DNA from: Candidatus Argoarchaeum ethanivorans
GTDB taxonomy: Archaea; Halobacteriota; Methanosarcinia; Methanosarcinales; EX4572-44
Direction: 5' to 3'
Length of the DNA stretch: 64,000 bases
Assembly (NCBI GenBank): GCA_004193545.1
Contig: RPGO01000026.1
Coordinates: 1-64,000, forward strand
Part shown: in pieces, positions 1-64,000 of the stretch
How positions within the stretch are numbered: position 1 is the stretch's first letter
Layout: every line of letters begins with the position of its first letter
Translations under genes and position numbers: made by a program
Notes under the pieces: generated by a model
Told to the model about the DNA's origin: nothing
Database searches by the model: none
Seen by the model: only the letters and a program-made list of their open reading frames with translations

Positions 1-199
1 TCAAATTAGCTTTAACTCCAGCTTTCCCATACTTGATCGCTACTTTTTGATGGCATTGTAGTAGAAAATCAGCTACAATAGACCATTTCTCACCAACATA
101 CGCCCAATATCGTTAGGCATATTTCACCATTATTACGACCAACAATCTGCCATATTTCGTGAGCTTGATCTCATCGAGGATAAAAAGATAGGATAGAAG

Positions 200-522
200 C
201 GTTATCTGTACAAAGCCCTGGAAAAACGGGACGAGGACAGCATTCACATCGTCTTTTATGATCTTCCCGATTCGTATTTTGAGGGGAGAAATGTGAGCTA
301 GCAAGCGTGGGGTGAGCCAAGAGCCAACTGGATTTCGGAAAAAAGAGTTGTCCTCTCACTTCTGGTGAACTCCAGCGGCTATCCCTTCGCATAAGACATA
401 CCCGAAGATTACACAGCGGATGTCGAAACGATCAAGGTTTGTCGATTCAGTGGAAAACAGATTTCAGGTTTGGAGATAACGAGATAGTGCTGGTTTTTGA
501 CAGGGAAACGATCTCCATGATG
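200..522 (+). pseudogene. Decayed IS1634/IS4-type transposase fragment
   Basis: Read on the plus strand, this stretch encodes recognisable middle parts of a DDE transposase: LYKALEKRDED, HIVFYDLPDSYFEG, KRVVLSLLVNSSGYPFA, DYTADVETIK, and after two frame changes VDSVENRFQV and VLVFDRETISMMN. These match the order of conserved blocks in IS1634-type transposases (the Y-FEG block, the R-V-L-L-V block, the F-DR block). In-frame TAG and TAA codons and frame changes show it is dead. It ends at the first CRISPR repeat, so the array's left end lies inside or against a broken transposase. No N-terminal part could be recognised in bases 1-199. Family placement is from memory of the motif order. Confidence 0.65.
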
Positions 523-523
523 A

Positions 524-1361
524 ATTTTAATCCCTCTAAGGTCTGATTTTAACATAATAGAATACTTATTCGTAGCACTAAGCATCTTAATTTCAATCCC
601 TCTAAGGTCTGATTTTAACATTTGCCCTATGGCAGGTTCATATTTTGCTCATAAGCTATTTCAATCCCTCTAAGGTCTGATTTTAACATTTGCCCTATGG
701 CAGGTTCATATTTTGCTCATAAGCTATTTCAATCCCTCTAAGGTCTGATTTTAACATTTGCCCTATGGCAGGTTCATATTTTGCTCATAAGCTATTTCAA
801 TCCCTCTAAGGTCTGATTTTAACATTTGCCCTATGGCAGGTTCATATTTTGCTCATAAGCTATTTCAATCCCTCTAAGGTCTGATTTTAACCAAGCTTCT
901 TAGCATCCGTCTTTTTACCGAATACAATATTTCAATCCCTCTAAGGTCTGATTTTAACGCAGAAGCAATAAGACTTTATCCGTTCCTATCTATCATTTCA
1001 ATCCCTCTAAGGTCTGATTTTAACGTGACTTTAGTTATTGGAGAAGGCGAAAACGAAATACATTTCAATCCCTCTAAGGTCTGATTTTAACAAGAGAAAT
1101 TTAGGACTCAGTGGAATTGTGGCAATTGCATTTCAATCCCTCTAAGGTCTGATTTTAACTTTTTGTACGCTTGCTATAGACGCTCAAAATCCAACATTTC
1201 AATCCCTCTAAGGTCTGATTTTAACGATTTCATCGGCGATATCGCAACCATAAGAGGGAACGCATTTCAATCCCTCTAAGGTCTGATTTTAACGAAGCTC
1301 AACGGTTGATCGAAGCACTACAAAAGTTTGTATTTCAATCCATCTAAGGTCTGATTTTAAC
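524..1361 (-). CRISPR. CRISPR array, 13 repeats of 30 bp, 12 spacers
   Basis: The plus-strand repeat begins ATTTCAATCCCTCTAAGG and ends GATTTTAAC (30 bp). Repeats start at 524, 590, 658, 726, 794, 862, 929, 995, 1062, 1130, 1196, 1264 and 1332; spacers are 36-38 bp. On the minus strand the repeat starts GTTAAAATC and ends ATTGAAAT, the usual 5'-handle end of archaeal type I/III repeats, so transcription is inferred leftwards, in the same direction as the cas genes. The repeat at 524 has C to T in the handle and the one at 1332 has C to A. Four consecutive spacers are identical. No leader is visible between the right-hand repeat and the stop codon of the neighbouring cas gene (3 bp). Confidence 0.97.
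620..891 (-). repeat. Four tandem 68-bp spacer-repeat units with an identical spacer
   Basis: Spacers at 620-657, 688-725, 756-793 and 824-861 are the same 38-bp sequence (starting ATTTGCCCTATGGCAGG). Together with their repeats they form a perfect 68-bp tandem repeat. This lies towards the presumed leader-distal end. It looks like unit amplification by recombination rather than four acquisitions; an assembly error is possible. Confidence 0.95.
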
Positions 1362-1364
1362 AGT

Positions 1365-2362
1365 TCAGTATTTTTCATTTCTTCTTCCCGTAGAAAATAT
1401 GCCAAATCCGCAGTTGCACCAGAGACCAATCCCAAAGGAGGCACCTATTGCCAGTTGACTTTTGACATCCTCTGTTATTTCATCAAATTCTAACCAGAAT
1501 TGACTTTCGATCCCTGCTGATAACCTGCTCTCTTTTCGTCCAATTTCATAGGAATATCTGTTTATAAATTCTGGTATCAGTCTCATTTCCGTAGATGAAA
1601 TAGCTGATGATTTCGTCATTTTGTCAATACAAATATCATTATACCTTTTGTTGAGCAGTGTAGAGAACACATGTCCTGAATTTTTTGTGTCGAAGGCTTC
1701 TTTGGAGTTATTGAATATAAGTGGTGTTTGAAATTCGATTTCTACTTTTGAATTATCAGGTTCAAGTTTATCATAACTACAGTAAACTAAATCTTCAACA
1801 CTCTTCTCATCAATCCTCTCAATATCAAACCTGCCAAAACCTATGCTTTTGAATCGTCCAATTCCGTTTTGCGATGCTAAATTAATAGCATCTGTCAGTT
1901 TATCAACAACATCAATTGCATCGTCAAACAGTGATACGGAAAACTGGAATTCAACCCCGCTTGGAATGCATTCTGCGTTCACTATCATTCCTTCTGCTGC
2001 GCTCCGGCTGTCTTTTGTCAGCGCAATTCGAGTGAACATATCGTATTTTGATTTTTCTTTTAAAATTCCACATGAAAAGATAGCGTTTGTCTTTTGCGTA
2101 TCGAAGAAAGATTTTACAGGACAATTCTCATGGCAGTCTGAATGAAACCTTTGTATTTCATGATAACTGTGTAATTTCCCCAGCTCGTTTATATGTTTCT
2201 GCAATGCAGTTCGATCAATGCTTTCAGTATGGCGCCTCTCAGGCTTGTGCCTGCTATAAATGGGGCACATTTTAACAGGTTTCGGTATTCTCTCTGCGTG
2301 GTGTGGAATGGGCTTTTTAATGTGCAGTTAAAAGAGAATACTGTACCCTCTCTAAGATTCAT
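1365..2362 (-). pseudogene. Type III CRISPR RAMP-superfamily (Cas7/Cas5-like) gene, frameshifted
   Basis: The open frame from 2270 to 1365 begins with a nonsense N-terminus, but the real start is in another frame. An ATG at 2362 overlaps the end of the upstream csm3-like gene and encodes MNLREGTVFSFNCTLKSPF, then TTQREYRNLLKCAPFIAGTS and LRGAILKALIE, a typical RAMP N-terminus with the G-[ST]-S-L-R-G motif. That frame stops near 2190; the downstream frame carries the rest, including two glycine-rich loops (GIGRFKSIGFGRF and a C-terminal GIGLWCNCGFGIF) and a small Cys cluster (DCHENCP). One base must be lost or gained around 2190-2230. It is the last gene of the cas operon, with its TGA 3 bp from the array. 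Sequencing error, true pseudogene and programmed shift are all possible. Exact subunit identity is uncertain (Csm5/Csx10/Cas6-like). Confidence 0.75.
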
Positions 2363-3110
2363 GCTTGCTCAGCTTTTCTTCGAATGCTTTCATGTAATCT
2401 TCTGTATGTAATGTTTTATCCTCTGGCGCCCGCTCTCCATTTTCAAATGTGTTCTGGGTGATTTTTTTAACCTGAGTGTCGATCTCTCCGTACCCAGCGG
2501 TTTTTTTTGCTCCCAGTCCCATCAGTTTTAAGACCTCCAGAGACCTGAGTATCGCTCCTATCTGCCAGTTTTCTGCATTGACTATGCGAATTGTTCCCAG
2601 AAAGACTGCGCCTTCGTCCACTGCTTCAAGTTCCATGAGTGAGCCCTCTGATTGGGCGTTTGTGTCTCGTCTGATAGCAACATGTGTGCGTTTTATAGGC
2701 ACGATCTCTGATTCGGGTCGAGCATCCAGGAACATCGCTCTGCCGCTCAAGCTTGCTGCGCCAAACAAGTCGCACGCTGGGCAGACATTACCTCTGGAAT
2801 AGTCACACGGCGGCAGTCTTTTAAGCTCCTTCGCATAATCATCTTTCCTCCCTCTCTGTTTAACTGTCTTTGGAATCGATGCCTCTGGAATGCACACATC
2901 GATACCACTTTCAGACATTATTGATTCTGTAGTACTCCGTAATGCACCCTTGATGCTTGACCCTGGTATCACAGGAACTCCACCAATCTTTATTATGGGC
3001 TGATCCACAATCGAATATCCAGCAGACTTTCCCACATGGATAACCAGGCAACTGCGCGTTGTGTACTGAACTTCTATCTCAGTAATTGTTTCTAACTTTT
3101 CAAATACCAT
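2352..3110 (-). CDS. Csm3/Csx7-like RAMP protein (type III backbone subunit)
   Basis: A 252-residue RAMP protein. The motif VPVIPGSSIKGALRS (about residues 45-60), the CPACDLFGA segment and the THVAIRRDTNAQSEGSL block are typical of Csm3/Cmr4/Csx7 proteins, which polymerise along crRNA and cut target RNA every six nucleotides. Asp36, in IVDQPI, sits where Csm3 carries its catalytic aspartate, so target RNA cleavage may be retained (inference). It starts 2 bp after the cas10 stop and its stop overlaps the ATG of the next RAMP gene, so all three are one transcript. It is the only clear Cas7-type gene here; no small subunit is visible. Confidence 0.88.
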   Translation of the reverse strand: MVFEKLETITEIEVQYTTRSCLVIHVGKSAGYSIVDQPIIKIGGVPVIPGSSIKGALRSTTESIMSESGIDVCIPEASIPKTVKQRGRKDDYAKELKRLPPCDYSRGNVCPACDLFGAASLSGRAMFLDARPESEIVPIKRTHVAIRRDTNAQSEGSLMELEAVDEGAVFLGTIRIVNAENWQIGAILRSLEVLKLMGLGAKKTAGYGEIDTQVKKITQNTFENGERAPEDKTLHTEDYMKAFEEKLSKHES

Positions 3111-3112
3111 AT

Positions 3113-5110
3113 TTATCTCCTCCTTTTATTATATCTATTCTTACTGCGTGGGACAAGTTTACCAATATATTTGATGAATATCGCTCGTTTTATTCGGTTC
3201 TGATACTCACCTTCCGCCGGTTTCAGCTGGTTAATCGCATCAGCCAACCGTTTTCCGAACTCTCGGAGTTTGTCTTCACGTGTATCCAGTTCAAGCAGCA
3301 GTTCATCAATACTCGTATTCATAGCCACACCAGACAAACTATTTAGTTGAGTTGATGTCACGTTGCTATTTCGTGCAGTCTCTGCAAGTTCTCTTATTCT
3401 ACTAACTTCATCTGATTGAAACATCGTTACACATCCACCTGATATATCATAAATAACATCTCCATTTAAGCTATTATAAGTTGGCATCGATTCTATGAGG
3501 CTCCAGAAAGGAGTCTTGGTATTGCAGCTCATCAGAACAAGCGATGGGTTTAACCGTAAATCCAGTCGTTTTGTATTGAGGTATCGCAGGAAATCCCATG
3601 GCTGTGTCTCTGTTTCCCTGAAGAGATACCCTGTGAACTGCGGTGAATTGAACAGGGTTTTTTCGTAATCCCCGATGATGAGGCCATCGACATCCTCCTG
3701 AAATAACGATAATTCACGCAGCGCCTGCAAGTATTCAAGTATTCCACAATCGGTTGGTGGAATCAAATATGGATCTATCCTGCACTCAGCAAGGAAGCGG
3801 CTGATTAACTTCTCTTCAGCTACCTTTTGTGAATGCTCTACCAAATCGTCTGGTAGTTTTAAGAAGATATACGACAGACGCTCCCCTTCTCCGCCGATAA
3901 CGTCAAGATCATATCCTGTAGATTTTTTGCGCAGGTTGTAACAGAAATCACACAGAACGTGCCCCTTATCATCTTCTTTTTTGTCACCTTCAATCGGTTT
4001 TCCACACGCTGTGCAGATATAATCCTGATGCGGACTATCACTCAAAATTTTATCAGATAGGATTGTGTAGTATCTCTTGATGACTCGATGTCCTCTGACA
4101 AATATATTTTTATGAGAAGTTTTTGTATCAGAATTTAGATCTATCGCACAACTATATTCATTAACGTTAACTGTGAGCGAAAAGAACAGATCTAATCCAT
4201 TTAATACTTCACTTAGCTTTTCAAGTACAGTCTCATGTGACGGATGCAGCAATACAAGGCTGTTTTTGTTGTAAAACAGAAAAGGATTCGATTTTTTATG
4301 TGGTATCCCATTGAGTTTACTGCGATAGTGACCGAAAAGTTTGTTAAGAATTTCTGTGGATAATTTTTCTGTTAGTGAATGCAGTCCACTGACCTCCCTC
4401 ATTCGGTAAAACGTCCTGAGCGAGTCGGGAGTTATTTCAATAACAGAAAAACTAAATTCCTTAAAATCTCTTAAATCGTCATATTTTTCGAGTTCATCGC
4501 ACAAGAACAGGAACAAAGCAGCACTCAACTGGTGGTGCATCGCCAATGACAGATGAGGCAGGAGTGTCTTAAAAGGGTAGTTTAAGAGTTTATCTTGGAT
4601 CTTAAGTATGTTGTTTGCCCACCAATTAGGAGTAGGTGATTTTTCCAATTTACCAAAAATCTCTTTGAGAGACGAATTCGCTTTACTATCATTCCATATT
4701 TCCAGCGTACCGTAATACGGAACAAAATATTTTTCACGACTTTTAATCTCGCTGATTTTATCTTCACCGACAACTTCTTTGATCTTATCTTCATTTGGAA
4801 GCATGCTTGATTGAATCTTATCTGAAAGAATTAACGCATATTCAATTTTTGACAACTTAGTAAAATCAAATATTTTTTCGTTCTTAACATTTCCATGGTG
4901 AATTGAGATCAAATCCACAACATTCTCCCCAAGAAGTTCAACAAAGTCAATTCCAGTTCTCTTGCCAACTGCTATCAAGTCCCAATGATGCACCCATGTG
5001 TTATTTTTAAGTGCCATTTTTCCAATATCATGCAGGGCAGCGGCAATGAACCCTTCAAATAATGTATATTTTCTCCATTTATCCACCCTTATCCTACAAC
5101 ACACCTTCAC
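3113..5110 (-). CDS. cas10: Cas10 large subunit with HD domain and degenerate palm motif
   Basis: A 665-residue Cas10/Csm1-like protein with a GTG start. An HD nuclease signature lies at the N-terminus (ALHDIGKMA, His27-Asp28, then HHWD and a later HH at ISIHHG). A C4 zinc finger follows at about residues 366-390 (CTACGKP and CDFC). Where the second palm domain normally has GGDD, the sequence is SGGCV (about residues 557-561), followed by a helix like that after GGDD in active proteins (DEVSRIRELAETA). Known family rule: GGDD is needed to make cyclic oligoadenylate, so this Cas10 probably cuts ssDNA through HD but does not signal. That resembles subtypes with an inactivated cyclase. No Csm6/Csx1 effector is encoded nearby, which fits. 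Confidence 0.88.
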   Translation of the reverse strand: MKVCCRIRVDKWRKYTLFEGFIAAALHDIGKMALKNNTWVHHWDLIAVGKRTGIDFVELLGENVVDLISIHHGNVKNEKIFDFTKLSKIEYALILSDKIQSSMLPNEDKIKEVVGEDKISEIKSREKYFVPYYGTLEIWNDSKANSSLKEIFGKLEKSPTPNWWANNILKIQDKLLNYPFKTLLPHLSLAMHHQLSAALFLFLCDELEKYDDLRDFKEFSFSVIEITPDSLRTFYRMREVSGLHSLTEKLSTEILNKLFGHYRSKLNGIPHKKSNPFLFYNKNSLVLLHPSHETVLEKLSEVLNGLDLFFSLTVNVNEYSCAIDLNSDTKTSHKNIFVRGHRVIKRYYTILSDKILSDSPHQDYICTACGKPIEGDKKEDDKGHVLCDFCYNLRKKSTGYDLDVIGGEGERLSYIFLKLPDDLVEHSQKVAEEKLISRFLAECRIDPYLIPPTDCGILEYLQALRELSLFQEDVDGLIIGDYEKTLFNSPQFTGYLFRETETQPWDFLRYLNTKRLDLRLNPSLVLMSCNTKTPFWSLIESMPTYNSLNGDVIYDISGGCVTMFQSDEVSRIRELAETARNSNVTSTQLNSLSGVAMNTSIDELLLELDTREDKLREFGKRLADAINQLKPAEGEYQNRIKRAIFIKYIGKLVPRSKNRYNKRRR

Positions 5111-5340
5111 GTCTTTTGATGTTAAATGCCTTAAATTCTTTCAGACAAGAACAACACACTAATCAATTAAATATCTTTTTACAGTAGTGCACCATTTCAC
5201 CACCACATCACGAGCGGCTTGTATTCCTTTTCACCGATAAAGTGTTTTGTTAGTTTATATAATTCGATTCTGATGAGTCTTTTGAATGATACTTTTCTGT
5301 TCAGTCCACGGTGTAGCTTTCAGGAGGTTGTGCGTTGGTG

Positions 5341-6075
5341 TTATCCTGTGTTTATGATCTCCACACACCCAAAGCCCATGGCGTTCTTTTCCCCGAGTCC
5401 AGCGTCGTATGCAAATTTAAGTAGTTGGGGGGCTGCCTGGATTTGCAAGTTCATGAGGTTGCATCGTCGATAGTTTTCTGCGATTTTGATTCGTTTTGGT
5501 TTGATGTTGGAGGTTTTTATTGTGTCGAAGTAGTCTTTTTCAGGTGGTTTGTTGTAGAATTTGGTGTACCGTTCTACAAGGTTTTTGTGCATATTTTCAT
5601 AGAATTTGGGTTCGTTTGGGTAGAGGTCGGTTTCTCTTATTTTTCCGTTATGGTATCGTTGTGTTTTTATGTATATTGGTGATATTGTTTTGAAGGTACA
5701 TTCGTTCTTGAACTGTGGTGGTGTGAGTATTTCAATGCGTTCGATTGTGAAATCAGCCCTTCTGTGCAGTCCTTTAAGGTAAAATTCCGGGTTCATAAGC
5801 AGGCCCTCTGCAAAGCTCTTGATAAATCTGTCATCCGGAGACGACAGAAAGAAATGTGCCCTGTTAAAGCTCAGTCCTGTTTCACATCGTTTTTTATCTT
5901 CAAGTATCAGGTTGGAAAATGTGTAAAATTTGAATCCCTTGTGCGAGTGTGTCTCATTTGCAAGTTCAACATCAGACTCTGCGAGTTTTTTGTAGAGCAT
6001 CGATGCAATTTCGTACTGGTAATTGTAGTCTATCGGAATGTTTGATCGTTTCAATATGGTTATTTTGCCCCTCAC
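5341..6075 (-). CDS. cas6: Cas6 CRISPR RNA endoribonuclease
   Basis: A 244-residue Cas6 that would cut pre-crRNA at the base of the repeat to leave an 8-nt handle. The C-terminal glycine-rich loop is clear (GLGEKNAMGFGCVEI). His43, His45 and Lys47 (ETHSHKGFKFYTFSNL) are in the region that supplies the general base in other Cas6 proteins. It is the first gene of the minus-strand cas operon, 230 bp upstream of the cas10 start. That gap (5111-5340) has only a short coding-looking minus-strand stretch ([20 protein letters not shown]) that I cannot assign; it may be debris or an unrecognised N-terminal extension. Confidence 0.93.
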   Translation of the reverse strand: MRGKITILKRSNIPIDYNYQYEIASMLYKKLAESDVELANETHSHKGFKFYTFSNLILEDKKRCETGLSFNRAHFFLSSPDDRFIKSFAEGLLMNPEFYLKGLHRRADFTIERIEILTPPQFKNECTFKTISPIYIKTQRYHNGKIRETDLYPNEPKFYENMHKNLVERYTKFYNKPPEKDYFDTIKTSNIKPKRIKIAENYRRCNLMNLQIQAAPQLLKFAYDAGLGEKNAMGFGCVEIINTG

Positions 6076-6139
6076 GTCACAGTCACCACTAGATTATTCA
6101 GATTCATTATTGTAGTTATAATCTTAATTAAATTAAATT

Positions 6140-6847
6140 TTATTGGTACCGGTTGAGAATCTTTGTGGGAATGTTCCTATTGTGTATCGCTGTTGCAATT
6201 AGCGCTCCACGCACCCCTATATTATCAAGGGTTTCAATATCCTTCATATTTCTTATGCCTCCACCAACTAATATGTCGTGCTCTGATTGAGTACACAGTT
6301 CTTCAAGAAGCTCGATATTGAACCCGCTGCTTGTTCCAACACGATCAAGATCAAGTACGATTATATGATTAATCTCAAGCTTATTGAGTGTGGAGACAAT
6401 ATCGATGGGCTTTAAGGTTGCTCTGTTTGTTGCCAACACTCTGCCGTGTTTTATATCAATACTTACATTGACTCTTCCGGGAAAGCGTTTTGAAGCGTTG
6501 ATTATTGTGTTTATATCTGCTGTTTCGGTTCCTATCACTGCAGTATTACTGACTGCAAGGCATGGTTCAAGGTCTTCGATTGTTACGATGCCAGTATCTG
6601 CCATTAATACGGTATGCTTTGATAATTCCTTTATCAGTCTATAATTATCTGTGCCTGTTTTCTGAAGCCTGTTCAGATCGGCTACATAAGTTTGTTCTGG
6701 TTTTAACTGTTTTATTATCTCAAGTGGATCAGAGCTATCGCATACCTTGCTTGTGATATGAATCGGCTTGTAGTTTTCACGTCTGCCACCTGATGCGTGC
6801 AAAACGATACCGTTAAGTATGTCAAGTACAAAAACAATCTGAAACAT
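6140..6847 (-). CDS. HisA-like TIM-barrel protein
   Basis: A 235-residue protein of the HisA/HisF (His_biosynth) family. Visible strands of the barrel include VFVLDILNGIVLH near the N-terminus, TVLMADTGI, VNVSIDIKHGRV, HIIVLDLDRVGTSSG and DILVGGGIRN, with a phosphate-binding GALIAT loop near the C-terminus. In methanogens and relatives such a HisA-like gene is often next to mfnB and is thought to serve C1-carrier or related cofactor synthesis rather than histidine. Here it is divergent from mfnB with only about 50 bp between starts, so the two probably share a promoter region. Its exact reaction is not known to me; a true HisA role is not excluded. Confidence 0.8.
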   Translation of the reverse strand: MFQIVFVLDILNGIVLHASGGRRENYKPIHITSKVCDSSDPLEIIKQLKPEQTYVADLNRLQKTGTDNYRLIKELSKHTVLMADTGIVTIEDLEPCLAVSNTAVIGTETADINTIINASKRFPGRVNVSIDIKHGRVLATNRATLKPIDIVSTLNKLEINHIIVLDLDRVGTSSGFNIELLEELCTQSEHDILVGGGIRNMKDIETLDNIGVRGALIATAIHNRNIPTKILNRYQ

Positions 6848-6900
6848 ATTACTATTGAAGTGTTTATTAGATTTAAAGAGTGTAGGTATATGACATGACT

Positions 6901-7599
6901 ATGAAACTGCTTGTAAGCCCGATTAGCGTGGAAGAAGCGAGGATTGCCCTCGATGGTGGTGCAGATATTATTGATGTGAAAAATCCAAAAGAAGGCTCCC
7001 TTGGTGCGAACTTCCCGGATGTTATTCAAAGTGTCAAACGCGTCATCACAAAACCAATGAGTGTTGCCATAGGTGATTTTAATTATAAGCCAGGCACCGC
7101 ATCCCTTGCTGCACTTGGTGCTTCAGTGGCTGGTGCAGATTATATAAAGATTGGTCTTTTTGACGTGCAGACCAGAGAACAGGCATCTGAAATGACTGAA
7201 CGCGTCACAAAGGCAGTCAAACAATACGATTCAAAAAAGAAAGTTGTAATATGTGGTTATTCAGATTATAATCGAATAAATTCTATTTCTCCTTTTGAAC
7301 TTCCTGGGATAGTAAGTGATGCTGGCGCTGATGTGGTGATGATGGATACCGGGGTTAAGGATGGCAGGTCCACTCTTGAGTTTTTGAACCTTGAAAAGCT
7401 CGAGAGTTTCATTGGTTCAGCCCACCAATATGGACTTCTGGCAGCTATTGCAGGAAGCCTCACGTTTGAAGATATTGAAGCGCTAAAAGAAGTAGCGCCA
7501 GATATTATCGGTGTGCGTGGATGTGTGTGTGGTGGCGATCGAAACAGCAGCATCAAACTTGAACTTGTAAGAGAACTGAAAGAGAGAATTCATCATTGA
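6901..7599 (+). CDS. mfnB: (5-formylfuran-3-yl)methyl phosphate synthase
   Basis: MfnB (DUF556) condenses two glyceraldehyde-3-phosphates to the furan precursor of methanofuran. The active-site lysine lies in DVKNPKEG, a second lysine in DYIKIGLFD, and the DTGVKDG segment supplies the Asp/Lys pair. An ATG at 6895 is in frame; I prefer the one at 6901 (MKLLVSPISVEEAR) because it puts the first lysine at residue 27 as in the characterised family. The C-terminus GVRGCVCGGDRNS is also typical. Presence of methanofuran synthesis points to a C1-metabolising archaeon. It is transcribed away from the HisA-like gene. Confidence 0.95.
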   Translation: MKLLVSPISVEEARIALDGGADIIDVKNPKEGSLGANFPDVIQSVKRVITKPMSVAIGDFNYKPGTASLAALGASVAGADYIKIGLFDVQTREQASEMTERVTKAVKQYDSKKKVVICGYSDYNRINSISPFELPGIVSDAGADVVMMDTGVKDGRSTLEFLNLEKLESFIGSAHQYGLLAAIAGSLTFEDIEALKEVAPDIIGVRGCVCGGDRNSSIKLELVRELKERIHH

Positions 7600-7719
7600 T
7601 ATGACAGGTCGTATCCGTTTTTTATAACTTTCTATTCATCTGCGTTTCTATGTAGTCTCTGTGCCCTCTGTGGTTTATGCTATAAAAGTTAAAAATTATA
7701 TTTATGTGACTGAAAAATC

Positions 7720-8913
7720 ATGTCAAAACTATTCAAAGAACTAACACCAGTACACATTGCACAAACAACATTTTTAAACACAGTAACTCCTGTTAACAGA
7801 ACAGAAACGCTTTTAATCGAAGATTGCTCCAACCGGGTGCTCACAAAAGAGATTATCGCACAAATTAACGTTCCGCACTACATGCGTGCAGCAATGGATG
7901 GATATGCGCTTCGAGCCAAAGACACACTTGCAGCAAGCACGACTTCGCCAGTCATACTGCACGAGTCAGATGCCATAACACCTCAAAGCTGCGTGCACGT
8001 ACACACAGGTTCATTACTGCCAGATAGTGCAGATGCGGTAATAATGGTAGAAGACACACAAAAACTTGACAACAACTTAATAGAAATAACAGCACAACTG
8101 CACCCTCATGAAAACGTAGGCGAAATTGGAGAAGACATGAAAAAAGGAGAACTTGTATTCCAGCAAAACCATACTCTCCATCCGGTAGATGTGTCAGTAT
8201 TAGCAAATCTCCAGGTAACACACGCAACCGTCTACCAGAAACCTGCCGTTTCAATCATTCCAACAGGCAATGAACTCATACCACGAAACAGCAAACAACC
8301 GCCAAAAGAAGGAGAAATCATCGAAACAAACAGCCTGATGGTTGGACTGTACGTGGAAAAATGGGGCGGAAAACCCATCATAAATAACATCGTACCAGAC
8401 AAACCAGAGTTAATAAAACAAGCCATCGTAAACAACCTCTCATCAGACATGATCATACTCTGCGGCGGCACATCAGTAGGTGACAGGGACCAAGTTCCAG
8501 CAGCAATCGAAAGTATTGGAACAATCCTCATCCGCGGCATCAAAGCAAGCCCTGGAAAGCCAACAACACTTGCAGCGATTAAGAACACACCAATTATCTG
8601 CATGCCGGGATACCCGGTTGCAGGATACGTAACGCTGCAGCTATTTGCCAAGCCAGCAATCAAAACTCTCGCTCATCAACCGTACCTACCGGAAAACATG
8701 ATAACACTCCCACTTGCAGAAAAAATAGCCTCCAAAGCTGGATATCTCACATTTGCACGCGTAAAAATAGAAAATAACACTGTAAAACCTATAATGAGCA
8801 GTGGTGCAAGCATCTTAAGCTCCATAGCACGTTCAGACGGGTATATTATGATACCAGAAGAAATCGAAGGATACAGCAAGGGTGAAGAGGTAACTATTAT
8901 ATTGGCAAATTAA
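7720..8913 (+). CDS. moeA: Molybdopterin molybdenumtransferase MoeA
   Basis: A 397-residue MoeA, which inserts molybdate (or tungstate) into adenylylated molybdopterin. The N-terminal domain has NVPHYMRAAMDGYA and LHPHENVGEIGEDM. The MoCF-binding domain has SIIPTGNEL, the CGGTSVGDRD loop (substrate Asp) and KASPGKPTTLA, then MPGYPVAG. There is a C-terminal MoeA_C domain. Length matches the family. It is followed 65 bp later by a Trm112-like gene and a ModE-like regulator, so molybdenum or tungsten use is a theme. A TATA-like AAAATTATATTTATG lies 20-30 bp upstream of the start. Confidence 0.95.
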   Translation: MSKLFKELTPVHIAQTTFLNTVTPVNRTETLLIEDCSNRVLTKEIIAQINVPHYMRAAMDGYALRAKDTLAASTTSPVILHESDAITPQSCVHVHTGSLLPDSADAVIMVEDTQKLDNNLIEITAQLHPHENVGEIGEDMKKGELVFQQNHTLHPVDVSVLANLQVTHATVYQKPAVSIIPTGNELIPRNSKQPPKEGEIIETNSLMVGLYVEKWGGKPIINNIVPDKPELIKQAIVNNLSSDMIILCGGTSVGDRDQVPAAIESIGTILIRGIKASPGKPTTLAAIKNTPIICMPGYPVAGYVTLQLFAKPAIKTLAHQPYLPENMITLPLAEKIASKAGYLTFARVKIENNTVKPIMSSGASILSSIARSDGYIMIPEEIEGYSKGEEVTIILAN

Positions 8914-8978
8914 TAAAACATAGAAATGATCAAATACTTTATAGTTCACTATATGCATTAAGTGTACGAGGTTTTATT

Positions 8979-9161
8979 ATGAAACGTGATTTGATGGATA
9001 TTCTGTGCTGCCCAATGTGTAAAGGTGATCTCAAACTTACTGTTGTTGATGAGAAAGAAGAAGAGATCATTACAGGCTCTCTAAAGTGTGAAAAATGTTC
9101 TGAAGTGTACCCAATTGAAGATGGCATTCCCAATATGCTTCCACCTGATCTTCGCGAGTAA
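8979..9161 (+). CDS. Trm112-like zinc-ribbon protein
   Basis: A 60-residue Trm112/UPF0434-family protein. It has CCPMCKGDL near the N-terminus and LKCEKCSEVYPIEDGIPNML, the diagnostic C-terminal motif. In archaea and eukaryotes Trm112 activates several tRNA, rRNA and release-factor methyltransferases by forming heterodimers. Two Cys pairs could bind one zinc. It ends 5 bp before the next gene, so the two are co-transcribed. Confidence 0.85.
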   Translation: MKRDLMDILCCPMCKGDLKLTVVDEKEEEIITGSLKCEKCSEVYPIEDGIPNMLPPDLRE

Positions 9162-9166
9162 CAAAG

Positions 9167-9544
9167 ATGTATCAGCTGGTAGTTAATATACAGCTTAGAA
9201 AGGATGGCATTTTTGTTATGGGACGTGGACGAGCCCGTCTTCTGCAGTTAATCGATGAAAAAAAATCGATTTCAAAGGCGGCTGAAGAACTGAAGATGGC
9301 ATATCGACATGCATGGGGCATTCTCAGAAAAATGAAAGAAGATGTGGGTGTTGATGTCGTGGAATCCTCAAGAGGCAGTGTGGGCGGAACCGTCCTAACG
9401 GAAGACGGCAGAAAACTTCTTGAAAAATATGAGAGTCTGGTTGAACAAATTAAAACCTGTCTTGAGGATCGGTCAGTATCCCAAGAAGAAATCGACCAAT
9501 ATTCGGTAGGCGCCCATCTCGACTACTCCGTAGTCGAGAGTTAA
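9167..9544 (+). CDS. ModE-type winged-helix regulator
   Basis: A 125-residue protein with the ModE N-terminal LysR-like winged helix: GRGRARLLQLIDEKKSISKA, then AAEELKMAYRHAWGILRKM (recognition helix), then GGTVLTEDGRKLLEKYE. It lacks the TOBE molybdate-binding domain, as in many short archaeal forms, so it may sense molybdate through a partner or not at all. Its last residues (about LDYSVVES and stop) are encoded by an intergenic hairpin element (9518-9538), so the natural C-terminus was probably altered by insertion. Location beside moeA supports a molybdenum/tungsten role. Confidence 0.85.
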   Translation: MYQLVVNIQLRKDGIFVMGRGRARLLQLIDEKKSISKAAEELKMAYRHAWGILRKMKEDVGVDVVESSRGSVGGTVLTEDGRKLLEKYESLVEQIKTCLEDRSVSQEEIDQYSVGAHLDYSVVES

Positions 9545-9586
9545 AAGGTTACCGGTATTATATTTCTGCACAACGAAGTTGTGCAG
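9518..9586. repeat. Two short hairpin elements of the dispersed palindrome family
   Basis: Hairpin 1 at 9518-9538 has a 9-bp perfect stem CTCGACTAC with loop TCC. Hairpin 2 at 9566-9586 has a 9-bp stem CTGCACAAC with loop GAA. The same pair, in the same order, recurs at 23148-23204, so this is one composite element. It lies between convergent genes and could also terminate transcription. Confidence 0.85.
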
Positions 9587-9590
9587 TGCT

Positions 9591-10742
9591 TTAACTTTCT
9601 TGCGACACCAAACCTCCTGCTGTAAATTGCAGGTGATCTTCCAGACTCTTCTTAAGTGTTGTTACACCTGAACTTCGAAGGAAGAAACACGGTATGCCTT
9701 TCTGTTTGCATGCCTTCTTTATATGGCGACAGGCATTGTGGCTGTTTATATCGACAGGGCAGAATACCATATCTGTTCTTCCAACAATGCTTCTTATTTC
9801 ACTTTTTTGTGGGCAGTGTCCTGGATGGTAACAGAAGTTGCACCCGAACGATTCGACCAGCCCCCTATAGTGAGGAGCAAGTGGTTCAACACCACCGATA
9901 TACATGACTTTCACACCTGTCAAATATGGACATTCTTTGCTTTCTTTGATAGGTATTTCTTCAACATCTTTTTCATTTTCTGATACCGCATTCTTTGCAT
10001 CTTCAACCCCAAGTTTTTCAGTTAGTTGTTTAACTTCTATGATTAGTAAATCTCTCTCCTTTTTTAAAGATTTGATCTGTTCAAGTGCTGTTTCGTTCTC
10101 AGCATTCTTTGTCTCATCTTTTAACTGTTCGTTTGACTCTTGCATTTCCTGCAAGGCGTCTGCGATCTGTAGTTTATCCTCTTTCACTGCATCCATTTCA
10201 GATTTTACAATCTCTAACCTCTTTTTCAGCCGGTTAAGATTCTTTTCAAGTCTCTCGTTCAATGAGCGAGTGTTATTTAACTCACTGAGCACGCATTCAG
10301 GATTGTTGTGCAGCGTTCTTGAAAGTTCATCATAGAACCGCAGCGCTTCATGTTCTTTGATGTGAATCGCTGCAATGATTTGTTCTTCGATGCTGTTATC
10401 TTCACGTTGATCCTACACAGCAAACCAGATAAAAGCCGAAAGTGGGATGTCTGTGCATGTCTTCCCCTGTTCAATGAGTTTAACAACATCCTGGTTTTTA
10501 ATTTTTTCTTTGTATGGTTCAAATCGTTTATTGAGTACAGCACCCATATTCTTTGATGCCTGTGTCTTGTTTGCACAGACGTCGATTAATTGTTGATGCA
10601 TCGCTGAAGCTTGCAGTAAATCTCCATTATTAGATAGTTTCAACTCCCTGAAGAGTTTCTTTAGCTCCATTTCGTTAAACGTTAGTCCCAGTATCCTGCA
10701 AACAGTGAATGGCTGCAGCTCCCAAATTCGCTTTCCTGCCAC
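9591..10742 (-). pseudogene. DUF2325 coiled-coil protein interrupted by an in-frame TAG
   Basis: One 382-codon reading frame runs from a GTG at 10742 to 9591, with a single in-frame TAG at 10413-10415. The part before the TAG (KRIWELQPFTVCRILGLTFN to LSAFIWFAV) and after it (DQREDNSIEEQIIAAIHIKE onward) fit together like known full-length DUF2325 proteins. A long coiled coil (about residues 150-275) is followed by the DUF2325 domain (VKVMYIGGVEPLAPHYRGLV, CYHPGH, DMVFCPVDINSHNA). Homologues have an alpha-helical first part and this Cys/His-rich tail; function is unknown. The stop may be a nonsense mutation, or pyrrolysine readthrough if the organism has Pyl machinery (not seen here). Without readthrough, 109-aa and roughly 233-aa pieces would be made. 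Confidence 0.75.
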
Positions 10743-10753
10743 CGTTTAGCACC

Positions 10754-10912
10754 TCATGATGCTTGATAGGTTTTGCAATTCTTGTTTAACAGTGCTCTAT
10801 GCACATGCCTGACATTGCCCACTTCTTTTCGGTAATTCTTAATGTCTTCATCTGACATCTTTTGAAGCAACTGCATGATTTCTTCTATCAACCATCTTAC
10901 TTCATTATCCAT
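10754..10912 (-). CDS. Small ORF (52 aa) upstream of the DUF2325 gene
   Basis: ATG at 10912 to TGA at 10754 encodes MDNEVRWLIEEIMQLLQKMS and a basic tail ending in KNCKTYQAS. It is acidic and helical at first, then basic. It ends 11 bp before the GTG start of the DUF2325 gene, in the same direction, so it is likely the first cistron of that unit. I do not recognise a family. Confidence 0.5.
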   Translation of the reverse strand: MDNEVRWLIEEIMQLLQKMSDEDIKNYRKEVGNVRHVHRALLNKNCKTYQAS

Positions 10913-11051
10913 TTATTGCACCTTCTTAATTCTTGCATATTACATACCTGATACAATTAGGTATAAAAATAACATTCCCTAAAAAAGCTTGGTTTTACTA
11001 AAAAAACCTAAAAAAAGTAGATTTAATCCAAAAAACCTAAATTTTGTATCA

Positions 11052-11147
11052 TGGCGGGCGCGAAGGGATTTGAACCCTCGAATTGCAGCTTTCTCCTGCA
11101 AAAGTTTGCTTAGGAGGCTGCCGCCATATCCACTAGGCTACGCGCCC
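11052..11147 (-). tRNA. tRNA-Arg(CCT) with an intron of about 20 nt, CCA encoded
   Basis: Read on the minus strand, the acceptor stem is GGGCGCG at 11147-11141, pairing with CGCGCCC, then discriminator G and CCA. The D arm is GCCTAGTGGATATGGC, the T arm GAGGGTTCAAATCCC. The anticodon stem GCAGC/GCTGC carries the loop CTCCTAA, giving anticodon CCT. About 20 nt between position 37 and 38 form an internal hairpin (GCAAA/TTTGC). CTCC of the anticodon loop can pair with GGAG in the intron, the canonical archaeal bulge-helix-bulge for the splicing endonuclease. It lies directly downstream of priL. Confidence 0.93.
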
Positions 11148-11148
11148 T

Positions 11149-12186
11149 TTATGATCTGTGTTTGTGTGTTTCAAGCCATCCTTTTCTTCGGTAATAATTT
11201 AATGGGTGTGATATTTTATCACATAAACGGTTTTTACCTATACAATTGCCAAAGGTTGCCATGGTGGTACAGGACGGCGGGGTGTACGTTGTCCCCCCTG
11301 ATCCTGCTATGTGCTCAATCTGGTAGCGTGTTTTTTCGGCATCAAAGTCCGGAGAGGATGCAAATAGTTCGATTATTGCATCAACGCTCATTCCGATAGT
11401 CACAAGAAAAGAGGTAAGAGCAAACCGTGTGGAATGAGAGATGTTTATGCCTGCCTGTACTGTTTTTATAGCGTATGCGATGCAGGGGGGGAAATATTCC
11501 TGGTTAACCTTTCCAAGATCATATACTATGTCCTGCTGTGTTTGAGAAAGGATTGTCTTGATTTGCTCTGTGCAAGACTCAAGGCTTGTACAGATTTCAT
11601 CTGATACATCAAGTGGCATCCCGTGAAGAACACGTTTTTTTATCTGTTCTTCGAGTAGACGTATAAAATCCTTGTTGTTTATTGTTACAGACCCTTTGTC
11701 AAGACGTCGGTTTGTCAGTTTCCATTTCCGTTCTTTTATAGAGTGTGCTGTCTGAACATATTCTGCAAAATGTATATATAAAAATTGTTTTTTTTCGATT
11801 ATTGAATGCAGGTTTAATTCCTTTGCCACTTTTTTAAGCTGCTCTGTTTTTTCCTGTTTCAGGTTTTTTGATGCTTCTTTTGATTCTGCTATTGCATATC
11901 TCTGTGTCAGATGCGGGTTATCCATACAGGATAGTATCATTCGTGTGATTGGATAGGATAGTAATTGCATCTCAGATTCCGTAATATCTTCCTTTTGTGT
12001 TCTTGATAGTGTTCCGTGTATTGCACCTGTTATGTCAGCCATTGATTTTTGTATGATGTTTTCAAAAACAGGAGATGTGGTTACTTCTGTTACCCCAATG
12101 TTCAAATTTTTTATATATGAAGCTGCTGCTGGTAAAAAAGGATATATTGCAAGAGTGGTCACCGATATGCTATCTCTTGCACCCAT
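11149..12186 (-). CDS. priL: DNA primase large subunit PriL
   Basis: A 345-residue PriL, partner of the catalytic PriS in RNA/DNA primer synthesis. The C-terminal Fe-S domain has the expected four cysteines: Cys235 (YFPPC), Cys306, Cys315 and Cys322 (SCTTMATFGNC...RLC), followed by HPLNYYRRKG. The helical N-terminal half matches family length. It starts 5 bp after the PCNA stop, an arrangement seen in other euryarchaea, so clamp and primase are co-expressed. It ends 1 bp from the tRNA gene. Confidence 0.95.
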   Translation of the reverse strand: MGARDSISVTTLAIYPFLPAAASYIKNLNIGVTEVTTSPVFENIIQKSMADITGAIHGTLSRTQKEDITESEMQLLSYPITRMILSCMDNPHLTQRYAIAESKEASKNLKQEKTEQLKKVAKELNLHSIIEKKQFLYIHFAEYVQTAHSIKERKWKLTNRRLDKGSVTINNKDFIRLLEEQIKKRVLHGMPLDVSDEICTSLESCTEQIKTILSQTQQDIVYDLGKVNQEYFPPCIAYAIKTVQAGINISHSTRFALTSFLVTIGMSVDAIIELFASSPDFDAEKTRYQIEHIAGSGGTTYTPPSCTTMATFGNCIGKNRLCDKISHPLNYYRRKGWLETHKHRS

Positions 12187-12191
12187 GTTTC

Positions 12192-12938
12192 TTAATCAGA
12201 TTCCACCCGCGGTGCTATCAGGTAGCTTACTTCACCGCATCCATCTGCTATAGTGAACTGTATCTTAACAGGATGGTCATTGGCAAGATTGATACGTACT
12301 TCATTTGCTTTTCCAAGTGTTTTGCCAATATCAAGGAGATACTCGATGCTGAACAAGCTTCGTGCATCAGTTTCGCTTTGAAGTGTAATTAGCTCATCCT
12401 TTGAAAGGGTGAGTTGTACGTGGTCTGTATCACCTTCTGCTTCTAATATGAATGCTGCCAGATTATTGTCCACTTTCATCCATAGATAGCTGCCGACCTT
12501 GTCCGCTGCTTTTATTGCTCTCACTAGTACACTTCCAGGTAGTATGATTTGTGAAGGAAGCTCAAGCTTTGGTATCTTTGGCTCTTTTCGAACCGTGCTT
12601 GGATCAAGCAGTGATGTGGTGTAAGAGAGGTCGCCGATGTGTATCAAAAGTTTATGACCTGTCTCGTCGAGTTGCAGGTTGACGACGTCGTCTTTTCGAG
12701 ACATTGCAAGAAGGTCAAGTAATTTTTTAAGATCAACTCCAATCTCCCCCTCGCTTGCTTCATAATTGATGAATGCTTCACGCTGCAATTCGAGGGTGAC
12801 CATTGCCACGTTTGCAGGATCTACTGCCCGAATAGTGAACCCTTCTGGTGTGAAATTGAGTTTGCATTCATCCACCAGCACCTCTGCTGCTTCAAGTGCC
12901 TCTTTTAGTTTATCTGATTCTATTTCTAAGCTAAACAT
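12192..12938 (-). CDS. pcn: DNA polymerase sliding clamp PCNA
   Basis: A 248-residue PCNA. Features include LEVLVDECKLNF-like N-terminal strands (here VLVDECKLNFTPEGFTIRAV with DPANVAMVTLEL), the inter-domain connector near residues 120-130, and a C-terminal KIQFTIADGCGEVSYLIAPR, the standard ending of archaeal clamps. It forms a ring that tethers polymerase B/D, ligase and Fen1 to DNA. It is first gene of the pcn-priL pair. Its upstream region holds a small hairpin flanked by a 16-bp direct duplication. Confidence 0.97.
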   Translation of the reverse strand: MFSLEIESDKLKEALEAAEVLVDECKLNFTPEGFTIRAVDPANVAMVTLELQREAFINYEASEGEIGVDLKKLLDLLAMSRKDDVVNLQLDETGHKLLIHIGDLSYTTSLLDPSTVRKEPKIPKLELPSQIILPGSVLVRAIKAADKVGSYLWMKVDNNLAAFILEAEGDTDHVQLTLSKDELITLQSETDARSLFSIEYLLDIGKTLGKANEVRINLANDHPVKIQFTIADGCGEVSYLIAPRVESD

Positions 12939-12951
12939 ACATCTCTTTTCT

Positions 12952-13007
12952 CCTTTTATGTTGTGCCGCCCTGCAAAACAAAGCTTTGCAGCCTTTTATG
13001 TTGTGCC
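12952..13007. repeat. Hairpin insert flanked by 16-bp direct duplication
   Basis: CCTTTTATGTTGTGCC occurs at 12952-12967 and again at 12992-13007. The 24-bp sequence between them contains a hairpin with arms CTGCAAA/TTTGCAG. It lies just upstream of the pcn start, in its leader. The duplication on both sides looks like a target duplication. Confidence 0.85.
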
Positions 13008-13052
13008 ATCTTTTATAAGTATCGTTGTCTGTGCGTGATTATATAAAAGTAT

Positions 13053-14372
13053 CTACGCATCTGCGGCAATTCGTGCAATCATAATTGCCTTCTTTGCCAC
13101 AGATAATGCGTCAGTCCCGAGAAGTCGTATCATTGCCTCCTTTCCAACACCTCCTTCATCGTAAATGACATCAGGCGCCTTAGCAGCATGCAAAAAGGCA
13201 TACGATGTGCCCCAGTCCATTGTTTTAGTCAAAGGAGGTTCATCTTCGCGAGAAAAAGACACAGTGTTGAGTTTGAGCTTGTTGCACGCATCAAGGATTT
13301 CAGGCGTGAACCGTATGTTCATTGCAGCACGAAGAACGGGATTAAATCGTAAGGCAGAAATGATAATGCGTGCCACATGCCTGCTTGCCCCAAAACCAAT
13401 ACATCCGGTAAGGTGCATTCTATCACGTAACCTAACTATCCGCCCTTCAACAGCAGCCACATCACCTTGTGTTGATGCTTCCTGTATTGCCATTGCGATA
13501 TTGCATCCAACCTCTGGAAGCAGCAGTACGCATTCACTGCATTCTTGCAACTCTTTAACAGCACGAGCAAGGTTTTGCAAAACATTAAAACGATCAGCAT
13601 CCTCGATGATTCGATGCATCTGGTTGACAGGTGATACGCCGCTACCAACCGGTCTACTTGAAGAAATAGCGTCAATGACAAAATTTTTTGCCTTCTTTGC
13701 AGCATCAAATATATCATCACCAAGCATCAGATTTGCTGTTAGCGCTGCAGAATAGGTGCAGCCTGCACCATGTGTGCCGCCCTCAACGCTACCATTGATA
13801 ACCTTGAAACGACCTTCAGAGAGCACCACATCCCTGCAATCAAGATGTCCCCCAGTGATTACCACTGCTTTTGCTCCAATCTCGCACAACTTTAAAGCTG
13901 CACGTTTTGCATCATCAACACTGGTTATTGTAACACCTGTTAATGTTTGTGCTTCAAATTTATTTGGAGTGACTGCAAAAGCATCCTTGATTAAATCTTT
14001 CAATGATAAAAGAGCGTCAGTGGGGAGCAAATTTCCACCTGCCTCAGCGCTCATTACAGGATCGACAACATACGAAACATCGCGTTTTTTTAGATACTTG
14101 CCTACAGCACGAATTGTCTCACTGCTGTAAAGCATGCCTATTTTTGCAAATTCCACATCAAAATCAGAGAATACACTTTCGAGCTGTTCAACCACAACTT
14201 CTGCTGGCAGAGGAAACACGTGTTGAACTCCGTGCGTGTTTTGAGAAGTGACAGCAGTAATTGCACAAACAGCATGCACACCACAAGCAGCAAAGGTTTT
14301 AATATCTGCCTGCACACCAGCTCCACCCCCAGAGTCGGAACCAGCTATGGTAAGAAGAGCGGGATTTTTCAT
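13053..14372 (-). CDS. thiDN: Bifunctional HMP kinase/HMP-P kinase and thiamine-phosphate synthase (ThiD-ThiN)
   Basis: I place the start at ATG 14372 ([19 protein letters not shown]) because the open frame upstream to 14519 is low-complexity repeat sequence. The ThiD domain (about residues 1-260) has [17 protein letters not shown] and [14 protein letters not shown], and the anion-hole GTHGAGC motif (here [13 protein letters not shown]). It makes HMP pyrophosphate. The C-terminal domain (about 270-439) is ThiN ([27 protein letters not shown]), which couples HMP-PP and thiazole phosphate and replaces ThiE in many archaea. Confidence 0.93.
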
Positions 14373-14692
14373 TAGTAAATTCAATGATTTGTCGGTACAT
14401 AAATTTTTCTGAAAATGGGAAGTCTGTAAGCAGCATTTGAAAAGCTCAAGAAACTGCAAACTTAATTGTGCAGCCACACAACTCCGTGTGCGGAAATACT
14501 TCTCGATTGCGAGAAGCACTGAACAACTCCGTTGTGCAAAAAATAATTCTTGATTACAAAGTAATCAAGTTGCGAAGCAATCGAGTGCGTCAAGAACATT
14601 CGAAACAAAGATATGCTTTAAGGTTCCTGTGGTAAGTGTGACCATCGCTGCTACTGTGTGGATGTATATACAATAAAGAGGTTTATAAAGAG
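14373..14692. other. Intergenic region of hairpin elements between thiDN and argC
   Basis: No gene recognised. Bases 14470-14600 hold at least four short hairpins of the dispersed family, including CACAACTCCGTGTG-like, TTCTCGATTGCGAGAA, ACAACTCCGTTGT and CTTGATTACAAAGTAATCAAG-type stems, one after another. It probably contains the divergent promoters; a TATA-like TATATACAATAAAG lies at about 14664-14677 before argC. Confidence 0.6.
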
Positions 14693-15712
14693 ATGAAAAA
14701 AATGATTAAGGTTGGCATTGTCGGAGGCTCAGGCTATACTGGTGGTGAACTGCTGCGACTGTTATCTTTTCACCCGGGGGCAGAGGTTGTTGCAGTCACA
14801 TCAAGACGTTTTGATGGAATGCCTGTGTCAGGCGTGCATGCTCATCTTGATAAAATATATGACCTGTATTTTGAAAATCTTTCACCGGGAGAGATTGCAG
14901 GTCGGTGCGATGTAGTGTTTACTGCTGTCCCCCATGGAAGTGCTATGAAAATTGTTCCTGAATTATTAGATTCAACCAGGGTTATTGATTTGAGTGCTGA
15001 CTATCGCCTGCCACCCCCCATCTTTGAAACGGTTTATGGACTTACCCATTGTGATTCAAGAGAGGCTGTTTACGGCATTCCGGAGCTTTATGATGTTAGA
15101 GGTCATGCGTTGATTGCAAATCCTGGTTGCTATCCCACTGGCGCTATTCTTGCAGCAGCACCTCTTGCAAGCGAAAGATTGCTAACTTCCGCGGTGTTTG
15201 ATTCAAAGTCAGGTATTTCCGGTGCCGGGGCAGAGCCAACCGCAGTAAGCCATTATCCTAACATGGCTGAAAACATACAGGCTTATAAACTTACCACTCA
15301 CAGGCACACTGCTGAAATCGTACAGGAGCTAACACGTTTTGACGAGACGTTACAACACAGTATATGTTTCACGCCGCACATTATACCTTCTGTTAGAGGC
15401 ATTCTGACAACAGCACACCTTTTCACAGAAAAACAACTGACCAGCGAGGAGGTTGTGTACCTGTACAAAGAGTTCTACAGGGACAAGCCATTTATTCGAT
15501 TAAGAGAAAACATCCCCTCCCTTCCAGGAGTTCGCGGCTCCAATTTCTGCGACATACACATCGAGGTTGATAAGGCAACTAACAGAGTGGTTGTGATATC
15601 AGTGATTGATAATCTTGTCAAGGGTGCATCAGGACAGGCAATACAAAACATGAACAAGATGTTTGACCTTGATGAAGTCACAGGATTGTGGTATGGTGGG
15701 CTTGCACCATAA
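14693..15712 (+). CDS. argC: N-acetyl-gamma-glutamyl-phosphate reductase
   Basis: A 339-residue ArgC, the third step of ornithine/arginine synthesis. The NADP-binding GIVGGSGYTGGELLRLL is at the N-terminus; the catalytic cysteine is in ANPGCYPTGA; the GISGAGAEPT loop follows. Length is normal. An alternative ATG lies at 14702. It is separated from argJ by a CBS-domain gene, in the same direction. The related archaeal LysY role (lysine/ornithine dual use) cannot be excluded from sequence alone. Confidence 0.95.
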   Translation: MKKMIKVGIVGGSGYTGGELLRLLSFHPGAEVVAVTSRRFDGMPVSGVHAHLDKIYDLYFENLSPGEIAGRCDVVFTAVPHGSAMKIVPELLDSTRVIDLSADYRLPPPIFETVYGLTHCDSREAVYGIPELYDVRGHALIANPGCYPTGAILAAAPLASERLLTSAVFDSKSGISGAGAEPTAVSHYPNMAENIQAYKLTTHRHTAEIVQELTRFDETLQHSICFTPHIIPSVRGILTTAHLFTEKQLTSEEVVYLYKEFYRDKPFIRLRENIPSLPGVRGSNFCDIHIEVDKATNRVVVISVIDNLVKGASGQAIQNMNKMFDLDEVTGLWYGGLAP

Positions 15713-15775
15713 ATAAGAGGGATCAAGCACAGTAAGGTAAGAAGAATGGCACAACCTAAGTAGGAGGAATATGAT

Positions 15776-16264
15776 TTGAAAGTCAAAGATGTAATGAACA
15801 CAGATGTAATAACCTGCACACCTGAAGAAACCGTAAAGAACGCAGCACAGGTACTGAAGAAACGCAGAATAAGCGGTCTTCCGGTAGTAAAGAACGATCG
15901 GCTTGTTGGCATAGTAACCGAGACAGACATATTAAAATTATTAAAAAACCCTTCTGTTAGTGAAGACCTGTGGCTTCCAAGCCCCTTTGAAGTGGTAGAG
16001 GTGCCACTGCGAGAGCTCATCGGATGGGAAGAATTGAAGCACAGTCTTGAAAGCATCGAAAACAAACCGGTGGAAAAGATAATGACGAAGAAAGTTTACA
16101 CAGTCTCGCCTGAAGACAGTATCGAAACTGCATCTGAAAAAATGGTAAAACACCGGATAAACCGGCTACCGGTGATAGAAAAAGAGAAGCTTGTCGGGAT
16201 AGTTGCGCGTGGCGACATCATAAAAGCCATATCAGGTGAAGGAAGTGGAAACATTGTCGAGTAA
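15776..16264 (+). CDS. Tandem CBS-domain protein
   Basis: A 162-residue protein made almost entirely of two CBS motifs (KVKDVMNTDVITCTPEETV at the N-terminus; IMTKKVYTVSPEDSIETASE later), which bind adenine nucleotides as a Bateman module. The start is TTG (TTG AAA GTC AAA GAT) preceded by a strong TAGGAGGA ribosome binding site at 15763-15770. It sits between argC and argJ; a regulatory role there is only inference. Confidence 0.9.
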   Translation: MKVKDVMNTDVITCTPEETVKNAAQVLKKRRISGLPVVKNDRLVGIVTETDILKLLKNPSVSEDLWLPSPFEVVEVPLRELIGWEELKHSLESIENKPVEKIMTKKVYTVSPEDSIETASEKMVKHRINRLPVIEKEKLVGIVARGDIIKAISGEGSGNIVE

Positions 16265-16269
16265 AATCT

Positions 16270-16345
16270 GCACACAACGCGAGCAGAGATAACTCTCGAG
16301 TGCGAAGCAATCGAGTGCGCAAGCAATCGAGTTGTGTAGCAATCA
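16270..16345. repeat. Imperfect tandem hairpin-derived sequence before argJ
   Basis: Repeated words GAAGCAATCGAGTGCG, CAAGCAATCGAGTTGTG and TAGCAATCAAGATG occur in series, with CTCGAGTGCGAAG nearby. They are pieces of the window's short-palindrome family, here largely half-sites. They occupy the argJ leader. Confidence 0.6.
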
Positions 16346-16381
16346 AGATGTGATTATAAAAAGGAGGTCAAAACAGATACG

Positions 16382-17551
16382 ATGAAAGAACTTAACAGTG
16401 GAATCTGCGCCATAGAAGGTATCAGCACGTGGGGTATTAAAGAAGGGAAATATGGACTTGCCATAATACGTGCAGATGGTTTCGCAGTTGCTGTCTACAC
16501 ACAGAATAAAGTAATTGCTGCTCCACTGATTGTGACAAAGAAGCATCTTGAAAGCCAGAAAGGGCACATAAAAGCGGTTATTGCAAACAGCGGAAATGCC
16601 AATGCCTGCACAGGTCAAAAAGGAATTGAAGATGCAGAGGAGATGTGCAAAATCCTCGCACAAAAGCTCAATTGCAAAAAAGAAGAGATCCTTGTTGCAT
16701 CAACAGGCATAATCGGGCGACTTCTCCCAGTTGACAAAATAAAACAGCAAATAGACAAAGTGATGCCAGAACTTGCATCAGGAAGTATTGCAAGCCAGAA
16801 AGCAGCAGAAGCAATAATAACCACTGACACCACGATCAAGCAGTTTGCAGTGGAAACCGTGGGGTATGTACACGTTGGCGGCATTGCAAAAGGTGCAGGA
16901 ATGATTGCACCAAATATGGCAACAATGCTCGCTTTTATCTGCACGGATGCATGTCTTCCACATGATGTTCTGCAGGACTGCCTTCAGAAATCCGTAGATA
17001 AAAGCTTTAACATGGTAATCGTTGACGGGGATACCAGCACAAACGACATGGCAATCCTCATAACCACCGAAAAAAAGGAATGCAGCGTAACAGAATTCCA
17101 GCAAGCACTGGACATAACCTGCATCAATCTTGCCAGAATGATGGCAAAAGATGGAGAGGGTGCAACAAAACTAATCGAACTCACAGTAACAGGCGCAGAA
17201 ACACCAGACGACGCAAAAAGGATCGCACGAACGATACTCACATCACCACTTGTAAAAACCGCAATCTTTGGGGAAGACCCAAACTGGGGGCGCATCATCG
17301 CAGCAGCAGGCAGAAGTGGTGCAAACATGAACCAAAAAAAAATAACCCTCGAATTCTCAGACAAGAATGATAGTGTAACAATAATAGACGGGGGGAAGAC
17401 CATCGAAACCACGAGCAAAATTAAAAAGATAATGAAATCAGACACCATTAACATACAACTTGACCTTAACATCGGGAAGGCTACAGCAACAGGCTGGGGA
17501 TGCGACCTTACCTACGAATACGTAAAAATAAATGCAAAATATAGTACATAA
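16382..17551 (+). CDS. argJ: Glutamate N-acetyltransferase ArgJ
   Basis: A 389-residue ArgJ, which moves the acetyl group from acetylornithine to glutamate (and, if bifunctional, uses acetyl-CoA). The self-cleavage site is clear: KGAGMIAPNMATMLAF, where the Thr of MATML becomes the N-terminal nucleophile of the beta chain. GEDPNWGRIIAAAGRSG and a C-terminal NIGKATATGWGCDLTYEYV match the family. A ribosome binding site AAAGGAGGT is 10 bp upstream. It runs in the same direction as cbiG, 9 bp downstream. Confidence 0.95.
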   Translation: MKELNSGICAIEGISTWGIKEGKYGLAIIRADGFAVAVYTQNKVIAAPLIVTKKHLESQKGHIKAVIANSGNANACTGQKGIEDAEEMCKILAQKLNCKKEEILVASTGIIGRLLPVDKIKQQIDKVMPELASGSIASQKAAEAIITTDTTIKQFAVETVGYVHVGGIAKGAGMIAPNMATMLAFICTDACLPHDVLQDCLQKSVDKSFNMVIVDGDTSTNDMAILITTEKKECSVTEFQQALDITCINLARMMAKDGEGATKLIELTVTGAETPDDAKRIARTILTSPLVKTAIFGEDPNWGRIIAAAGRSGANMNQKKITLEFSDKNDSVTIIDGGKTIETTSKIKKIMKSDTINIQLDLNIGKATATGWGCDLTYEYVKINAKYST

Positions 17552-17560
17552 AAACGTTCT

Positions 17561-19220
<1,660 letters not shown>

Positions 19221-19288
19221 TATTGGAGCAACAACACAGAAACCTTCAACTCTTGATTGCGCAGCAATCAAGTGCGCTATAACACCAC

Positions 19289-19921
19289 GTGGATACCATA
19301 AAAAATATGACTACTGATATTGGAGCAACAACACAGGAAGCACGCGATATATCAAACAAAAGCCGGGATATCGTATCGCAGATAATTAAAGGAAATACCA
19401 TTGAAGACGGTATAAAAAAACGGTGCATCATTGCAACAGGCGATCCCTCGTTCAAAGATTTGATCGTATTCAAACACAACCCTGTTAAAGAAGGAATTAA
19501 AGCAATCAAACAATCATGCACCATGTACACAGACATTCACATGGTGCAGATAGGAATATTGAAAAAAGGACATAACTGTAAAATCGAGTGTGCTCTTGAC
19601 TATGGGGGAAACATTGCAGAAGAAAAACAGATCACTCGCGCCTCAGCAGGATTTCTTGCCCTCGGGGAACGACTCAACCACAGCATAATAATAATCGGAA
19701 ACGCACCATCCGCAGCAATAACAATCAACAATATGATAAAACAGGAGATTATCAAACCCTCTCTTGTAATTGCGACACCAGTAGGCTTTGTCAATGCTTC
19801 AAACTCAAAAGAGTATATTCGAAACCTGGGAATTCCATCAATTACAAGCATCGGCACACGAGGCGGCACACCAATAGCAGTAGCAATAATAAACGAAATA
19901 ATTAACCGAATACAAATTTAA
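19289..19921 (+). CDS. cbiC: Cobalt-precorrin-8 methylmutase CbiC
   Basis: A 210-residue CbiC/CobH that moves the C11 methyl to C12 to give cobyrinate. Typical motifs are EARDISNKSRDIVSQII, RCIIATGDPSFKDLIVF and IGNAPSAAITI, then ATPVGFVNASNSKE and GTRGGTPIAVA. The GTG at 19289 and the ATG at 19307 (MTTDIGATTQEAR) are both possible; the ATG overlaps a copy of the cbiH 3' end, and ancestral coupling ATGA with cbiH is likely. An abortive copy of its start exists at 19209, running through the hairpin for 35 codons. Confidence 0.94.
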   Translation: MDTIKNMTTDIGATTQEARDISNKSRDIVSQIIKGNTIEDGIKKRCIIATGDPSFKDLIVFKHNPVKEGIKAIKQSCTMYTDIHMVQIGILKKGHNCKIECALDYGGNIAEEKQITRASAGFLALGERLNHSIIIIGNAPSAAITINNMIKQEIIKPSLVIATPVGFVNASNSKEYIRNLGIPSITSIGTRGGTPIAVAIINEIINRIQI

Positions 19922-19936
19922 GATTTCGGCGTCTTA

Positions 19937-20086
19937 AATGGCGCTATCTAAAAATCTATTGATTTATCACCGCGGAGAGCGCAGAGGACGCGGAGTTTTA
20001 AGACCGCTACGAGCCTCTGCGTTCTCAGCGTGCTCTGCGGTGAAATTTAAGGATTTAGCAATTTCACTAGAAAATTCGACTGTGCA
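19937..20086. repeat. Dispersed repeat overlapping the HD-gene 3' end (copy 1)
   Basis: A G/C-rich repeat containing CACCGCGGAGAGCGCAGAG and TCTGCGTTCTCAGCGTGC with complementary ends, typical of the 'CACCGCGGAGRCGCAGAG' type of intergenic repeat. Its 3' part (TTTAGCAATTTCACTAGAAA and following) is also found with it at 39219-39386, so a segment of the HD gene was copied with the repeat. A degenerate third copy (CTCTGTGCCCTCTGTGG) lies near 7655-7675. Confidence 0.85.
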
Positions 20087-20620
20087 ATCTCTGAGTAGAG
20101 ATTCAATTTCTTTGTCTTCATATCTAAAATTAGCCACAACCCTTTTCAGGGTATCAGGCAGCTTTTTATACCCCCATAAACACCTTCCTTTTGTCTCTTC
20201 TGCATCATTTCTGACAGAGTAATAAGGCAGGTTTACATGGAAAAACGAGATAGTGTCGGCATCTCTTAAAACATCCGCTCTTCTATTGCCTCCTGTCTCG
20301 TGACTACTTACAAGAAAAAAGACATCATCGATCAATTCTTTTTTTACGTTGCACGCCTTCATTATTTCTTTTAATATCTCAGCACTGTTTAAAGCATGAG
20401 CTTTTTTAAAATCATCGTAGCTTATATAGTCTTTCCGTATTACTTTTTGTTCTTCGATAGTTCTTTCAATATCATGACCTAAAGCAGCTATTTTCAAAGC
20501 TTCATCAGCATTAGGCTTTAATTTAAGCAACCATTCCAGAGTGTTTTTCGAGTGTATCGGGTCCTCGGGAACTTGCGATTTATCAATAATTCCCTCAATC
20601 TTCTTTTTTACGCAATCAAT
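19967..20620 (-). CDS. HD-domain (predicted metal phosphohydrolase) protein
   Basis: A DUF4202/HD-like protein. Motifs include VPEDPIHSKNTLEWLLKLKP (first His), AALGHDIERT (HD pair), FKKAHALNSAEILKEI and SSHETGGNRRADVLRDADT. The only standard start in frame is a TTG at 20530, but it would cut off the PIHSKNT block. The frame stays open and conserved up to about 20620, where ATT (overlapping the TGA of the preceding gene by 5 bp) could initiate. The last residues (TAEHAENAEARSGLKTPRP) come from a dispersed repeat, so the natural C-terminus is lost. Substrate unknown. Confidence 0.75.
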   Translation of the reverse strand: MDCVKKKIEGIIDKSQVPEDPIHSKNTLEWLLKLKPNADEALKIAALGHDIERTIEEQKVIRKDYISYDDFKKAHALNSAEILKEIMKACNVKKELIDDVFFLVSSHETGGNRRADVLRDADTISFFHVNLPYYSVRNDAEETKGRCLWGYKKLPDTLKRVVANFRYEDKEIESLLRDCTVEFSSEIAKSLNFTAEHAENAEARSGLKTPRPLRSPR

Positions 20621-21977
20621 ACTGTCTATTTTTATATAGAACCACCACCCTTCTGATATTTTCTGTATTCATCAAAATAGCGATTAAAAGGATTGCTAAT
20701 AATGGCAAATCTATTATTTCCACATGAAATAAAAAGCGCATATTCAGCAGTGCAAAAAGAAATATAATAAATATCCTGACATCACGACCCATTCTGAAAT
20801 AGTGTCCTTTTAAACCGATTTTTTTCTTCATCAAGCCGTCATATTTGTCAGCGGTATAGCTATTCATGAAGGTGCCGATAATTGCCAGAAACCCGACAGC
20901 AAGACACAAGAGGTTTTCACTTAGAAAATAGACGTAATACGTCAAACCGAAAAGAAGGAATGCATCTGCATAGCGATCTAAAACAGCATCAAACCATGCG
21001 CCAAACTCTGTTTCATTGAATTTTAATCTTGCTACTTCGCCATCACAACCATCAACAATAGATGATACCTGTGCCAGTGTTGCCCCGATAACTAAATTAA
21101 TCCATCCCCCTAAAAAGAAAAAAAATGCCCCGATACAACAGAGGATAAAAGAGAGAAATGATATTGCGTTTGGAGTAACACCCGTTTTCACAAGACACTT
21201 TGAAATTTTAGTTGATATCGGTCTGTTCAAGTGTCTTGACACTGGTCCGTCGGAAGTCTTTTTCAACGTATCTAAAAGCTTGTTTTCAGCTTTTTTAAGT
21301 GCTCCCTCATTATCCACATCAATCCAGTAACAATCTTTAATATCAAAGGTTTTAGCTTTTCCTCTGTTAGCCAGTACCTCCACTCCTCCTGAAAGCGTAC
21401 TATCACCATTACGTAAACTTTCTTCTAAGGCGCCAAATATTGCAGGCGAACAAAGAAAAATTCCAGTGTCGTAAGCGTTATATTTCTTGATATTCTTGCC
21501 TATATCCAAGATCCTCTTGTCTTCCTCGCGAACCCTGGTAACGTCATTAGCATCAACAAGCTTGTTTTCAATGTTGTGATCTACAGCCAGCACAACTTCG
21601 CCATCTGCTATTTCTTCATCTTTTAGTTTTACCAGTATTGATTCATCGAAGATGTGATCCCCCATCAGCAAAATAAAATTTTCATTTAATAGTTTTTCTG
21701 CCTTGAGGACAGATATGCCGTTTCCGTCTTCCCATTCTTCATTTATGATATGGGTTATTTCTATATTTCTGTCCTTCTTAAACTGGTTAAGATGTTGTCT
21801 TACTTTTTCGCCATTGTACCCGGTTACCACATAGAAAGAAGTCAAGCCGCTCTTTTTTGCAGTTAGTATTACCCGTTCAATAAGGGACAATCCAAGAAGA
21901 GAAACGAGAGGTTTTGAATCGCCCTTTTTTGATAGCCTGCTCCCCAGTCCTGCAGCGATGATCAGGCATTTCATCAT
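20616..21977 (-). CDS. Bifunctional CTP:inositol-1-phosphate cytidylyltransferase / DIPP synthase
   Basis: A 453-residue fusion. The N-terminal half is a nucleotidyltransferase (CLIIAAGLGSRLSKKGDSKP; GDHIFDES) that makes CDP-inositol. The C-terminal half is a CDP-alcohol phosphatidyltransferase with DGCDGEVARLKFNETEFGAW and FDAVLDRYAD (the D-G-x2-A-R-x8-G-x3-D-x3-D signature) and four to six membrane helices, which joins CDP-inositol to inositol-1-phosphate. The product, after dephosphorylation, is di-myo-inositol phosphate, a solute of thermophilic archaea. It overlaps the inositol-phosphate synthase gene by one base, so it is translationally coupled. Confidence 0.92.
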   Translation of the reverse strand: MMKCLIIAAGLGSRLSKKGDSKPLVSLLGLSLIERVILTAKKSGLTSFYVVTGYNGEKVRQHLNQFKKDRNIEITHIINEEWEDGNGISVLKAEKLLNENFILLMGDHIFDESILVKLKDEEIADGEVVLAVDHNIENKLVDANDVTRVREEDKRILDIGKNIKKYNAYDTGIFLCSPAIFGALEESLRNGDSTLSGGVEVLANRGKAKTFDIKDCYWIDVDNEGALKKAENKLLDTLKKTSDGPVSRHLNRPISTKISKCLVKTGVTPNAISFLSFILCCIGAFFFFLGGWINLVIGATLAQVSSIVDGCDGEVARLKFNETEFGAWFDAVLDRYADAFLLFGLTYYVYFLSENLLCLAVGFLAIIGTFMNSYTADKYDGLMKKKIGLKGHYFRMGRDVRIFIIFLFALLNMRFLFHVEIIDLPLLAILLIAILMNTENIRRVVVLYKNRQY

Positions 21978-23080
21978 TAATCCTGTCTTCTTGCGTGAAT
22001 GAAATCCTCTGTTAACTGGTATGCTTCGTCATCGGTAAATTGCCGGGGCGGGTGCTTCATAAAGTATGCTGAAGGTGAATACAGTAGCCCTCCTTTGTTT
22101 CTTTCAAGTGCCAGTTTAGAGCATCTTATGGCATCTATTACAACTCCAGCGGAGTTTGGAGAATCCTCAACAGAAAGCCTGAGTTCGAGGTTCATCGGAA
22201 CATCACCAAAAAGTTTACCCTCCATCCGAATGAAACAAAGCTTGTTGTCTTTCTGCCATGCTACCCAATCACTTGGACCGATGTGGATATTTTCGTCATC
22301 GAGTCGTTTTTCAAGCACTGACTGGACGGCTTCTGTTTTTGATGTCTTTTTTGATGCAAGTCTGTCTCTGTTAAGCATGTTGAGAAAATCAGTATTGCCC
22401 CCGGTGTTTAACTGGTAGGTTCTCTCTAACTTTACACCTCTTTTCTTAAACAGATCAACCAGTGTTCGATGAGTGATTGTAGCACCAAGTTGAGCTTTAA
22501 TGTCATCACCTATTATCGGTATGCCCTTTTCTTCAAATCTTTCCGCCCACACCGGATCACTCGCTATAAAAACAGGCATGTTATTTATAAACGCTACACC
22601 TGCCTCAAGTGCACACTCGGCATAGAATTTTGTAGCTTCTTCAGAACCTACCGGAACGTAATTTAATAGGATTTCAACTTTTGATTCTTTCAAAACGTTA
22701 ACTACGTCTTCTTTTGAGGGTTCATTTTCGTTACTTAAAATAAAGGCATATTTCTCATCATAATTTTTCAAATGTGAAGAAAAGCCGTCCAGTATCCTGC
22801 CCATTTTCACCTTCACACCAGTAATTGGCACATCTTTACAGAATACTTTCGTGCAGTTTGGAGGCTCAAAGATAGCCTCTGAAACGTCCTTTCCAACTTT
22901 CCTCATGTCTGTATCAAAAGCGACTGCCACTTCAATATCACATGGCGTGTAACCGCCGATCTCCCAGTGCATGAGACCGATAGCTTCTCTACTATCCTTA
23001 TTTTTATAGTATTCAATTCCCTGGAGTAGTGAACTTGCACAATTACCGATTCCTACAATTCCTATTTTAATTTTTTCCAT
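21977..23080 (-). CDS. Myo-inositol-1-phosphate synthase
   Basis: A 367-residue NAD-dependent cyclase that converts glucose-6-phosphate to inositol-1-phosphate. It has the Rossmann motif GIVGIGNCASSLLQGIEYY, VAVAFDTD, the NYVPVGSEEATKFYA segment, GDDIKAQLGATITHR with the active-site lysine, and NTGGNTDFLNML. It supplies the substrate for the next gene, and possibly for archaetidylinositol. First gene of the two-gene solute operon. A composite hairpin element lies upstream. Confidence 0.95.
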   Translation of the reverse strand: MEKIKIGIVGIGNCASSLLQGIEYYKNKDSREAIGLMHWEIGGYTPCDIEVAVAFDTDMRKVGKDVSEAIFEPPNCTKVFCKDVPITGVKVKMGRILDGFSSHLKNYDEKYAFILSNENEPSKEDVVNVLKESKVEILLNYVPVGSEEATKFYAECALEAGVAFINNMPVFIASDPVWAERFEEKGIPIIGDDIKAQLGATITHRTLVDLFKKRGVKLERTYQLNTGGNTDFLNMLNRDRLASKKTSKTEAVQSVLEKRLDDENIHIGPSDWVAWQKDNKLCFIRMEGKLFGDVPMNLELRLSVEDSPNSAGVVIDAIRCSKLALERNKGGLLYSPSAYFMKHPPRQFTDDEAYQLTEDFIHARRQD

Positions 23081-23147
23081 TACAAATCGCCTTTTATTAT
23101 ATTATATCTTGCAGATAGCCTGTCTGGTGTAGAATACTGTTTAGATA

Positions 23148-23204
23148 CTCGACTACGAAGTAGTCGAGAGTTAAATGTTATTTCTGTACAACGAAGTTGT
23201 GCAG
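23148..23204. repeat. Composite hairpin element (copy of the one at 9518-9586)
   Basis: Hairpin 1 at 23148-23168 has the stem CTCGACTAC with loop GAA; hairpin 2 at 23184-23204 has arms CTGTACAAC/GTTGTGCAG with loop GAA. The linker GAGAGTTAAA and TTATTTCTG matches the element after the ModE-like gene. It lies between the inositol operon start and the end of the MFS gene. Confidence 0.85.
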
Positions 23205-23215
23205 TTCTATGTAAC

Positions 23216-24427
23216 TCATTGTTTATGAGTTACCTTGTACCCGCTTACAAAAGAATTTCTAAAATAAACAAAGACTATAACCGAGATACTACTTACTACG
23301 CTACCGTAAATAAAGGTTGTGCTTGGGTGAATCTGCCACAAAAGTCCGGCTATCAAACTTGCTGGCAGTGCTGTGATGCCCATTATCGTATGAAACGTTC
23401 CAAGGTGAGTAGCTCTTAGTTCTACAGGGGATAAGTCGGAGACGAAAGCACGCCCGTTCCCATCAACCATTGCATGAACTATACCATAAAGAGAAAACAA
23501 GATCACAAATGCTGCAAGAGAGCTAAAAAACGCAAACCCGAGAGAGGTTAATGAAAATAACAAATAACCAGATATAAGTACATTTTTTCTCCCTATTTTG
23601 TCAGAGAGAGTGCCAAATGGGATAGCAAATACAGCATAAAAAATGTTGAACAGGATATACAACAGGATCGGTACCCCTACTGATAATTTACCTGCAAAGG
23701 CTTCGGATGCCTCAAGAATAAAAAACATATAACTAAAATTTGCTAAAGCAAACATGCCAGAGATCAAAATAAATAACCTGAGGGGTTTTGGAATATTTTT
23801 TAGACCTATTCGCAGATTTATATCTTGCAGCTTTTTTTTCTCTTCTTTTACAAAATGCAGCGGAATTAATGAGAAAAATGAGATGATTGCAGCAATGAAT
23901 ATAATTGAGCTAAAACTAAGTCCAAAAAGCCAGAATAAAATAAAAACAACAATTGATCCAAGGATTGCACCACTTGTATCCAGTGCTCTATGAACTCCAA
24001 ATCCTTTACCTCTTTCGTCTGGCATAGAATCTGCAATTATTGCGTCTCTTGGCGCGCTTCTTAACCCTTTGCCAACCCGTTCCATACCGGAAAAAATCAG
24101 AACATGCAGCCATGTTTGAGAAAATGCCAGGAATACTTTGAAGATCGATGAAGTCAGGTAGCCGGAAGAGACAAAAATCTTCCTCCTGCCGGTCCGATCA
24201 GACCAGTAGCCGCAAAAAACTTTGAGTATGCTTGAAATACTATCTCGCAAGCCTCCGATCAATCCAACAGTAAAACCAGTCCCGCCAAGTGTGGTTATAA
24301 ACATGGGCAGAATTGGCATAATCATGTCACTGCTCAGGTCATTGAAAAAACTGACAATACCAAGTAATAATATATTAGCACTGATTCCTTCCAGGTAGCG
24401 ACGTTTCATAATCTCATATTGAAACAA
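23216..24427 (-). CDS. Major facilitator superfamily transporter
   Basis: A 403-residue protein with about 12 hydrophobic segments. The loop 2-3 motif GYWSDRTGRRKIF and the repeated-half motif GTLSDKIGRKNVLI are diagnostic for MFS carriers; GLRSAPRDAIIADSMPDERG is typical of a subfamily of prokaryotic drug or metabolite exporters. A second ATG at 24409 (MKRRYLEGISAN) may be the real start. Substrate unknown. It is divergent from hemD, with about 30 bp between starts. Confidence 0.88.
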   Translation of the reverse strand: MFQYEIMKRRYLEGISANILLLGIVSFFNDLSSDMIMPILPMFITTLGGTGFTVGLIGGLRDSISSILKVFCGYWSDRTGRRKIFVSSGYLTSSIFKVFLAFSQTWLHVLIFSGMERVGKGLRSAPRDAIIADSMPDERGKGFGVHRALDTSGAILGSIVVFILFWLFGLSFSSIIFIAAIISFFSLIPLHFVKEEKKKLQDINLRIGLKNIPKPLRLFILISGMFALANFSYMFFILEASEAFAGKLSVGVPILLYILFNIFYAVFAIPFGTLSDKIGRKNVLISGYLLFSLTSLGFAFFSSLAAFVILFSLYGIVHAMVDGNGRAFVSDLSPVELRATHLGTFHTIMGITALPASLIAGLLWQIHPSTTFIYGSVVSSISVIVFVYFRNSFVSGYKVTHKQ

Positions 24428-24459
24428 GAGCTTTATATATTGTTCTTTTCACTATAGAT

Positions 24460-25236
24460 ATGATGAACGGTACTGTTGGAATTATGCGCCCAGTGCGTTA
24501 TGCTCGCGATTCACTCGATCTTGCCACATCTCTTGGTTTTGATGCTGTCGTGTGCCCGATGATCGAAATAAGCGATAACCTGGATGAGAATTTTGAAAGT
24601 TTCAGCGGGCGAGTGTTTAGCTCTGAGGCTGATTATGTCATTTTTACAAGTGCTAATGGTGTGGATTTTACCCTGTGCAAGATACAAAACATTGAACAAT
24701 TTATTGAAGGTTTGAATAACAGCAGGATTGTAGCAATTGGTCCAAACACAAGAGACGCTCTTGAACAGCATGGAATTCATGTTTCCCTGATGCCGGAAGT
24801 ATACAGTTCCACGGGTTTAATTGAATTACTATCAGATGTTTCCGGATGCGAGGTGGATATTGTGCGAAGTACGCATGGTGCACCGGTACTTGTTGAAAAA
24901 TTGTTAGAACGGGGGGCAAAGGTACATGAAACCTGCGTGTACACTCTCGTAAAACCGTCCGGAGAAAAGCAGCAGGAGTTTGTCAGGCAGGTACTTTGCG
25001 GTGAAGTGAATATACTGCCTTTTACAAGCACTATGATGGTTCGCAACTTTATGAGTATTGCAGAGAGTATGAATGTGTCAGCCAGTCTTTTAGATCGTAT
25101 GAATAAAATATTAATTGGTGCAATTGGCATACCAACTGCTGATACATTGAAAAAATACGGGATAAAAAACATAATAATGCCAGGAAAATATCTTTTCAAA
25201 GAGCTGCTGCTTGAACTTAAGGCAGCTTACAAGTGA
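24460..25236 (+). CDS. hemD: Uroporphyrinogen-III synthase
   Basis: A 258-residue HemD that cyclises hydroxymethylbilane, feeding corrin, sirohaem and F430 synthesis. Weakly conserved family, but ADYVIFTSANGVDF, SRIVAIGPNTRDALEQHGI, VDIVRSTHGAPVLVEKLLER and ILIGAIGIPTADTLKKYGI fit. Two ATG codons in a row start the frame. It matches the corrin genes elsewhere in the window. Confidence 0.9.
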   Translation: MMNGTVGIMRPVRYARDSLDLATSLGFDAVVCPMIEISDNLDENFESFSGRVFSSEADYVIFTSANGVDFTLCKIQNIEQFIEGLNNSRIVAIGPNTRDALEQHGIHVSLMPEVYSSTGLIELLSDVSGCEVDIVRSTHGAPVLVEKLLERGAKVHETCVYTLVKPSGEKQQEFVRQVLCGEVNILPFTSTMMVRNFMSIAESMNVSASLLDRMNKILIGAIGIPTADTLKKYGIKNIIMPGKYLFKELLLELKAAYK

Positions 25237-25279
25237 CGAGGTTGAGATAAGACAAAAATAGTATTTATTGGCTTGTATT

Positions 25280-25663
25280 ATGAGAAAAGAAGTTAAAGAG
25301 TGGTGGAAACAAGCAAAAAGAGATTTAATAACAGCAGAAAACTGCAAGAATTCGAAAGACTATTATGCGTGTGCATTCTTCTGTCAGCAATCGGTTGAAA
25401 AGGGTTTGAAGGCGATGTATATCGCAAAAAAACGGATGTCCCCGGGTACAACGCACTCATTAATTTACCTTGCAACAGAGATAGATATGCCATCCAAGTT
25501 CTACATATTCTTAAGGCAATTAACGCCGGAGTTCGTTACCACACGGTACCCGGATGCGGCTTATGGAACGCCTTATGAGCTCTATGATGAGTATCTCGTA
25601 AAGGAAATTTTAAATAACAGTAAGGGGGCGTTAGAATGGATCGAATCACAGATAGAGATGTGA
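25280..25663 (+). CDS. HEPN-domain protein (HepT-like toxin candidate)
   Basis: A protein of 127 residues from ATG 25280 (MRKEVKEWWKQAKRDLITAE); a TTG 12 bp upstream is possible. It contains YYACAFFCQQSVEKGLKAMY and an R-x6-H motif (Arg52 to His59, RMSPGTTH), the ribonuclease motif of HEPN proteins. It overlaps the nucleotidyltransferase gene by 28 bp, the standard HEPN/MNT toxin-antitoxin layout in which MNT AMPylates and silences HEPN. Confidence 0.9.
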   Translation: MRKEVKEWWKQAKRDLITAENCKNSKDYYACAFFCQQSVEKGLKAMYIAKKRMSPGTTHSLIYLATEIDMPSKFYIFLRQLTPEFVTTRYPDAAYGTPYELYDEYLVKEILNNSKGALEWIESQIEM

Positions 25664-26001
25664 AAGAATGGATTAATCGCTTTTTAGCGGTAATTAGCGA
25701 TAAATATTCAGCAGAAAAAGTCTTACTATTTGGAAGTAGAGCAAGAGGGGATTATCTAATCAATAGTGATGTTGATATGATTATCGTGAGTAAAAAATTT
25801 GAGGGAATTAACTGGTTGAAACGACTGAGGGACGTTTCTGTCGAGTGGGAAGGTCTGGTTTTACTGGAAGCTATTTGCTACACCCCAGAGGAGTTTGAAG
25901 AAAAGAAAAAGGAGATCGGAATTGTTAGCGAAGCTGTGAAAGAGGGAATAGAATTAATAGCAAGAGGAAAAAGATGTATTCCAGCCAACAAACAAATGTG
26001 A
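25636..26001 (+). CDS. MNT-type minimal nucleotidyltransferase (antitoxin candidate)
   Basis: A 121-residue protein with the minimal nucleotidyltransferase signature LLFGSRARGDYLINSDVDMI: Gly33-Ser34, Asp45 and Asp47. It is the expected partner of the overlapping HEPN gene. It is a stress or defence module in archaea; here it lies at the border between core genes and the accessory region. Confidence 0.9.
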   Translation: MDRITDRDVKEWINRFLAVISDKYSAEKVLLFGSRARGDYLINSDVDMIIVSKKFEGINWLKRLRDVSVEWEGLVLLEAICYTPEEFEEKKKEIGIVSEAVKEGIELIARGKRCIPANKQM

Positions 26002-26459
26002 TGAGTGGGCTAAATGCGAATCGCAGAGTTATTTATGTCGATAAGAAGATAATGCTTTGAATAAGACGATTTTGAGTTAATTGAGGAATCTTTGCTTGGT
26101 GATTTACACAATACACCTCTCATAGCTACATATACACATAAATACAACATATATATAAATTAGACGGTTTTAATTTGTCTAACAACTCACAAACATCTTA
26201 TTTGTGGATAAAATAAAGAAAAATTGTGTCTGGTAGGGGATACATATCATTGTTTATCGGGTTATTGTGGGACAGGCTCTGACAATCACAAAAGAAGAAG
26301 CAAGCACTGGTTTCGATATACTTGATGCTACAATACGAAGACTGAAGCGTTGAAACCTGTCTGCACCTAAGAATTTTGATGATAGAGTGCTGACTTTTTA
26401 ATCCTGATCGCTATACCTCGCAGTTCTGCTACACGGGGTGTGCCGCCGCAATTTGACTC
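26002..26459. other. Intergenic region with an aminotransferase remnant
   Basis: About 460 bp without an intact gene. It is A/T rich around 26130-26180, with ATATATATAAATTAG and the 14-bp word AGACGGTTTTAATT (26162-26175), which recurs at 28311-28324. A decayed coding fragment lies at 26249-26354. Confidence 0.6.
26249..26354 (+). pseudogene. C-terminal remnant of a class III aminotransferase
   Basis: The plus strand reads VGQALTITKEEASTGFDILD then ATIRRLKR and stop. This resembles the closing helix of acetylornithine/GABA-type class III aminotransferases (…PPLIITEEE…ILDEAIR). No upstream part is present. Short, so uncertain. Confidence 0.4.
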
Positions 26460-27359
26460 TCAGGCTTTTGAAAAATCAATTTTATATATAATAATTGCAC
26501 CAATTAAAATGCTGATTATAAGTAGAAAATTCCAAAAAGAATTACCGTTACTTGCTTGTTTTGCTGGTGTTGTATGATAGTGTGGGGTGCTATGAGGAGT
26601 AGTTACTGATCTTGGTGTTGTGAATGTTACAACCGCTCCATTTTGAGTCCCTGCACTATTTGTGGCACTCACATAATATGAATAAGTAGTACTTGGTCTA
26701 AGTCCGGTTAGTCTATAACTAACTGATCTGTATGCGGTACCAGAGCCAATATTTTGAGCAGGCGTTGAGGTAAAGTAAGATCTAGTATTCGAGTTGCCAG
26801 GTAGGAAAGTTACTCGAGTAGACAGACCATTAGGGTTTACAGCGCCTTGGAGAACAGCACTGTTAGAAGTTATGCTGGTAGCACTATACGTTTTAACAAT
26901 TGGTTTTTGTTGTTGTGCGGGTGTGGTTACTGCTGAAACTTGTTCTGTTGCTGTTGGTGTGGGGATAGGCGTTGATGTCGATGCAACGTCATTAGAGCCA
27001 TCAGAGTACTGATACACAGAAGTGAACCGAATTGAATTGCGTATATCTGCAAGTCTCATACTTACAATGGTATATTCTCTATCATCGATCTCCTTCTCAT
27101 AAACAAACAAGTCCCCTTCTTCCATAATATCGCTACTTACTTTGATGTTATTTTTTAATAGAACAACCAATACTTGATCTTCCTCTTTAGAAACATCCTC
27201 GACTATGAAAACGTAACCTTCCTTTAAATCCCAAGGACTCTTGACAGTCAGCGATTTAGAATCTCCACTTATTAGAAGGTCTCCTACTTCAGCGGTTACA
27301 GTTGCAACACATGCCAAAATAATCATTAACACGAGTATGAGCTTACATACTGATTTCAT
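26460..27359 (-). CDS. Secreted membrane-anchored protein with S-layer-like and FN3 domains
   Basis: A 299-residue protein with an N-terminal signal (LILVLMIILACVATVTA), a domain resembling the archaeal S-layer duplication fold (SLTVKSPWDLKEGYVFIVED), a Thr/Pro linker (STSTPIPTPTATE), a fibronectin type III domain at about 155-245 (NSAVLQGAVNPNGLSTRVTF; LTGLRPSTTYSYYVSATNSA), a second linker and a C-terminal helix (FWNFLLIISILIGAIIIY). It is thus an extracellular protein fixed in the membrane. It is 22 bp downstream of the vWA gene and in the same direction. Confidence 0.75.
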   Translation of the reverse strand: MKSVCKLILVLMIILACVATVTAEVGDLLISGDSKSLTVKSPWDLKEGYVFIVEDVSKEEDQVLVVLLKNNIKVSSDIMEEGDLFVYEKEIDDREYTIVSMRLADIRNSIRFTSVYQYSDGSNDVASTSTPIPTPTATEQVSAVTTPAQQQKPIVKTYSATSITSNSAVLQGAVNPNGLSTRVTFLPGNSNTRSYFTSTPAQNIGSGTAYRSVSYRLTGLRPSTTYSYYVSATNSAGTQNGAVVTFTTPRSVTTPHSTPHYHTTPAKQASNGNSFWNFLLIISILIGAIIIYKIDFSKA

Positions 27360-27381
27360 TTTCTCACTTAATTACACGCTG

Positions 27382-28146
27382 TCATTTAAGTCCAAGTAAC
27401 AACCTTTTTTTAGATTTTGTCATCTCACCACTTTCAATCAATTTATTTTCAAAGGACGCTAATGAACCAGTTTCTTTCATACATACAGCAACAATCAAAT
27501 CAACGAGGTCATCGATATTTTCTAATTTTAAAAATTTTCCATTTGTCTGGTCAGCAAGCCATTTAAATGTTACTTCTGTTTGATGAACATTATTGCAGAG
27601 CACAGAATATATCTTAACACCAACATCTGATAAATTCCTCGTTTCTTCTCTATAATCTATTCCACGAGGGCATTCGTTGAAACTATCCATTACTCCGTGT
27701 GGTGGGGCATCTCCGACTAAAACTATACATTTGTTAGATTGCTCTCTCCAATTTAATCTATTTGATTCATACAATGCATCTTCTAATGCTTCTGGTTCAT
27801 CTCCTCCATCAGTTGGCTCCACAATAGCTATAAAGTTCTTAATTATATTTACATCAAACGTCAACTGGCAAATTTTAGTGACATATGTCGTGTCAGCATC
27901 ACAGTGATCCCCATAGGCAACCACTCCAAAATAAACATCGGGAATTTCTGAATTGATCTTTGATGTTAGCCGTACTAAATTTTGGCGAACACTTTCTAAA
28001 TACGAATACATACTCCCGGTTGTATCAAACATAAAGATAACATCAAGCATCTCTGTATCTTTAATGAACGTGGAAAGGATATCAGAACTTTGATTCATAT
28101 ACTTCTCTATTACTTTTTCTTGTTCGGTTCTTACTAAATCTGCCAT
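27382..28146 (-). CDS. von Willebrand factor A domain protein
   Basis: A 254-residue cytoplasmic vWA protein. The MIDAS loop is DTTGSM (Asp41 to Ser45, D-x-T/S-x-S), with GVVAYGDHCD, the TDGGDEPEALEDALY loop and VLVGDAPPHG completing the metal site. No membrane segment. It follows the J-domain gene after 240 bp of A/T-rich sequence. A role in a protein-assembly or sensing complex with the HEAT/TPR and J-domain products is inference from location. Confidence 0.85.
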   Translation of the reverse strand: MADLVRTEQEKVIEKYMNQSSDILSTFIKDTEMLDVIFMFDTTGSMYSYLESVRQNLVRLTSKINSEIPDVYFGVVAYGDHCDADTTYVTKICQLTFDVNIIKNFIAIVEPTDGGDEPEALEDALYESNRLNWREQSNKCIVLVGDAPPHGVMDSFNECPRGIDYREETRNLSDVGVKIYSVLCNNVHQTEVTFKWLADQTNGKFLKLENIDDLVDLIVAVCMKETGSLASFENKLIESGEMTKSKKRLLLGLK

Positions 28147-28387
28147 CTAATCACCATAATTTTATTTTTTAAATATATTTTTAATAAATGTCAAAATTAT
28201 GCTCGTATATCATATGTAAACTTGCTTGTTCTGTCCGATACGGATAATCATCGTTGCTAAATATTTAAAAGATATTTTTGTTAAATTTATTACCGCATTA
28301 ATCAATATTAAGACGGTTTTAATTATAATAAACCTTTTTGGTTTGTATATCTAATCCATAGTTTCTGTGTGATCCATCTTTCAATCC

Positions 28388-29548
28388 TCAACATAAACCA
28401 TTTTTTCTATTATATTCTTTCCGTTTTTCAGGATCAATTAATACATCTTTAGCTTCATTTATTTTTTGAGACATTTCTTTCGACATTTTTTTGACCCACT
28501 CATAATCTTGATGTTCAAAATGGTCTGAATGATATTCCATCATTTTTACTTTGTATGCTTTTTTAATTTCGCCTTGGTTCGCAGTGCAATCAACACCTAA
28601 AATATCATAATATGTTTCTTGTGGTGCTCTTTCTTTTTCTGTTGTTTTTTCTCTAGTTGTTCCAATTTTTTTAATTTCGTCTTTTAGTTCTAAAATATTT
28701 TTTTTAGCATCAATATACGATATTCCCGCTCTTTCAAAAGCTCTGTCTATATTAACTAATTTTGTTTCAATTGCCGTTAGTACAAACAGTATTCCAGCGT
28801 CACTTGTTCTCAATTTATTACGCTGGATCAAATCTTTTGTTTCAATAATTAACAGTTTGATTTCTTTTTTTTGTTTTTCTTTGCGTGCTGCCGCTTCTGC
28901 CGCTTTCTTTGCCTCTTTTTCAGCAGCTATTTTTGCTTCCTTGTATTTCTCTTCATAACCTTTTTTATGTCCAATTATGGAACCTCGCGCGCCATCCTTT
29001 AGTTTATCCAGTTCATCCTTTTTTGTTTTTAGTAGACTATATAAACTTGACAGTTCCTTTTCCAATCTTTTTTTATTCGCAGTTTCCTTTGAGATATTCT
29101 CCAATAAAATACCTATCTCAGCTTTTGTTGATGCAGAAATAATTCTATCCTCATTGTTGGTCTCAAGAATCGAAATTTTTCTTCTATAATCCCCAACAAT
29201 ATTTGATGTTCGCATAAGATCTTCATTTAAATTTTCAATCTTGTTTTCTATTTGGTTATATTTCTCATTCTCGTATTTGTGCCTATTATACATTGGAGCG
29301 ACATGAAACAGATTTAAAAGCACTATTGTGAAAATCTCCGATCGTGGCAATGAAACAATAGATGGATCAATCCAGTCTGTGATTTCATTTCGTTTTGAAT
29401 GAACACGATAAGCTACAAAAACAATAGTGGCAACTAATAAAATTTGAGTAAGAATTGAAAGAATAAACATTATTACATAATAAATAATTGCAAGAATAAT
29501 TACAACTGCTATTATGCCACCACAAATCTCCTCACCATCGCCCATCAT
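28388..29548 (-). CDS. Membrane protein with coiled coil and C-terminal J domain
   Basis: ATG at 29548 overlaps the TGA of the upstream DUF2085 gene (ATGA), so I prefer it to the ATG-like start at 29596. The 386-residue product has hydrophobic segments near the N-terminus (IIAVVIILAIIYYVIMFILS), a long charged coiled coil (about 90-235), and a C-terminal J domain (YYDILGVDCTANQGEIKKAY; EAKDVLIDPEKRKEYNRKNG). The usual HPD tripeptide reads HSD (about 340-342), which should weaken or alter Hsp70 stimulation. Likely recruits or mimics a chaperone at the membrane. Confidence 0.82.
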   Translation of the reverse strand: MMGDGEEICGGIIAVVIILAIIYYVIMFILSILTQILLVATIVFVAYRVHSKRNEITDWIDPSIVSLPRSEIFTIVLLNLFHVAPMYNRHKYENEKYNQIENKIENLNEDLMRTSNIVGDYRRKISILETNNEDRIISASTKAEIGILLENISKETANKKRLEKELSSLYSLLKTKKDELDKLKDGARGSIIGHKKGYEEKYKEAKIAAEKEAKKAAEAAARKEKQKKEIKLLIIETKDLIQRNKLRTSDAGILFVLTAIETKLVNIDRAFERAGISYIDAKKNILELKDEIKKIGTTREKTTEKERAPQETYYDILGVDCTANQGEIKKAYKVKMMEYHSDHFEHQDYEWVKKMSKEMSQKINEAKDVLIDPEKRKEYNRKNGLC

Positions 29549-29874
29549 ACTCCCTCTTTCAGGATCTCTATTGATGCTAACAACAATATAAAACACCCAA
29601 TGCCAAAAATAAAGCCTGTGCTGAACCGTATCAAGTTAGTACTTTCTCTTAATTTAAGCAATTGTGTTGTGCCATCTAACGCAGTTGGCAGCATAAGAAG
29701 CATAGAAACAACGAATATGTCCAACCCATAGTTAAATTCAATAAAGAATTGTAACAAAAAAAAGATGAACATCCCCAAATAAATTCCCGTACATCTACTA
29801 CAGACAGGAAAATAGTGACCACTGATTTTTAATGTTCTTTCGGGATATCTATGACAAAATGGAACTATTTTCAT
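29545..29874 (-). CDS. DUF2085 small membrane protein
   Basis: A 109-residue protein with FCHRYPERTLKISGHYFPVC then SRCTGIYLGM, the DUF2085 signature (His and three Cys that may bind metal), and three or four membrane helices. It overlaps the start of the J-domain gene and, by 4 bp, the end of the HEAT/TPR gene, so all are translationally coupled. Function unknown. Confidence 0.85.
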   Translation of the reverse strand: MKIVPFCHRYPERTLKISGHYFPVCSRCTGIYLGMFIFFLLQFFIEFNYGLDIFVVSMLLMLPTALDGTTQLLKLRESTNLIRFSTGFIFGIGCFILLLASIEILKEGV

Positions 29875-31970
29875 TTTATGTATTTGTTTAGATTTTCGAT
29901 TTCTTCTTCGTTTTTATTGATTTGCTGTTCTATCTTTTCGATTGCCTGCCAAATATCTGATAATTCCTGTAAGGCATCGTCCCCATTTTTATGAGATGTC
30001 CACAAAGCCTCACCAAAATCGGTAAAGGCACTTTTTTTCTTTCTTTCAAGGTTGTATAATTCAACTTTCAGCTTACCCTGCTTAGCAGTGGATGAAACAG
30101 CATCCCCTATTTTTGCCAAAAATCCAGACTTTTTCTTTCTGGCTTTTGTTTTTTCCATTTCCTGATTTGTTTTACTCATGAGGTTGTCAATCGCCAAAAT
30201 TTCATCCAATTTGGTTTTCGCGTCTGGTGCTAATTGAGGGTTATCCTTTATGCATTCTGAATAAGCCATCTCTCCTGATTCACTGAATTTTTCGGATCGT
30301 TCTTTGGTGAGGGTTTTGATTTTACTATTCAAATTATTTAACTGGTTTTTTAATTTTGATTTAAGATTTTCATCTTCGAGCATCTGATCAAGTTCTTCTC
30401 TGGTGCTTGAGTAGATATCTTCGATGCTTTTAGCTTTAGTTAAATATTCATAAGCTTCATAATAATTGTTTTCTTCATTCAATCGCTTGGCAGCATCGAC
30501 ATAAAAATCTGCCAATCTCCCATAAACTTCGTGATTATCAGGATCTTTTTGATACAATTCTTCCAATAACGATATCGCTTCATCATAATTTCTGAGTATA
30601 TTATTGTTTAAAGCGATCCGTAATTGGCATTCAATATCTTCAGGATTAAGTTCAGATGCTTTTGTAGAATAATATATAGATTTTCTTATGAGATCCTGCC
30701 GAATCTCTCCATCGATTTCACCACCTTCTGGCGCACTTCCCATATCCATCCAAAACAACAGGTAAGCAGATCCGATGTGCTCATATGTCTCAAAAGTAGG
30801 TTTGATTTCTGCAGACTTCTTAAAATATTCTATACTCTTTTCACGAGCTTTCAATTTCGATTTTGTACTTAAATCAAATTCGAATCTATTAAAGTTGTGA
30901 CCTATCATTTCGCCAAACGCTTTCAGTGCTTCTGGATCATTTGGATTTTTATTTACCGCATCAAACGCTAGATCATAAGCATAAAAGTCCCTTGTGTTCT
31001 CTAAATGACAGACTTCATCAAACAAGCTTACATTATCGATAATACTATCCAATCTTCTTATCAGTGTTTCGTCTTGTTGAGAAACGATTTTCAATGAACG
31101 GGCAGCATTAACACAGACCCACTCATCACTACTATCCAATAGCTTAATTAATTTTGGTATCGCTGATTGGACGTATCCAACGTTTCCTTCGACGATAATA
31201 CCGAGCACACGGGCAGACTCTTCTCGAAAGTCTGGTTTGTCAAGTTGTTGTATTAATATGGGGATTGCTGGCTTGATTGTCTCCACATCATTTTGTGCAA
31301 CGTTTCCAATTATTCTTATATATTCATTATTATCAAGATGTTCAATTATTTCTGGTAGGATTGGCTTTAAAAGTTCACAATACTGTTCAGATATATTTTG
31401 CAGAATATCTTTAATATTGCTATCATAGTCATCGGAATATTTCATCATTTTTGGGATTGCATCCTTCAGCGATTCACAATTTATTACAGATATGAAAAGT
31501 AATGCCCTTTGAGCATTTCCCACAGAATCCATGTTATCAATTTTTGTATCTTCAATAATTATTTCACGATGTTCTAAGAGATTTGTTAATTTGGGTATTG
31601 CAGGTCTGATTAATTCAATGCTATCTTTATTCACCGCGCTTGCAATAATTTCTGCAGCTCTTTTATTGGTATAGTAAAATTCATAATCAAGAAGATTAAT
31701 TACGGACGGGATTATCGGTTGTACGAGTTGAGAATCCCACGCCCCTATTTCAGAAACAGCATCCATTGCATTCAATAAGATATCCAATTCACGACCAATT
31801 CTCATAGACCCATTATAATCCATTGGAATGTCCAACGTTTTATTTATAGCTCTTTCTTCCACCAAAGAGAACAACGACCTTCGAACCTCTTCATCCTTGA
31901 TTGCAGCTTTAACTACTTCTCTACGGCTATCATAGTCCGCGAGTGATTTTATTAATTCAGATTTATCCAT
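29871..31970 (-). CDS. HEAT-repeat and TPR protein
   Basis: A 699-residue soluble protein. Residues about 60-330 are HEAT/ARM-like repeats with recurring '…ELIRPAIPKLTNLLEH', 'ETIKPAIPILIQQLDK' and 'GYVQSAIPKLIKLLDS' units. Residues about 340-530 are TPR-like (NPNDPEALKAFGEMI; NYDEAISLLEELYQKDPDNH). The C-terminal 170 residues are charged coiled coil. It looks like a scaffold. It is the largest gene of the operon, 48 bp after the membrane-protein gene, and overlaps DUF2085 by 4 bp. Confidence 0.82.
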   Translation of the reverse strand: MDKSELIKSLADYDSRREVVKAAIKDEEVRRSLFSLVEERAINKTLDIPMDYNGSMRIGRELDILLNAMDAVSEIGAWDSQLVQPIIPSVINLLDYEFYYTNKRAAEIIASAVNKDSIELIRPAIPKLTNLLEHREIIIEDTKIDNMDSVGNAQRALLFISVINCESLKDAIPKMMKYSDDYDSNIKDILQNISEQYCELLKPILPEIIEHLDNNEYIRIIGNVAQNDVETIKPAIPILIQQLDKPDFREESARVLGIIVEGNVGYVQSAIPKLIKLLDSSDEWVCVNAARSLKIVSQQDETLIRRLDSIIDNVSLFDEVCHLENTRDFYAYDLAFDAVNKNPNDPEALKAFGEMIGHNFNRFEFDLSTKSKLKAREKSIEYFKKSAEIKPTFETYEHIGSAYLLFWMDMGSAPEGGEIDGEIRQDLIRKSIYYSTKASELNPEDIECQLRIALNNNILRNYDEAISLLEELYQKDPDNHEVYGRLADFYVDAAKRLNEENNYYEAYEYLTKAKSIEDIYSSTREELDQMLEDENLKSKLKNQLNNLNSKIKTLTKERSEKFSESGEMAYSECIKDNPQLAPDAKTKLDEILAIDNLMSKTNQEMEKTKARKKKSGFLAKIGDAVSSTAKQGKLKVELYNLERKKKSAFTDFGEALWTSHKNGDDALQELSDIWQAIEKIEQQINKNEEEIENLNKYIK

Positions 31971-32018
31971 TGATTACACCTCATAAACTTCCAACCACAT
32001 GAAGCACCCTACAGTACA

Positions 32019-32363
32019 TCAATCATCGTAGTCTGCATCGTACTTTGGCTTTTCCTCGCAGAAATTAGCAAGGATACGCTCATTAATTTTACCAACCGCT
32101 TCAAGGAGTTCTGCAAATGACCTGAATATGCCGAAACCACTGAATAATGCAATTAATTTGTATGTACCCACAACAAGGAGCCCAAATGTTTTACTCAACA
32201 CCAAACCCGCAATCGGCGTCATGAGGAGCATTGTCATCTCTTCCTTCAACCCTCCACTTGAATCAATCAAAACAATAACAATATAAAAAATCATCCATTC
32301 CAGATATTTCATACGCCAAAGCTTTTTCTGGAACCAATCCAATGGTACGGGGAACTTTATCAT
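32019..32363 (-). CDS. Small membrane protein of the zinc-ribbon operon
   Basis: A 114-residue protein with about three hydrophobic segments (WMIFYIVIVLIDSS; MLLMTPIAGLVLSKTFGLLV; YKLIALFSGFGIF) and an acidic tail (EEKPKYDADYDD). No family recognised. It lies between the zinc-ribbon gene and the HEAT/TPR gene. Confidence 0.7.
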   Translation of the reverse strand: MIKFPVPLDWFQKKLWRMKYLEWMIFYIVIVLIDSSGGLKEEMTMLLMTPIAGLVLSKTFGLLVVGTYKLIALFSGFGIFRSFAELLEAVGKINERILANFCEEKPKYDADYDD

Positions 32364-32447
32364 TCAATCACCCTTTTTTATATTATAGTTACTAAATTAA
32401 GAAAACCATAGAGATGGTTATGTACTCCATAATCAACTACCCATCGT

Positions 32448-32594
32448 TCAATACGACTTATGACAAAACGGGCAGGTTGATTTGCCACTTCCACAGCCAC
32501 TGCATAGAAATGCCCCGCAGTGTGGGCATAACTTTGCTCCCGGCCATCCTACCTCTCGTTCTTTACCGCATAGATCACATCTTCTTTTCGCCAT
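32448..32594 (-). CDS. Double zinc-ribbon micro-protein (48 aa), copy 1
   Basis: ATG 32594 to TGA 32448. The product starts MAKRRCDLCGKEREVGWPGA and continues with CPHCGAF, CSGCGSGKSTCPFCHKSY. Eight cysteines in four C-x2-C pairs (6/9, 23/26, 31/34, 41/44) would bind two zincs. It has a good ribosome binding site (GGCAGAGGTAGG). A paralogue with the same cysteine spacing and the same HK-x-Y ending is at 59274-59423. In both places it is followed by a membrane protein. Confidence 0.85.
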   Translation of the reverse strand: MAKRRCDLCGKEREVGWPGAKLCPHCGAFLCSGCGSGKSTCPFCHKSY

Positions 32595-32612
32595 TATCCT
32601 ACCTCTGCCCCT

Positions 32613-32744
32613 TCATCCGTCATGATTCGTAACATGTTCAAAGAGACTATTCATACCACGCCCCCCTTCACATAAGTTTTTCGGTTTAAGCACGTTATGG
32701 TTGGCACTCGCTCCAATCATGTCTGCTGTGATTTTCTTCTTCAT
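32613..32744 (-). CDS. Small ORF (43 aa) heading the operon
   Basis: ATG 32744 to TGA 32613 encodes MKKKITADMIGASANHNVLK and a tail ending EHVTNHDG. A ribosome binding site GAGAGGTGCC precedes it at 7 bp. It is the promoter-proximal ORF, 18 bp before the zinc-ribbon gene. No family recognised; it could be a leader peptide. Confidence 0.5.
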   Translation of the reverse strand: MKKKITADMIGASANHNVLKPKNLCEGGRGMNSLFEHVTNHDG

Positions 32745-32765
32745 TCTGGCACCTCTCAAAATAAC

Positions 32766-32781
32766 TAACGTATCTACGTTA
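32766..32781. promoter_or_regulatory. Palindromic operator candidate between divergent genes
   Basis: TAACGTA-TC-TACGTTA is a perfect inverted repeat with 7-bp arms and a 2-bp centre. It lies 22 bp upstream of the 43-aa ORF and 36 bp upstream of the divergent winged-helix gene. That is where an autoregulated archaeal repressor would bind. Confidence 0.6.
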
Positions 32782-32816
32782 ATCCCACTATATTTACATA
32801 ATCATTCTACATAAAG

Positions 32817-33113
32817 ATGTTGATCCGATTCTCAAGAGATTGGATGAAGCTGAATATTAACGATGAGATAAAGATCAGAATTTTAAAGCAGTTGAGTGAT
32901 AGAAAAGTCTATTCATTCTATTTACTGGCGAAGAAGGTAAAAGCCAATAACACAACAGTCAAGAAAAACTGTATATTCCTTCGCATGATCGGGCTCATCA
33001 GGATTGATGAAGTCTCTTCAGAAGAGAGCGCATCAGGCACGCCATCATACAGGGTCATGATCACGGAAAAGGGGTTGAAAGCTATTGAGAACCTGCATAC
33101 TGAATCTGTGTGA
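32817..33113 (+). CDS. Winged-helix transcriptional regulator
   Basis: A 98-residue archaeal winged-helix protein: INDEIKIRILKQLSDRKVYS and FYLLAKKVKANNTTVKKNC (recognition helix), followed by a wing (GTPSYRVMITEKGLKAIENL). A second ATG at 32844 is possible. It is divergent from the zinc-ribbon operon with a palindrome between, so it is the likely local regulator. Confidence 0.8.
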   Translation: MLIRFSRDWMKLNINDEIKIRILKQLSDRKVYSFYLLAKKVKANNTTVKKNCIFLRMIGLIRIDEVSSEESASGTPSYRVMITEKGLKAIENLHTESV

Positions 33114-33123
33114 CTTGCTGTTC

Positions 33124-33249
33124 TCACTCTCTTTTCTGATCTTTTCTCTGCTTTTTCTTGTCTGTTAGGAGATTTCGCCTGTCCTCAAGCACCGTTGTAT
33201 CAAAACGCATTCCAAAACACATACCCGGATTCATGTTGTTCATGTTCAT
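33124..33249 (-). CDS. Possible small ORF (41 aa)
   Basis: ATG 33249 to TGA 33124 encodes MNMNNMNPGMCFGMRFDTTV with a highly basic tail (KKKQRKDQKRE). It is just downstream of the truncated phosphopantothenate synthetase. Coding status is uncertain; there are several alternative ATGs. Confidence 0.3.
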   Translation of the reverse strand: MNMNNMNPGMCFGMRFDTTVLEDRRNLLTDKKKQRKDQKRE

Positions 33250-33274
33250 GATCTGTGTGGTTTATGTTCATGAT

Positions 33275-33667
33275 TTAGAATGACTCCTGCGGGTGTGCTG
33301 AAATCTCATCCAGCGCATCCCGAAGCACTCGCCTGTTATCATAATCCTTGAGCATCCGCTGGAGTTCTGGCACTGTCACACCACCAAGTTCCTCCACTAT
33401 AGATCTCATATTCGGAACTGCTCTTACGATGTTATCGACGATGGTTACCTCAGTCGTTCTTGCCGTATGTGAAAGCGGGTTTAGATCGACCGCCACAACA
33501 GTCTTGCCCATCTTCTTAAGAGCAGAGCACCGATCTCTATCCTCAATTGGCACAAGCACTGTATCTGCAGCATAAATGCCCTGTGAATCCACAATCCCTA
33601 TTAGATTCAAGACCTGGAATCCATGCATTAGACCTGGTGTATAATCCAGTTGCGCCCTGTTTCTCAA
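33275..33667 (-). pseudogene. N-terminally truncated 4-phosphopantoate--beta-alanine ligase
   Basis: The 130-codon frame carries the C-terminal half of archaeal phosphopantothenate synthetase (DUF137): GIYAADTVLVPIEDRDRCSA, LKKMGKTVVAVDLNPLSHTA, TIVDNIVRAVPNM and EELGGVTVPELQ. The family is about 250-260 residues; the substrate-binding N-terminal half (HPRY…GLIAHGRGEAFDYL) is absent. Upstream sequence to 33790 has no matching frame. CoA synthesis needs this step, so an intact copy must lie elsewhere or another enzyme is used. Confidence 0.7.
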
Positions 33668-33925
33668 GGTGCGACCAGAACGAAATCAACCAGCATCAAC
33701 CCTCTAAGCAAGCACCGATGGGACGATATCAATCGGTTGAGCAACCCGACAAAAGCATACATCAAACCAAATTATACGAAACAATAGATTAAAACCTTAA
33801 CACTCCAGCACACCAAACATGGTTTCCAGAGTGCTGTATTAACCAGATAATTTTTGAGATTCGGCGTATAAAGACAGTAGAACACCCAACTATTTTATAC
33901 GATACCCGAGTAAACCCGGCATACT

Positions 33926-34423
33926 ATGAAGAACATAGTTGTGCTTGAGACAAATATGGGGCAGATTGAGATCAAACTTGATCACGAAAATGCCCCGATA
34001 ACGACCGAGAATTTCATTCGCTACGTACAGGAAGGACATTACGATGGCACCATCTTCCACCGCATAATCGACGATTTTATGATCCAGGGAGGCGGCTACA
34101 CCCCTAATGGTAAAGAGAAACCAACTCATAAACCCATCAATTTAGAATCAAACAACGGATTGAAAAACCAGGTCGGAACCATCGCAATGGCAAGAACGGG
34201 TGACCCTGACAGCGCTACTTCTCAGTTTTTCATCAACGTTGCCGATAATCATTACCTGAACTATGCAAAGGGTAACGACGGTTATGCAGTATTTGGCAAA
34301 GTAATATCTGGTATGGAGACCGTTAACCGTATAAAAACCGTGAAAACAGGAAACAAAGGATCATTCACTGATTGGCCACAGGAAGATGTGATTATAAAAC
34401 ACGCCCACCTGAAACCAGCATAA
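33926..34423 (+). CDS. Cyclophilin-type peptidyl-prolyl cis-trans isomerase
   Basis: A 165-residue cyclophilin, cytoplasmic (no signal). Core motifs are VLETNMGQIEIKLDHENAPI, FHRIIDDFMIQGGGYTPNG with the catalytic Arg, and TIAMARTGDPDSATSQFFIN. A TATA-like CTATTTTATACG is at about 33891-33902, some 25 bp upstream. Confidence 0.96.
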   Translation: MKNIVVLETNMGQIEIKLDHENAPITTENFIRYVQEGHYDGTIFHRIIDDFMIQGGGYTPNGKEKPTHKPINLESNNGLKNQVGTIAMARTGDPDSATSQFFINVADNHYLNYAKGNDGYAVFGKVISGMETVNRIKTVKTGNKGSFTDWPQEDVIIKHAHLKPA

Positions 34424-34906
34424 TCTCGCCACTGGTGGATGTGTCTGTGTTATTTTTGTGGTATGGTGAGTTTCAGTTTTGATGCGCAATATGGACAGAC
34501 TGCCTATTTTGGGCATTTGTCATATTTTTCGGTAATGTCCTAATCCGAGATAGTTAACTGGAAAATAGAAAAATTCATGCCATGTCCACAGATGATCCGC
34601 CAATCCTTCCAACATTGCGGGGGAAGTTCTTCTTTTGAACCCGTTTATAAAATTCCAATAGAATTGAAACAGTTGAAGCGAACATTTTAGCATCCACCTC
34701 CATATCCAGATTGTTCAACATTGGCGTTCGGTTAAGAAGTTTTAGTGATTCATCTCTCACGTTTTTGACAACTTGAATGTTCTGGCAAATCTTGATGCAT
34801 ATTAAAATTACAACCGGTCACAGATGGAAGCCAATTATAATGACTTTACCCGATATTTATTGCGTTCTTATGATTTATCTCTTAACCGAACACCGATGAA
34901 GTAGTA
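34424..34906. other. Region with one doubtful ORF
   Basis: About 480 bp between the cyclophilin and YjbQ genes. I see no RNA gene or repeat here. The only open frame of note is a 61-codon minus-strand ORF (34575-34760) described separately. Confidence 0.5.
34575..34760 (-). CDS. Doubtful small ORF (61 aa)
   Basis: Encodes MRDESLKLLNRTPMLNNLDM and FASTVSILLEFYKRVQKKNF. The frame also stays open upstream without an ATG (QNIQVVKNVRDES), so it may be a piece of a lost gene. Composition looks coding, but I recognise no family. Confidence 0.3.
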   Translation of the reverse strand: MRDESLKLLNRTPMLNNLDMEVDAKMFASTVSILLEFYKRVQKKNFPRNVGRIGGSSVDMA

Positions 34907-35335
34907 TTATCCGTTCATGTCACCCATAATCTGTACAATAATGTCTCTGCTTCGTGGTCTGTTGTCCAGATCAATAAATACAATCTGCTGCCATGTGCCA
35001 AGCATCAGGCTGCTATCTTGAAACGGTACGGTAATGCTTGGTCCAAGAAGTGATGCTCTGATGTGAGAGTGTCCATTGCCATCGCCCCAGCGAAGATTGT
35101 GTTTGTATTCAATGCCCTGCGGTGCTACATGCTCAAGCATTCGCTTCATATCTTCTATCAGACCTGGCTCGTATTCGATGGTTGTCAGTGCTGCCGTTGA
35201 ACCGTGTACGAACACTGTGACTATTCCACTCCTAAAGTTAGATTTTCTTAATAAGCTGGATACATCATCAGTGATATCAAGTATATCCACGTTTCCTCTG
35301 GTACTAATACTGATATGTTCTGTTACAACATTCAT
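34907..35335 (-). CDS. YjbQ/UPF0047 family protein
   Basis: A 142-residue protein of the YjbQ (secondary thiamine-phosphate synthase) family. Conserved residues include VTVFVHGSTAALTTIEYEPG, RWGDGNGHSHIRASLLGPS and the C-terminal GTWQQIVFIDLDNRPRSRDI. Family members often purify with a bound metal; weak thiamine-phosphate synthase activity has been reported for the E. coli protein. The window also holds ThiN, the usual archaeal enzyme. Confidence 0.93.
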   Translation of the reverse strand: MNVVTEHISISTRGNVDILDITDDVSSLLRKSNFRSGIVTVFVHGSTAALTTIEYEPGLIEDMKRMLEHVAPQGIEYKHNLRWGDGNGHSHIRASLLGPSITVPFQDSSLMLGTWQQIVFIDLDNRPRSRDIIVQIMGDMNG

Positions 35336-35425
35336 ATAATTATGAACCCCTACATAGTATAAAAGCGATGGTGTTTGGAATAAAAGATGGGGTGGAGCCT
35401 GCCACGCAATTACCCTTCAATTTTT

Positions 35426-35932
35426 TCAGGGTTTCTGAACTTTATCAGTTTCATACTCCATGACACCTTCCTTTAATGTTATCACATAATCAGAAGAGTT
35501 TTTCAGTGCAACAGAAAATCCCGGCTCAGCGCCAAAGAGTATTGTCTCCTTTCCTTTTTCATTAGCTTTTACAAGAAGTGGTTTAAAATTTGCATCACGG
35601 GTGACAAGAGCCAGGGTATCGATAACCGGGTTGTACACCAGCTCCATGCCCTCGATTACCAGGCGAACATCAACATCACTGGTGCATATCACCGGCTCAA
35701 AACCATGGTTTTCTATAGCTTCAACAAGCTTGTCGGTCGCATACTGATTAAGAAATACTTTTCCAATTTTTATGGTGCCGTAATCCTTCAAAACGTCCCG
35801 TATTTCTTCAAGGTCTACCTGGAACTCTTTTCTAAGCATGTTGGGGCCGTCAACCAGCAGCCCTATTTTTCTTCGACCTCTCTCTTTTTTTGAACCAAGA
35901 TATGTCTTAATAGATTCGAAACTTGTTTTCAT
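35426..35932 (-). CDS. NYN-domain (PIN-like) predicted nuclease
   Basis: A 168-residue NYN protein of the TIGR00288 type found in archaea. GLLVDGPNMLRKEFQVDLEE has the first active-site Asp28 and Asn31; CTSDVDVRLVIEGMELVYNP and DTLALVTRDANFKPLL carry the remaining acidic residues. Probably an RNA-processing or RNA-decay nuclease. Monocistronic. Confidence 0.88.
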   Translation of the reverse strand: MKTSFESIKTYLGSKKERGRRKIGLLVDGPNMLRKEFQVDLEEIRDVLKDYGTIKIGKVFLNQYATDKLVEAIENHGFEPVICTSDVDVRLVIEGMELVYNPVIDTLALVTRDANFKPLLVKANEKGKETILFGAEPGFSVALKNSSDYVITLKEGVMEYETDKVQKP

Positions 35933-36190
35933 TAAAAGTCCAACCTTATGGTACTGTTATTTACGTCTCCTTTCATTAGTTTATATTTGTTTCTAAATTT
36001 TTCTCTATCTCTTTCTCTTATATTCCGGGACTTGTGACCCTCAGGTTTGGTGGTGTGCCCGAACACCATGCAGGTTAAGATTCCAGTTGAAACGCAAAGG
36101 ATTTATTCAACCGAGGTTTTAACATCAATTATATTGATGAACGATGATTTTTGGTGTGCGCTGGTGCATAAAAGAGGTCAGGTGTAAGAA

Positions 36191-36577
36191 ATGGTCGATC
36201 AGGCTGAGATTCACAGGAAAACCGTAAGCAGTGATGTTGAGGAACGTCGATGGGCGGCGGAGCAACTACGCAGTGATTTTGCAGATTTACCTGACAAAGA
36301 AGCAGCATGGAAAGACTTGATTCAACTAACACAGTACAAAGACCCTGGTGTGCAGTGGAGGATAGCAGGTACACTTGGTTCTGCCTTCCAACACGTTCCA
36401 GATAAAGAAGCAGCATGGAAAGACCTGCACAAACTAACACAGGACAACGACCGTTTGGTGCGGTGGAGTGCAGCAGATGCACTTGGTTTTGCCTTCCAAC
36501 ACGTTCCGGATAAAGAAGAAACGTGGAAAGACCTGCACAAACTAACACAGGGCAAAGACAGTGATGTGCGGATGTGA
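36191..36577 (+). CDS. Short HEAT-repeat protein, probably truncated
   Basis: A 128-residue protein of near-identical repeats of about 32 residues built on 'FQHVPDKEAAWKDLHKLTQD…RWSAADALG'. Three repeats are visible, the last one cut at QGKDSDVRM. The DNA then continues, one frame over, into a dockerin tail. So a longer repeat protein was probably shortened by deletion. Such repeats are common in large families in Methanosarcinales-type genomes. Confidence 0.7.
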   Translation: MVDQAEIHRKTVSSDVEERRWAAEQLRSDFADLPDKEAAWKDLIQLTQYKDPGVQWRIAGTLGSAFQHVPDKEAAWKDLHKLTQDNDRLVRWSAADALGFAFQHVPDKEETWKDLHKLTQGKDSDVRM

Positions 36578-36645
36578 ACCGAGACGGGCGGGTTACGTCA
36601 GTTGATGCGCTGATGATCCTGCAGGCGGCGGTTGGGAGCGGTTAA
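36571..36645 (+). pseudogene. Orphan dockerin tail (copy 1)
   Basis: Encodes DVNRDGRVTSVDALMILQAA then VGSG and stop, half of a dockerin-type calcium-binding repeat (D-x-N-x-D-G-x-V-x-S-x-D-A). It overlaps the end of the HEAT gene in another frame. A second copy is at 37848-37997. Confidence 0.7.
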
Positions 36646-36714
36646 TTTTTTGCATTATGGCGATCAATTAAGTTTATAATCCATTAGGCGACATGCCAGA
36701 ATGTAGGTAATGAT

Positions 36715-37035
36715 ATGATTGCATTATTTTTGGAAATATTGATAGCAACGGTTGTAAGTATTATGATTTATTCGTGGTACTGGTGGGCACCAGCCATTTC
36801 CTTCCCATTGATAATGAGTATAGGGAACCAAATGTACGAACCACCCATACTGCTGTCAAACTATCGAAGAATTGTTGATGGCTTGTTAACACTATCTCAA
36901 ATTGGATATGTCATTAGCCAGATAATTATTTTTCACATAAACATCGGATCTTGGTATGGCTGGTTAATAGGCGGAATCGTTGGTTTGATACTTATGGGAT
37001 TTATGATCCCAAGAAGGTGGTGGTATGAATCATAG
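36715..37035 (+). CDS. Small integral membrane protein
   Basis: A 106-residue protein with three to four hydrophobic segments (MIALFLEILIATVVSIMIYS; IGYVISQIIIFHI; WLIGGIVGLILMGFM) and a basic WW-containing C-terminus (IPRRWWYES). No family recognised. Confidence 0.55.
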   Translation: MIALFLEILIATVVSIMIYSWYWWAPAISFPLIMSIGNQMYEPPILLSNYRRIVDGLLTLSQIGYVISQIIIFHINIGSWYGWLIGGIVGLILMGFMIPRRWWYES

Positions 37036-37172
37036 TGGGGGTTATAAATAACACTATACCCAATTCAGGAGATATAATAAGAAAAAAGTTTAAGAGATTA
37101 AGAGTATGAGACTAAACATGGAAAAGAACATTGTGATAATCAGAGACTGCCACACCATCTGGTAGAGGGGGT

Positions 37173-37454
37173 GTGGAAGATGAGATTAAAAGGAGGAGAA
37201 TGACGTTTTGCCCAAATTGTGGAACAGAGATCAAAGAAGGCAGTAAATTTTGTAGTTCATGCGGTGCAGATGTAGATACAGGATCTATCATTAAGGTATC
37301 GTTGTTGACTTACCATAGTGAACCGACTGGAGCAGACGGTAAGATGAACGGCATGAAATCACTATGTGCAGGATATGAACTTAAGTCAGGAGGTTGGCGA
37401 CCGTGGGGGGGATATTGGGGTAAACTGGTTATTGGGGGATTTATGGGGTGGTAG
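37173..37454 (+). CDS. Zinc-ribbon protein
   Basis: A 93-residue protein (GTG-like start region; internal ATG at 37200 gives MTFCPNCGTEIKEGSKFCSS). It contains one zinc_ribbon_2 motif (CPNCG…CSSCG) and a Gly/Trp-rich tail, GGWRPWGGYWGKLVIGGFMG. It ends 1 bp before the next gene. The tail lacks family similarity that I can see, so the gene may be shortened. Confidence 0.6.
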   Translation: MEDEIKRRRMTFCPNCGTEIKEGSKFCSSCGADVDTGSIIKVSLLTYHSEPTGADGKMNGMKSLCAGYELKSGGWRPWGGYWGKLVIGGFMGW

Positions 37455-37455
37455 T

Positions 37456-37851
37456 ATGGAAAAAAAATATTTAATAATTATAACTATAGTTACTATATTT
37501 TCAATTGTAATTATCGGAATTGGTTTTTTGAGACATGTGGATAACACAGTATCGGAATTCCAAACAATAAATTTTTTACCAGAAATATATACCGTAACTC
37601 TTGTAGATAATATGGGAATCACTAAAAATTTTCAAATTGTTTATAATGTGTATAATGTTGAATATGCTATCAATGGAAAAGATTTATTTGGTAATGAAAA
37701 ATATATTATTAAATTATGTTATCTTGATTCTAACGCATCGCAATTTAGTATGGTTTATTATGACGTGAACGAGTTTGCATTTGTATCACAAGACGTCGTT
37801 TTAGTAGATAGACATGGCATACCAACAGATAAACGACTTAAGGTGTTGTGA
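37456..37851 (+). CDS. Membrane-anchored protein of unknown function
   Basis: Start chosen at ATG 37456 (MEKKYLIIITIVTIFSIVII), directly after the TAG of the zinc-ribbon gene. One N-terminal membrane helix is followed by about 105 extracytoplasmic residues rich in beta-type sequence (EIYTVTLVDNMGITKNFQIV). No family recognised. A/T-rich compared with neighbours. Confidence 0.6.
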   Translation: MEKKYLIIITIVTIFSIVIIGIGFLRHVDNTVSEFQTINFLPEIYTVTLVDNMGITKNFQIVYNVYNVEYAINGKDLFGNEKYIIKLCYLDSNASQFSMVYYDVNEFAFVSQDVVLVDRHGIPTDKRLKVL

Positions 37852-37997
37852 ATGCGATTAATGAGTGGGAGAATCGATTTTCAGCAGACATCAGCGGCGA
37901 CGACCGCGTCACATCGCTCGACGCGCTTATGATCTTGCAGGCGGCGGTTGCGATCACTGGACTTGCTGCTGTCGCATGTCTGATGCGGCGGCGGTGA
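37848..37997 (+). pseudogene. Orphan dockerin tail with hydrophobic C-terminus (copy 2)
   Basis: Reads AINEWENRFSADISGDDRVT then SLDALMILQAAV and ITGLAAVACLMRRR. A dockerin half-repeat is followed by a short hydrophobic stretch and a basic end. A GTG at 37848 overlaps the stop of the preceding gene, so translation is possible; it looks like the 3' end of a lost surface-protein gene. Confidence 0.6.
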
Positions 37998-38052
37998 CAT
38001 AGATGCATTACAACGAAACAACAGAATGACTGAAATAAAAAAGGTGATAAAA

Positions 38053-38748
38053 ATGAAAATGAATAAAACCGCAATGGTGGTAATCATAAGTTTGTTGATC
38101 GCAGGGTTCGTGATTTACACGGGACATGTTGCAAATAGACCGGCAGAAGAGCTGAAGGCTGCGTACAAGGCTGCCGAATGGGTTGAGTGGGCACCAACCG
38201 AAGAGCAGAAGATGGAAGCGTGGGAAGCTGCTGGCAGACCGATGGGCGCACACTACGAAGTTCTGTGGGCACCTGAAGGCGCACCACGCGGACCTGAAAA
38301 CCCAAAGAAACCTTGGTGGGTGCCTGCGTTTTTATGGAAAGAACCTGAACCTACAGGCAAGCAGGGCATCGTTATGGCATTCAGTCATGAGGAGTGGCTT
38401 GTGATAAATGGATATGAGTTGACCGATTCGCAGAGAGAGAAGTTGAAAAGAATATATGCGGGGCGCGGGACACAAGCCGCATCAGATGAGCAAGTGCAGA
38501 TGGCGTCAGATTATTACCTCGTTCGCAGTCTCATGGCAGGCAGAGAACCTGTTTCACCCGAAGCAATAACTGAGGCGGGCATGGACCTTGTCGAACTCGT
38601 CGGTATAGAAGAAGCAAAAGGCATGCACATAAAAGTGTATTATACAAGCAAAGGCGAACCGCAGGTAGCATCATTCACCGAAGAAGAGGTTGAGGATTTG
38701 GGTGAATTCGAACCATCGCAAGCACAGATCGATTGGGCATTCAGATAA
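38053..38748 (+). CDS. Membrane-anchored protein of unknown function
   Basis: A 231-residue protein from ATG 38053 (preceded by AAGGTGAT); an upstream ATG at 38026 is also in frame. It has one N-terminal membrane helix (AMVVIISLLIAGFVIYTG), then a Trp/Pro-rich, acidic soluble domain (PKKPWWVPAFLWKEPEPTGK; LTDSQREKLKRIYAGRG; ASFTEEEVEDLGEFEPSQ). No family recognised. Confidence 0.65.
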   Translation: MKMNKTAMVVIISLLIAGFVIYTGHVANRPAEELKAAYKAAEWVEWAPTEEQKMEAWEAAGRPMGAHYEVLWAPEGAPRGPENPKKPWWVPAFLWKEPEPTGKQGIVMAFSHEEWLVINGYELTDSQREKLKRIYAGRGTQAASDEQVQMASDYYLVRSLMAGREPVSPEAITEAGMDLVELVGIEEAKGMHIKVYYTSKGEPQVASFTEEEVEDLGEFEPSQAQIDWAFR

Positions 38749-38891
38749 AACGCTCGCGGGAGAAGAAGCGGCGTACAACCGCGTGATCAATGTCATATAG
38801 ACTCTATGCGCACCAACTATACCAGCCATGATAAGAACACTATGCACAGAGAACAATCTGGAATGAAACCGACCTGACAAAACAATATGAA

Positions 38892-39116
38892 ATGTTACCT
38901 CTTCTCATTGCATTAATACCAACAACAAATATACAGAATACAGCTAAAAAATCACTTATAGATCGAGTCAATGCGCCTGCCACGTTTGCTGCTTTCGTGG
39001 GTTTCGTGATCTCTGAAATTGGAACCTCCTTTTACCCGATAACCTACAACCACCTTATCAGCGTGTTTGTTGCAGTGTTTGTGTTTGTGCTTGTTGCGGT
39101 TTTTAACAAGCGGTAA
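38892..39116 (+). CDS. Possible small membrane protein
   Basis: A 74-residue frame with hydrophobic stretches (LPLLIALIPTT; FAAFVGFVISEIG; ISVFVAVFVFVLVAVF). No ribosome binding site is obvious, and I recognise no family. It may be the end of a lost gene. Confidence 0.4.
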   Translation: MLPLLIALIPTTNIQNTAKKSLIDRVNAPATFAAFVGFVISEIGTSFYPITYNHLISVFVAVFVFVLVAVFNKR

Positions 39117-39218
39117 CTGCTTCCTTATAGCCCGGCTGCAGAACTTAGTAACCGCGCACGATGCGGCACATAATGCGGCAATCCCATTTTTATGGAAATC
39201 CTTTTTAATATCAAAAAT

Positions 39219-39386
39219 GGAGCTATCTAAAAATCCGAGTGTTTTATCACCGCGGAGAGCGCCGAGTACGCAGAGTTTTAAGACTGTCCCAATTATTGCT
39301 TATGCTTTCTGGTGCCTTTGCGTTCTCCGTGTGCTCTGCGGTGAAATTTAAGGATTTAGCAATTTCACTAGAAAATTCGACTGTGC
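39219..39386. repeat. Dispersed repeat plus HD-gene 3' fragment (copy 2)
   Basis: Starts AAATGGAGCTATCTAAAAATC and contains CACCGCGGAGAGCGCCGAG, CTCTGCGGTGAAATTTAAGG and TAGCAATTTCACTAGAAAAT. It matches 19937-20086 in order, including about 45 bp of HD-gene coding sequence after the repeat proper, with the inner loop different. So a chromosomal segment was copied between the two places. Confidence 0.85.
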
Positions 39387-39526
39387 CATCAAAAATATAT
39401 CTATTATAGTCAAAAACCTTAGGTTTCTAACTTATCCTATCAATGTTAGAGCAGTTTGAATCATGATTTTCGTAAGCAGAATTATTATAAATTGAATAAC
39501 CATCTATTTATTTGTAAGGTTTGTTT

Positions 39527-39542
39527 CGTTCTTGACTATAAA
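39527..39542 (+). repeat. Left arm of a 16-bp inverted repeat flanking the giant gene
   Basis: CGTTCTTGACTATAAA here is the exact reverse complement of TTTATAGTCAAGAACG at 54439-54454. The arms lie outside both ends of the giant surface-protein gene, pointing inwards. Confidence 0.8.
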
Positions 39543-39571
39543 AGGTGCCAAGAAAATGAAATTTAAAGTTG

Positions 39572-39790
39572 TTATGAGGGAAGATTTAGAAGATGGGGAT
39601 ACAATGTGAGCTGCTCCATATTGCCCGGATGCCACTCCCACCCACCACTCGTTTCGTTGTACACGCCGTTTGCGATCACGTTGTTTCGCTCAATCACGTT
39701 TCCGGTGCTTCCGTTGGTCAGGTAGAATCCTGCCTCGACGTTGTCGTGCACCCGGTTGCAGGAGACGTTGTTTTTCCCCTCCCCCTCCAA
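39572..39790 (-). pseudogene. Remnant of a second beta-helix (NosD-like) gene
   Basis: The minus strand reads GKNNVSCNRVHDNVEAGFYL, TNGSTGNVIERNNVIANGVY and then leaves the pattern. These are parallel beta-helix rungs. It overlaps the 3' end of the giant gene in a different frame at the purine tract GGAGGGGGAGGGG, and cannot be its natural continuation because the giant protein already ends in membrane helices. I read it as the 3' part of a deleted neighbour. Confidence 0.65.
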
Positions 39791-42700
39791 ATCGCGCCGA
39801 CCGTGAGACCCACTGATACCGGTATCACAAACGGCAGCAGGTACGCCCCGATGCCTGCACAGAACGGTATTGCATATCCAGCGGATCCAAGCGAGAATAT
39901 GGCTGCGATAAAAACGAGAATCGAACCCGCCCCAACTAAAAGCGATTTTAATATCTTCGTTCGATCTCTTCTAATCAAGAGACTAACTGCCAATCCAATG
40001 CTGAACACGAGTAAAATGCCGTTTAATGCGATTTTCGAGAGATACACCAGTGGCGTTATCAAAGTCAATCTTGTGACTGTCCGGAGTCCATCGTTCGCTC
40101 TTAATGCATTGGCAATCGGCGGACTCGTTGCGTAATATGTGGAAACGAATGTTTCTCCAACCGGATTCGTCATGAGTACCTCATCCCTGAAATCTCGCAG
40201 CACGTCTATACGTCTGTCCAGAGGCGTTGCGTAGGTTGCGGTTGCAATGTAACAAGGTGATGGTGCTGCGCCTACTGTCCAAATCCACGTTTGCATGTTG
40301 GTTCCATTTGCATTTGTAACGATTGCTGACACGTTCCAGGTTCCAACCTTTGCACTCGTATTCGTGTACGATGCTGCCATCCCACTTACGTTCGGTTGAA
40401 CCTCCGTCCCATTTATCTGCCAGCTCACGTTTACGATTTGGTTGATTGTGACGTTAAATGTTTGAGTTGCACCTTCCGTATCGCGCACAGGCGAAGGAGG
40501 AGCGAAAGAAGTGATATTTGGCGATGACGGTGGTATCGTCACATTCCACACCCACGTCTGCATATCCGTGCCGTTTGCGTTTGACGCCACTGCGGAGACA
40601 TTGTTCTCACCTACGTGCTGAGCATGCAGCGTGCAACTGGCTTCCGTTACGCTTTCATTCTTAAATAGGAACGAATTGTTCAGATACCAGCTCACGTTTA
40701 CTGTTTGATTTACGGTAACGTTAAACATTCTCCAGTGACAGACTGCATCGTTAACAGGCGAAGGAGGAGCGAAAGAAGTGATATTTGGCGATGACGGTGG
40801 TATCGTCAAAGTAGTGAAGTGGTGTTCCACACTCTCATTTGAATTACCACTTGAATCCGTGCTATTCACTACGTAGTAGTAAATCGTTTCTGCGGATAAT
40901 CCAGTAAGAGTGATGCTGTGAAAAGTAACCAGTACTGAATCGTACTCTTGCGTCGTGTAAGTCCCTGACTCAGTACCATATTTGACCAAACTGTCTGAAT
41001 CTTCATCTGTTTCCCAGCTTATCACCGCCGAATTAGTTGTTATCCCGGTTGCCCGGACATTACTTATTACTGGTGGTTCGGCATCCAGCGGAGATGCGTC
41101 AAAGTATTCTGCACCGGAAGCAAGCGAAATCAAACTGTGACCACTCAGATCTGCATAGAAACCATAAACAATTACATGAATACCGGACATGTTTGTTAAC
41201 AAGGTTCTGCTCATCTCAATTTCATTCTCTCCTTCCGTTAATGTTTTATTCATTTCGAACTCATCAATCAACACATTTTCAGGGTCGTAAATCCACATCC
41301 TTAATAATCCTGAAATATTTCTATTTGCTTCGATATTAATTCCTAATCTTAAAGTTTCCCCGGAATAATATACTTCCTCATACAGGTTAGCTTCGAGTAC
41401 CTTGCTATGGTATCCGATGACATCGAAGGGATGAGCAAAGGATAGGTTTCCAAAGGTGTATTCAACGTAATAAGTTCCAGACCTCAGTTCCAGTAAGGTG
41501 AAATTAAGCGTTGTCGGACCGCTTATCGTATCATTGTATGCGAACTTTGGCGCTGTTAAGTTGAGCCTATCCGATTTGTTAACATTGATGTGTATCCTCA
41601 CATCCTCGCCTACATTGTACACGTCCCTGTCAGTATACAAACTTATCTCCGGATTCTCTTCGTAAATATACATCGAGTTAATGTACAGTGCCCTTCCGGA
41701 ATTCATGTAAACCGTGTACAGTATTTTATTGTCGCCAGTGAATGTGACTGGGATATTGAAAGTCAATGTTTTTGAGCCTGAACCAGTCAAATTGAAATTG
41801 GTTACATTATCGTATTCATTGAACTTCACCCTTGAATACAAGCTCAAATCAAGTTTGCATTTATTCTCTATCTCTAACGTGAATACAGCAGTTTCACCAT
41901 CCTCGTACATGTTCTTATCCAGCGATGCATCAACCGATATGTTCGCCCCTCGCACCAAGTAAGTGAATTCCTCTCTTTTCCCATCAAGCTCATAGATTCC
42001 TTTGTAACTCTTCTCCTCCAAATCATCGGGAATTATAAAGTTGAAGCTTATGTTTCCCACATCTCCTGCTCTAATCCACGTCCTATTCGTATCTTCAAAG
42101 TCTGGCATTTCTAATGCAAGTACAGCTTCTCCTTCGGATCCCCCAATATTTTTAACTTTGAACACAAAGGTAACGTCCTCTCCGGCGGTGAAATTCATCT
42201 CCTCCGGATAAATTGAAGTAATATTAAGTTCCGGCGGTGAAAGAATATTTATCGTCACATCCACTTCTTCAAATGGCGAAGTATATCGCAGCAAATGCGC
42301 TCCTTTTGTCAAGTTGAACGAGATGCTCTCGGTTATGTTTTCACCTTTTGGCACGAAGAAATGTTTTGTAATGTTTTGCTCTTCTGGTGAAGAGATAGAG
42401 AATGTAGCGTTAAATTCCGAATCTATTGCGCCCGTGTTATTTATTGTGAACGATATCTCTGCCTCACCTTCCAAATACGTCGGTTCTGGGGTGATATTTA
42501 TCTTTGCGCTCTCATCACAGATTATCCCCCTTTGTTTGGTTTCATTTACATCACCAGAAATAACAACCGTTATTGTCATGTCAATTGATGTGTTCATGGT
42601 GGTTTCCAATAGCTGTGATTCGCCCTCCGGAACTGTTATGTTCCATCTTTTGGAATCCAGGCTGACGTTTAATTCTGCGGTTATGTTCCCAATATTTTCA

Positions 42701-45700
42701 ATTAGAACGCCCACATCGAAGTCCTTTAGCCCAACAACATCCGGAGCGATAATGCTCGCATTTATTTCAGGCGATTCCACACCGATCGAATCCATTACTA
42801 CTACACCGTCCACAGTCCCTTCTAAAGTGAACGGTGCGTCTGCAGTGGTGTTTGTTGTGTAATAGCGAGTTTCATTTGCGGCAAGAGTAAATGAATCGTT
42901 GAATATTTCCACACTGTCTTTCTTTATTGAGAGATTGCAACCTACGGGGCTGCCAGCATGATTCTTTGCTTCTACGTAAATTAGCACCGTCTCGTTCGGC
43001 TTGTAAATCATCTTGTCGGTCTCCAACGTAAGAGAAGTGTTCTTCGGTGTGATGTAGAAGAAAGGGTCGATTATGTTGATTATTTGCGTTGTGTTTGAGT
43101 AGAGCGTTGTACTTAACTTCTGCTTGCCTGTTGCATCCTCAAACACGCTTGCTGGAACCTCAGTAACGATGTTTTTCGTCTCACCTTCCGCAGCAAGGTT
43201 TATCGTTATGTTTTTCTCCCACAGCACTTCTTTTGGCGGCAGCGGCATCACGAGTGGCAAACAATCCCCTCCTTTACTTACCCTTCCACTGCAATTGTAA
43301 GGAAGCGGTGTGTCTGCAAGTTCATCGCCGTCCAAATCCTCTCCATGATAATCGCTCCAGTAGTTACCACCGAGCCACGGTCCGCCGATTATATTACCGC
43401 CGTCAGCAAACGTTTTTGTTATGTTCCAGATATTATCATTATCGTCTGCGTAGGCGTTGATTGTATTGTCGAAGAGATTATCGTAAATAAGATTATAATC
43501 TGCATTACTATGCCCATAGCAACCGTAATTATTGGACATGATTCTATTGCTTACGACATTATTTTTATCTGAACCTGAGCAGAGATAAATACCCTTATCG
43601 CTATTTGAGCTTATGACATTTTTAGTTATTATATTCCCGTCCCCACCACAATAAACCCCAATACTGTTTGATTCCATCGTGTTGCTTATAAGTTCGTTGT
43701 TGGCGCTTGATCCTGTGATGTGGACACCACGAGAGTTTGACTCAAACCTGCTGTTTCTTATTGTATTGTTGTTTGAGTTACTGAGATAAATTCCATAATT
43801 GGAATGATTGGCTACTGCAACATTTTCAATTGTGACATTTTTGCATTTGTAGAGATTTATAATGCCGTAGTTCGTTGCTTTTACCTTTGAAGGCAGAACA
43901 GCAGTGAGGTTGCTTATTGTAGTTCCTTTTTTGGAGTAAAGCACTAAAATGCTGACGCCATTTACGGTGTTTGTAGCGTCAAAGTTCTGCGCAAGGTTCT
44001 TGTAGCCGTTGAAGTAGAAACCGTAAGCATCACCTGATATGGAAATGTTGTTGTTTCTGAATGTGTTGGGTTGGTCGGATATCTGTATACCCATTGCATC
44101 GCCAGAAAGAGATACTTTGTTCCCTTTCAAGACGCAGGAATAGCTGTATACGTAAATCCCATATTTACCACCGCTGTTTATAACAATGGAGTTGTTTATC
44201 ACCTCACTCTCTTTTGAATCCCTGAGATATATGGCGTTTTTGTCTGTTATTATCGTGTTGTTTTCAATGGTTGCATAATAGTCTCTACAGTAAATTTCAT
44301 AATTGCTATTGTTTTTAATAATATTATTGTCAATAGTAGTATTCCACGCATCAACATAAATTCCCCGTTCGTTGTTTTCAATCGTGTTGTTTTGTATGTG
44401 GGCTTTCATTGCCCAACCTCCTGCGCAGGGGTACACACCATATTTATTGTGGGTTATTTCATTATCAACAATATATGCTAACTGGGCATTGTGGGCGTAT
44501 ATTCCATTCTCAGTATTATTAGTTATTGTGCTATTTCTTAATTCATTTCTTGAACCCCATAGTTTGATTCCGTTTTCATTTGAAGACGCTGTGCTGTTCT
44601 CGATGACTACAACATTAGATTTGTACACGAAGAAACCGTAGTCGGAATGATTGACCACGGTGGCATTTTCTATGTTGATGTTCTCGCATTTGTACAGGTT
44701 TATCAATCCGTAATTAGTTACCCTGGTATTCTTCTTCGGCAGTGCAAAGGATAGGTTGCTAAATGACTCGTTCTTAGTGTTGTAGAGCACCAAAGCCTTG
44801 TATCCATTGAAAGTGTTGGACAAATCTATGTCCTGCCCTATGTAAATCACATCGCTGTATGTTCCGAAGTAAAGGGGATAAGACTTTGAAGTAACGGTGT
44901 TGTCTCTTAAAACGCTTCCATCTCGCTTGTAGAAGTAAATTCCCTCTTTGTCTGCATTTATCGTATTATTGAATATTTTGGCACTTCCGTCGTAGATGTA
45001 AATTCCTCTATCACTTGAAGAGATGGAATTGTTGCTTATTTCGCAGTTAGTCGATCCGTCAGCAAGTTTTATGCTTTTAACACCCAATATTTCACTGTTC
45101 AGTATCTTGTTTGCGCCGGAGTGGTAGAAATGGAGACCGTAGTCATTGTTTGCGGAGATATCGCAGTTGTCTATCCGGTTGTACGTGCTATAATAGATAT
45201 ATGCGCCATGCTTGCTGTTTGAAGAGATATTGCAGTTGTCTATTTGGTTATTCTTGCTTGAATCTTTTAGATACAGACCATGATTGGAGTTTGAAGAGAG
45301 GTTGCAGTTATGAATTTCGGTTCCACTTGCGTCTCGCATATAAACTCCGTAAGAGTTGGAGCTTAAGTTTGAATTAGAAATAGTGTTGTTGTCAGAATGC
45401 CACAGATGAATGCCGTATGAGTTGAATGTTCCAGAGATGTTTTCAACTGACGAGTTATACGTTTTTCGGAAGAAGACAGCCTCGCTGTTGTTTGTCAGGT
45501 TGTTCAGATTCTTCACTGTGATGTTCTCGCAGAGGATAGCAGCGAAATATCCTGCGTTCGCTGTTTCATCGTAAACCTTGTCCTTCTCGTTTACAAGATA
45601 ATATATCGGCTTGCCATTAACCGTATTTGAAGTATCAATGGAATGGTTGAAGTGTTTGTCATAGTCATGATGGTCGGCAAAAACACCGCCAAAATTGCGT

Positions 45701-48700
45701 TTGTTGTTGTTAATGCTGTTGTTGGATAATGTGTTGTAAGATGATGCAGAGATTGTAATACCGCTTCCTGAATTCGAGTTTATCGTGTTATTCTCCAAAA
45801 TGCTATCGCTCGTACTACCATAAAGATTTATACCGCCGTCGTTCGAGTACACGATATTCTTTGTCAATATATTGTTATTACCACCAATCGCAATTCCGTA
45901 ACCCGAGTTAAAACTCACATTATTACCCGATATATTATTGTTATGCGAAGGGCGCCAGTAGTATAAATGGATTCCCCTGTCGTTGTTTGAAATAACCGTA
46001 TTACTAATTATCTTATTGCTATTCGAGCTTGATAGAAAAATGCCAGTCTCCTTGTTTTTTTCTATACTGTTACCTTCTATGACATTGTTCGATGAGCCAT
46101 AAAGTTCAATTCCATGCCCTTGATTAGAAGTCAAATTATTGCTGATAATTCTGTTGTTATGGGATTTGCGCAAATCAACGCCTTTGTATTTATTATTTTT
46201 TATCACGTTGTTTTCTATGGCATTATTATTTGACGCATCGCCAAAAGAAATTCCATCGCTGTTTGAACTTATTGTGTTGTTTTCTATAGCATTATTTGAC
46301 GCATCGCGGAAAGAAATTCCATCGCTGTTTGAACTTATTGTGTTGTTTTCTATGGCATTATTATTGCTGTAATCATTTAGATAAATACCGCCATAAAGCG
46401 AATTAGAATGAACAGAGTTGTTTATTATCGTGTTGTTATTGCTGTGATCATTTAGATAAATACCAGAATGCGAGTTTGAATATACGGAGTTGTTTTTTAT
46501 TGTATTATTTGTGCATGAATCACGAAGATAAATGCCATCCTGCGAATTTTTGGTCATAGTGTTGTTGGTTAAGGAGTTGTTGCACGAGTAAGATTTCAAG
46601 TAGATGCCGTAGTAGTTGTTAGACGAGTTTATATCCATTAAGTTGGAAAAATCAGTTTGCACTAAAAGAATGCCATTATTTTTCTTTGTTGATGAGCCTT
46701 CTACTGTTATATTGTTTATGTCGGAGTGGTCGGCATTGCATAAGATTAACTCTGAAAGGTCTTCATCTGATAAGCTAACAGATGAATTGAAATATCTTAT
46801 CGGTCTGTCTCCGGAGCCGGTCGTGTTATCTATTTTGTTGTTGCAGTGCGAAACGGAAGTTGCGTGAATGAATAAGTCAAACTTGCTATTTTCCTTTGCT
46901 GTGTTATTTGTTAAGGTGTTGTTGCTCGAAGAAGACAGGGAGATGCCATGGTCGTCATTTGAGTTGGCGGTGTTGCTCGTTAAGGTATTGTTATTCGAGG
47001 AAGACAAGTAGATGCCGTGGTAATATTTGTTTGAATTAGCAGTGCTGTTCGTCAAGGTATTGTTATTCGAGGAAGACAAATAGATGCCGTGGTCATGGTT
47101 TGAGTTGGCGGTGTTGTTTGTTAAAGTGTTGTTGCTCGAAGAAGACAAGTAGATGCCGTATTCATTATTCGAGTTAGCAGTGCTGTTCGTTAAAGTGTTG
47201 CTGCTTGAAGAGGACAAACAGATGCCGTATTCATCATTTGAATTAGCAGTGCTGTTCGTTAAAGTGTTGTTATTCGATGATTTCAAATAGATGCCATGTT
47301 TGTCGTTTGAGTTAGCTATGTTGCTCGTTAAGGTGTTGTTGCTCGAAGAAGACAAGAGAATACCATGGTCGCATTTATTCCAATTTGCAATATTGCTCGT
47401 CAAGGTGTTGTTATTCGAATACTTTAAGGAGATGCCATATCGGTAGTTCGAGTTAGCGATATTGTCTGTTAAGGTGTTGTTATTCGATTGAAACAACACG
47501 ATTCCGTAATAATTATTTGTTATCAAATTATTCTCAATTATTGTGTCATTCGTATTGATCCACAAACCGGCAAGGTCTCCATTTATCCCCCAGGTGTAAC
47601 CGCACTCGTGTAGTTCAGAATCGTGCATCTCGAACTTCGCACCGGATTTCACTTGGAAGCAGTATTCATAATTTGTGTTCTTTGCAGTAATTTCGGAATC
47701 GGAGATGTGCATCTCTCCGCCATTTTGAACTTCAATGTGATACTGTCTGTCTTTGGTGCAATCCATGAATACTTGGGTATTAATCAAAGTGAGGTTCCCT
47801 GTTGAATTGATAATTAAATTGCTGCTTAAGATTTTTACTTCGTCTTTCCACACCGTTTCGTTTCCTATTATAATATCGCTTAATTTTACTACACTCGGAT
47901 TATATGTTTCGTTAAGTTCCTCTTCGGGTTCGGATGTGGGGGTAACATTAATAGGTGGGGATTGTACAGGCTCTTCTGGCGATGTGGTTAATTTGGTTGG
48001 TGGAGATTGTGAAGGCAAAGGCACAGGCTCTTTTATTACCGATTCATTACCATAACTTTCGTTGAACTCCTCTTTTGGAGATTGTGCGGGTTCGGGTTCA
48101 GGTTCAGGAGTGGGGGCGGGAGTAATGTTTGCAAGTGGCGATGCGGCACTGGCAGTAGCAAGAAAATTATATAGACTCATAGCAAGAGAGAATATAGCAG
48201 AAGATGACGACGAAGGCACCTCTTCTATTTGCGATTCTTCCTCTTCCGCTGTTGAACTGGTGTAGGATGCCAGTAGTTTTGCAGTAGCTTTCGCAGGTGC
48301 GAGTTTAGTTTCAGACGGCATGGATGTACGAACGATTTTGAGGTGTAACGTGCCGTTTACAATCTCCCCATCAAGGTTCGTTATATTTGTAAGGATGGAG
48401 ACATTCTCGTTCTTGAAATATATTTTCCTCTCGGTGTCAGAGGTCAAATCCGCATTCAAACCATTTACTTCGCATACCGCAGCCAACTCTATCTCTTTTC
48501 CTGTCTCTTTATCTTTGCATGTGACAAACAGATAATATGAGCCGTTTACCGACTGATCAGGAATTCCAAAGGCGAGTGTCTTGTTCGCAAGCGAAAGAGC
48601 CGTATCCTCAACTACATCCTCGTGCATCAATTTACCCTTCCAGTCAACGAGTTTGAAGGAGCAATTGAAAACAGTATCCACGCCGCCGACATTTGAGATA

Positions 48701-51700
48701 TTGAAACTTATGTTCCCTCCGGCAACAGCACCATCCTTATCAAATCCAATAATTAAATCCGAGCAGGGGATGAAGAAATTGTCCTTTTTTGTGGAGTTGT
48801 CGTAAGAGAGGTTAACGAAGACATCGTGTTTTCCGGCTGCGATGTCAGTTGGAATGGAAAGGCTCTCGTATTCTATTTCTCTTTTTTTGTCCGGGTTCAA
48901 AGAAACGAATTTGGAATCAAAGAAAGAGAGAGAAGGAATTGAGGTATTTACCCACGAATTCCAGACAGACGAGCCGGTGTTTGAGATGTTGAGAAGAAGG
49001 CTCATGTTTTGTCTGATACAATAAACCTCATCTGACCTGTTGAAACTCATTATTAGGCGATAAAATCTTGGTATTTCAAAGTATGTGGAGTTAGAGCCTA
49101 TTTTTTCGCCGTTCTCGTATGTTTCTGCGGTAACGATGTAAGTGCCGTATCCGGAATCAAAGGGCAGCGAGAAAGAAGGCGTTTTGCTTGTGGATTCATA
49201 AGCGCTGAGGTTTTCATCAAAACTGTCTTCGTAAATCTTCTTGTTGTCAGGGTCAAGCGTTCTAATAGTAACTGTAACATTGTGGCTGATTTTTTGGTTG
49301 TTCGTGAGGTTGAGCGAGACATAAACATCTTCACCTTTTGCATATTCTTTCTTCTCCGTTTCTATGCCGATGTCAACAGAAGGATTGAAAACCCTAAGTC
49401 CCTTATACGCATACATGCTATTATAGCGTGCTTCAAATCTAGCTGAGTCCAATACTTTCGTAGTATATGTGAACGTTTCCTCGCTATTGGCATCCACCGT
49501 TATTTCTCTATATTGATCATACTTATGCCAAAACCCATACGAGCAGCTAACATTCCTGGCTGTATCTCCATCGTTCTTAACGTGGTAGGTTGCTGTAACG
49601 TTGTTTCCACGAGGGAAATATTCCCCAGGAGTTGTTATCCAGAGAGATATTTCAGAACCTCGATAAATAAAACCACCTGGGGTCTTTGCATATTTACTCA
49701 CCTCAAATTGTTCTGCACCATGCACTCGCTGCACTTCTCCATAACTGTCGTTCACGAGCAGGTAGTCAACATGGTAAATACCGAGATTTGAAGGTACCGT
49801 GTAAACGAAATTAACTGTTTTTGTTCCGTAAGGCGGGATGGCGGAAGTCGTAGCATCCACAGAATCTATAGCTTCATTGCCCACAAACACTTCAAATTCA
49901 ACTTTATCTGCAATTAAATCTATACAACTTGTTATATTTATTGGAATATTTATGAAATCGCCAGAGCTATAATTTTGCAATTCTTTCGGTTCTTTCGCCC
50001 ATGAAATTATGTCTCTGAGCAAGTTTTCCCCATCTTTCGTGGCTTGATTGTGCCCGTAAGCCCAATCGGTGTATGCTGTGCTTACGATCACCGTTCCGTT
50101 GCCGTATTCATACATCAACATCGCAGGCATTCCGTTCTTCGTTCTCGTGAGTAAAATGGTTGCATTTTCCGGATAAGAGGTGAAGTAGCCATCAACGACG
50201 AGATTAAGGGTGGTAGAATCCTGCCCTGACAGTATTGGATGATAATTGCTTATGCCGACTGAACGATGTTGACAGCTCTGGTCTTCTGCCCAGCCATAAC
50301 CACACCAATCCCCTGGTACAGCATCGAATTCGTAGCCGTGCTGCTGTGAAAAGACGATTAGCGTGCCACCATCACTCACATAATTTTCGAGTTTTGAGTT
50401 GAAAGAAGGTAACGAGTCAATACCGAAGAAGCCGCCACTTGGAATTATTAAAATCGGATAATCATTTAATTCGTCTATAGGAATATCAATGTCTACCAAA
50501 GTGATGGATTCGCCCAATTCGACCAAAAGATTTGAACACTCTCTAAAGAAACCATTCAAAAGAATTGGAATTTGTGAATTGGATTTATAATCAAATGATG
50601 AGTCTGTGCTTGCGGAATAACTAAAAGTTGCGACATCGAAGTTATCATCGGGATTGTCATATATTTTTCTAATTTTTTTTACCAGGTCTATCTTATCATC
50701 AAAATCACCATCTGCAGCTTCTTTTATAAGGTCTTCAAGTTCATCAAGATCTTTCTCTGCTTTTTCAGTCAGCTTCACCGGCTTCCCTTTTTTAAATTTA
50801 CTTCTACATTTATATCCATCTTTTCTGCCGTTGCTTTTATATTCTTCTTTATTCCATTCGGTCATAAGGTCTGCATAAGCTTTTCCCAAACCTGCTGCAG
50901 CCATCTCATCCATTGAAGTGGGTGTACCAATAGGACCAGTAGCAAGTGTCCCCGGAATGCTTGTATACAGTGCCCAAGCTGCCTGGCTAGCCGTCATACT
51001 TCCATCTTTTACCAATTCACCGAGTCTTTTCAAATTGTCCGGTGTGACATGACCTGCTGCCAGATTTTTAAATATCCTTCCACGCTCTTGTCCCAGTTCA
51101 AATACCCGTTCAAATGCAGCTGCATAGTCTTTAACACTGCTACAGAAAGCATATATCGATGTTCCGGCAATACCAATCACGGCTACGATAGCTATAATTA
51201 TAAATATAGAGTCCCCAAAAGGGTCAACAAAATTAACAGGATTGTTATCAGCATACACATACGGGGAAATATCCACTCTATTTTTCTGATCCTCGCTTAA
51301 AAATCTCCCGATTTTCGCATCATAATACCTTGCCCTGTAATAGTAGAGTCCGGTTTCCCTGTCATATTCCCTACCTGTAAAAGTGTAAGGATTAATCACA
51401 TCTCCAATCGTTTCCATAACTCCAAAGGCATCATATTTGTACTGCTCTACAATATTGCCAGAAGAATTGATCAGCGAGGTAACGCTGCCTGTTCCATCAT
51501 ATAAATAGAATAGCTCCGTGTCATCTCTAATCATGTTGACAGGTTCGTCCAAACCTGAACCATGTATATATTTTGCCTTTGTATTCCCTTCTTCGTCAAG
51601 CTCCATCAACATATCCAAAAAGTCGTATACGAAGTATGTTGTGTTATTGCTGACAGCTTTGGATACTCTGTTTCTCCATGGACCTGGAGAATAGCCATAA

Positions 51701-54366
51701 GTTACTTTCGTTCCATCAGTGGTTATTGCCTTTACTATCCGATCCCCTAAACCATACTCGTATCTGGTGGTACCATTCGGGCTAACTGCAATTATGAGAT
51801 TCCCGTTTTTATCATAAGTGTAATTCGTAGTCCCGTCTGCTGTAAGTCTGTCATTCTCATCATAAGTGTAATCCACCGTCAAAGTGTCTTTTTTCATTGT
51901 CAAACGATTCCCCATTCCATCATAAGTATACTCAACGGTGTTTCCATCCGGACACTTTACTTCAATCAATCTGTTCATATCGTCATATTCATAATATGTG
52001 TTTTCTCCATCGGAATTCGTCATAGAAAGCCTATTCCCAAAGGCATCATAGGCATAAGAATAACTTGAAATGATTTCTCCATCTATCTTTGAGTTTGTGA
52101 GTTTCAGAAGCCTATCAGCGCCATCATAGGCATAAGTGGTCAGAAAAGTATCGGAACATTCTTCCCTTATTCTTCTACCAGCGCCATCATATTGATATGA
52201 TATAACAGTACCAGAGGGGTCCTCGATCCTCATCAGTCGATTTGCTTTGTCATATTCATATCCTGTCACATTGCCATCCGGATCAATCATGGCTATGCGA
52301 TTGCCACTTTCGTCATAAGTATACGATACTGTCTTGGAGAACGCTCCGTAGTCAGTGGTTTCAGACACAACGCGATTCGAGGCATCATAAGTGTAGCTTA
52401 TCTTAACATCGTCATTCTCTTTGGATAAAAAGTTGCCATTTTCATCGTACGTGTATTTTGTTGTGTTCCCATAGGCAGTGATCGCTATCAACCGATCTAA
52501 TTTATCATAGCTATAGGTAGCAATATTACCATTTTTATCTTTAATCTTGATTATATTTCCCTCTTTATCATAGGTGTATTTCTCGGTGTATCCAAGTGGA
52601 TCGGTTGAAGAAATCACTCTGCCCAACGCATCGTACTTATAGGAATTATCTCTGCCTTCAGGATTAGTAACTTTTACCAACTTCCCTTTTTCATAATCAA
52701 AGTGTATTTCATCTCCTGAAGCACCAGTAGTTGAATCGGAGGAATATTTGGTTTCGTGCCCATTAGAATCAATCATGCTGGTTAAAGTGCCAGTGGCATC
52801 ATAGCTATACGTTGTCTCGTTATAATTCCCATCAATAGTTTTAATAACCCGATCATTATCATCGTATTGGGATTCAAAGGAATTATTATTGGCATCGCAT
52901 ATTCCGATCCTTCGCCCCACAAGGTCATAAGTAAATCTTGTGGTATTTCCTACCGGGTATTTTATCTCAATCATATTTCCATGAGAATCGTAAGAATGTT
53001 CTGTCAGAAATCCTCTAAAATCTGTGATGCCGGAGACATAACCAAAGGTATAATTCAGATAGGTACTATTTCCATTTGGATCGGTAATATTAATCACATT
53101 GCCCCTATCATCATACTCAAAATAAGTTGTGAAGCCTCTTTTATCTGTGGTGCTTGTAGCTAAAAACATATTTTTTTCAGCAAGATGTGCCCAGCTAATC
53201 GACATCGAGTTATTTAAGGGGTCAATGATCTTGATAGTGTTGCCATGCGTATCGTAATCATACCTGTGAGTGTTGCAATTGGCATCTGTGAAACTCAGCA
53301 TATCCATATTGCTATCCCATTCCATTTTTGTAGTTCCACCTGATGGGTCAGTGATTTTTATCGGATTGCCTTTTGAATTGAGTTCCAGTTTAGTAGTGTA
53401 CCCCTGTCCATCTGTTATACGAACAACATCTGTCGCATAGCTGAAGCTATAAACCGGGATGGGGTGATACGTAATATTGGCACCGGGAGCGGTCTGCTTT
53501 GTCAGTTTAATTTTCTCTACCTTGCCGCCGCTGTAATAAGTAAATATGAGCTTTGCTCTATTCAGATCAAGCTTGCTTTCAAGCTTGTGATTGGGACAGT
53601 ATTCATAAAGCGTTGATTTCCCCATCGCATCAGTTACTTTAACAAGGTCTGCAACCTCATACTCATAATTAATCTCTCTTCCAAGCGGGTCTGCAACGCT
53701 ACTAATCCTACCACGCAGGTTGTAATTGAGATTCAAAAATAGACCGGAATCATCGGATATGCGTGTAAGTCTCCCAAATATATTATACTCAAAATTCAAG
53801 TGATTATCATTTTTGTCAGTAATATTAATTATCTTACCATTTGAGCCGAAGTTATATTTCGATCCATCTCTGAGCCAGAGGACAAAAGAACCATCCGGAT
53901 TTTCGGTTAGTTTCGAGTGTATTCCGGGTGGTGCAGTATAATTGTTTCCCATGGCAGGAGGGAATGTGTGCCCTGAACCATCTCTATCAAAGTATGTTAC
54001 AGAACCATCATCATTTTCCACAAGGTGTATATTGTAGTTGTGTGTCCAGCCGAAACCGAAAGGACCATGCGTTCCACTACTGTGGCTGTTATATGCCCTG
54101 ATGATTTCCAAGTCAAATCCGCGTGCTTTTATTGAAATGTCTTTTTCCGGGAGGTATAAATTGCCGTTTGCGATGTTGACCATACCACCAGCAGCGTAGT
54201 AATACCATGGTTCGTAGCCGGTATTACCTGTGTTTGGTGTAGCCTCACTTGAAGATGCACCATCTTTTTTATTCTCCGCCGTAACAGCGCCCGCGAAGAG
54301 CGAGCAGAGCATTATCGCTATGATGAGTAGCGATACCAATTTTATTTTTAGTTCAGGCTTCTTCAT
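39718..54366 (-). CDS. Giant secreted RHS / right-handed beta-helix surface protein (about 4,880 aa)
   Basis: Start chosen at ATG 54366: it follows AGAGGAT and gives a signal peptide (LVSLLIIAIMLCSLFAGAVT); the open frame to 54651 lacks homology. Domain order: RHS/YD repeats (about 40-1050) ending with the core YTFTGREYDRETGLYYYRAR to NPVNFVDPFG; a membrane-like segment (IFIIIAIVAVIGIAGTSIYA) and helical region; a glutamine-amidotransferase-like fold (about 1290-1375, YPILIIPSGGFFGIDS); CARDB/Ig-like domains; a Pro/Glu linker (about 2080-2160); right-handed beta-helix of NosD-type rungs (about 2270-3690, 'NNTLTNSTANSN'); more Ig-like domains; FN3 (about 4430-4520); two PKD-like repeats; CFI-box C-terminal domain (CYIATATYATPLDRRIDVLR) with three membrane helices. 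RHS shells elsewhere encapsulate a C-terminal toxin; here a further 3,800 residues follow. Likely a cell-surface adhesin, matrix or contact protein (inference). Confidence 0.9.
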   Translation of the reverse strand: MKKPELKIKLVSLLIIAIMLCSLFAGAVTAENKKDGASSSEATPNTGNTGYEPWYYYAAGGMVNIANGNLYLPEKDISIKARGFDLEIIRAYNSHSSGTHGPFGFGWTHNYNIHLVENDDGSVTYFDRDGSGHTFPPAMGNNYTAPPGIHSKLTENPDGSFVLWLRDGSKYNFGSNGKIINITDKNDNHLNFEYNIFGRLTRISDDSGLFLNLNYNLRGRISSVADPLGREINYEYEVADLVKVTDAMGKSTLYEYCPNHKLESKLDLNRAKLIFTYYSGGKVEKIKLTKQTAPGANITYHPIPVYSFSYATDVVRITDGQGYTTKLELNSKGNPIKITDPSGGTTKMEWDSNMDMLSFTDANCNTHRYDYDTHGNTIKIIDPLNNSMSISWAHLAEKNMFLATSTTDKRGFTTYFEYDDRGNVINITDPNGNSTYLNYTFGYVSGITDFRGFLTEHSYDSHGNMIEIKYPVGNTTRFTYDLVGRRIGICDANNNSFESQYDDNDRVIKTIDGNYNETTYSYDATGTLTSMIDSNGHETKYSSDSTTGASGDEIHFDYEKGKLVKVTNPEGRDNSYKYDALGRVISSTDPLGYTEKYTYDKEGNIIKIKDKNGNIATYSYDKLDRLIAITAYGNTTKYTYDENGNFLSKENDDVKISYTYDASNRVVSETTDYGAFSKTVSYTYDESGNRIAMIDPDGNVTGYEYDKANRLMRIEDPSGTVISYQYDGAGRRIREECSDTFLTTYAYDGADRLLKLTNSKIDGEIISSYSYAYDAFGNRLSMTNSDGENTYYEYDDMNRLIEVKCPDGNTVEYTYDGMGNRLTMKKDTLTVDYTYDENDRLTADGTTNYTYDKNGNLIIAVSPNGTTRYEYGLGDRIVKAITTDGTKVTYGYSPGPWRNRVSKAVSNNTTYFVYDFLDMLMELDEEGNTKAKYIHGSGLDEPVNMIRDDTELFYLYDGTGSVTSLINSSGNIVEQYKYDAFGVMETIGDVINPYTFTGREYDRETGLYYYRARYYDAKIGRFLSEDQKNRVDISPYVYADNNPVNFVDPFGDSIFIIIAIVAVIGIAGTSIYAFCSSVKDYAAAFERVFELGQERGRIFKNLAAGHVTPDNLKRLGELVKDGSMTASQAAWALYTSIPGTLATGPIGTPTSMDEMAAAGLGKAYADLMTEWNKEEYKSNGRKDGYKCRSKFKKGKPVKLTEKAEKDLDELEDLIKEAADGDFDDKIDLVKKIRKIYDNPDDNFDVATFSYSASTDSSFDYKSNSQIPILLNGFFRECSNLLVELGESITLVDIDIPIDELNDYPILIIPSGGFFGIDSLPSFNSKLENYVSDGGTLIVFSQQHGYEFDAVPGDWCGYGWAEDQSCQHRSVGISNYHPILSGQDSTTLNLVVDGYFTSYPENATILLTRTKNGMPAMLMYEYGNGTVIVSTAYTDWAYGHNQATKDGENLLRDIISWAKEPKELQNYSSGDFINIPINITSCIDLIADKVEFEVFVGNEAIDSVDATTSAIPPYGTKTVNFVYTVPSNLGIYHVDYLLVNDSYGEVQRVHGAEQFEVSKYAKTPGGFIYRGSEISLWITTPGEYFPRGNNVTATYHVKNDGDTARNVSCSYGFWHKYDQYREITVDANSEETFTYTTKVLDSARFEARYNSMYAYKGLRVFNPSVDIGIETEKKEYAKGEDVYVSLNLTNNQKISHNVTVTIRTLDPDNKKIYEDSFDENLSAYESTSKTPSFSLPFDSGYGTYIVTAETYENGEKIGSNSTYFEIPRFYRLIMSFNRSDEVYCIRQNMSLLLNISNTGSSVWNSWVNTSIPSLSFFDSKFVSLNPDKKREIEYESLSIPTDIAAGKHDVFVNLSYDNSTKKDNFFIPCSDLIIGFDKDGAVAGGNISFNISNVGGVDTVFNCSFKLVDWKGKLMHEDVVEDTALSLANKTLAFGIPDQSVNGSYYLFVTCKDKETGKEIELAAVCEVNGLNADLTSDTERKIYFKNENVSILTNITNLDGEIVNGTLHLKIVRTSMPSETKLAPAKATAKLLASYTSSTAEEEESQIEEVPSSSSSAIFSLAMSLYNFLATASAASPLANITPAPTPEPEPEPAQSPKEEFNESYGNESVIKEPVPLPSQSPPTKLTTSPEEPVQSPPINVTPTSEPEEELNETYNPSVVKLSDIIIGNETVWKDEVKILSSNLIINSTGNLTLINTQVFMDCTKDRQYHIEVQNGGEMHISDSEITAKNTNYEYCFQVKSGAKFEMHDSELHECGYTWGINGDLAGLWINTNDTIIENNLITNNYYGIVLFQSNNNTLTDNIANSNYRYGISLKYSNNNTLTSNIANWNKCDHGILLSSSSNNTLTSNIANSNDKHGIYLKSSNNNTLTNSTANSNDEYGICLSSSSSNTLTNSTANSNNEYGIYLSSSSNNTLTNNTANSNHDHGIYLSSSNNNTLTNSTANSNKYYHGIYLSSSNNNTLTSNTANSNDDHGISLSSSSNNTLTNNTAKENSKFDLFIHATSVSHCNNKIDNTTGSGDRPIRYFNSSVSLSDEDLSELILCNADHSDINNITVEGSSTKKNNGILLVQTDFSNLMDINSSNNYYGIYLKSYSCNNSLTNNTMTKNSQDGIYLRDSCTNNTIKNNSVYSNSHSGIYLNDHSNNNTIINNSVHSNSLYGGIYLNDYSNNNAIENNTISSNSDGISFRDASNNAIENNTISSNSDGISFGDASNNNAIENNVIKNNKYKGVDLRKSHNNRIISNNLTSNQGHGIELYGSSNNVIEGNSIEKNKETGIFLSSSNSNKIISNTVISNNDRGIHLYYWRPSHNNNISGNNVSFNSGYGIAIGGNNNILTKNIVYSNDGGINLYGSTSDSILENNTINSNSGSGITISASSYNTLSNNSINNNKRNFGGVFADHHDYDKHFNHSIDTSNTVNGKPIYYLVNEKDKVYDETANAGYFAAILCENITVKNLNNLTNNSEAVFFRKTYNSSVENISGTFNSYGIHLWHSDNNTISNSNLSSNSYGVYMRDASGTEIHNCNLSSNSNHGLYLKDSSKNNQIDNCNISSNSKHGAYIYYSTYNRIDNCDISANNDYGLHFYHSGANKILNSEILGVKSIKLADGSTNCEISNNSISSSDRGIYIYDGSAKIFNNTINADKEGIYFYKRDGSVLRDNTVTSKSYPLYFGTYSDVIYIGQDIDLSNTFNGYKALVLYNTKNESFSNLSFALPKKNTRVTNYGLINLYKCENINIENATVVNHSDYGFFVYKSNVVVIENSTASSNENGIKLWGSRNELRNSTITNNTENGIYAHNAQLAYIVDNEITHNKYGVYPCAGGWAMKAHIQNNTIENNERGIYVDAWNTTIDNNIIKNNSNYEIYCRDYYATIENNTIITDKNAIYLRDSKESEVINNSIVINSGGKYGIYVYSYSCVLKGNKVSLSGDAMGIQISDQPNTFRNNNISISGDAYGFYFNGYKNLAQNFDATNTVNGVSILVLYSKKGTTISNLTAVLPSKVKATNYGIINLYKCKNVTIENVAVANHSNYGIYLSNSNNNTIRNSRFESNSRGVHITGSSANNELISNTMESNSIGVYCGGDGNIITKNVISSNSDKGIYLCSGSDKNNVVSNRIMSNNYGCYGHSNADYNLIYDNLFDNTINAYADDNDNIWNITKTFADGGNIIGGPWLGGNYWSDYHGEDLDGDELADTPLPYNCSGRVSKGGDCLPLVMPLPPKEVLWEKNITINLAAEGETKNIVTEVPASVFEDATGKQKLSTTLYSNTTQIINIIDPFFYITPKNTSLTLETDKMIYKPNETVLIYVEAKNHAGSPVGCNLSIKKDSVEIFNDSFTLAANETRYYTTNTTADAPFTLEGTVDGVVVMDSIGVESPEINASIIAPDVVGLKDFDVGVLIENIGNITAELNVSLDSKRWNITVPEGESQLLETTMNTSIDMTITVVISGDVNETKQRGIICDESAKINITPEPTYLEGEAEISFTINNTGAIDSEFNATFSISSPEEQNITKHFFVPKGENITESISFNLTKGAHLLRYTSPFEEVDVTINILSPPELNITSIYPEEMNFTAGEDVTFVFKVKNIGGSEGEAVLALEMPDFEDTNRTWIRAGDVGNISFNFIIPDDLEEKSYKGIYELDGKREEFTYLVRGANISVDASLDKNMYEDGETAVFTLEIENKCKLDLSLYSRVKFNEYDNVTNFNLTGSGSKTLTFNIPVTFTGDNKILYTVYMNSGRALYINSMYIYEENPEISLYTDRDVYNVGEDVRIHINVNKSDRLNLTAPKFAYNDTISGPTTLNFTLLELRSGTYYVEYTFGNLSFAHPFDVIGYHSKVLEANLYEEVYYSGETLRLGINIEANRNISGLLRMWIYDPENVLIDEFEMNKTLTEGENEIEMSRTLLTNMSGIHVIVYGFYADLSGHSLISLASGAEYFDASPLDAEPPVISNVRATGITTNSAVISWETDEDSDSLVKYGTESGTYTTQEYDSVLVTFHSITLTGLSAETIYYYVVNSTDSSGNSNESVEHHFTTLTIPPSSPNITSFAPPSPVNDAVCHWRMFNVTVNQTVNVSWYLNNSFLFKNESVTEASCTLHAQHVGENNVSAVASNANGTDMQTWVWNVTIPPSSPNITSFAPPSPVRDTEGATQTFNVTINQIVNVSWQINGTEVQPNVSGMAASYTNTSAKVGTWNVSAIVTNANGTNMQTWIWTVGAAPSPCYIATATYATPLDRRIDVLRDFRDEVLMTNPVGETFVSTYYATSPPIANALRANDGLRTVTRLTLITPLVYLSKIALNGILLVFSIGLAVSLLIRRDRTKILKSLLVGAGSILVFIAAIFSLGSAGYAIPFCAGIGAYLLPFVIPVSVGLTVGAIWRGRGKTTSPATGCTTTSRQDST
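46890..47490 (-). repeat. Tandem 66-75-bp repeats inside the beta-helix
   Basis: About eight near-identical units with recurring GTGTTGTT(A/G)(T/C)TCGA(G/A)GAAGACAA(G/A)TAGATGCCGT on the plus strand, encoding rungs of 22-25 residues such as HGIYLSSSNNNTLTNSTANS. DNA-level identity is high enough for unit gain and loss by recombination. Confidence 0.85.
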
Positions 54367-54409
54367 TCTTCTTATCCTCTTTGAAGTAAGATAAAAATTA
54401 AAGCATAAT

Positions 54410-54420
54410 AATATATAAAA
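54410..54420 (-). promoter_or_regulatory. TATA-box candidate of the giant gene
   Basis: On the minus strand TTTTATATATT lies about 45 bp upstream of the ATG at 54366, with a ribosome binding site AGAGGAT at about 54374-54380. Position and sequence fit an archaeal promoter with a short leader. Confidence 0.5.
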
Positions 54421-54438
54421 CTTCCGATTTTTGCATGA

Positions 54439-54454
54439 TTTATAGTCAAGAACG
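54439..54454 (-). repeat. Right arm of the 16-bp inverted repeat flanking the giant gene
   Basis: TTTATAGTCAAGAACG, exact reverse complement of 39527-39542. It lies just upstream of the giant gene's TATA-like box. Confidence 0.8.
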
Positions 54455-54478
54455 TAACTTTTATAACTAATCAGCTCT

Positions 54479-55094
54479 TTGCCTATATTCATGACAAGAC
54501 CTGAATCAATCACCATTGTGCGACACATGAGTGTTGAAGAACTAACCAAAAGAATAAAATCGATAGAAGGCACGATCTCTAATTCAAGCAACAAAGCTTC
54601 ATCGCCGCTTCCAATGGACACCACCGGGAAAGTCGATGCTGACCTTGACACCAGGCTTCTTGACGCACGATTTATGGATTTTATGAAGCTGCCGCAGGTT
54701 CTGGCGGTATTTTTAAGATTCGCTAATCATCTAACGTTGCAAGGAGTTTTTTATCAAGCACGACTTTATCGAGGTTAAGCAACCCCAAAGGTAGTATGGT
54801 GTGGCAAACTCGAGGGCGGTACAGCATTATTTCCCATTTCTACTTTGAGAGAAGTTTTTAAATCAAAGCCCGCGCTCTTCAAGCAAATTCTAATGTCTGC
54901 TGGTTTTGACCGGGTATTTGAACAGGACCAATATTTCGTGCAGAAGAACACATGACACTCCGCAAAGCATCTAAACGAGCCACCTCAATTGACATCGAAG
55001 CAAGCTTTTGCAGATCATAATGATGTGATGAACATCCTTGAACAATGTTAATGCAATAATACTATCATGGAGTTAACGATCCAAGAACACTACA
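54479..55094. other. Debris upstream of the IS630 remnant
   Basis: No intact gene. At 54491 the plus strand reads MTRPESITIVRHMSVEELTK then RIKSIEG, like the start of an IS630-family transposase, but then diverges (LLDARFMDFMKLPQVLAVFL). At about 54830-54955 another frame reads [20 protein letters not shown] and [15 protein letters not shown], which I cannot assign. It seems to be several gene pieces joined together. Confidence 0.45.
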
Positions 55095-55230
55095 AAATTA
55101 CGAGCGAATACTTTTGGATTTTATGCATTAAACGGAAACTCAGTTATCGACTTTAAGGAAAACTCGAAAAAGGAATCGATTTGTGAATTCTTTGGTGAAA
55201 TAAGGTCCGGAAACCCTGGAAAGACCATTG
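55095..55230 (+). pseudogene. IS630-family transposase, fragment left of the IS5 insertion
   Basis: Reads ANTFGFYALNGNSVIDFKEN, SKKESICEFFGEIRSGNPGK and TI, the middle of an IS630 (Tc1/mariner-like) transposase. It is cut at 55230 by an IS5-family element. With the insert and one target copy removed, codons join in frame to the fragment at 56397 (GKTI-VIILDNFSSHRAKD). Confidence 0.85.
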
Positions 55231-56390
55231 AGAATTTCTATTAACCCCCCACCAAACTATTTAGATTAATTTATATATTCTCAAAACATATTTCATACTA
55301 TGTCATCCTTCACTGCTTTTGCACTTCGAGAAGAATATAAACGGCTCGCACTTATTGGAGACAAGCTCTCAGAGGTTGAATCCCTCATAGACTGGGAGCC
55401 ATTTCGTCCAATAATCGACGAAATGTACAACAACCATACAGAGTTGGGTGGAAGACCAAACAATGATGCAATCGTCATGCTCAAAATGATTGTACTTCAG
55501 CAGTGGCATGGTTTATCCGACCTTGAAATAGAAAAACAGGCTACCGATAGAATTTCCTTCAGGAAATTCCTTGGTTTTCCAAAAAACATTCCGGACCGTT
55601 CCACTATTTGGAATTTTAAAAACAGAATCGCAAAAACCGGAAAAGACTCTGCAATATGGGGTGAATTACAAAGACAATTTTATGAAAAAGGTCTGAAAAT
55701 TAAGAAAGGAATGATACAAGATGCAACCTTCATTCAATCCGATCCCGGACATGCAAAGGCAGATACACCACGGGGTGATGAAGCAAAAACACGAAGGAGT
55801 AAGGATGGTACGTGGTCTAAGAAAAGCGGCAAATCGTATTACGGATACAAGTTGCACACAATAATTGATGCGGATTACCAATTGATTCGAAGAATAAAAA
55901 CAACAACAGCATCTGTTCATGATAATCAGGTTGATCTGTCAATGAAAGGTGAAGTGGTTTATAGGGACAAAGGTTACTTTGGGGCGCATCCGAATGGATA
56001 TAATGCAACTATGCAAAGAGGTGTGAGAGGACATCCAATAGGCATAAGGGATGTACTTAGAAACAAACGAATCAATCACACAAGAGCAAAGTGTGAACGG
56101 ATTTATGCTGTTGTGAAAACTGTGTTTGGGTCCGGGAGGGTAAAAGTTACCACAGTGGCAAGAACAGGGGTTAAAATGATGTTTACTGCTATGGATTATA
56201 ATTTGTATCAGTTGTGCACATTTAAAAAGAAAGGCATCATACAATGATTAGCGGTAGCTATCATTAAATATGGAAAAAATTGAGGAATATGAAATTAAAT
56301 AAACCTAAAATGGGAAATAAAGGGCAAAATTATGTCAAAGAAAGGGATTTGTGGGATTGAAGTAGAAAAATTGAAGTTAAAAGGAATTCT
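55231..56390 (+). mobile_element. IS5-family insertion sequence, 1,160 bp, target duplication CCATTG
   Basis: Ends are imperfect inverted repeats: AGAATTTCTATTAACC on the left and AGAATTCCTTTTAAC on the right (reverse complement). CCATTG is present directly outside both ends (55225-55230 and 56391-56396). It carries one complete transposase gene. It sits in the catalytic region of an IS630 transposase gene, whose frame is restored exactly when it is removed. Confidence 0.9.
55300..56247 (+). CDS. IS5-family transposase
   Basis: A 315-residue DDE transposase, apparently intact. The N-terminal domain has FRPIIDEMYNNHTELGGRPN and HGLSDLEIEKQATDRISFRK with FLGFPKNIPDRSTIWNFKNR. The catalytic Asp residues are in MIQDATFIQSDPG and VVYRDKGYFG; the Glu is in HTRAKCERIYAVVKTVFG. 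This is the best candidate for an active transposon in the window. Confidence 0.95.
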   Translation: MSSFTAFALREEYKRLALIGDKLSEVESLIDWEPFRPIIDEMYNNHTELGGRPNNDAIVMLKMIVLQQWHGLSDLEIEKQATDRISFRKFLGFPKNIPDRSTIWNFKNRIAKTGKDSAIWGELQRQFYEKGLKIKKGMIQDATFIQSDPGHAKADTPRGDEAKTRRSKDGTWSKKSGKSYYGYKLHTIIDADYQLIRRIKTTTASVHDNQVDLSMKGEVVYRDKGYFGAHPNGYNATMQRGVRGHPIGIRDVLRNKRINHTRAKCERIYAVVKTVFGSGRVKVTTVARTGVKMMFTAMDYNLYQLCTFKKKGIIQ

Positions 56391-56396
56391 CCATTG

Positions 56397-56692
56397 TTAT
56401 TATTCTTGATAATTTTAGTTCGCATAGGGCAAAAGATACTACAAAGTTTACTGAAGAAAACGGGATTGTATTGGTATTTTTGCCTCCATATTCTCCGGAT
56501 TTGAATCCAATTGAATTCATCTGGAAAAGCATCAAGAAAGTCATTTCACGCGAGTTTATTGTAGATTTAAATCACATGAAAGAGATAATCATTGATAAGT
56601 TTCGGAAATATTCATCACAGATCAGCTTTGCGAAGGGGTGGATTGAAAAGTTTATTGATGAGGGACATAAGTTAGAAATATTAGGTTCGTAA
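56397..56692 (+). pseudogene. IS630-family transposase, fragment right of the IS5 insertion
   Basis: Reads IILDNFSSHRAKDTTKFTEE, NGIVLVFLPPYSPDLNPIEF and IWKSIKKVIS to the natural stop. It contains the second catalytic Asp (LDNF) and the PYSPDLNPIE motif with the third acidic residue. It is the right half of the gene split by the IS5 element. Confidence 0.9.
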
Positions 56693-56746
56693 CTATAATC
56701 TCTGGCTTATTACAAGTCAGATTTTCCAGGTTCGAGTAATCTCTGT

Positions 56747-58273
56747 TTACCGGTCAATAGAAAGCAAACGATTGATGCCTGTTACAAAAGCTTCCACTGA
56801 CGCCATCACTATGTCTTCGCGTGCAGCCCTTGCAGTTACTGTCCTGCCATTTTCATCTTCCACACCGATAATAACCTCTGCAAGAGCATCAGATCCTCCT
56901 GAGATGGCAGCTATCTTGAAATCTCTTATCTTCACCTTGAACCGCTCACCAAGCATACTTTCGAGAGTGCCGAGTGCTGCATCCACAGGTCCCACACCTG
57001 TATTCGCTTCGATGTGCTCCTCCCCGTCTATAATCGCTTTAACCGCTGCTGTCGGTGTGATGATGTTTCCTGTCATAACAGATACTTCTTTTAACGTTAT
57101 TGCCTGCTCCCTTTTCAAGCCTTTTCCCATGATCGTATCTGCAACAGCAAAAAGGTCTGAATCTGTTACATTCTTGCCTTTACTGGCAATGTTTTTAATG
57201 CGTAAGATTATTTCTTTTAATTGTTCCTCTGTTGGCTGTATTCCTGCATTTTTCAGTGTTTGGTCTACTGCATGCCTGCCCGCATGTTTACCAAGCACGA
57301 TTCTTCGTTTCTGCCCAACCATTTCAGGCGTCATAATGCCGGGTTCAAAGGTGTCTGACTGCATAAGCACACCATGTGTGTGTATGCCGGATTCATGTGC
57401 AAACGCATTCTCGCCAACAACCGGCATTGTAATCGGTATTTTAACACCAGTGAGACCCTCGACCATCTTTGAAGTTTCAAACAGGTATTCGGTATTGATG
57501 CTTGTTCTGACATCGTACATGCACTGAAGGCTCATAACCACCTGCGATAGATCTGCATTGCCTGCACGCTCACCTAGTCCATTGACTGTCACCTGCACCT
57601 GCGAGGCTCCTGCTTCGCATGCTGCAAGGCTGTTGGCTGATGCAAGACCAAAATCATTGTGGCAGTGAACATCAAGCGGTGTGTGAATTTCGCTGTGCAG
57701 GCTTCTTATCAATTGGTACATTTCAGATGGTACGATTACGCCCACGGTATCTGGTACATTTATAATATCACAGCCAGCAGACTCAACTTCAGTAAATATT
57801 CTTTTAAGGTAAGAGAGCTCTGTTCTTGTGGCATCCATTGCCGAGAACATGCATTTAACTCCATGGTCCTTGATGTATTGTACTGCTTCAACTGCCATCC
57901 CACACACCTCATCCTGCGATTTCTTGATTGTGTAAATTCGTTGAACATCAGAGGTGGATACAAAAGTGTGCACCATATCCACGTCACAGCGAATGCATGC
58001 ATCAATGTCATCTTTAATTACCCTGGCAAGTCCGCATATATCTGCACCCGGGTTTGAAGCAGTTATTTGTTTTATCGCTTTCATTTCCCACTCGGACGAT
58101 GACGGAAATCCTGCCTCGATCACATTTACCCCAAGCTTATCTAATTGCTCTGCTATGCGAAGTTTTTCTTCAATCGTAAGAGAAACTCCAGGCGTCTGTT
58201 CCCCGTCCCTGAGAGTTGTATCAAAAATGTTGATGTTTCTTCGTTTTAATGATTGATTAAAGTAAAATATTAT
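56747..58273 (-). CDS. leuA: 2-isopropylmalate synthase / citramalate synthase family
   Basis: An alpha-IPM synthase-type protein. The conserved N-terminus [20 protein letters not shown], then [32 protein letters not shown] (metal His), [12 protein letters not shown] and [16 protein letters not shown], and a C-terminal LeuA regulatory domain (about the last 130 residues). GTG at 58123 would remove the catalytic [10 protein letters not shown] block. The frame is open to a TAG near 58300 but has no ATG, GTG or TTG upstream of it. A GGAGGG at 58279-58274 is followed by ATA codons at 58273 and 58270, so initiation at a rare codon is inferred. LeuA versus CimA cannot be settled by eye. Confidence 0.85.
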
Positions 58274-58578
58274 CCCTCCTTGAATTGCTATCGCACTCGA
58301 TTGCTAGCGCAATCGAGAATTACTGGTTACTTTCTGCAAAGCGCAGCTTTGCAGTGCTTCTCGTAATTAAGAGTTGTTTTCTGCACTTGATTGCTATCGC
58401 AATCAAGAGTCAAAGGTTATTTATATCTCTGCACAACGAAGTTGTGCAGTGCTTCTCGTAATTAAGAGTTATTTCTGTACACAGAGTGTGCAATAAATAG
58501 AGATATGATAAGACATAAATCTTTTGTTTGGAACTTTGAAACAAAGCTGTGATAGAACGTTGTAAAAACAGATACGGT
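58274..58578. other. Intergenic hairpin-element cluster between leuA and rimI
   Basis: No gene. It contains at least four family hairpins: stems CTCGATTGC, CTGCAAAGC, CTTGATTGC and CTGCACAAC, with TAGC, GCA, TATC and GAA loops. The sentence GTGCTTCTCGTAATTAAGAG appears twice (about 58352 and 58458), so elements here have been duplicated in tandem. Confidence 0.8.
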
Positions 58579-59022
58579 TTAATATAATATTTTTTTCATT
58601 ACTACAGCGTTTTCACCATCGCTGTAATAACCCGGCTGCACGCCAATTGATACAAATCCATGCTTTTTGTAGAAACCGTAAGCAGAATAATTACTTTCCC
58701 GAACTTCAAGATATACTTCATTTATTTTTTTGCTCTTGAACGTACACATGGTGGCATTTAGTAATATACTTCCAATATTTTTTTTCTGGTAATTTCTATG
58801 CACTGCTATCGAGAAAACCTTACCAATACCATTGAGCTCAATACCGGCTATAAATCCAACAATCTCTCCTTGCCATTCTGCCACCAGAAATGTGTCTGCA
58901 TTCAGCTCATAAAATTGCATGTAGAGGTCAGGGCGATGCTCATTGAATGCTTGGTATTCGATATCTAATACCTTCTGGAAATCACGTGGCTTGAACTTTC
59001 TTATGATAATTACATCTGTCAT
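58579..59022 (-). CDS. rimI: RimI-like GNAT N-acetyltransferase
   Basis: A 147-residue GNAT protein. FLVAEWQGEIVGFIAGIELN, VHRNYQKKNIGSILLNATM (acetyl-CoA loop, a variant of Q-x-x-G-x-G/A) and VYLEVRESNYSAYGFYKKHG F are the RimI/Ard1 motifs. Archaeal members acetylate protein N-termini. Hairpin clusters lie on both sides. Confidence 0.85.
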   Translation of the reverse strand: MTDVIIIRKFKPRDFQKVLDIEYQAFNEHRPDLYMQFYELNADTFLVAEWQGEIVGFIAGIELNGIGKVFSIAVHRNYQKKNIGSILLNATMCTFKSKKINEVYLEVRESNYSAYGFYKKHGFVSIGVQPGYYSDGENAVVMKKILY

Positions 59023-59100
59023 AAAATCTTGGTTTAAAATCTACTGCTGCGGTAGGTGTTATACTTTGTGGGTGAGCAACTGTACTCCTCGACTTCTGCA

Positions 59101-59121
59101 CTGCACAACTTCGTTGTGCAG
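59101..59121. repeat. Hairpin element
   Basis: Perfect 9-bp stem CTGCACAAC with loop TTC. The same stem occurs at 9566 and 58430. Confidence 0.85.
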
Positions 59122-59273
59122 AAAACAACGAGAGAGATATCTCCACACAGAACAAATAAAACGAAACCTTTATACGCCAAAAACGCTAACGAGCCCTGTA
59201 CCTATAAGTACGGGGTATAGTGACTTCAATATGGATACACAAATTTTATCTGGAAAAACAGGAGATGAAAATT

Positions 59274-59423
59274 ATGCCAAAAAGAAGATGCGACATTTGC
59301 GGCAAAGGTGACAAGGATGTTGGTTGGCCAGGAGCAAAGATTTGTCCACATTGTGGAGCTTTTGCATGTAGTTCATGTGGAAGTGGTAGATCAACTTGTC
59401 CTGCGTGTCATAAGCTATATTAA
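59274..59423 (+). CDS. Double zinc-ribbon micro-protein (49 aa), copy 2
   Basis: ATG 59274 gives MPKRRCDICGKGDKDVGWPG then AKICPHCGAFACSSCGSGRS and TCPACHKLY. All eight cysteines and the GWPGAK motif match the 48-residue protein at 32448-32594. The longer frame to 59220 has no support. It is followed after 23 bp by a coiled-coil membrane protein. Function unknown; a small adaptor is a guess. Confidence 0.85.
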   Translation: MPKRRCDICGKGDKDVGWPGAKICPHCGAFACSSCGSGRSTCPACHKLY

Positions 59424-59446
59424 GGAAAAATAAAAGGTGAATCTGT

Positions 59447-60337
59447 ATGGACGCTGAGGATTTATTGTATGATTTAACGGGAGTATTTATCGATGATTTT
59501 GAGGCTTTGCTTATATATAAAGGTATAGAACCAAATATAGAATTAAGGAACCAAATAAGAGATTTTCGTAGGCTTGTTAGCGAGAAAACTAATAATAGTA
59601 AAATTGAACAAGAAAAAAGGGCTTTAAATTCTTTAAATCACTATTTGAATGCTCTTATTTGGTATTATGACTATTGGAATGTTATTGATAGGTCAGAACA
59701 AAAGGGAAAGAGGGGTATGCATTCAGTTCTCAAAGAAGGCGATAATAGTAAAAACTTAAAGTCGAAATTGAATTATATTTTAGAAGAACTTAACAAAGGT
59801 AGAGAATTGTTGGATCCAAAAGAAGATGTTTCGAGTATAATATTTTTTGATGATAGTATTGATTATATTCAAAAATATGAAGTAGACCGTATAAATTCCA
59901 TAGAAAAAGACGAAATTGAAAGAATCGAACGAGAAAAAAGTAAAAAAGAAATAGAAAAAGAAAACAAAATTCGAGAAAAAAAACTTGCAATATTTTGTGG
60001 CAAGGGTTTTATTGTAGGTGGATTATTTGGATTTATAATAAATAATGATATTATAACAGATTATGTTCATATATTATTATATATTTTAATATCTTTTTTA
60101 GTAATAAAATTTATCATAATAGATGTTAAAGAAGGATATCAACGCGATGATAGGTGGGCTAATTTTATATCTTTTGGAATATTCCTTATTATAGCATTAA
60201 TAATATTAAGTGCAATAATTTTTTGGATTTTTGGTATGTTAGGTATCGACAATTTCATCAGTATGGGTTTGTTATTTATTATTATTTCATATTATTATGG
60301 AATAATATTCAAAGATTACAAGAGTCCTTTCTATTAA
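59447..60337 (+). CDS. Coiled-coil membrane protein paired with the zinc ribbon
   Basis: A 296-residue protein with a soluble N-terminal half (DLLYDLTGVFIDDFEALLIY), a charged coiled coil at about 145-185 (EKDEIERIEREKSKKEIEKE) and four membrane helices at about 190-290 (IVGGLFGFII; YVHILLYILISFLVIKFIII; FGIFLIIALIILSAIIFWIF). Very A/T-rich compared with neighbours, which suggests recent transfer. No family recognised. Confidence 0.7.
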   Translation: MDAEDLLYDLTGVFIDDFEALLIYKGIEPNIELRNQIRDFRRLVSEKTNNSKIEQEKRALNSLNHYLNALIWYYDYWNVIDRSEQKGKRGMHSVLKEGDNSKNLKSKLNYILEELNKGRELLDPKEDVSSIIFFDDSIDYIQKYEVDRINSIEKDEIERIEREKSKKEIEKENKIREKKLAIFCGKGFIVGGLFGFIINNDIITDYVHILLYILISFLVIKFIIIDVKEGYQRDDRWANFISFGIFLIIALIILSAIIFWIFGMLGIDNFISMGLLFIIISYYYGIIFKDYKSPFY

Positions 60338-60621
60338 ATTCCATAAATTTTGTTTCATAAAGGATGATTACGCAAATTGAAAATATAAAATACCTATGCG
60401 CCCTGAAAAGATGCCCCGGATTTTGCGAAGCAATCCGAGGTCCGTGACTTCGTTCAGACTGCAGAATCTTTATTTGACTGCACCCCTACTTTTTTCTGTC
60501 AAAGCGAGCGAAGGCGAGCTTTGCAGGTGAGCTTTGCAGGTGAGCTTTGCAGTACACATAAACTATATAATATAATCACGTATTAGTTATGATTGATTTT
60601 ATGTTAAAGAGGGTTTGTTAA
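60338..60621. other. Intergenic region with hairpin and 13-bp tandem repeat
   Basis: No gene. A hairpin-like CGGATTTTGCGAAGCAATCCG lies near 60417-60438. The 13-bp word G(C/T)GAGCTTTGCAG is repeated three times in tandem at 60514-60552. A TATA-like ACTATATAATATAATC precedes the next gene. Confidence 0.7.
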
Positions 60622-61026
60622 ATGAATGGCGACCGTGATATTTTGATAAAACGACTTGAAAAACAACTTGACGATAAGGATAAGCAATTAAAAGAAGTAC
60701 AAACATCACTTGACCGTTTCTTGGCAGAGAGAAAAAAAGAAACAACGATGTTGGACGAACTTAATAAGCGTTTCACTGCTCTTGAGAAGAAGGTAGCAGA
60801 AATAAATAGCAGCTATGACGGACTAATGAGAGAACTCCTTGATCAGAAGTCAATGATCCAGGCTATCAGCAAAAAACCAGCGGTGCAGGAACCGCCCAGT
60901 ATAGAAACACAGAACAAAGAAAAGGATGATGACGATGATGATATAATCATCGCTTCCGATGTGCCAGTATCGGACAGCAAAAAACCAACTAAAGCAAACG
61001 AAGTCGGTGACATAATCGAAATATAA
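60622..61026 (+). CDS. Coiled-coil protein upstream of smc
   Basis: A 134-residue acidic protein. Residues about 5-75 are a coiled coil (DILIKRLEKQLDDKDKQLKE), then a disordered Asp-rich tail (KEKDDDDDDIIIASDVPVSD). It starts 22 bp before smc's GTG ends the gap, in the same direction, so it is probably co-expressed with smc; an accessory chromosome role is inference. Confidence 0.7.
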   Translation: MNGDRDILIKRLEKQLDDKDKQLKEVQTSLDRFLAERKKETTMLDELNKRFTALEKKVAEINSSYDGLMRELLDQKSMIQAISKKPAVQEPPSIETQNKEKDDDDDDIIIASDVPVSDSKKPTKANEVGDIIEI

Positions 61027-61048
61027 AGTATACCAGTTGGGGTTATCG

Positions 61049-64000
61049 GTGCATATAACACAGATAGAGTTTGAAAACTTTAAATCCTTTGGAAAAAAAA
61101 TTAAAATACCCTTTTTTGATGGTTTTACCACGATATCAGGTCCCAATGGAAGTGGCAAGTCCAACATTATAGATGGCATTCTCTTCTGTCTCGGGCTTTC
61201 CGGCTCACGCACTATGCGTGCAGAAAAGCTAACCGACCTTATATACAATGGCGGGGGCAAACGACCTGATTATGCACAGGTGACAATACAAATCGATAAT
61301 ACCGAAAGTGAGTTTTCCAACAACAAAGACGTTATTGCAATCACCCGCAAGGTCAAACAAACAGAGTCAGGCTACTACAGCTACTATTATATTGATGGTA
61401 AAACGGTAACACTCAGTGAGGTACATGAACAGCTGAGCAAGGCAAAGATCACACCAGAAGGCTACAATGTAGTTATGCAGGGCGATGTTACTCGCATCAT
61501 CCAGGTAACGCCATTTGAGCGGAGAAAAATTATCGATGAGATTGCAGGAGTGAGCGAGTTCGATGACAAGAAGGAGCGCTCCTTAAATGAACTTGAAATT
61601 GTGCGTGAGCGCATCGAGCGCGTGGATATTATCATAGAAGAGGTAAAAGCACAACTACAGCGATTAACAGAGGAAAGAAACCAGGCTCTTAAATATAAAG
61701 CCCTTCGGGAAGAAAAAAGACGATACGAGGGATTCGTAATACTTGCAAAGTTTAACGATGCAAAAAAGGAACTCGACTCGATCGATGGAGAACTGAAAGA
61801 AAAAGAGATCGAGCAGGAGAAAATCCAGGTAGACTATGAGCATCAGAAAAACACACTCCAGGCTCTTGGACTGGAGTTGCATGAGTTAAACGAACAGATC
61901 ATGCAAAAGGGCGAGGCAGAGCAGATACAGGTAAAAAAAGAGATCGAAGAGATCAAAGGACAGCACGAGCTTGCAACAAATACCATCGAACTCTTGAATA
62001 ATGAAATAACAGCCACTGAAAAAACGAAACGCAGAGCCCTGCTCGAAATAAATAGAGAGCGGGAGATCGGGCAGGGGTTGGATGAGAAAGTGGCAGAAGA
62101 ACAGCTTCGAGAGAGTACTCTGCAAACAGAACTGGATGAGAAAAAAACACAGATGCAACTACTAAGAAGCAGGATTACTGAAGTTGATGTTGAATATGCT
62201 GACACACAGAAAACGCTCACCGATTTGAAAAATAGACTCGAAGAGTGCAGAAGTGAAAAAAATGAGTTGATGCGAAACGAGGATAGACTCCTGGATACTA
62301 TCAGACGCAGGACTTCTGATGTTAGAGAGATCGAAATTGAAATAACTGATTCACAGGAAAAAATAAATAGCAAAGAAAGTGACCTGCAAAAGGCAGCAAA
62401 AGAAATAGCAAACCTTGTCCTTACTGTAAAGCAGCTATTTCATGACCACGAGGATCTTGAAAAGAATAGAGTGAGTATTAAAGCAGCAGCAGGGGACGTA
62501 GAAAGGGAGCTTATCAACAACCAGCGGGAGTATATGCGTCTCGAAGCAAAGATCAAAGCAGAGCGCGAACTTGGAGGTTACAGCAGTGCAGTTGAAAGCA
62601 CACTTAAATCAGCAAGAAACCATGAACTGGAGGGCATATATGGAACCATCGCAGAACTTGGAACAACAGATAAAAATTACTCCACATCACTTGAAATTGC
62701 GGCAGGGGGACGCATACAGGCAATCGTTGCGGCAACTGATGAAGATGCATCTTATGCTATTGCTTATTTAAAGCAGAGACGAAAGGGGCGTGCAACATTT
62801 CTTCCCCTGAATAAATTAAATCCATCAAGACCTCTTGAAGCACCAGATCATGCTGGCGTTATCGACTATGCAATAAATCTTATGGACTACGAACAGAAGT
62901 TTGATCCAGCCTTCTGGTATGTATTCAGAGATACGCTAATCGTTGGAACACTGAGTGACGCACGAAAACTTATTGGACGATATCGCATGGTCACACTCGA
63001 AGGTGAAATGATTGAGCGCGGCGGGGCTATGACTGGCGGGAGCATACGATCAAGACATTCGTTTGCAGGTGGTGAAACTGAAAAACTCAGTGGATTAGCA
63101 CAGAAAACAACAGAACTTGAATCTCGTAGAAACGGCATCTTAAATAAAATTGACAGCATAGAATCTCATATTCACACTCTTGAAAAAGAGATTGCTGAAA
63201 CCGAAAAACAGTTATCAAAGAGACAACTGGAACTGGAAGACATTAAAGGACGGGGGGAACAGCTTACAACACTAATTAATAAGCGAAGAGATGAACTTCA
63301 ACAGATAGATGGTGAGCGAAAGACGCTTAAAAGAGAGATGGAAGAGATGGAAGAAAAAAAAACAGCTAAGAACCTCCAGATGCACGAATTTGAAGAACAG
63401 ATACATGGATTAGAAGAAAAAATAAAAGGCTCTCCTATTCCAAAGCTCAATGAACAAATCAATAAGTTGCAGGATGAGATAAACCACCTTCAAAACAGAA
63501 TTTATGATGTTAAAGAGGGGTTAAACAGCATTAATCTTGAAAGAAAATATATAAAGGAAAAAATCGAGGAAATAACAAGAAACACATCAGAACTTGAAAC
63601 AAAAAAAACAGAACACCTTGAAAAAATCCAGCAACTGCACCACAAGATTAAACAACTTGATAGTGACCTGGCAGAAAAACAGGAGCGTGAGAAACAGCTA
63701 TCTGTTGAACTTAGAGAGCTGCAGATGCGGCGAGAAGAGCTGCAGGAAAGATATGACTCTACAAAAGAAGAAGCCCGGAATATTACGATAACAATCCAGC
63801 AATTCGGCAGCCAGATGCTTGCCTTAAAAACCACCAGGGAAGCAGTTAGTGAGCAGATCACACAATTGCAAACAGAACTGAGCCAGAGAAACCTGAGTCA
63901 AAACGAAGAAGTTCCAACAACCGAGAAAGTCTATTCACGAATTAAAAGCATCGAGAGAGCAATGGAACGAATTGAACCGGTTAACATGAGAGCTATTAGT
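61049..64000 (+). CDS. smc: Chromosome segregation protein SMC (3' end outside window)
   Basis: A GTG start at 61049 gives HITQIEFENFKSFGKKIKIP; the frame stays open for 984 codons to the window end. Walker A is GPNGSGKSN (residues 31-39). The globular head continues with SEFDDKKERSLNELEIVRER, then coiled coil (about 190-515), the hinge at about 518-675 (GIYGTIAELGTTDKNYSTSL; GGRIQAIVAATDEDASYAIA; MTGGSIRSRHSFAGG), and the returning coil to the window edge. The Walker B/signature head half is beyond 64000. Condensin ATPase for chromosome compaction. Confidence 0.95.
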   Translation, partial: MHITQIEFENFKSFGKKIKIPFFDGFTTISGPNGSGKSNIIDGILFCLGLSGSRTMRAEKLTDLIYNGGGKRPDYAQVTIQIDNTESEFSNNKDVIAITRKVKQTESGYYSYYYIDGKTVTLSEVHEQLSKAKITPEGYNVVMQGDVTRIIQVTPFERRKIIDEIAGVSEFDDKKERSLNELEIVRERIERVDIIIEEVKAQLQRLTEERNQALKYKALREEKRRYEGFVILAKFNDAKKELDSIDGELKEKEIEQEKIQVDYEHQKNTLQALGLELHELNEQIMQKGEAEQIQVKKEIEEIKGQHELATNTIELLNNEITATEKTKRRALLEINREREIGQGLDEKVAEEQLRESTLQTELDEKKTQMQLLRSRITEVDVEYADTQKTLTDLKNRLEECRSEKNELMRNEDRLLDTIRRRTSDVREIEIEITDSQEKINSKESDLQKAAKEIANLVLTVKQLFHDHEDLEKNRVSIKAAAGDVERELINNQREYMRLEAKIKAERELGGYSSAVESTLKSARNHELEGIYGTIAELGTTDKNYSTSLEIAAGGRIQAIVAATDEDASYAIAYLKQRRKGRATFLPLNKLNPSRPLEAPDHAGVIDYAINLMDYEQKFDPAFWYVFRDTLIVGTLSDARKLIGRYRMVTLEGEMIERGGAMTGGSIRSRHSFAGGETEKLSGLAQKTTELESRRNGILNKIDSIESHIHTLEKEIAETEKQLSKRQLELEDIKGRGEQLTTLINKRRDELQQIDGERKTLKREMEEMEEKKTAKNLQMHEFEEQIHGLEEKIKGSPIPKLNEQINKLQDEINHLQNRIYDVKEGLNSINLERKYIKEKIEEITRNTSELETKKTEHLEKIQQLHHKIKQLDSDLAEKQEREKQLSVELRELQMRREELQERYDSTKEEARNITITIQQFGSQMLALKTTREAVSEQITQLQTELSQRNLSQNEEVPTTEKVYSRIKSIERAMERIEPVNMRAIS

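Follow-up and report, generated by a model that had tools for sequence, protein, structure and literature searches.

Gene content of the locus

The window is the whole stretch of DNA analysed here and covers bases 1-64000 of a contig of 71,918 bases from a genome assembly of 1.99 Mb in 46 contigs, 82% complete. Near its low-coordinate end, 524 bp from the contig end, lies a CRISPR array. Four cas genes on the - strand run toward it in the order cas6-cas10-cas7-cas5. The features are as follows.

5341..6075, - strand: cas6 (TIGR01877, E 1.5e-47; PF01881)
5197..5313, - strand: cas1 scar between cas6 and cas10, what remains of a deleted cas1 (its final 38 codons plus the stop)
3113..5110, - strand: large subunit resembling Cas10 (665 aa); HD-type residues present, GGDD motif absent; homologues in the related loci L086, L087 and L088
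2352..3110, - strand: cas7 (Csx7/Csm3-like RAMP; TIGR02581, E 2.4e-33, above the cut-off; PF03787)
1365..2362, - strand: cas5-like RAMP gene in two frames; weak profile matches to Csm4, Cas6 and Csm3; homologue in L086
524..1361, - strand (sense inferred): CRISPR array, its 12 spacers (36-38 nt) set between 13 repeats (30 nt); oriented by the conserved upstream flanks of related arrays
1332..1361, - strand: the repeat transcribed first, one base off the internal repeats, 3 nt past the cas5 stop codon, without a leader
590..861, - strand: four identical 68-bp spacer-repeat units, with repeats at 590, 658, 726 and 794
620-657, 688-725, 756-793 and 824-861: the copies of the identical 38-nt spacer
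524..553, - strand: leader-distal end repeat, one base off the internal repeats
1..523, no strand assigned: decayed repeated element flanking the leader-distal end; a second copy (91%) lies elsewhere in the genome

In excerpts of PMC12669027, subtype III-H is marked by a Palm domain that is inactivated, by an HD domain that seems to be active and by the absence of an adaptation module; the locus modelled there is RPGO01000026 from 'Ca. Argoarchaeum ethanivorans'. The sequences of the operon and array agree with this published subtype in the features that were tested. Residues H27 D28, H71 H72 and D97 are invariant in an alignment of three homologues of the Cas10-like protein, and from these kept residues the HD domain is predicted to be apparently active, as in III-H. 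The GGDD motif is absent from all three aligned homologues. III-H also has a diverged Cas11 that stands in for the Cas10 C-terminal domain; no separate gene of this kind was assigned in the window. A single cas7 and a single cas5, the latter split over two frames, stand beside cas10, and all that the locus holds of an adaptation module is the 38-codon cas1 scar.

The Cas10 profile aligned with residues 22-124 of the Cas10-like protein, and Cas10 profile matches were weak in all three homologues. Searching the PDB by sequence gave no convincing match to this protein, and an AlphaFold2 model built from the three sequences was discarded (mean pLDDT 41). With the single sequence as query, four of the 236 genomes searched in the class gave a homologue, in one case a fragment. 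With the three-row alignment, 392 genomes of the phylum yielded the genome itself and a marginal match in G195 (E 8.4e-4).

The first frame of the cas5-like gene ends at a stop at 2189-2191, and its main open frame covers 1365-2270; the split may be a mutation or a sequence error. The L086 homologue has a frame change too, at a position other than that of the change near 2190 in the window gene (2160-2362).

A spacer-repeat unit present four times

Repeats start at 524, 590, 658, 726, 794, 862, 929, 995, 1062, 1130, 1196, 1264 and 1332. All 11 internal repeats are identical, and the two end copies each differ from them by one base. These are regularly spaced direct repeats with spacers of similar size, within the range of about 23-47 nt that characterizes CRISPR arrays. 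A pattern search of all contigs found no copy of the repeat elsewhere in the genome. Rfam returned only sub-threshold matches to CRISPR-DR39, for 12 of the 13 repeats.

The array holds nine distinct sequences among its 12 spacers, one of them present four times. The sequence-only reading had reported four identical spacers in tandem (spacers 2-5 from the low-coordinate end) separated by identical repeats at 620-861. Direct comparison and Tandem Repeats Finder (68-bp unit, 4.4 copies, 100% match, 590-891) agree on this arrangement, and the coordinates were right. The four 38-nt copies are the same letter for letter, and the remaining eight spacers (36-38 nt) are mutually different. At 590-861 the array thus consists of adjacent, exact copies of a whole unit, the hallmark of tandem duplication; an exact 68-bp unit present four times is no chance match. 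Read on the - strand, where the repeat ends ATTGAAAT, the copies are units 8-11 of 12 in transcription order, near the leader-distal end.

The flank beyond that end (1..523) gave no match in a Pfam scan; it may contain a transposase remnant. Elsewhere in the window, imperfect tandem repeats (about 66-72 bp, with a coding-like period) extend at length over 46207-47356; a 108-bp tandem repeat of 2.6 copies with 83% match, probably within a repeat protein, lies at 36296-36571; and at 18447-18478 the triplet AAT is repeated without error for 10.7 units.

No recognisable leader and a remnant of cas1

Related arrays with the same repeat share conserved 5' flanks: of 12 compared, ten each match at least nine others. 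This fixes the leader side and puts the sense of the window array on the - strand. Its own 5' flank is the 3' end of cas5, with the cas5 stop codon followed by 3 nt and then the first repeat. None of the 12 related leaders compared matches there; across the whole window, the best that any of them gives is a 25-nt match within cas10 (E 0.003). By this comparison the array is without a recognisable leader, which bears on acquisition and not on its status as an array. An adaptation-gene fragment forms the 5' flank of another same-repeat array, which starts right after the first ~16 codons of cas4 (L029:915-1145).

Cas1 proteins from two related loci, L086 (genome G026) and L087 (G185), each gave one significant match to the window, confined to their final 38 residues and located at 5313-5200. 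Identity is 74% for L086 (E 3e-14) and 71% for L087 (E 1e-13), and the stop codon lies at 5197-5199. In all three other loci found with the same cas10 (L086, L087 and L088 of G034), cas4 and cas1 stand directly before it, with the cas10 start alone present in L088 and its cas1 interrupted by a run of N. The corresponding segments are L086:1457-6375, L087:340-4057 and L088:1-1673, each with a III-H-type cas10. L086 further carries an I-B set (cas6, cas3, cas5 and cas7) on the other side, and its opposite strand encodes a nucleotidyltransferase/HEPN pair between cas4 and cas1 (4681-5660).

Loci fetched by the array repeat, at most 8 kb each, indicate which repeat the lost gene served. Cas1 of the L086 type (at least 73% identity over at least 211 aa) is present in eight of the 32 (L032, L035, L040, L042, L043, L046, L048 and L050), and the deleted cas1 was therefore probably the gene that served the repeat of the window array. 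A Cas1-like stretch corresponding to the final 32 residues (81%) also occurs past the leader-distal end of a same-repeat array (L041:1725-1820), fused to an ATPase-like frame (L041/L054).

In the genome itself, profiles detected Cas1 and Cas2 only in the I-B locus, whose repeat is another one, of 37 nt, and this Cas1 is 22-23% identical to those of the relatives, which are of the lost kind. With no leader and with its adaptation genes deleted, the array should no longer acquire spacers at the leader end in the usual way, and it probably changes through internal copying instead. Acquisition may still take place in trans, either by the Cas1-Cas2 of the I-B locus or by genes absent from the 82% complete assembly.

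Tandem spacers in related arrays

We surveyed 29 array stretches with the same repeat (the window and loci L019-L050) containing 782 spacers, long arrays being split over several loci. Four tandem identical pairs were detected, three in the window and one in L019, which belongs to the same family (six genomes in the collection). In L019 the final two spacers, units 4-5 of 5, are identical. L023 contains one non-adjacent identical pair, and no spacer repeats in the other 26 stretches. Tandem pairs are absent from all 27 same-repeat stretches outside the family, among which are leaderless-looking arrays. At L019:1-370 the contig begins in a 40-mer that recurs at 199, probably because of another duplication, a non-adjacent one, or of a break in the assembly.

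The I-B arrays of the family were also compared. That of the single-contig genome G005 contains one tandem pair, at units 72-73 of 83; none was found in the I-B array of the genome itself (24 spacers) or in that of G003 (stretches of 17 and 4). The three tandem runs of the family (window, L019 and G005) are all leader-distal. Fisher tests (p 0.0025 with the window, 0.036 without it) were set aside, as they were post hoc and counted pieces of one array as independent. At L017:11152-11260, in the I-B locus of the genome itself, two identical 37-nt repeats lie 72 nt apart and differ from the main I-B repeat there.

How the four copies may have arisen

Three origins had been proposed from sequence alone: duplication of the unit, repeated acquisition of one protospacer and an assembly error. 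Unit duplication is now the best supported, repeated acquisition is unlikely, and an assembly error is kept as a lesser possibility. Support for duplication comes from the identical boundaries, the leader-distal position, the lack of a leader or an intact cas1 next to the array and the tandem duplicates in two relatives of the same family. We consider it probable (about 0.7) that two or more tandem duplications turned one old unit into four, in a III-H-type operon whose adaptation genes were deleted and whose array is leaderless.

The copies would have been made by slippage during replication, or by unequal recombination, at the identical 30-nt repeats; either would explain why the copies share their boundaries, are adjacent and lie in the interior. 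Excerpts of PMC8047081 describe duplication of spacer units via misaligned repeats. In our reading, deletion of the operon's own adaptation genes would have left the 38-codon scar and, with the array leaderless and leader-end acquisition gone, internal duplication or deletion would be the main remaining route of array change. Two points weigh against this reading. According to excerpts of PMC11472070, duplicated units are thought to be easily lost, so that four copies would call for recent events or for selection; and the 27 same-repeat stretches outside the family, some of them leaderless-looking, have no tandem pair.

If one protospacer had been captured four times in succession at the same site, the resulting units would be identical too, and sequence alone cannot discriminate between this and duplication. 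Such a history would need the same ends, the same 38-nt length (the other spacers vary from 36 to 38 nt) and the same orientation four times running. The array now has neither a leader nor a cas1 next to it, both of which could have been lost later. Among 805 duplication candidates in 24,090 spacers, the excerpted results of PMC11472070 class 695 as duplications, the most frequent kind, and eight as reacquisitions. We therefore regard repeated acquisition as highly improbable.

The number of copies could also be an artefact, if in assembly a 68-bp cycle was run through four times or the region was joined wrongly, and the true copy number differs. In favour of this, only 524 bp separate the array from a contig end, the assembly being in 46 contigs; perfect repeats of 302 bp can lead assembly astray; and the related array L019 breaks at its contig start in a 40-mer that recurs within the array. 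Against this, assemblers collapse or break at perfect repeats more often than they add exact copies, the flanking spacers are on one contig and all different, and the tandem pair of G005 comes from a single-contig genome. An error of this kind is unlikely, if by no means negligible.

Targets and possible function

No convincing protospacer was found for the 38-nt spacer, either among 50,697 phage records, where the top match had E 6, or among 72,556 plasmid records, where the best match (E 0.1, 82% of the query) was to Lactobacillus crispatus. Exact 24- and 20-mers of this spacer and 21-mers from three of the eight other spacers had no match in viral contigs. In 236 genomes of the class, searched with up to three mismatches, the spacer was retrieved only as the four array copies in its own genome; hence no self-target of such closeness was found in this set. 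Viral carriage of the system was also sought: the 19-nt core of the repeat occurs in no viral contig, and none of 26 pattern matches to a Cas10 relative on viral contigs was confirmed.

Four of the twelve crRNA units would carry one guide, co-transcribed with the cas genes and processed by the Cas6 of the operon. The suggestion that the fourfold unit raises the dose of one crRNA is possible on this arithmetic (4/12 units). Taken further, a III-H system without cas1 and leader might exchange adaptation for amplification, one guide reaching a third of the units under selection by a recurring invader. We offer this as a speculation with little probability behind it; if it were true, leader-distal tandem copies would be a mark of stranded arrays that adapt by dosage and not by new memory.

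Alternatively, the whole locus may be decaying and the array unused, the fourfold unit being functionless drift. The cas1 scar, the cas5 gene spread over two frames, the missing leader and the decayed repeated element at the far flank are all in keeping with a relic. Yet open frames persist in cas10, cas7 and cas6, which are conserved (identity to their counterparts in G026 of 72%, 80% and 54%, respectively), the 11 internal repeats are identical, and the lone frameshift in cas5 may be a sequence error. A relic is less likely than not. This reading concerns function alone and is compatible with the duplication mechanism.

If the reading of tandem duplication in an array cut off from acquisition holds, the missing III-H adaptation genes would here be a loss with a visible scar and not an original feature. 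The array would then be a natural test of how CRISPR evolves once new spacers cannot enter, and guide amplification by selection versus drift would become testable.

Comparison with known systems

Like the III-H systems described in excerpts of PMC12669027, the window locus combines a cas10 that has HD-type residues and lacks GGDD with cas7, cas5 and no adaptation genes. III-H is said there to lack adaptation modules, whereas the window retains a cas1 scar and three related loci keep cas4-cas1 at the same cas10; no mention of a cas1 scar was found in the excerpted account of III-H.

The I-B locus of the same genome (L017, contig C5) is likewise an adaptive CRISPR-Cas system, with cas1, cas2, cas4 and a 25-repeat array. 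It differs from the window locus in its 37-nt repeat, in its spacers, all 24 of which are unique, and in its Cas1, only distantly similar (22-23%) to the lost one.

The run in the window is of an ordinary kind, a tandem unit duplication, though a long one. Known tandem spacer-repeat duplications, as excerpts of PMC8047081 and PMC11472070 present them, involve a pair or a block, while the window has four copies of one unit; compared with the cases in these excerpts, its duplicated array has neither a leader nor an intact cas1 adjacent to it.

What the first reader, a model, noticed from the sequence alone, without database searches (positions are those of the whole stretch)
39718..54366. A 4,880-residue chimaera: RHS shell plus beta-helix plus CFI-box anchor
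RHS proteins normally end soon after the core with a toxin; this one continues through an internal membrane-like segment, an amidotransferase-like fold, Ig-like domains and a long beta-helix to a C-terminal sorting/anchor region. I do not know of a described protein with this order. It could be a new cell-contact or matrix protein, or a toxin-delivery shell tethered to the surface.
Basis: partly seen in the sequence, partly recalled or inferred. Interest (0 to 1): 0.72.

Follow-up and report, generated by a model that had tools for sequence, protein, structure and literature searches.

The report
Giant archaeal surface protein with cage
An archaeon related to methane-cycling species carries one uninterrupted 4,882-residue surface protein that joins a hollow RHS "cage", a hypervariable cargo-like stretch, a conserved scaffold, a long beta-helix and a membrane anchor; relatives in other microbes keep the scaffold but swap the front end for cell-wall or lipid enzymes, which points to an undescribed family of modular surface effectors or contact proteins.

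Summary
In detail: one minus-strand frame (39718-54366, 4,882 aa) with signal peptide, RHS shell and core, amidotransferase-like fold, Ig/MG2 domains, NosD-type beta-helix, more Ig domains, FN3 and a CFI-box anchor. It is not an assembly fusion near 47-51 kb: an ANME-1-family genome has RHS, GATase-like, Ig, linker and helix in one frame (49-73% identity), and three further records join RHS to the GATase-like domain. A same-genus genome lacks the 17-kb block, so the gene is a strain-level insertion.
What is new is the family. The GATase-like/Ig scaffold is preceded by a PGxDxPDD motif in 30 of 31 members from archaea and bacteria. Before the motif sit RHS, transglutaminase, M23, amidase, lipase, phospholipase or thioredoxin domains. 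In RHS members the 185-285 residues between RHS core and motif are mostly unrelated to each other while both sides are conserved: the pattern of a swapped cargo, here internal rather than C-terminal. I read it as a stalk-mounted, surface-displayed RHS cage. Toxicity is unproven (no toxin domain, no immunity gene found); an adhesin remains a serious rival.

The parts
39718..54366 (-). whole gene, 4,882 aa, likely start ATG 54366
54265..54366 (-). signal peptide (aa 1-34)
   Evidence: hydropathy; conserved in L119 and L122
51214..54366 (-). DUF6531, RHS/YD repeats and RHS core (to aa 1051); protease Asp pair at aa 1026 (51289-51291) and aa 1048 (51223-51225)
50659..51213 (-). hypervariable cargo-like segment (aa 1052-1236) with hydrophobic stretch aa 1053-1071
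   Evidence: identity drop against L122, L119, L106; no family match
50629..50664 (-). conserved junction motif IYDNPDDNFDVA (aa 1235-1246)
   Evidence: 30 of 31 members, 4.6% in shuffles
49927..50571 (-). GATase-fold domain (aa 1266-1480), nucleophile Cys absent
48277..49929 (-). first Ig/MG2 block (aa ~1480-2030)
47887..48249 (-). Pro-rich linker (aa ~2040-2160)
   Evidence: sequence; shared with L122
43237..47901 (-). NosD-type parallel beta-helix (aa ~2156-3710)
   Evidence: also in L122, L123, L094
41377..43227 (-). second Ig/MG block (aa ~3714-4330)
   Evidence: 55-76% identical in L081, L119, L123
41062..41379 (-). B domain (aa 4330-4435); a separate PGF-CTERM-tailed gene in Methanosarcinaceae
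40807..41085 (-). FN3-like domain
   Evidence: Pur_ac_phosph_N and fn3
40267..40809 (-). two tandem Ig-like repeats
   Evidence: sequence; L123 second ORF
39721..40260 (-). CFI-box-CTERM anchor and terminal hydrophobic helices
39641..56729 (.). inserted block, absent from same-genus genome G018
   Evidence: both flanks about 600 nt apart in L133
55300..56247 (+). transposase ORF (IS5-like by eye) inside the inserted block

Best explanation
It is a Sec-secreted, membrane-anchored member of a so far unnamed modular family. A conserved scaffold (junction motif, GATase-fold domain, MG/Ig blocks) displays an exchangeable N-terminal module. In this member the module is an RHS cage followed by a hypervariable ~185-aa cargo-like segment. 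Inferred working: the protein is exported and the RHS shell folds outside the cell. It holds the segment inside or at its mouth, on a stalk of Ig domains and a beta-helix (about 1,550 residues, roughly 30 nm at ~23 residues per coil) anchored by the CFI-box and terminal helices. The RHS aspartyl protease may cut after aa ~1052 on contact and free the segment, with the PDD junction as the second boundary. Shown: architecture, family, motif, hypervariability between conserved flanks, the Asp pair, insertion relative to a same-genus genome. Inferred: encapsulation, cleavage, effector action on neighbouring cells.
For: Domains; same order in an ANME-1-family genome and RHS joined to GATase-like in L119, L106, L093; junction motif in 30/31; segment unrelated between members while RHS core is 51-73% and GATase part 55-65% identical among archaeal members; Asp pair invariant, spacing 22 against 23 in Tse5 (PMC10684867); other members carry M23, amidases, lipase, phospholipase or transglutaminase in the same slot; insertion; shells of known Rhs toxins hold ~16 kDa and the segment is ~20 kDa.
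Against: No toxin domain in any segment and no immunity-like gene in the insert. L119 and L106 segments are related (z 10) and window-L093 gives z 2.5. First DPxG motif is degenerate (DQKN) and the P1 residue is Asp, so cleavage is uncertain. The RHS model was too weak to place the segment (pTM 0.42). Segments are only partly hydrophobic.
Confidence: 0.5

Rival explanations
1. A cell-contact or matrix adhesin that works like a teneurin: the RHS barrel and beta-helix are rigid binding and spacing modules that hold archaeal consortia together, and the variable segment is a partner-recognition region or loose spacer, not a toxin.
For: RHS part also matches teneurin-like structures; anchor, Ig blocks and beta-helix are adhesin-like; close relatives in ANME-1, which live in consortia and encode many dockerin/cohesin proteins (PMC9012536); no toxin domain.
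Against: Protease Asp pair is kept; whole-segment replacement between two fixed boundaries; enzymes occupy the same slot in other members.
Confidence: 0.35
2. Neutral domain accretion: archaeal surface proteins recombine freely, and this is one product without a dedicated function for the combination; the variable segment is an unconstrained linker.
For: Patchy distribution, GC change at the anchor, mosaic surface proteins are known in Methanosarcinales (PMC8416519).
Against: Same order kept at 49-73% identity in another order of archaea, intact 15-kb frame, junction motif conserved across domains of life.
Confidence: 0.12
3. Assembly or binning artefact.
For: Draft genome (82% complete, 46 contigs); tandem repeats in the helix; the B to FN3/CFI join near 41.06 kb has no independent copy and a GC change.
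Against: The RHS-to-GATase, GATase-to-Ig, Ig-to-helix and helix-to-Ig joins are each seen in one frame in independent genomes; both flanks belong to the same genus.
Confidence: 0.03

Closest known systems
Rhs/YD-repeat polymorphic toxins (Rhs1/Tre23, RhsA, Tse5)
   Same: DUF6531 plug, YD shell, core, aspartyl-protease Asp pair, conserved shell followed by a hypervariable segment
   Different: The segment is internal, followed by ~3,650 more residues and an anchor; signal peptide instead of PAAR/T6SS parts; no PVxxxxGE N-terminal cut signature; no immunity gene found
Teneurins and teneurin-like proteins
   Same: RHS barrel on a long tethered surface protein
   Different: Here the barrel is N-terminal and the anchor C-terminal; no EGF or NHL domains found
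Methanosarcinaceae transglutaminase giants (L076, L077, L078, L088)
   Same: junction motif, GATase-like domain, Ig blocks, B domain
   Different: transglutaminase front end, propeller-like middle, B domain on a separate gene with a PGF-CTERM-like tail
VARTIG and archaeal alpha-2-macroglobulin-like proteins (PMC8416519)
   Same: large secreted Ig/MG proteins with swapped parts
   Different: VARTIG varies at the C-terminus, this family at the N-terminus; no CxEQ thioester motif
GH42 beta-galactosidase trimerisation domain / class-I GATase
   Same: fold (GH42 E 5.8e-11; 2a9v target TM 0.72)
   Different: no nucleophile Cys at the elbow (QQHG instead); probably structural

Membership tests
Rhs polymorphic toxin | YD repeats and Rhs_assc_core | tested here: met
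   260 bits PF05593; 77.2 bits TIGR03696, cut-off 32.5
Rhs polymorphic toxin | aspartyl-protease pair DPxG-x18-DPxG | tested here: inconclusive
   both Asp present and invariant in 8 sequences, spacing 22; first motif degenerate DQKN, P1 is Asp
Rhs polymorphic toxin | hypervariable toxin at the extreme C-terminus | tested here: not met
   hypervariable segment is internal (aa 1052-1236); C-terminus is a CFI-box anchor
Rhs polymorphic toxin | adjacent immunity gene | tested here: not met
   no further convincing ORF in the inserted block besides the transposase
Teneurin | EGF and NHL modules before the barrel, single N-terminal membrane anchor | tested here: not met
   no such Pfam match; anchor is C-terminal
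CFI-box-CTERM proteins | CFI-box domain over the curated cut-off at the C-terminus | tested here: met
   79.7 bits against 40; further TM-like helices follow
NosD (copper maturation protein) | equivalog score over cut-off | tested here: not met
   TIGR04247 207 bits against 300; only the beta-helix fold is shared
Class-I glutamine amidotransferase | nucleophile Cys of the triad | tested here: not met
   invariant QQHG at the elbow, inferred by position in the alignment; fold matches
Alpha-2-macroglobulin family | thioester motif CxEQ | tested here: not met
   absent; MG2 domain only
Proposed scaffold family | PGxDxPDD junction plus GATase-like domain plus MG/Ig block | tested here: met

The most novel reading that the evidence does not exclude
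A cross-domain polymorphic surface-effector system of reversed polarity. A conserved, anchored GATase-fold/MG scaffold with a PGxDxPDD docking or processing junction displays interchangeable N-terminal effectors; in the RHS branch it carries an RHS cage whose swappable cargo lies inside the chain between two conserved boundaries.
Probability: 0.33. Interest if true: 0.85.

Novelty: new variant of a known kind. Interest (0 to 1): 0.68.

Why it matters
RHS cages are known as C-terminal toxin capsules on secretion machines and, in animals, as adhesion receptors. A secreted, anchored archaeal version with an internal hypervariable segment sits between the two and gives a testable route to how archaea in tight consortia recognise or attack neighbours. 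The scaffold and its junction motif define a domain family with no model above threshold in the Pfam and NCBIfam copies searched, found in archaea and several bacterial phyla, so many 'hypothetical' giant proteins could be sorted by it.

Tried and rejected
Assembly fusion: rejected by independent genomes with the same joins. Mis-binning: rejected, since the neighbour gene is 97% identical in a same-genus genome and both flanks are syntenic in another. Classical C-terminal Rhs toxin: the C-terminus is an anchor. Alpha-2-macroglobulin trap: no CxEQ. Active amidotransferase: nucleophile missing. Membrane-spanning cargo as a general rule: only 3 of 5 segments have a strongly hydrophobic stretch. 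A link between shell length and cargo length looked tempting but rests on too few sequences and L041 does not fit. Viral-contig scan with the scaffold: no relatives. Papers on the CFI-box, or on RHS with dockerin in ANME: none in the library. The AF2 model of the RHS part was too weak to place the segment.

Full report
Observation. The window holds an uninterrupted minus-strand frame of 4,977 codons at 39718-54651. The likely start is the ATG at 54366, which gives 4,882 aa with a signal peptide shared by relatives and a purine-rich stretch just upstream. Pfam and NCBIfam give DUF6531, RHS repeats, Rhs_assc_core, MG2, NosD/Beta_helix, a purple-acid-phosphatase N-terminal (FN3-like) domain and CFI_box_CTERM over its cut-off. 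The RHS part matches solved Rhs proteins (best E 2.5e-59) and also teneurin-like proteins. It is the only RHS-core match in this draft genome of 1.99 Mb.

Host. The tool places the genome in the same order as G115, whose contig C1 has the same length (417,867 bases) as the hit contig of Methanosarcina sp. KYL-1, so the order is that of Methanosarcina. The family is unnamed here; relatives with genomes around 1.9 Mb would fit an alkane-oxidising lineage, but that is a guess. The neighbouring LeuA-like gene is 97% identical in a same-genus genome.

Insertion. Contig L133 of a same-genus genome carries both flanks (window 38855-39640 and 56730-59066) about 600 bases apart, with a HicB/HicA-like pair (read by eye) between them. 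In the window that space is a 17.1-kb block, 39641-56729, which cuts the hicB-like gene and carries the giant gene and transposase sequences. The gene is therefore a strain-level difference, most simply an acquisition. A query from its GATase-like region finds nothing in the five other genomes of its own family that were searched; those are incomplete, except one at 94%.

Relatives. A genome-collection scan with the GATase-like domain found 26 loci in Methanophagales and other ANME-1, Hydrothermarchaeota, Methanosarcinaceae, Nitrospirota, Deltaproteobacteria, Thermoflexia, Paenibacillus, Elusimicrobia and others, mostly draft genomes. Five of 51 genomes of the ANME-1 family have it. The scaffold is GATase-like domain, MG2/Ig block, optional insert, second Ig block, B domain. 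The insert is a beta-helix in the window, L122, L123 and L094, a propeller-like stretch (by eye) in Methanosarcinaceae, and lacks detectable helix homology in L119 and L081. In Methanosarcinaceae the B domain is a separate neighbouring gene with a PGF-CTERM-like tail. C-termini differ: CFI-box in the window, choice-of-anchor U in L119, a dockerin-like repeat by eye in L123. On L123's contig a separate downstream gene carries the Ig and CFI-box part, so the anchor of the window protein may have been recruited from such a neighbour; the GC of this part (0.479) differs from the rest (0.38-0.42).

N-terminal modules. In front of the scaffold sit RHS (window, L122, L119, L106, L093), transglutaminase (L076, L088), M23 peptidase (L089), Amidase_6 (L104), Amidase_3 (L105), zinc-phospholipase C (L090; below the cut-off in L085), lipase (L096), thioredoxin (L120), and unassigned hydrophobic or Cys-rich regions. 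Between module and scaffold lies a short motif, PGxDxPDDxxxV. It is present in 30 of 31 members, against 4.6% of shuffled upstream regions. The window reads IYDNPDDNFDV. Some of the 31 are close relatives, so they are not 31 independent trials.

Hypervariable segment. In the RHS members the core ends with the second protease Asp (DPxG). From there to the motif lie 185, 285, 222, 199 and 186 residues (window, L122, L119, L106, L093). Among the four archaeal members the last 200 residues of the RHS part are 51-73% identical and the start of the scaffold 55-65%. The segment itself gives alignment scores no better than shuffles in most pairs (window against L122, L119 and L106: z -0.4, -0.6, 0.0); one pair, L119-L106, is related (z 10), and window-L093 gives z 2.5. 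Window against L122 falls from 70% to 27-30% identity at aa 1051 and is back to 72-82% by aa 1301. This is the pattern that defines Rhs toxins at their C-terminus, here inside the chain. No segment matches a known toxin, so toxin action remains inference.

Protease. Asp1026 and Asp1048 are invariant in the eight RHS sequences aligned. In Tse5 the pair is D1141 and D1164 and the cut lies four residues after the second Asp (PMC10684867); in Rhs1 the catalytic Asp is in the second motif (PMC8636562). By analogy the cut here would fall after aa ~1052. The first motif is degenerate (DQKN) and the P1 residue is Asp, so activity is uncertain. The N-terminal PVxxxxGE cleavage signature is absent.

Fold of the scaffold domain. 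AF2 on 23 sequences gave pLDDT 83.5 and pTM 0.79. Foldseek finds the GH42 beta-galactosidase and class-I GATase folds. The nucleophile position appears to be occupied by the invariant QQHG, so a structural or binding role is more likely than amidotransferase chemistry (inference by position). Sequence profiles find no convincing PDB relative and no Pfam model reaches its cut-off on this domain.

Mechanism. The most likely reading is a display system: a Sec-exported, C-terminally anchored stalk of Ig domains and a beta-helix presents an RHS cage with an exchangeable segment. The serious rival is a teneurin-like adhesin. The missing immunity gene and missing toxin domain favour the rival; the kept protease pair, whole-segment replacement and the enzymes in the same slot of other members favour the first. 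The AF2 model of the RHS part (pTM 0.42) could not place the segment.

Literature. Mosaic Ig proteins in archaea and polymorphic toxins have been described (PMC8416519, PMC3482391), and dockerin/cohesin proteins in ANME (PMC9012536). My searches found no description of this scaffold or junction motif; the library holds only open-licence papers, so absence is weak evidence.

Noticed in passing
window 39593-39640 and L133: The inserted block interrupts a hicB-like gene; the same-genus contig L133 keeps a HicB/HicA-like pair at this site (read by eye from the sequence).
   Followed up: partly
window 56300-56710: Between the IS5-like transposase and the right edge of the insert lies a fragment that reads like the C-terminal part of an IS630-type transposase, so the block is bounded by transposon debris on that side.
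   Followed up: no
L076, L077, L078: Methanosarcinaceae carry a conserved two-gene unit: a 3,300-3,655-aa transglutaminase/GATase-like/Ig protein next to a ~320-aa gene with the B domain and a PGF-CTERM-like tail; in the window the two are fused.
   Followed up: partly
L123 C-terminus of the 1,997-aa frame: A duplicated dockerin-like repeat ends this ANME-1 member; Pfam did not call it at E 1 or better.
   Followed up: partly
G000:C40:30893-31093 (L079): A second CFI-box protein (211 aa) in the same genome, over the cut-off, close to the window's CFI-box in sequence (58% identity).
   Followed up: no
L092 (Paenibacillus ginsengarvi): A 3,299-aa bacterial member with many carboxypeptidase-regulatory-like repeats and malectin domains in the middle of the scaffold.
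   Followed up: no
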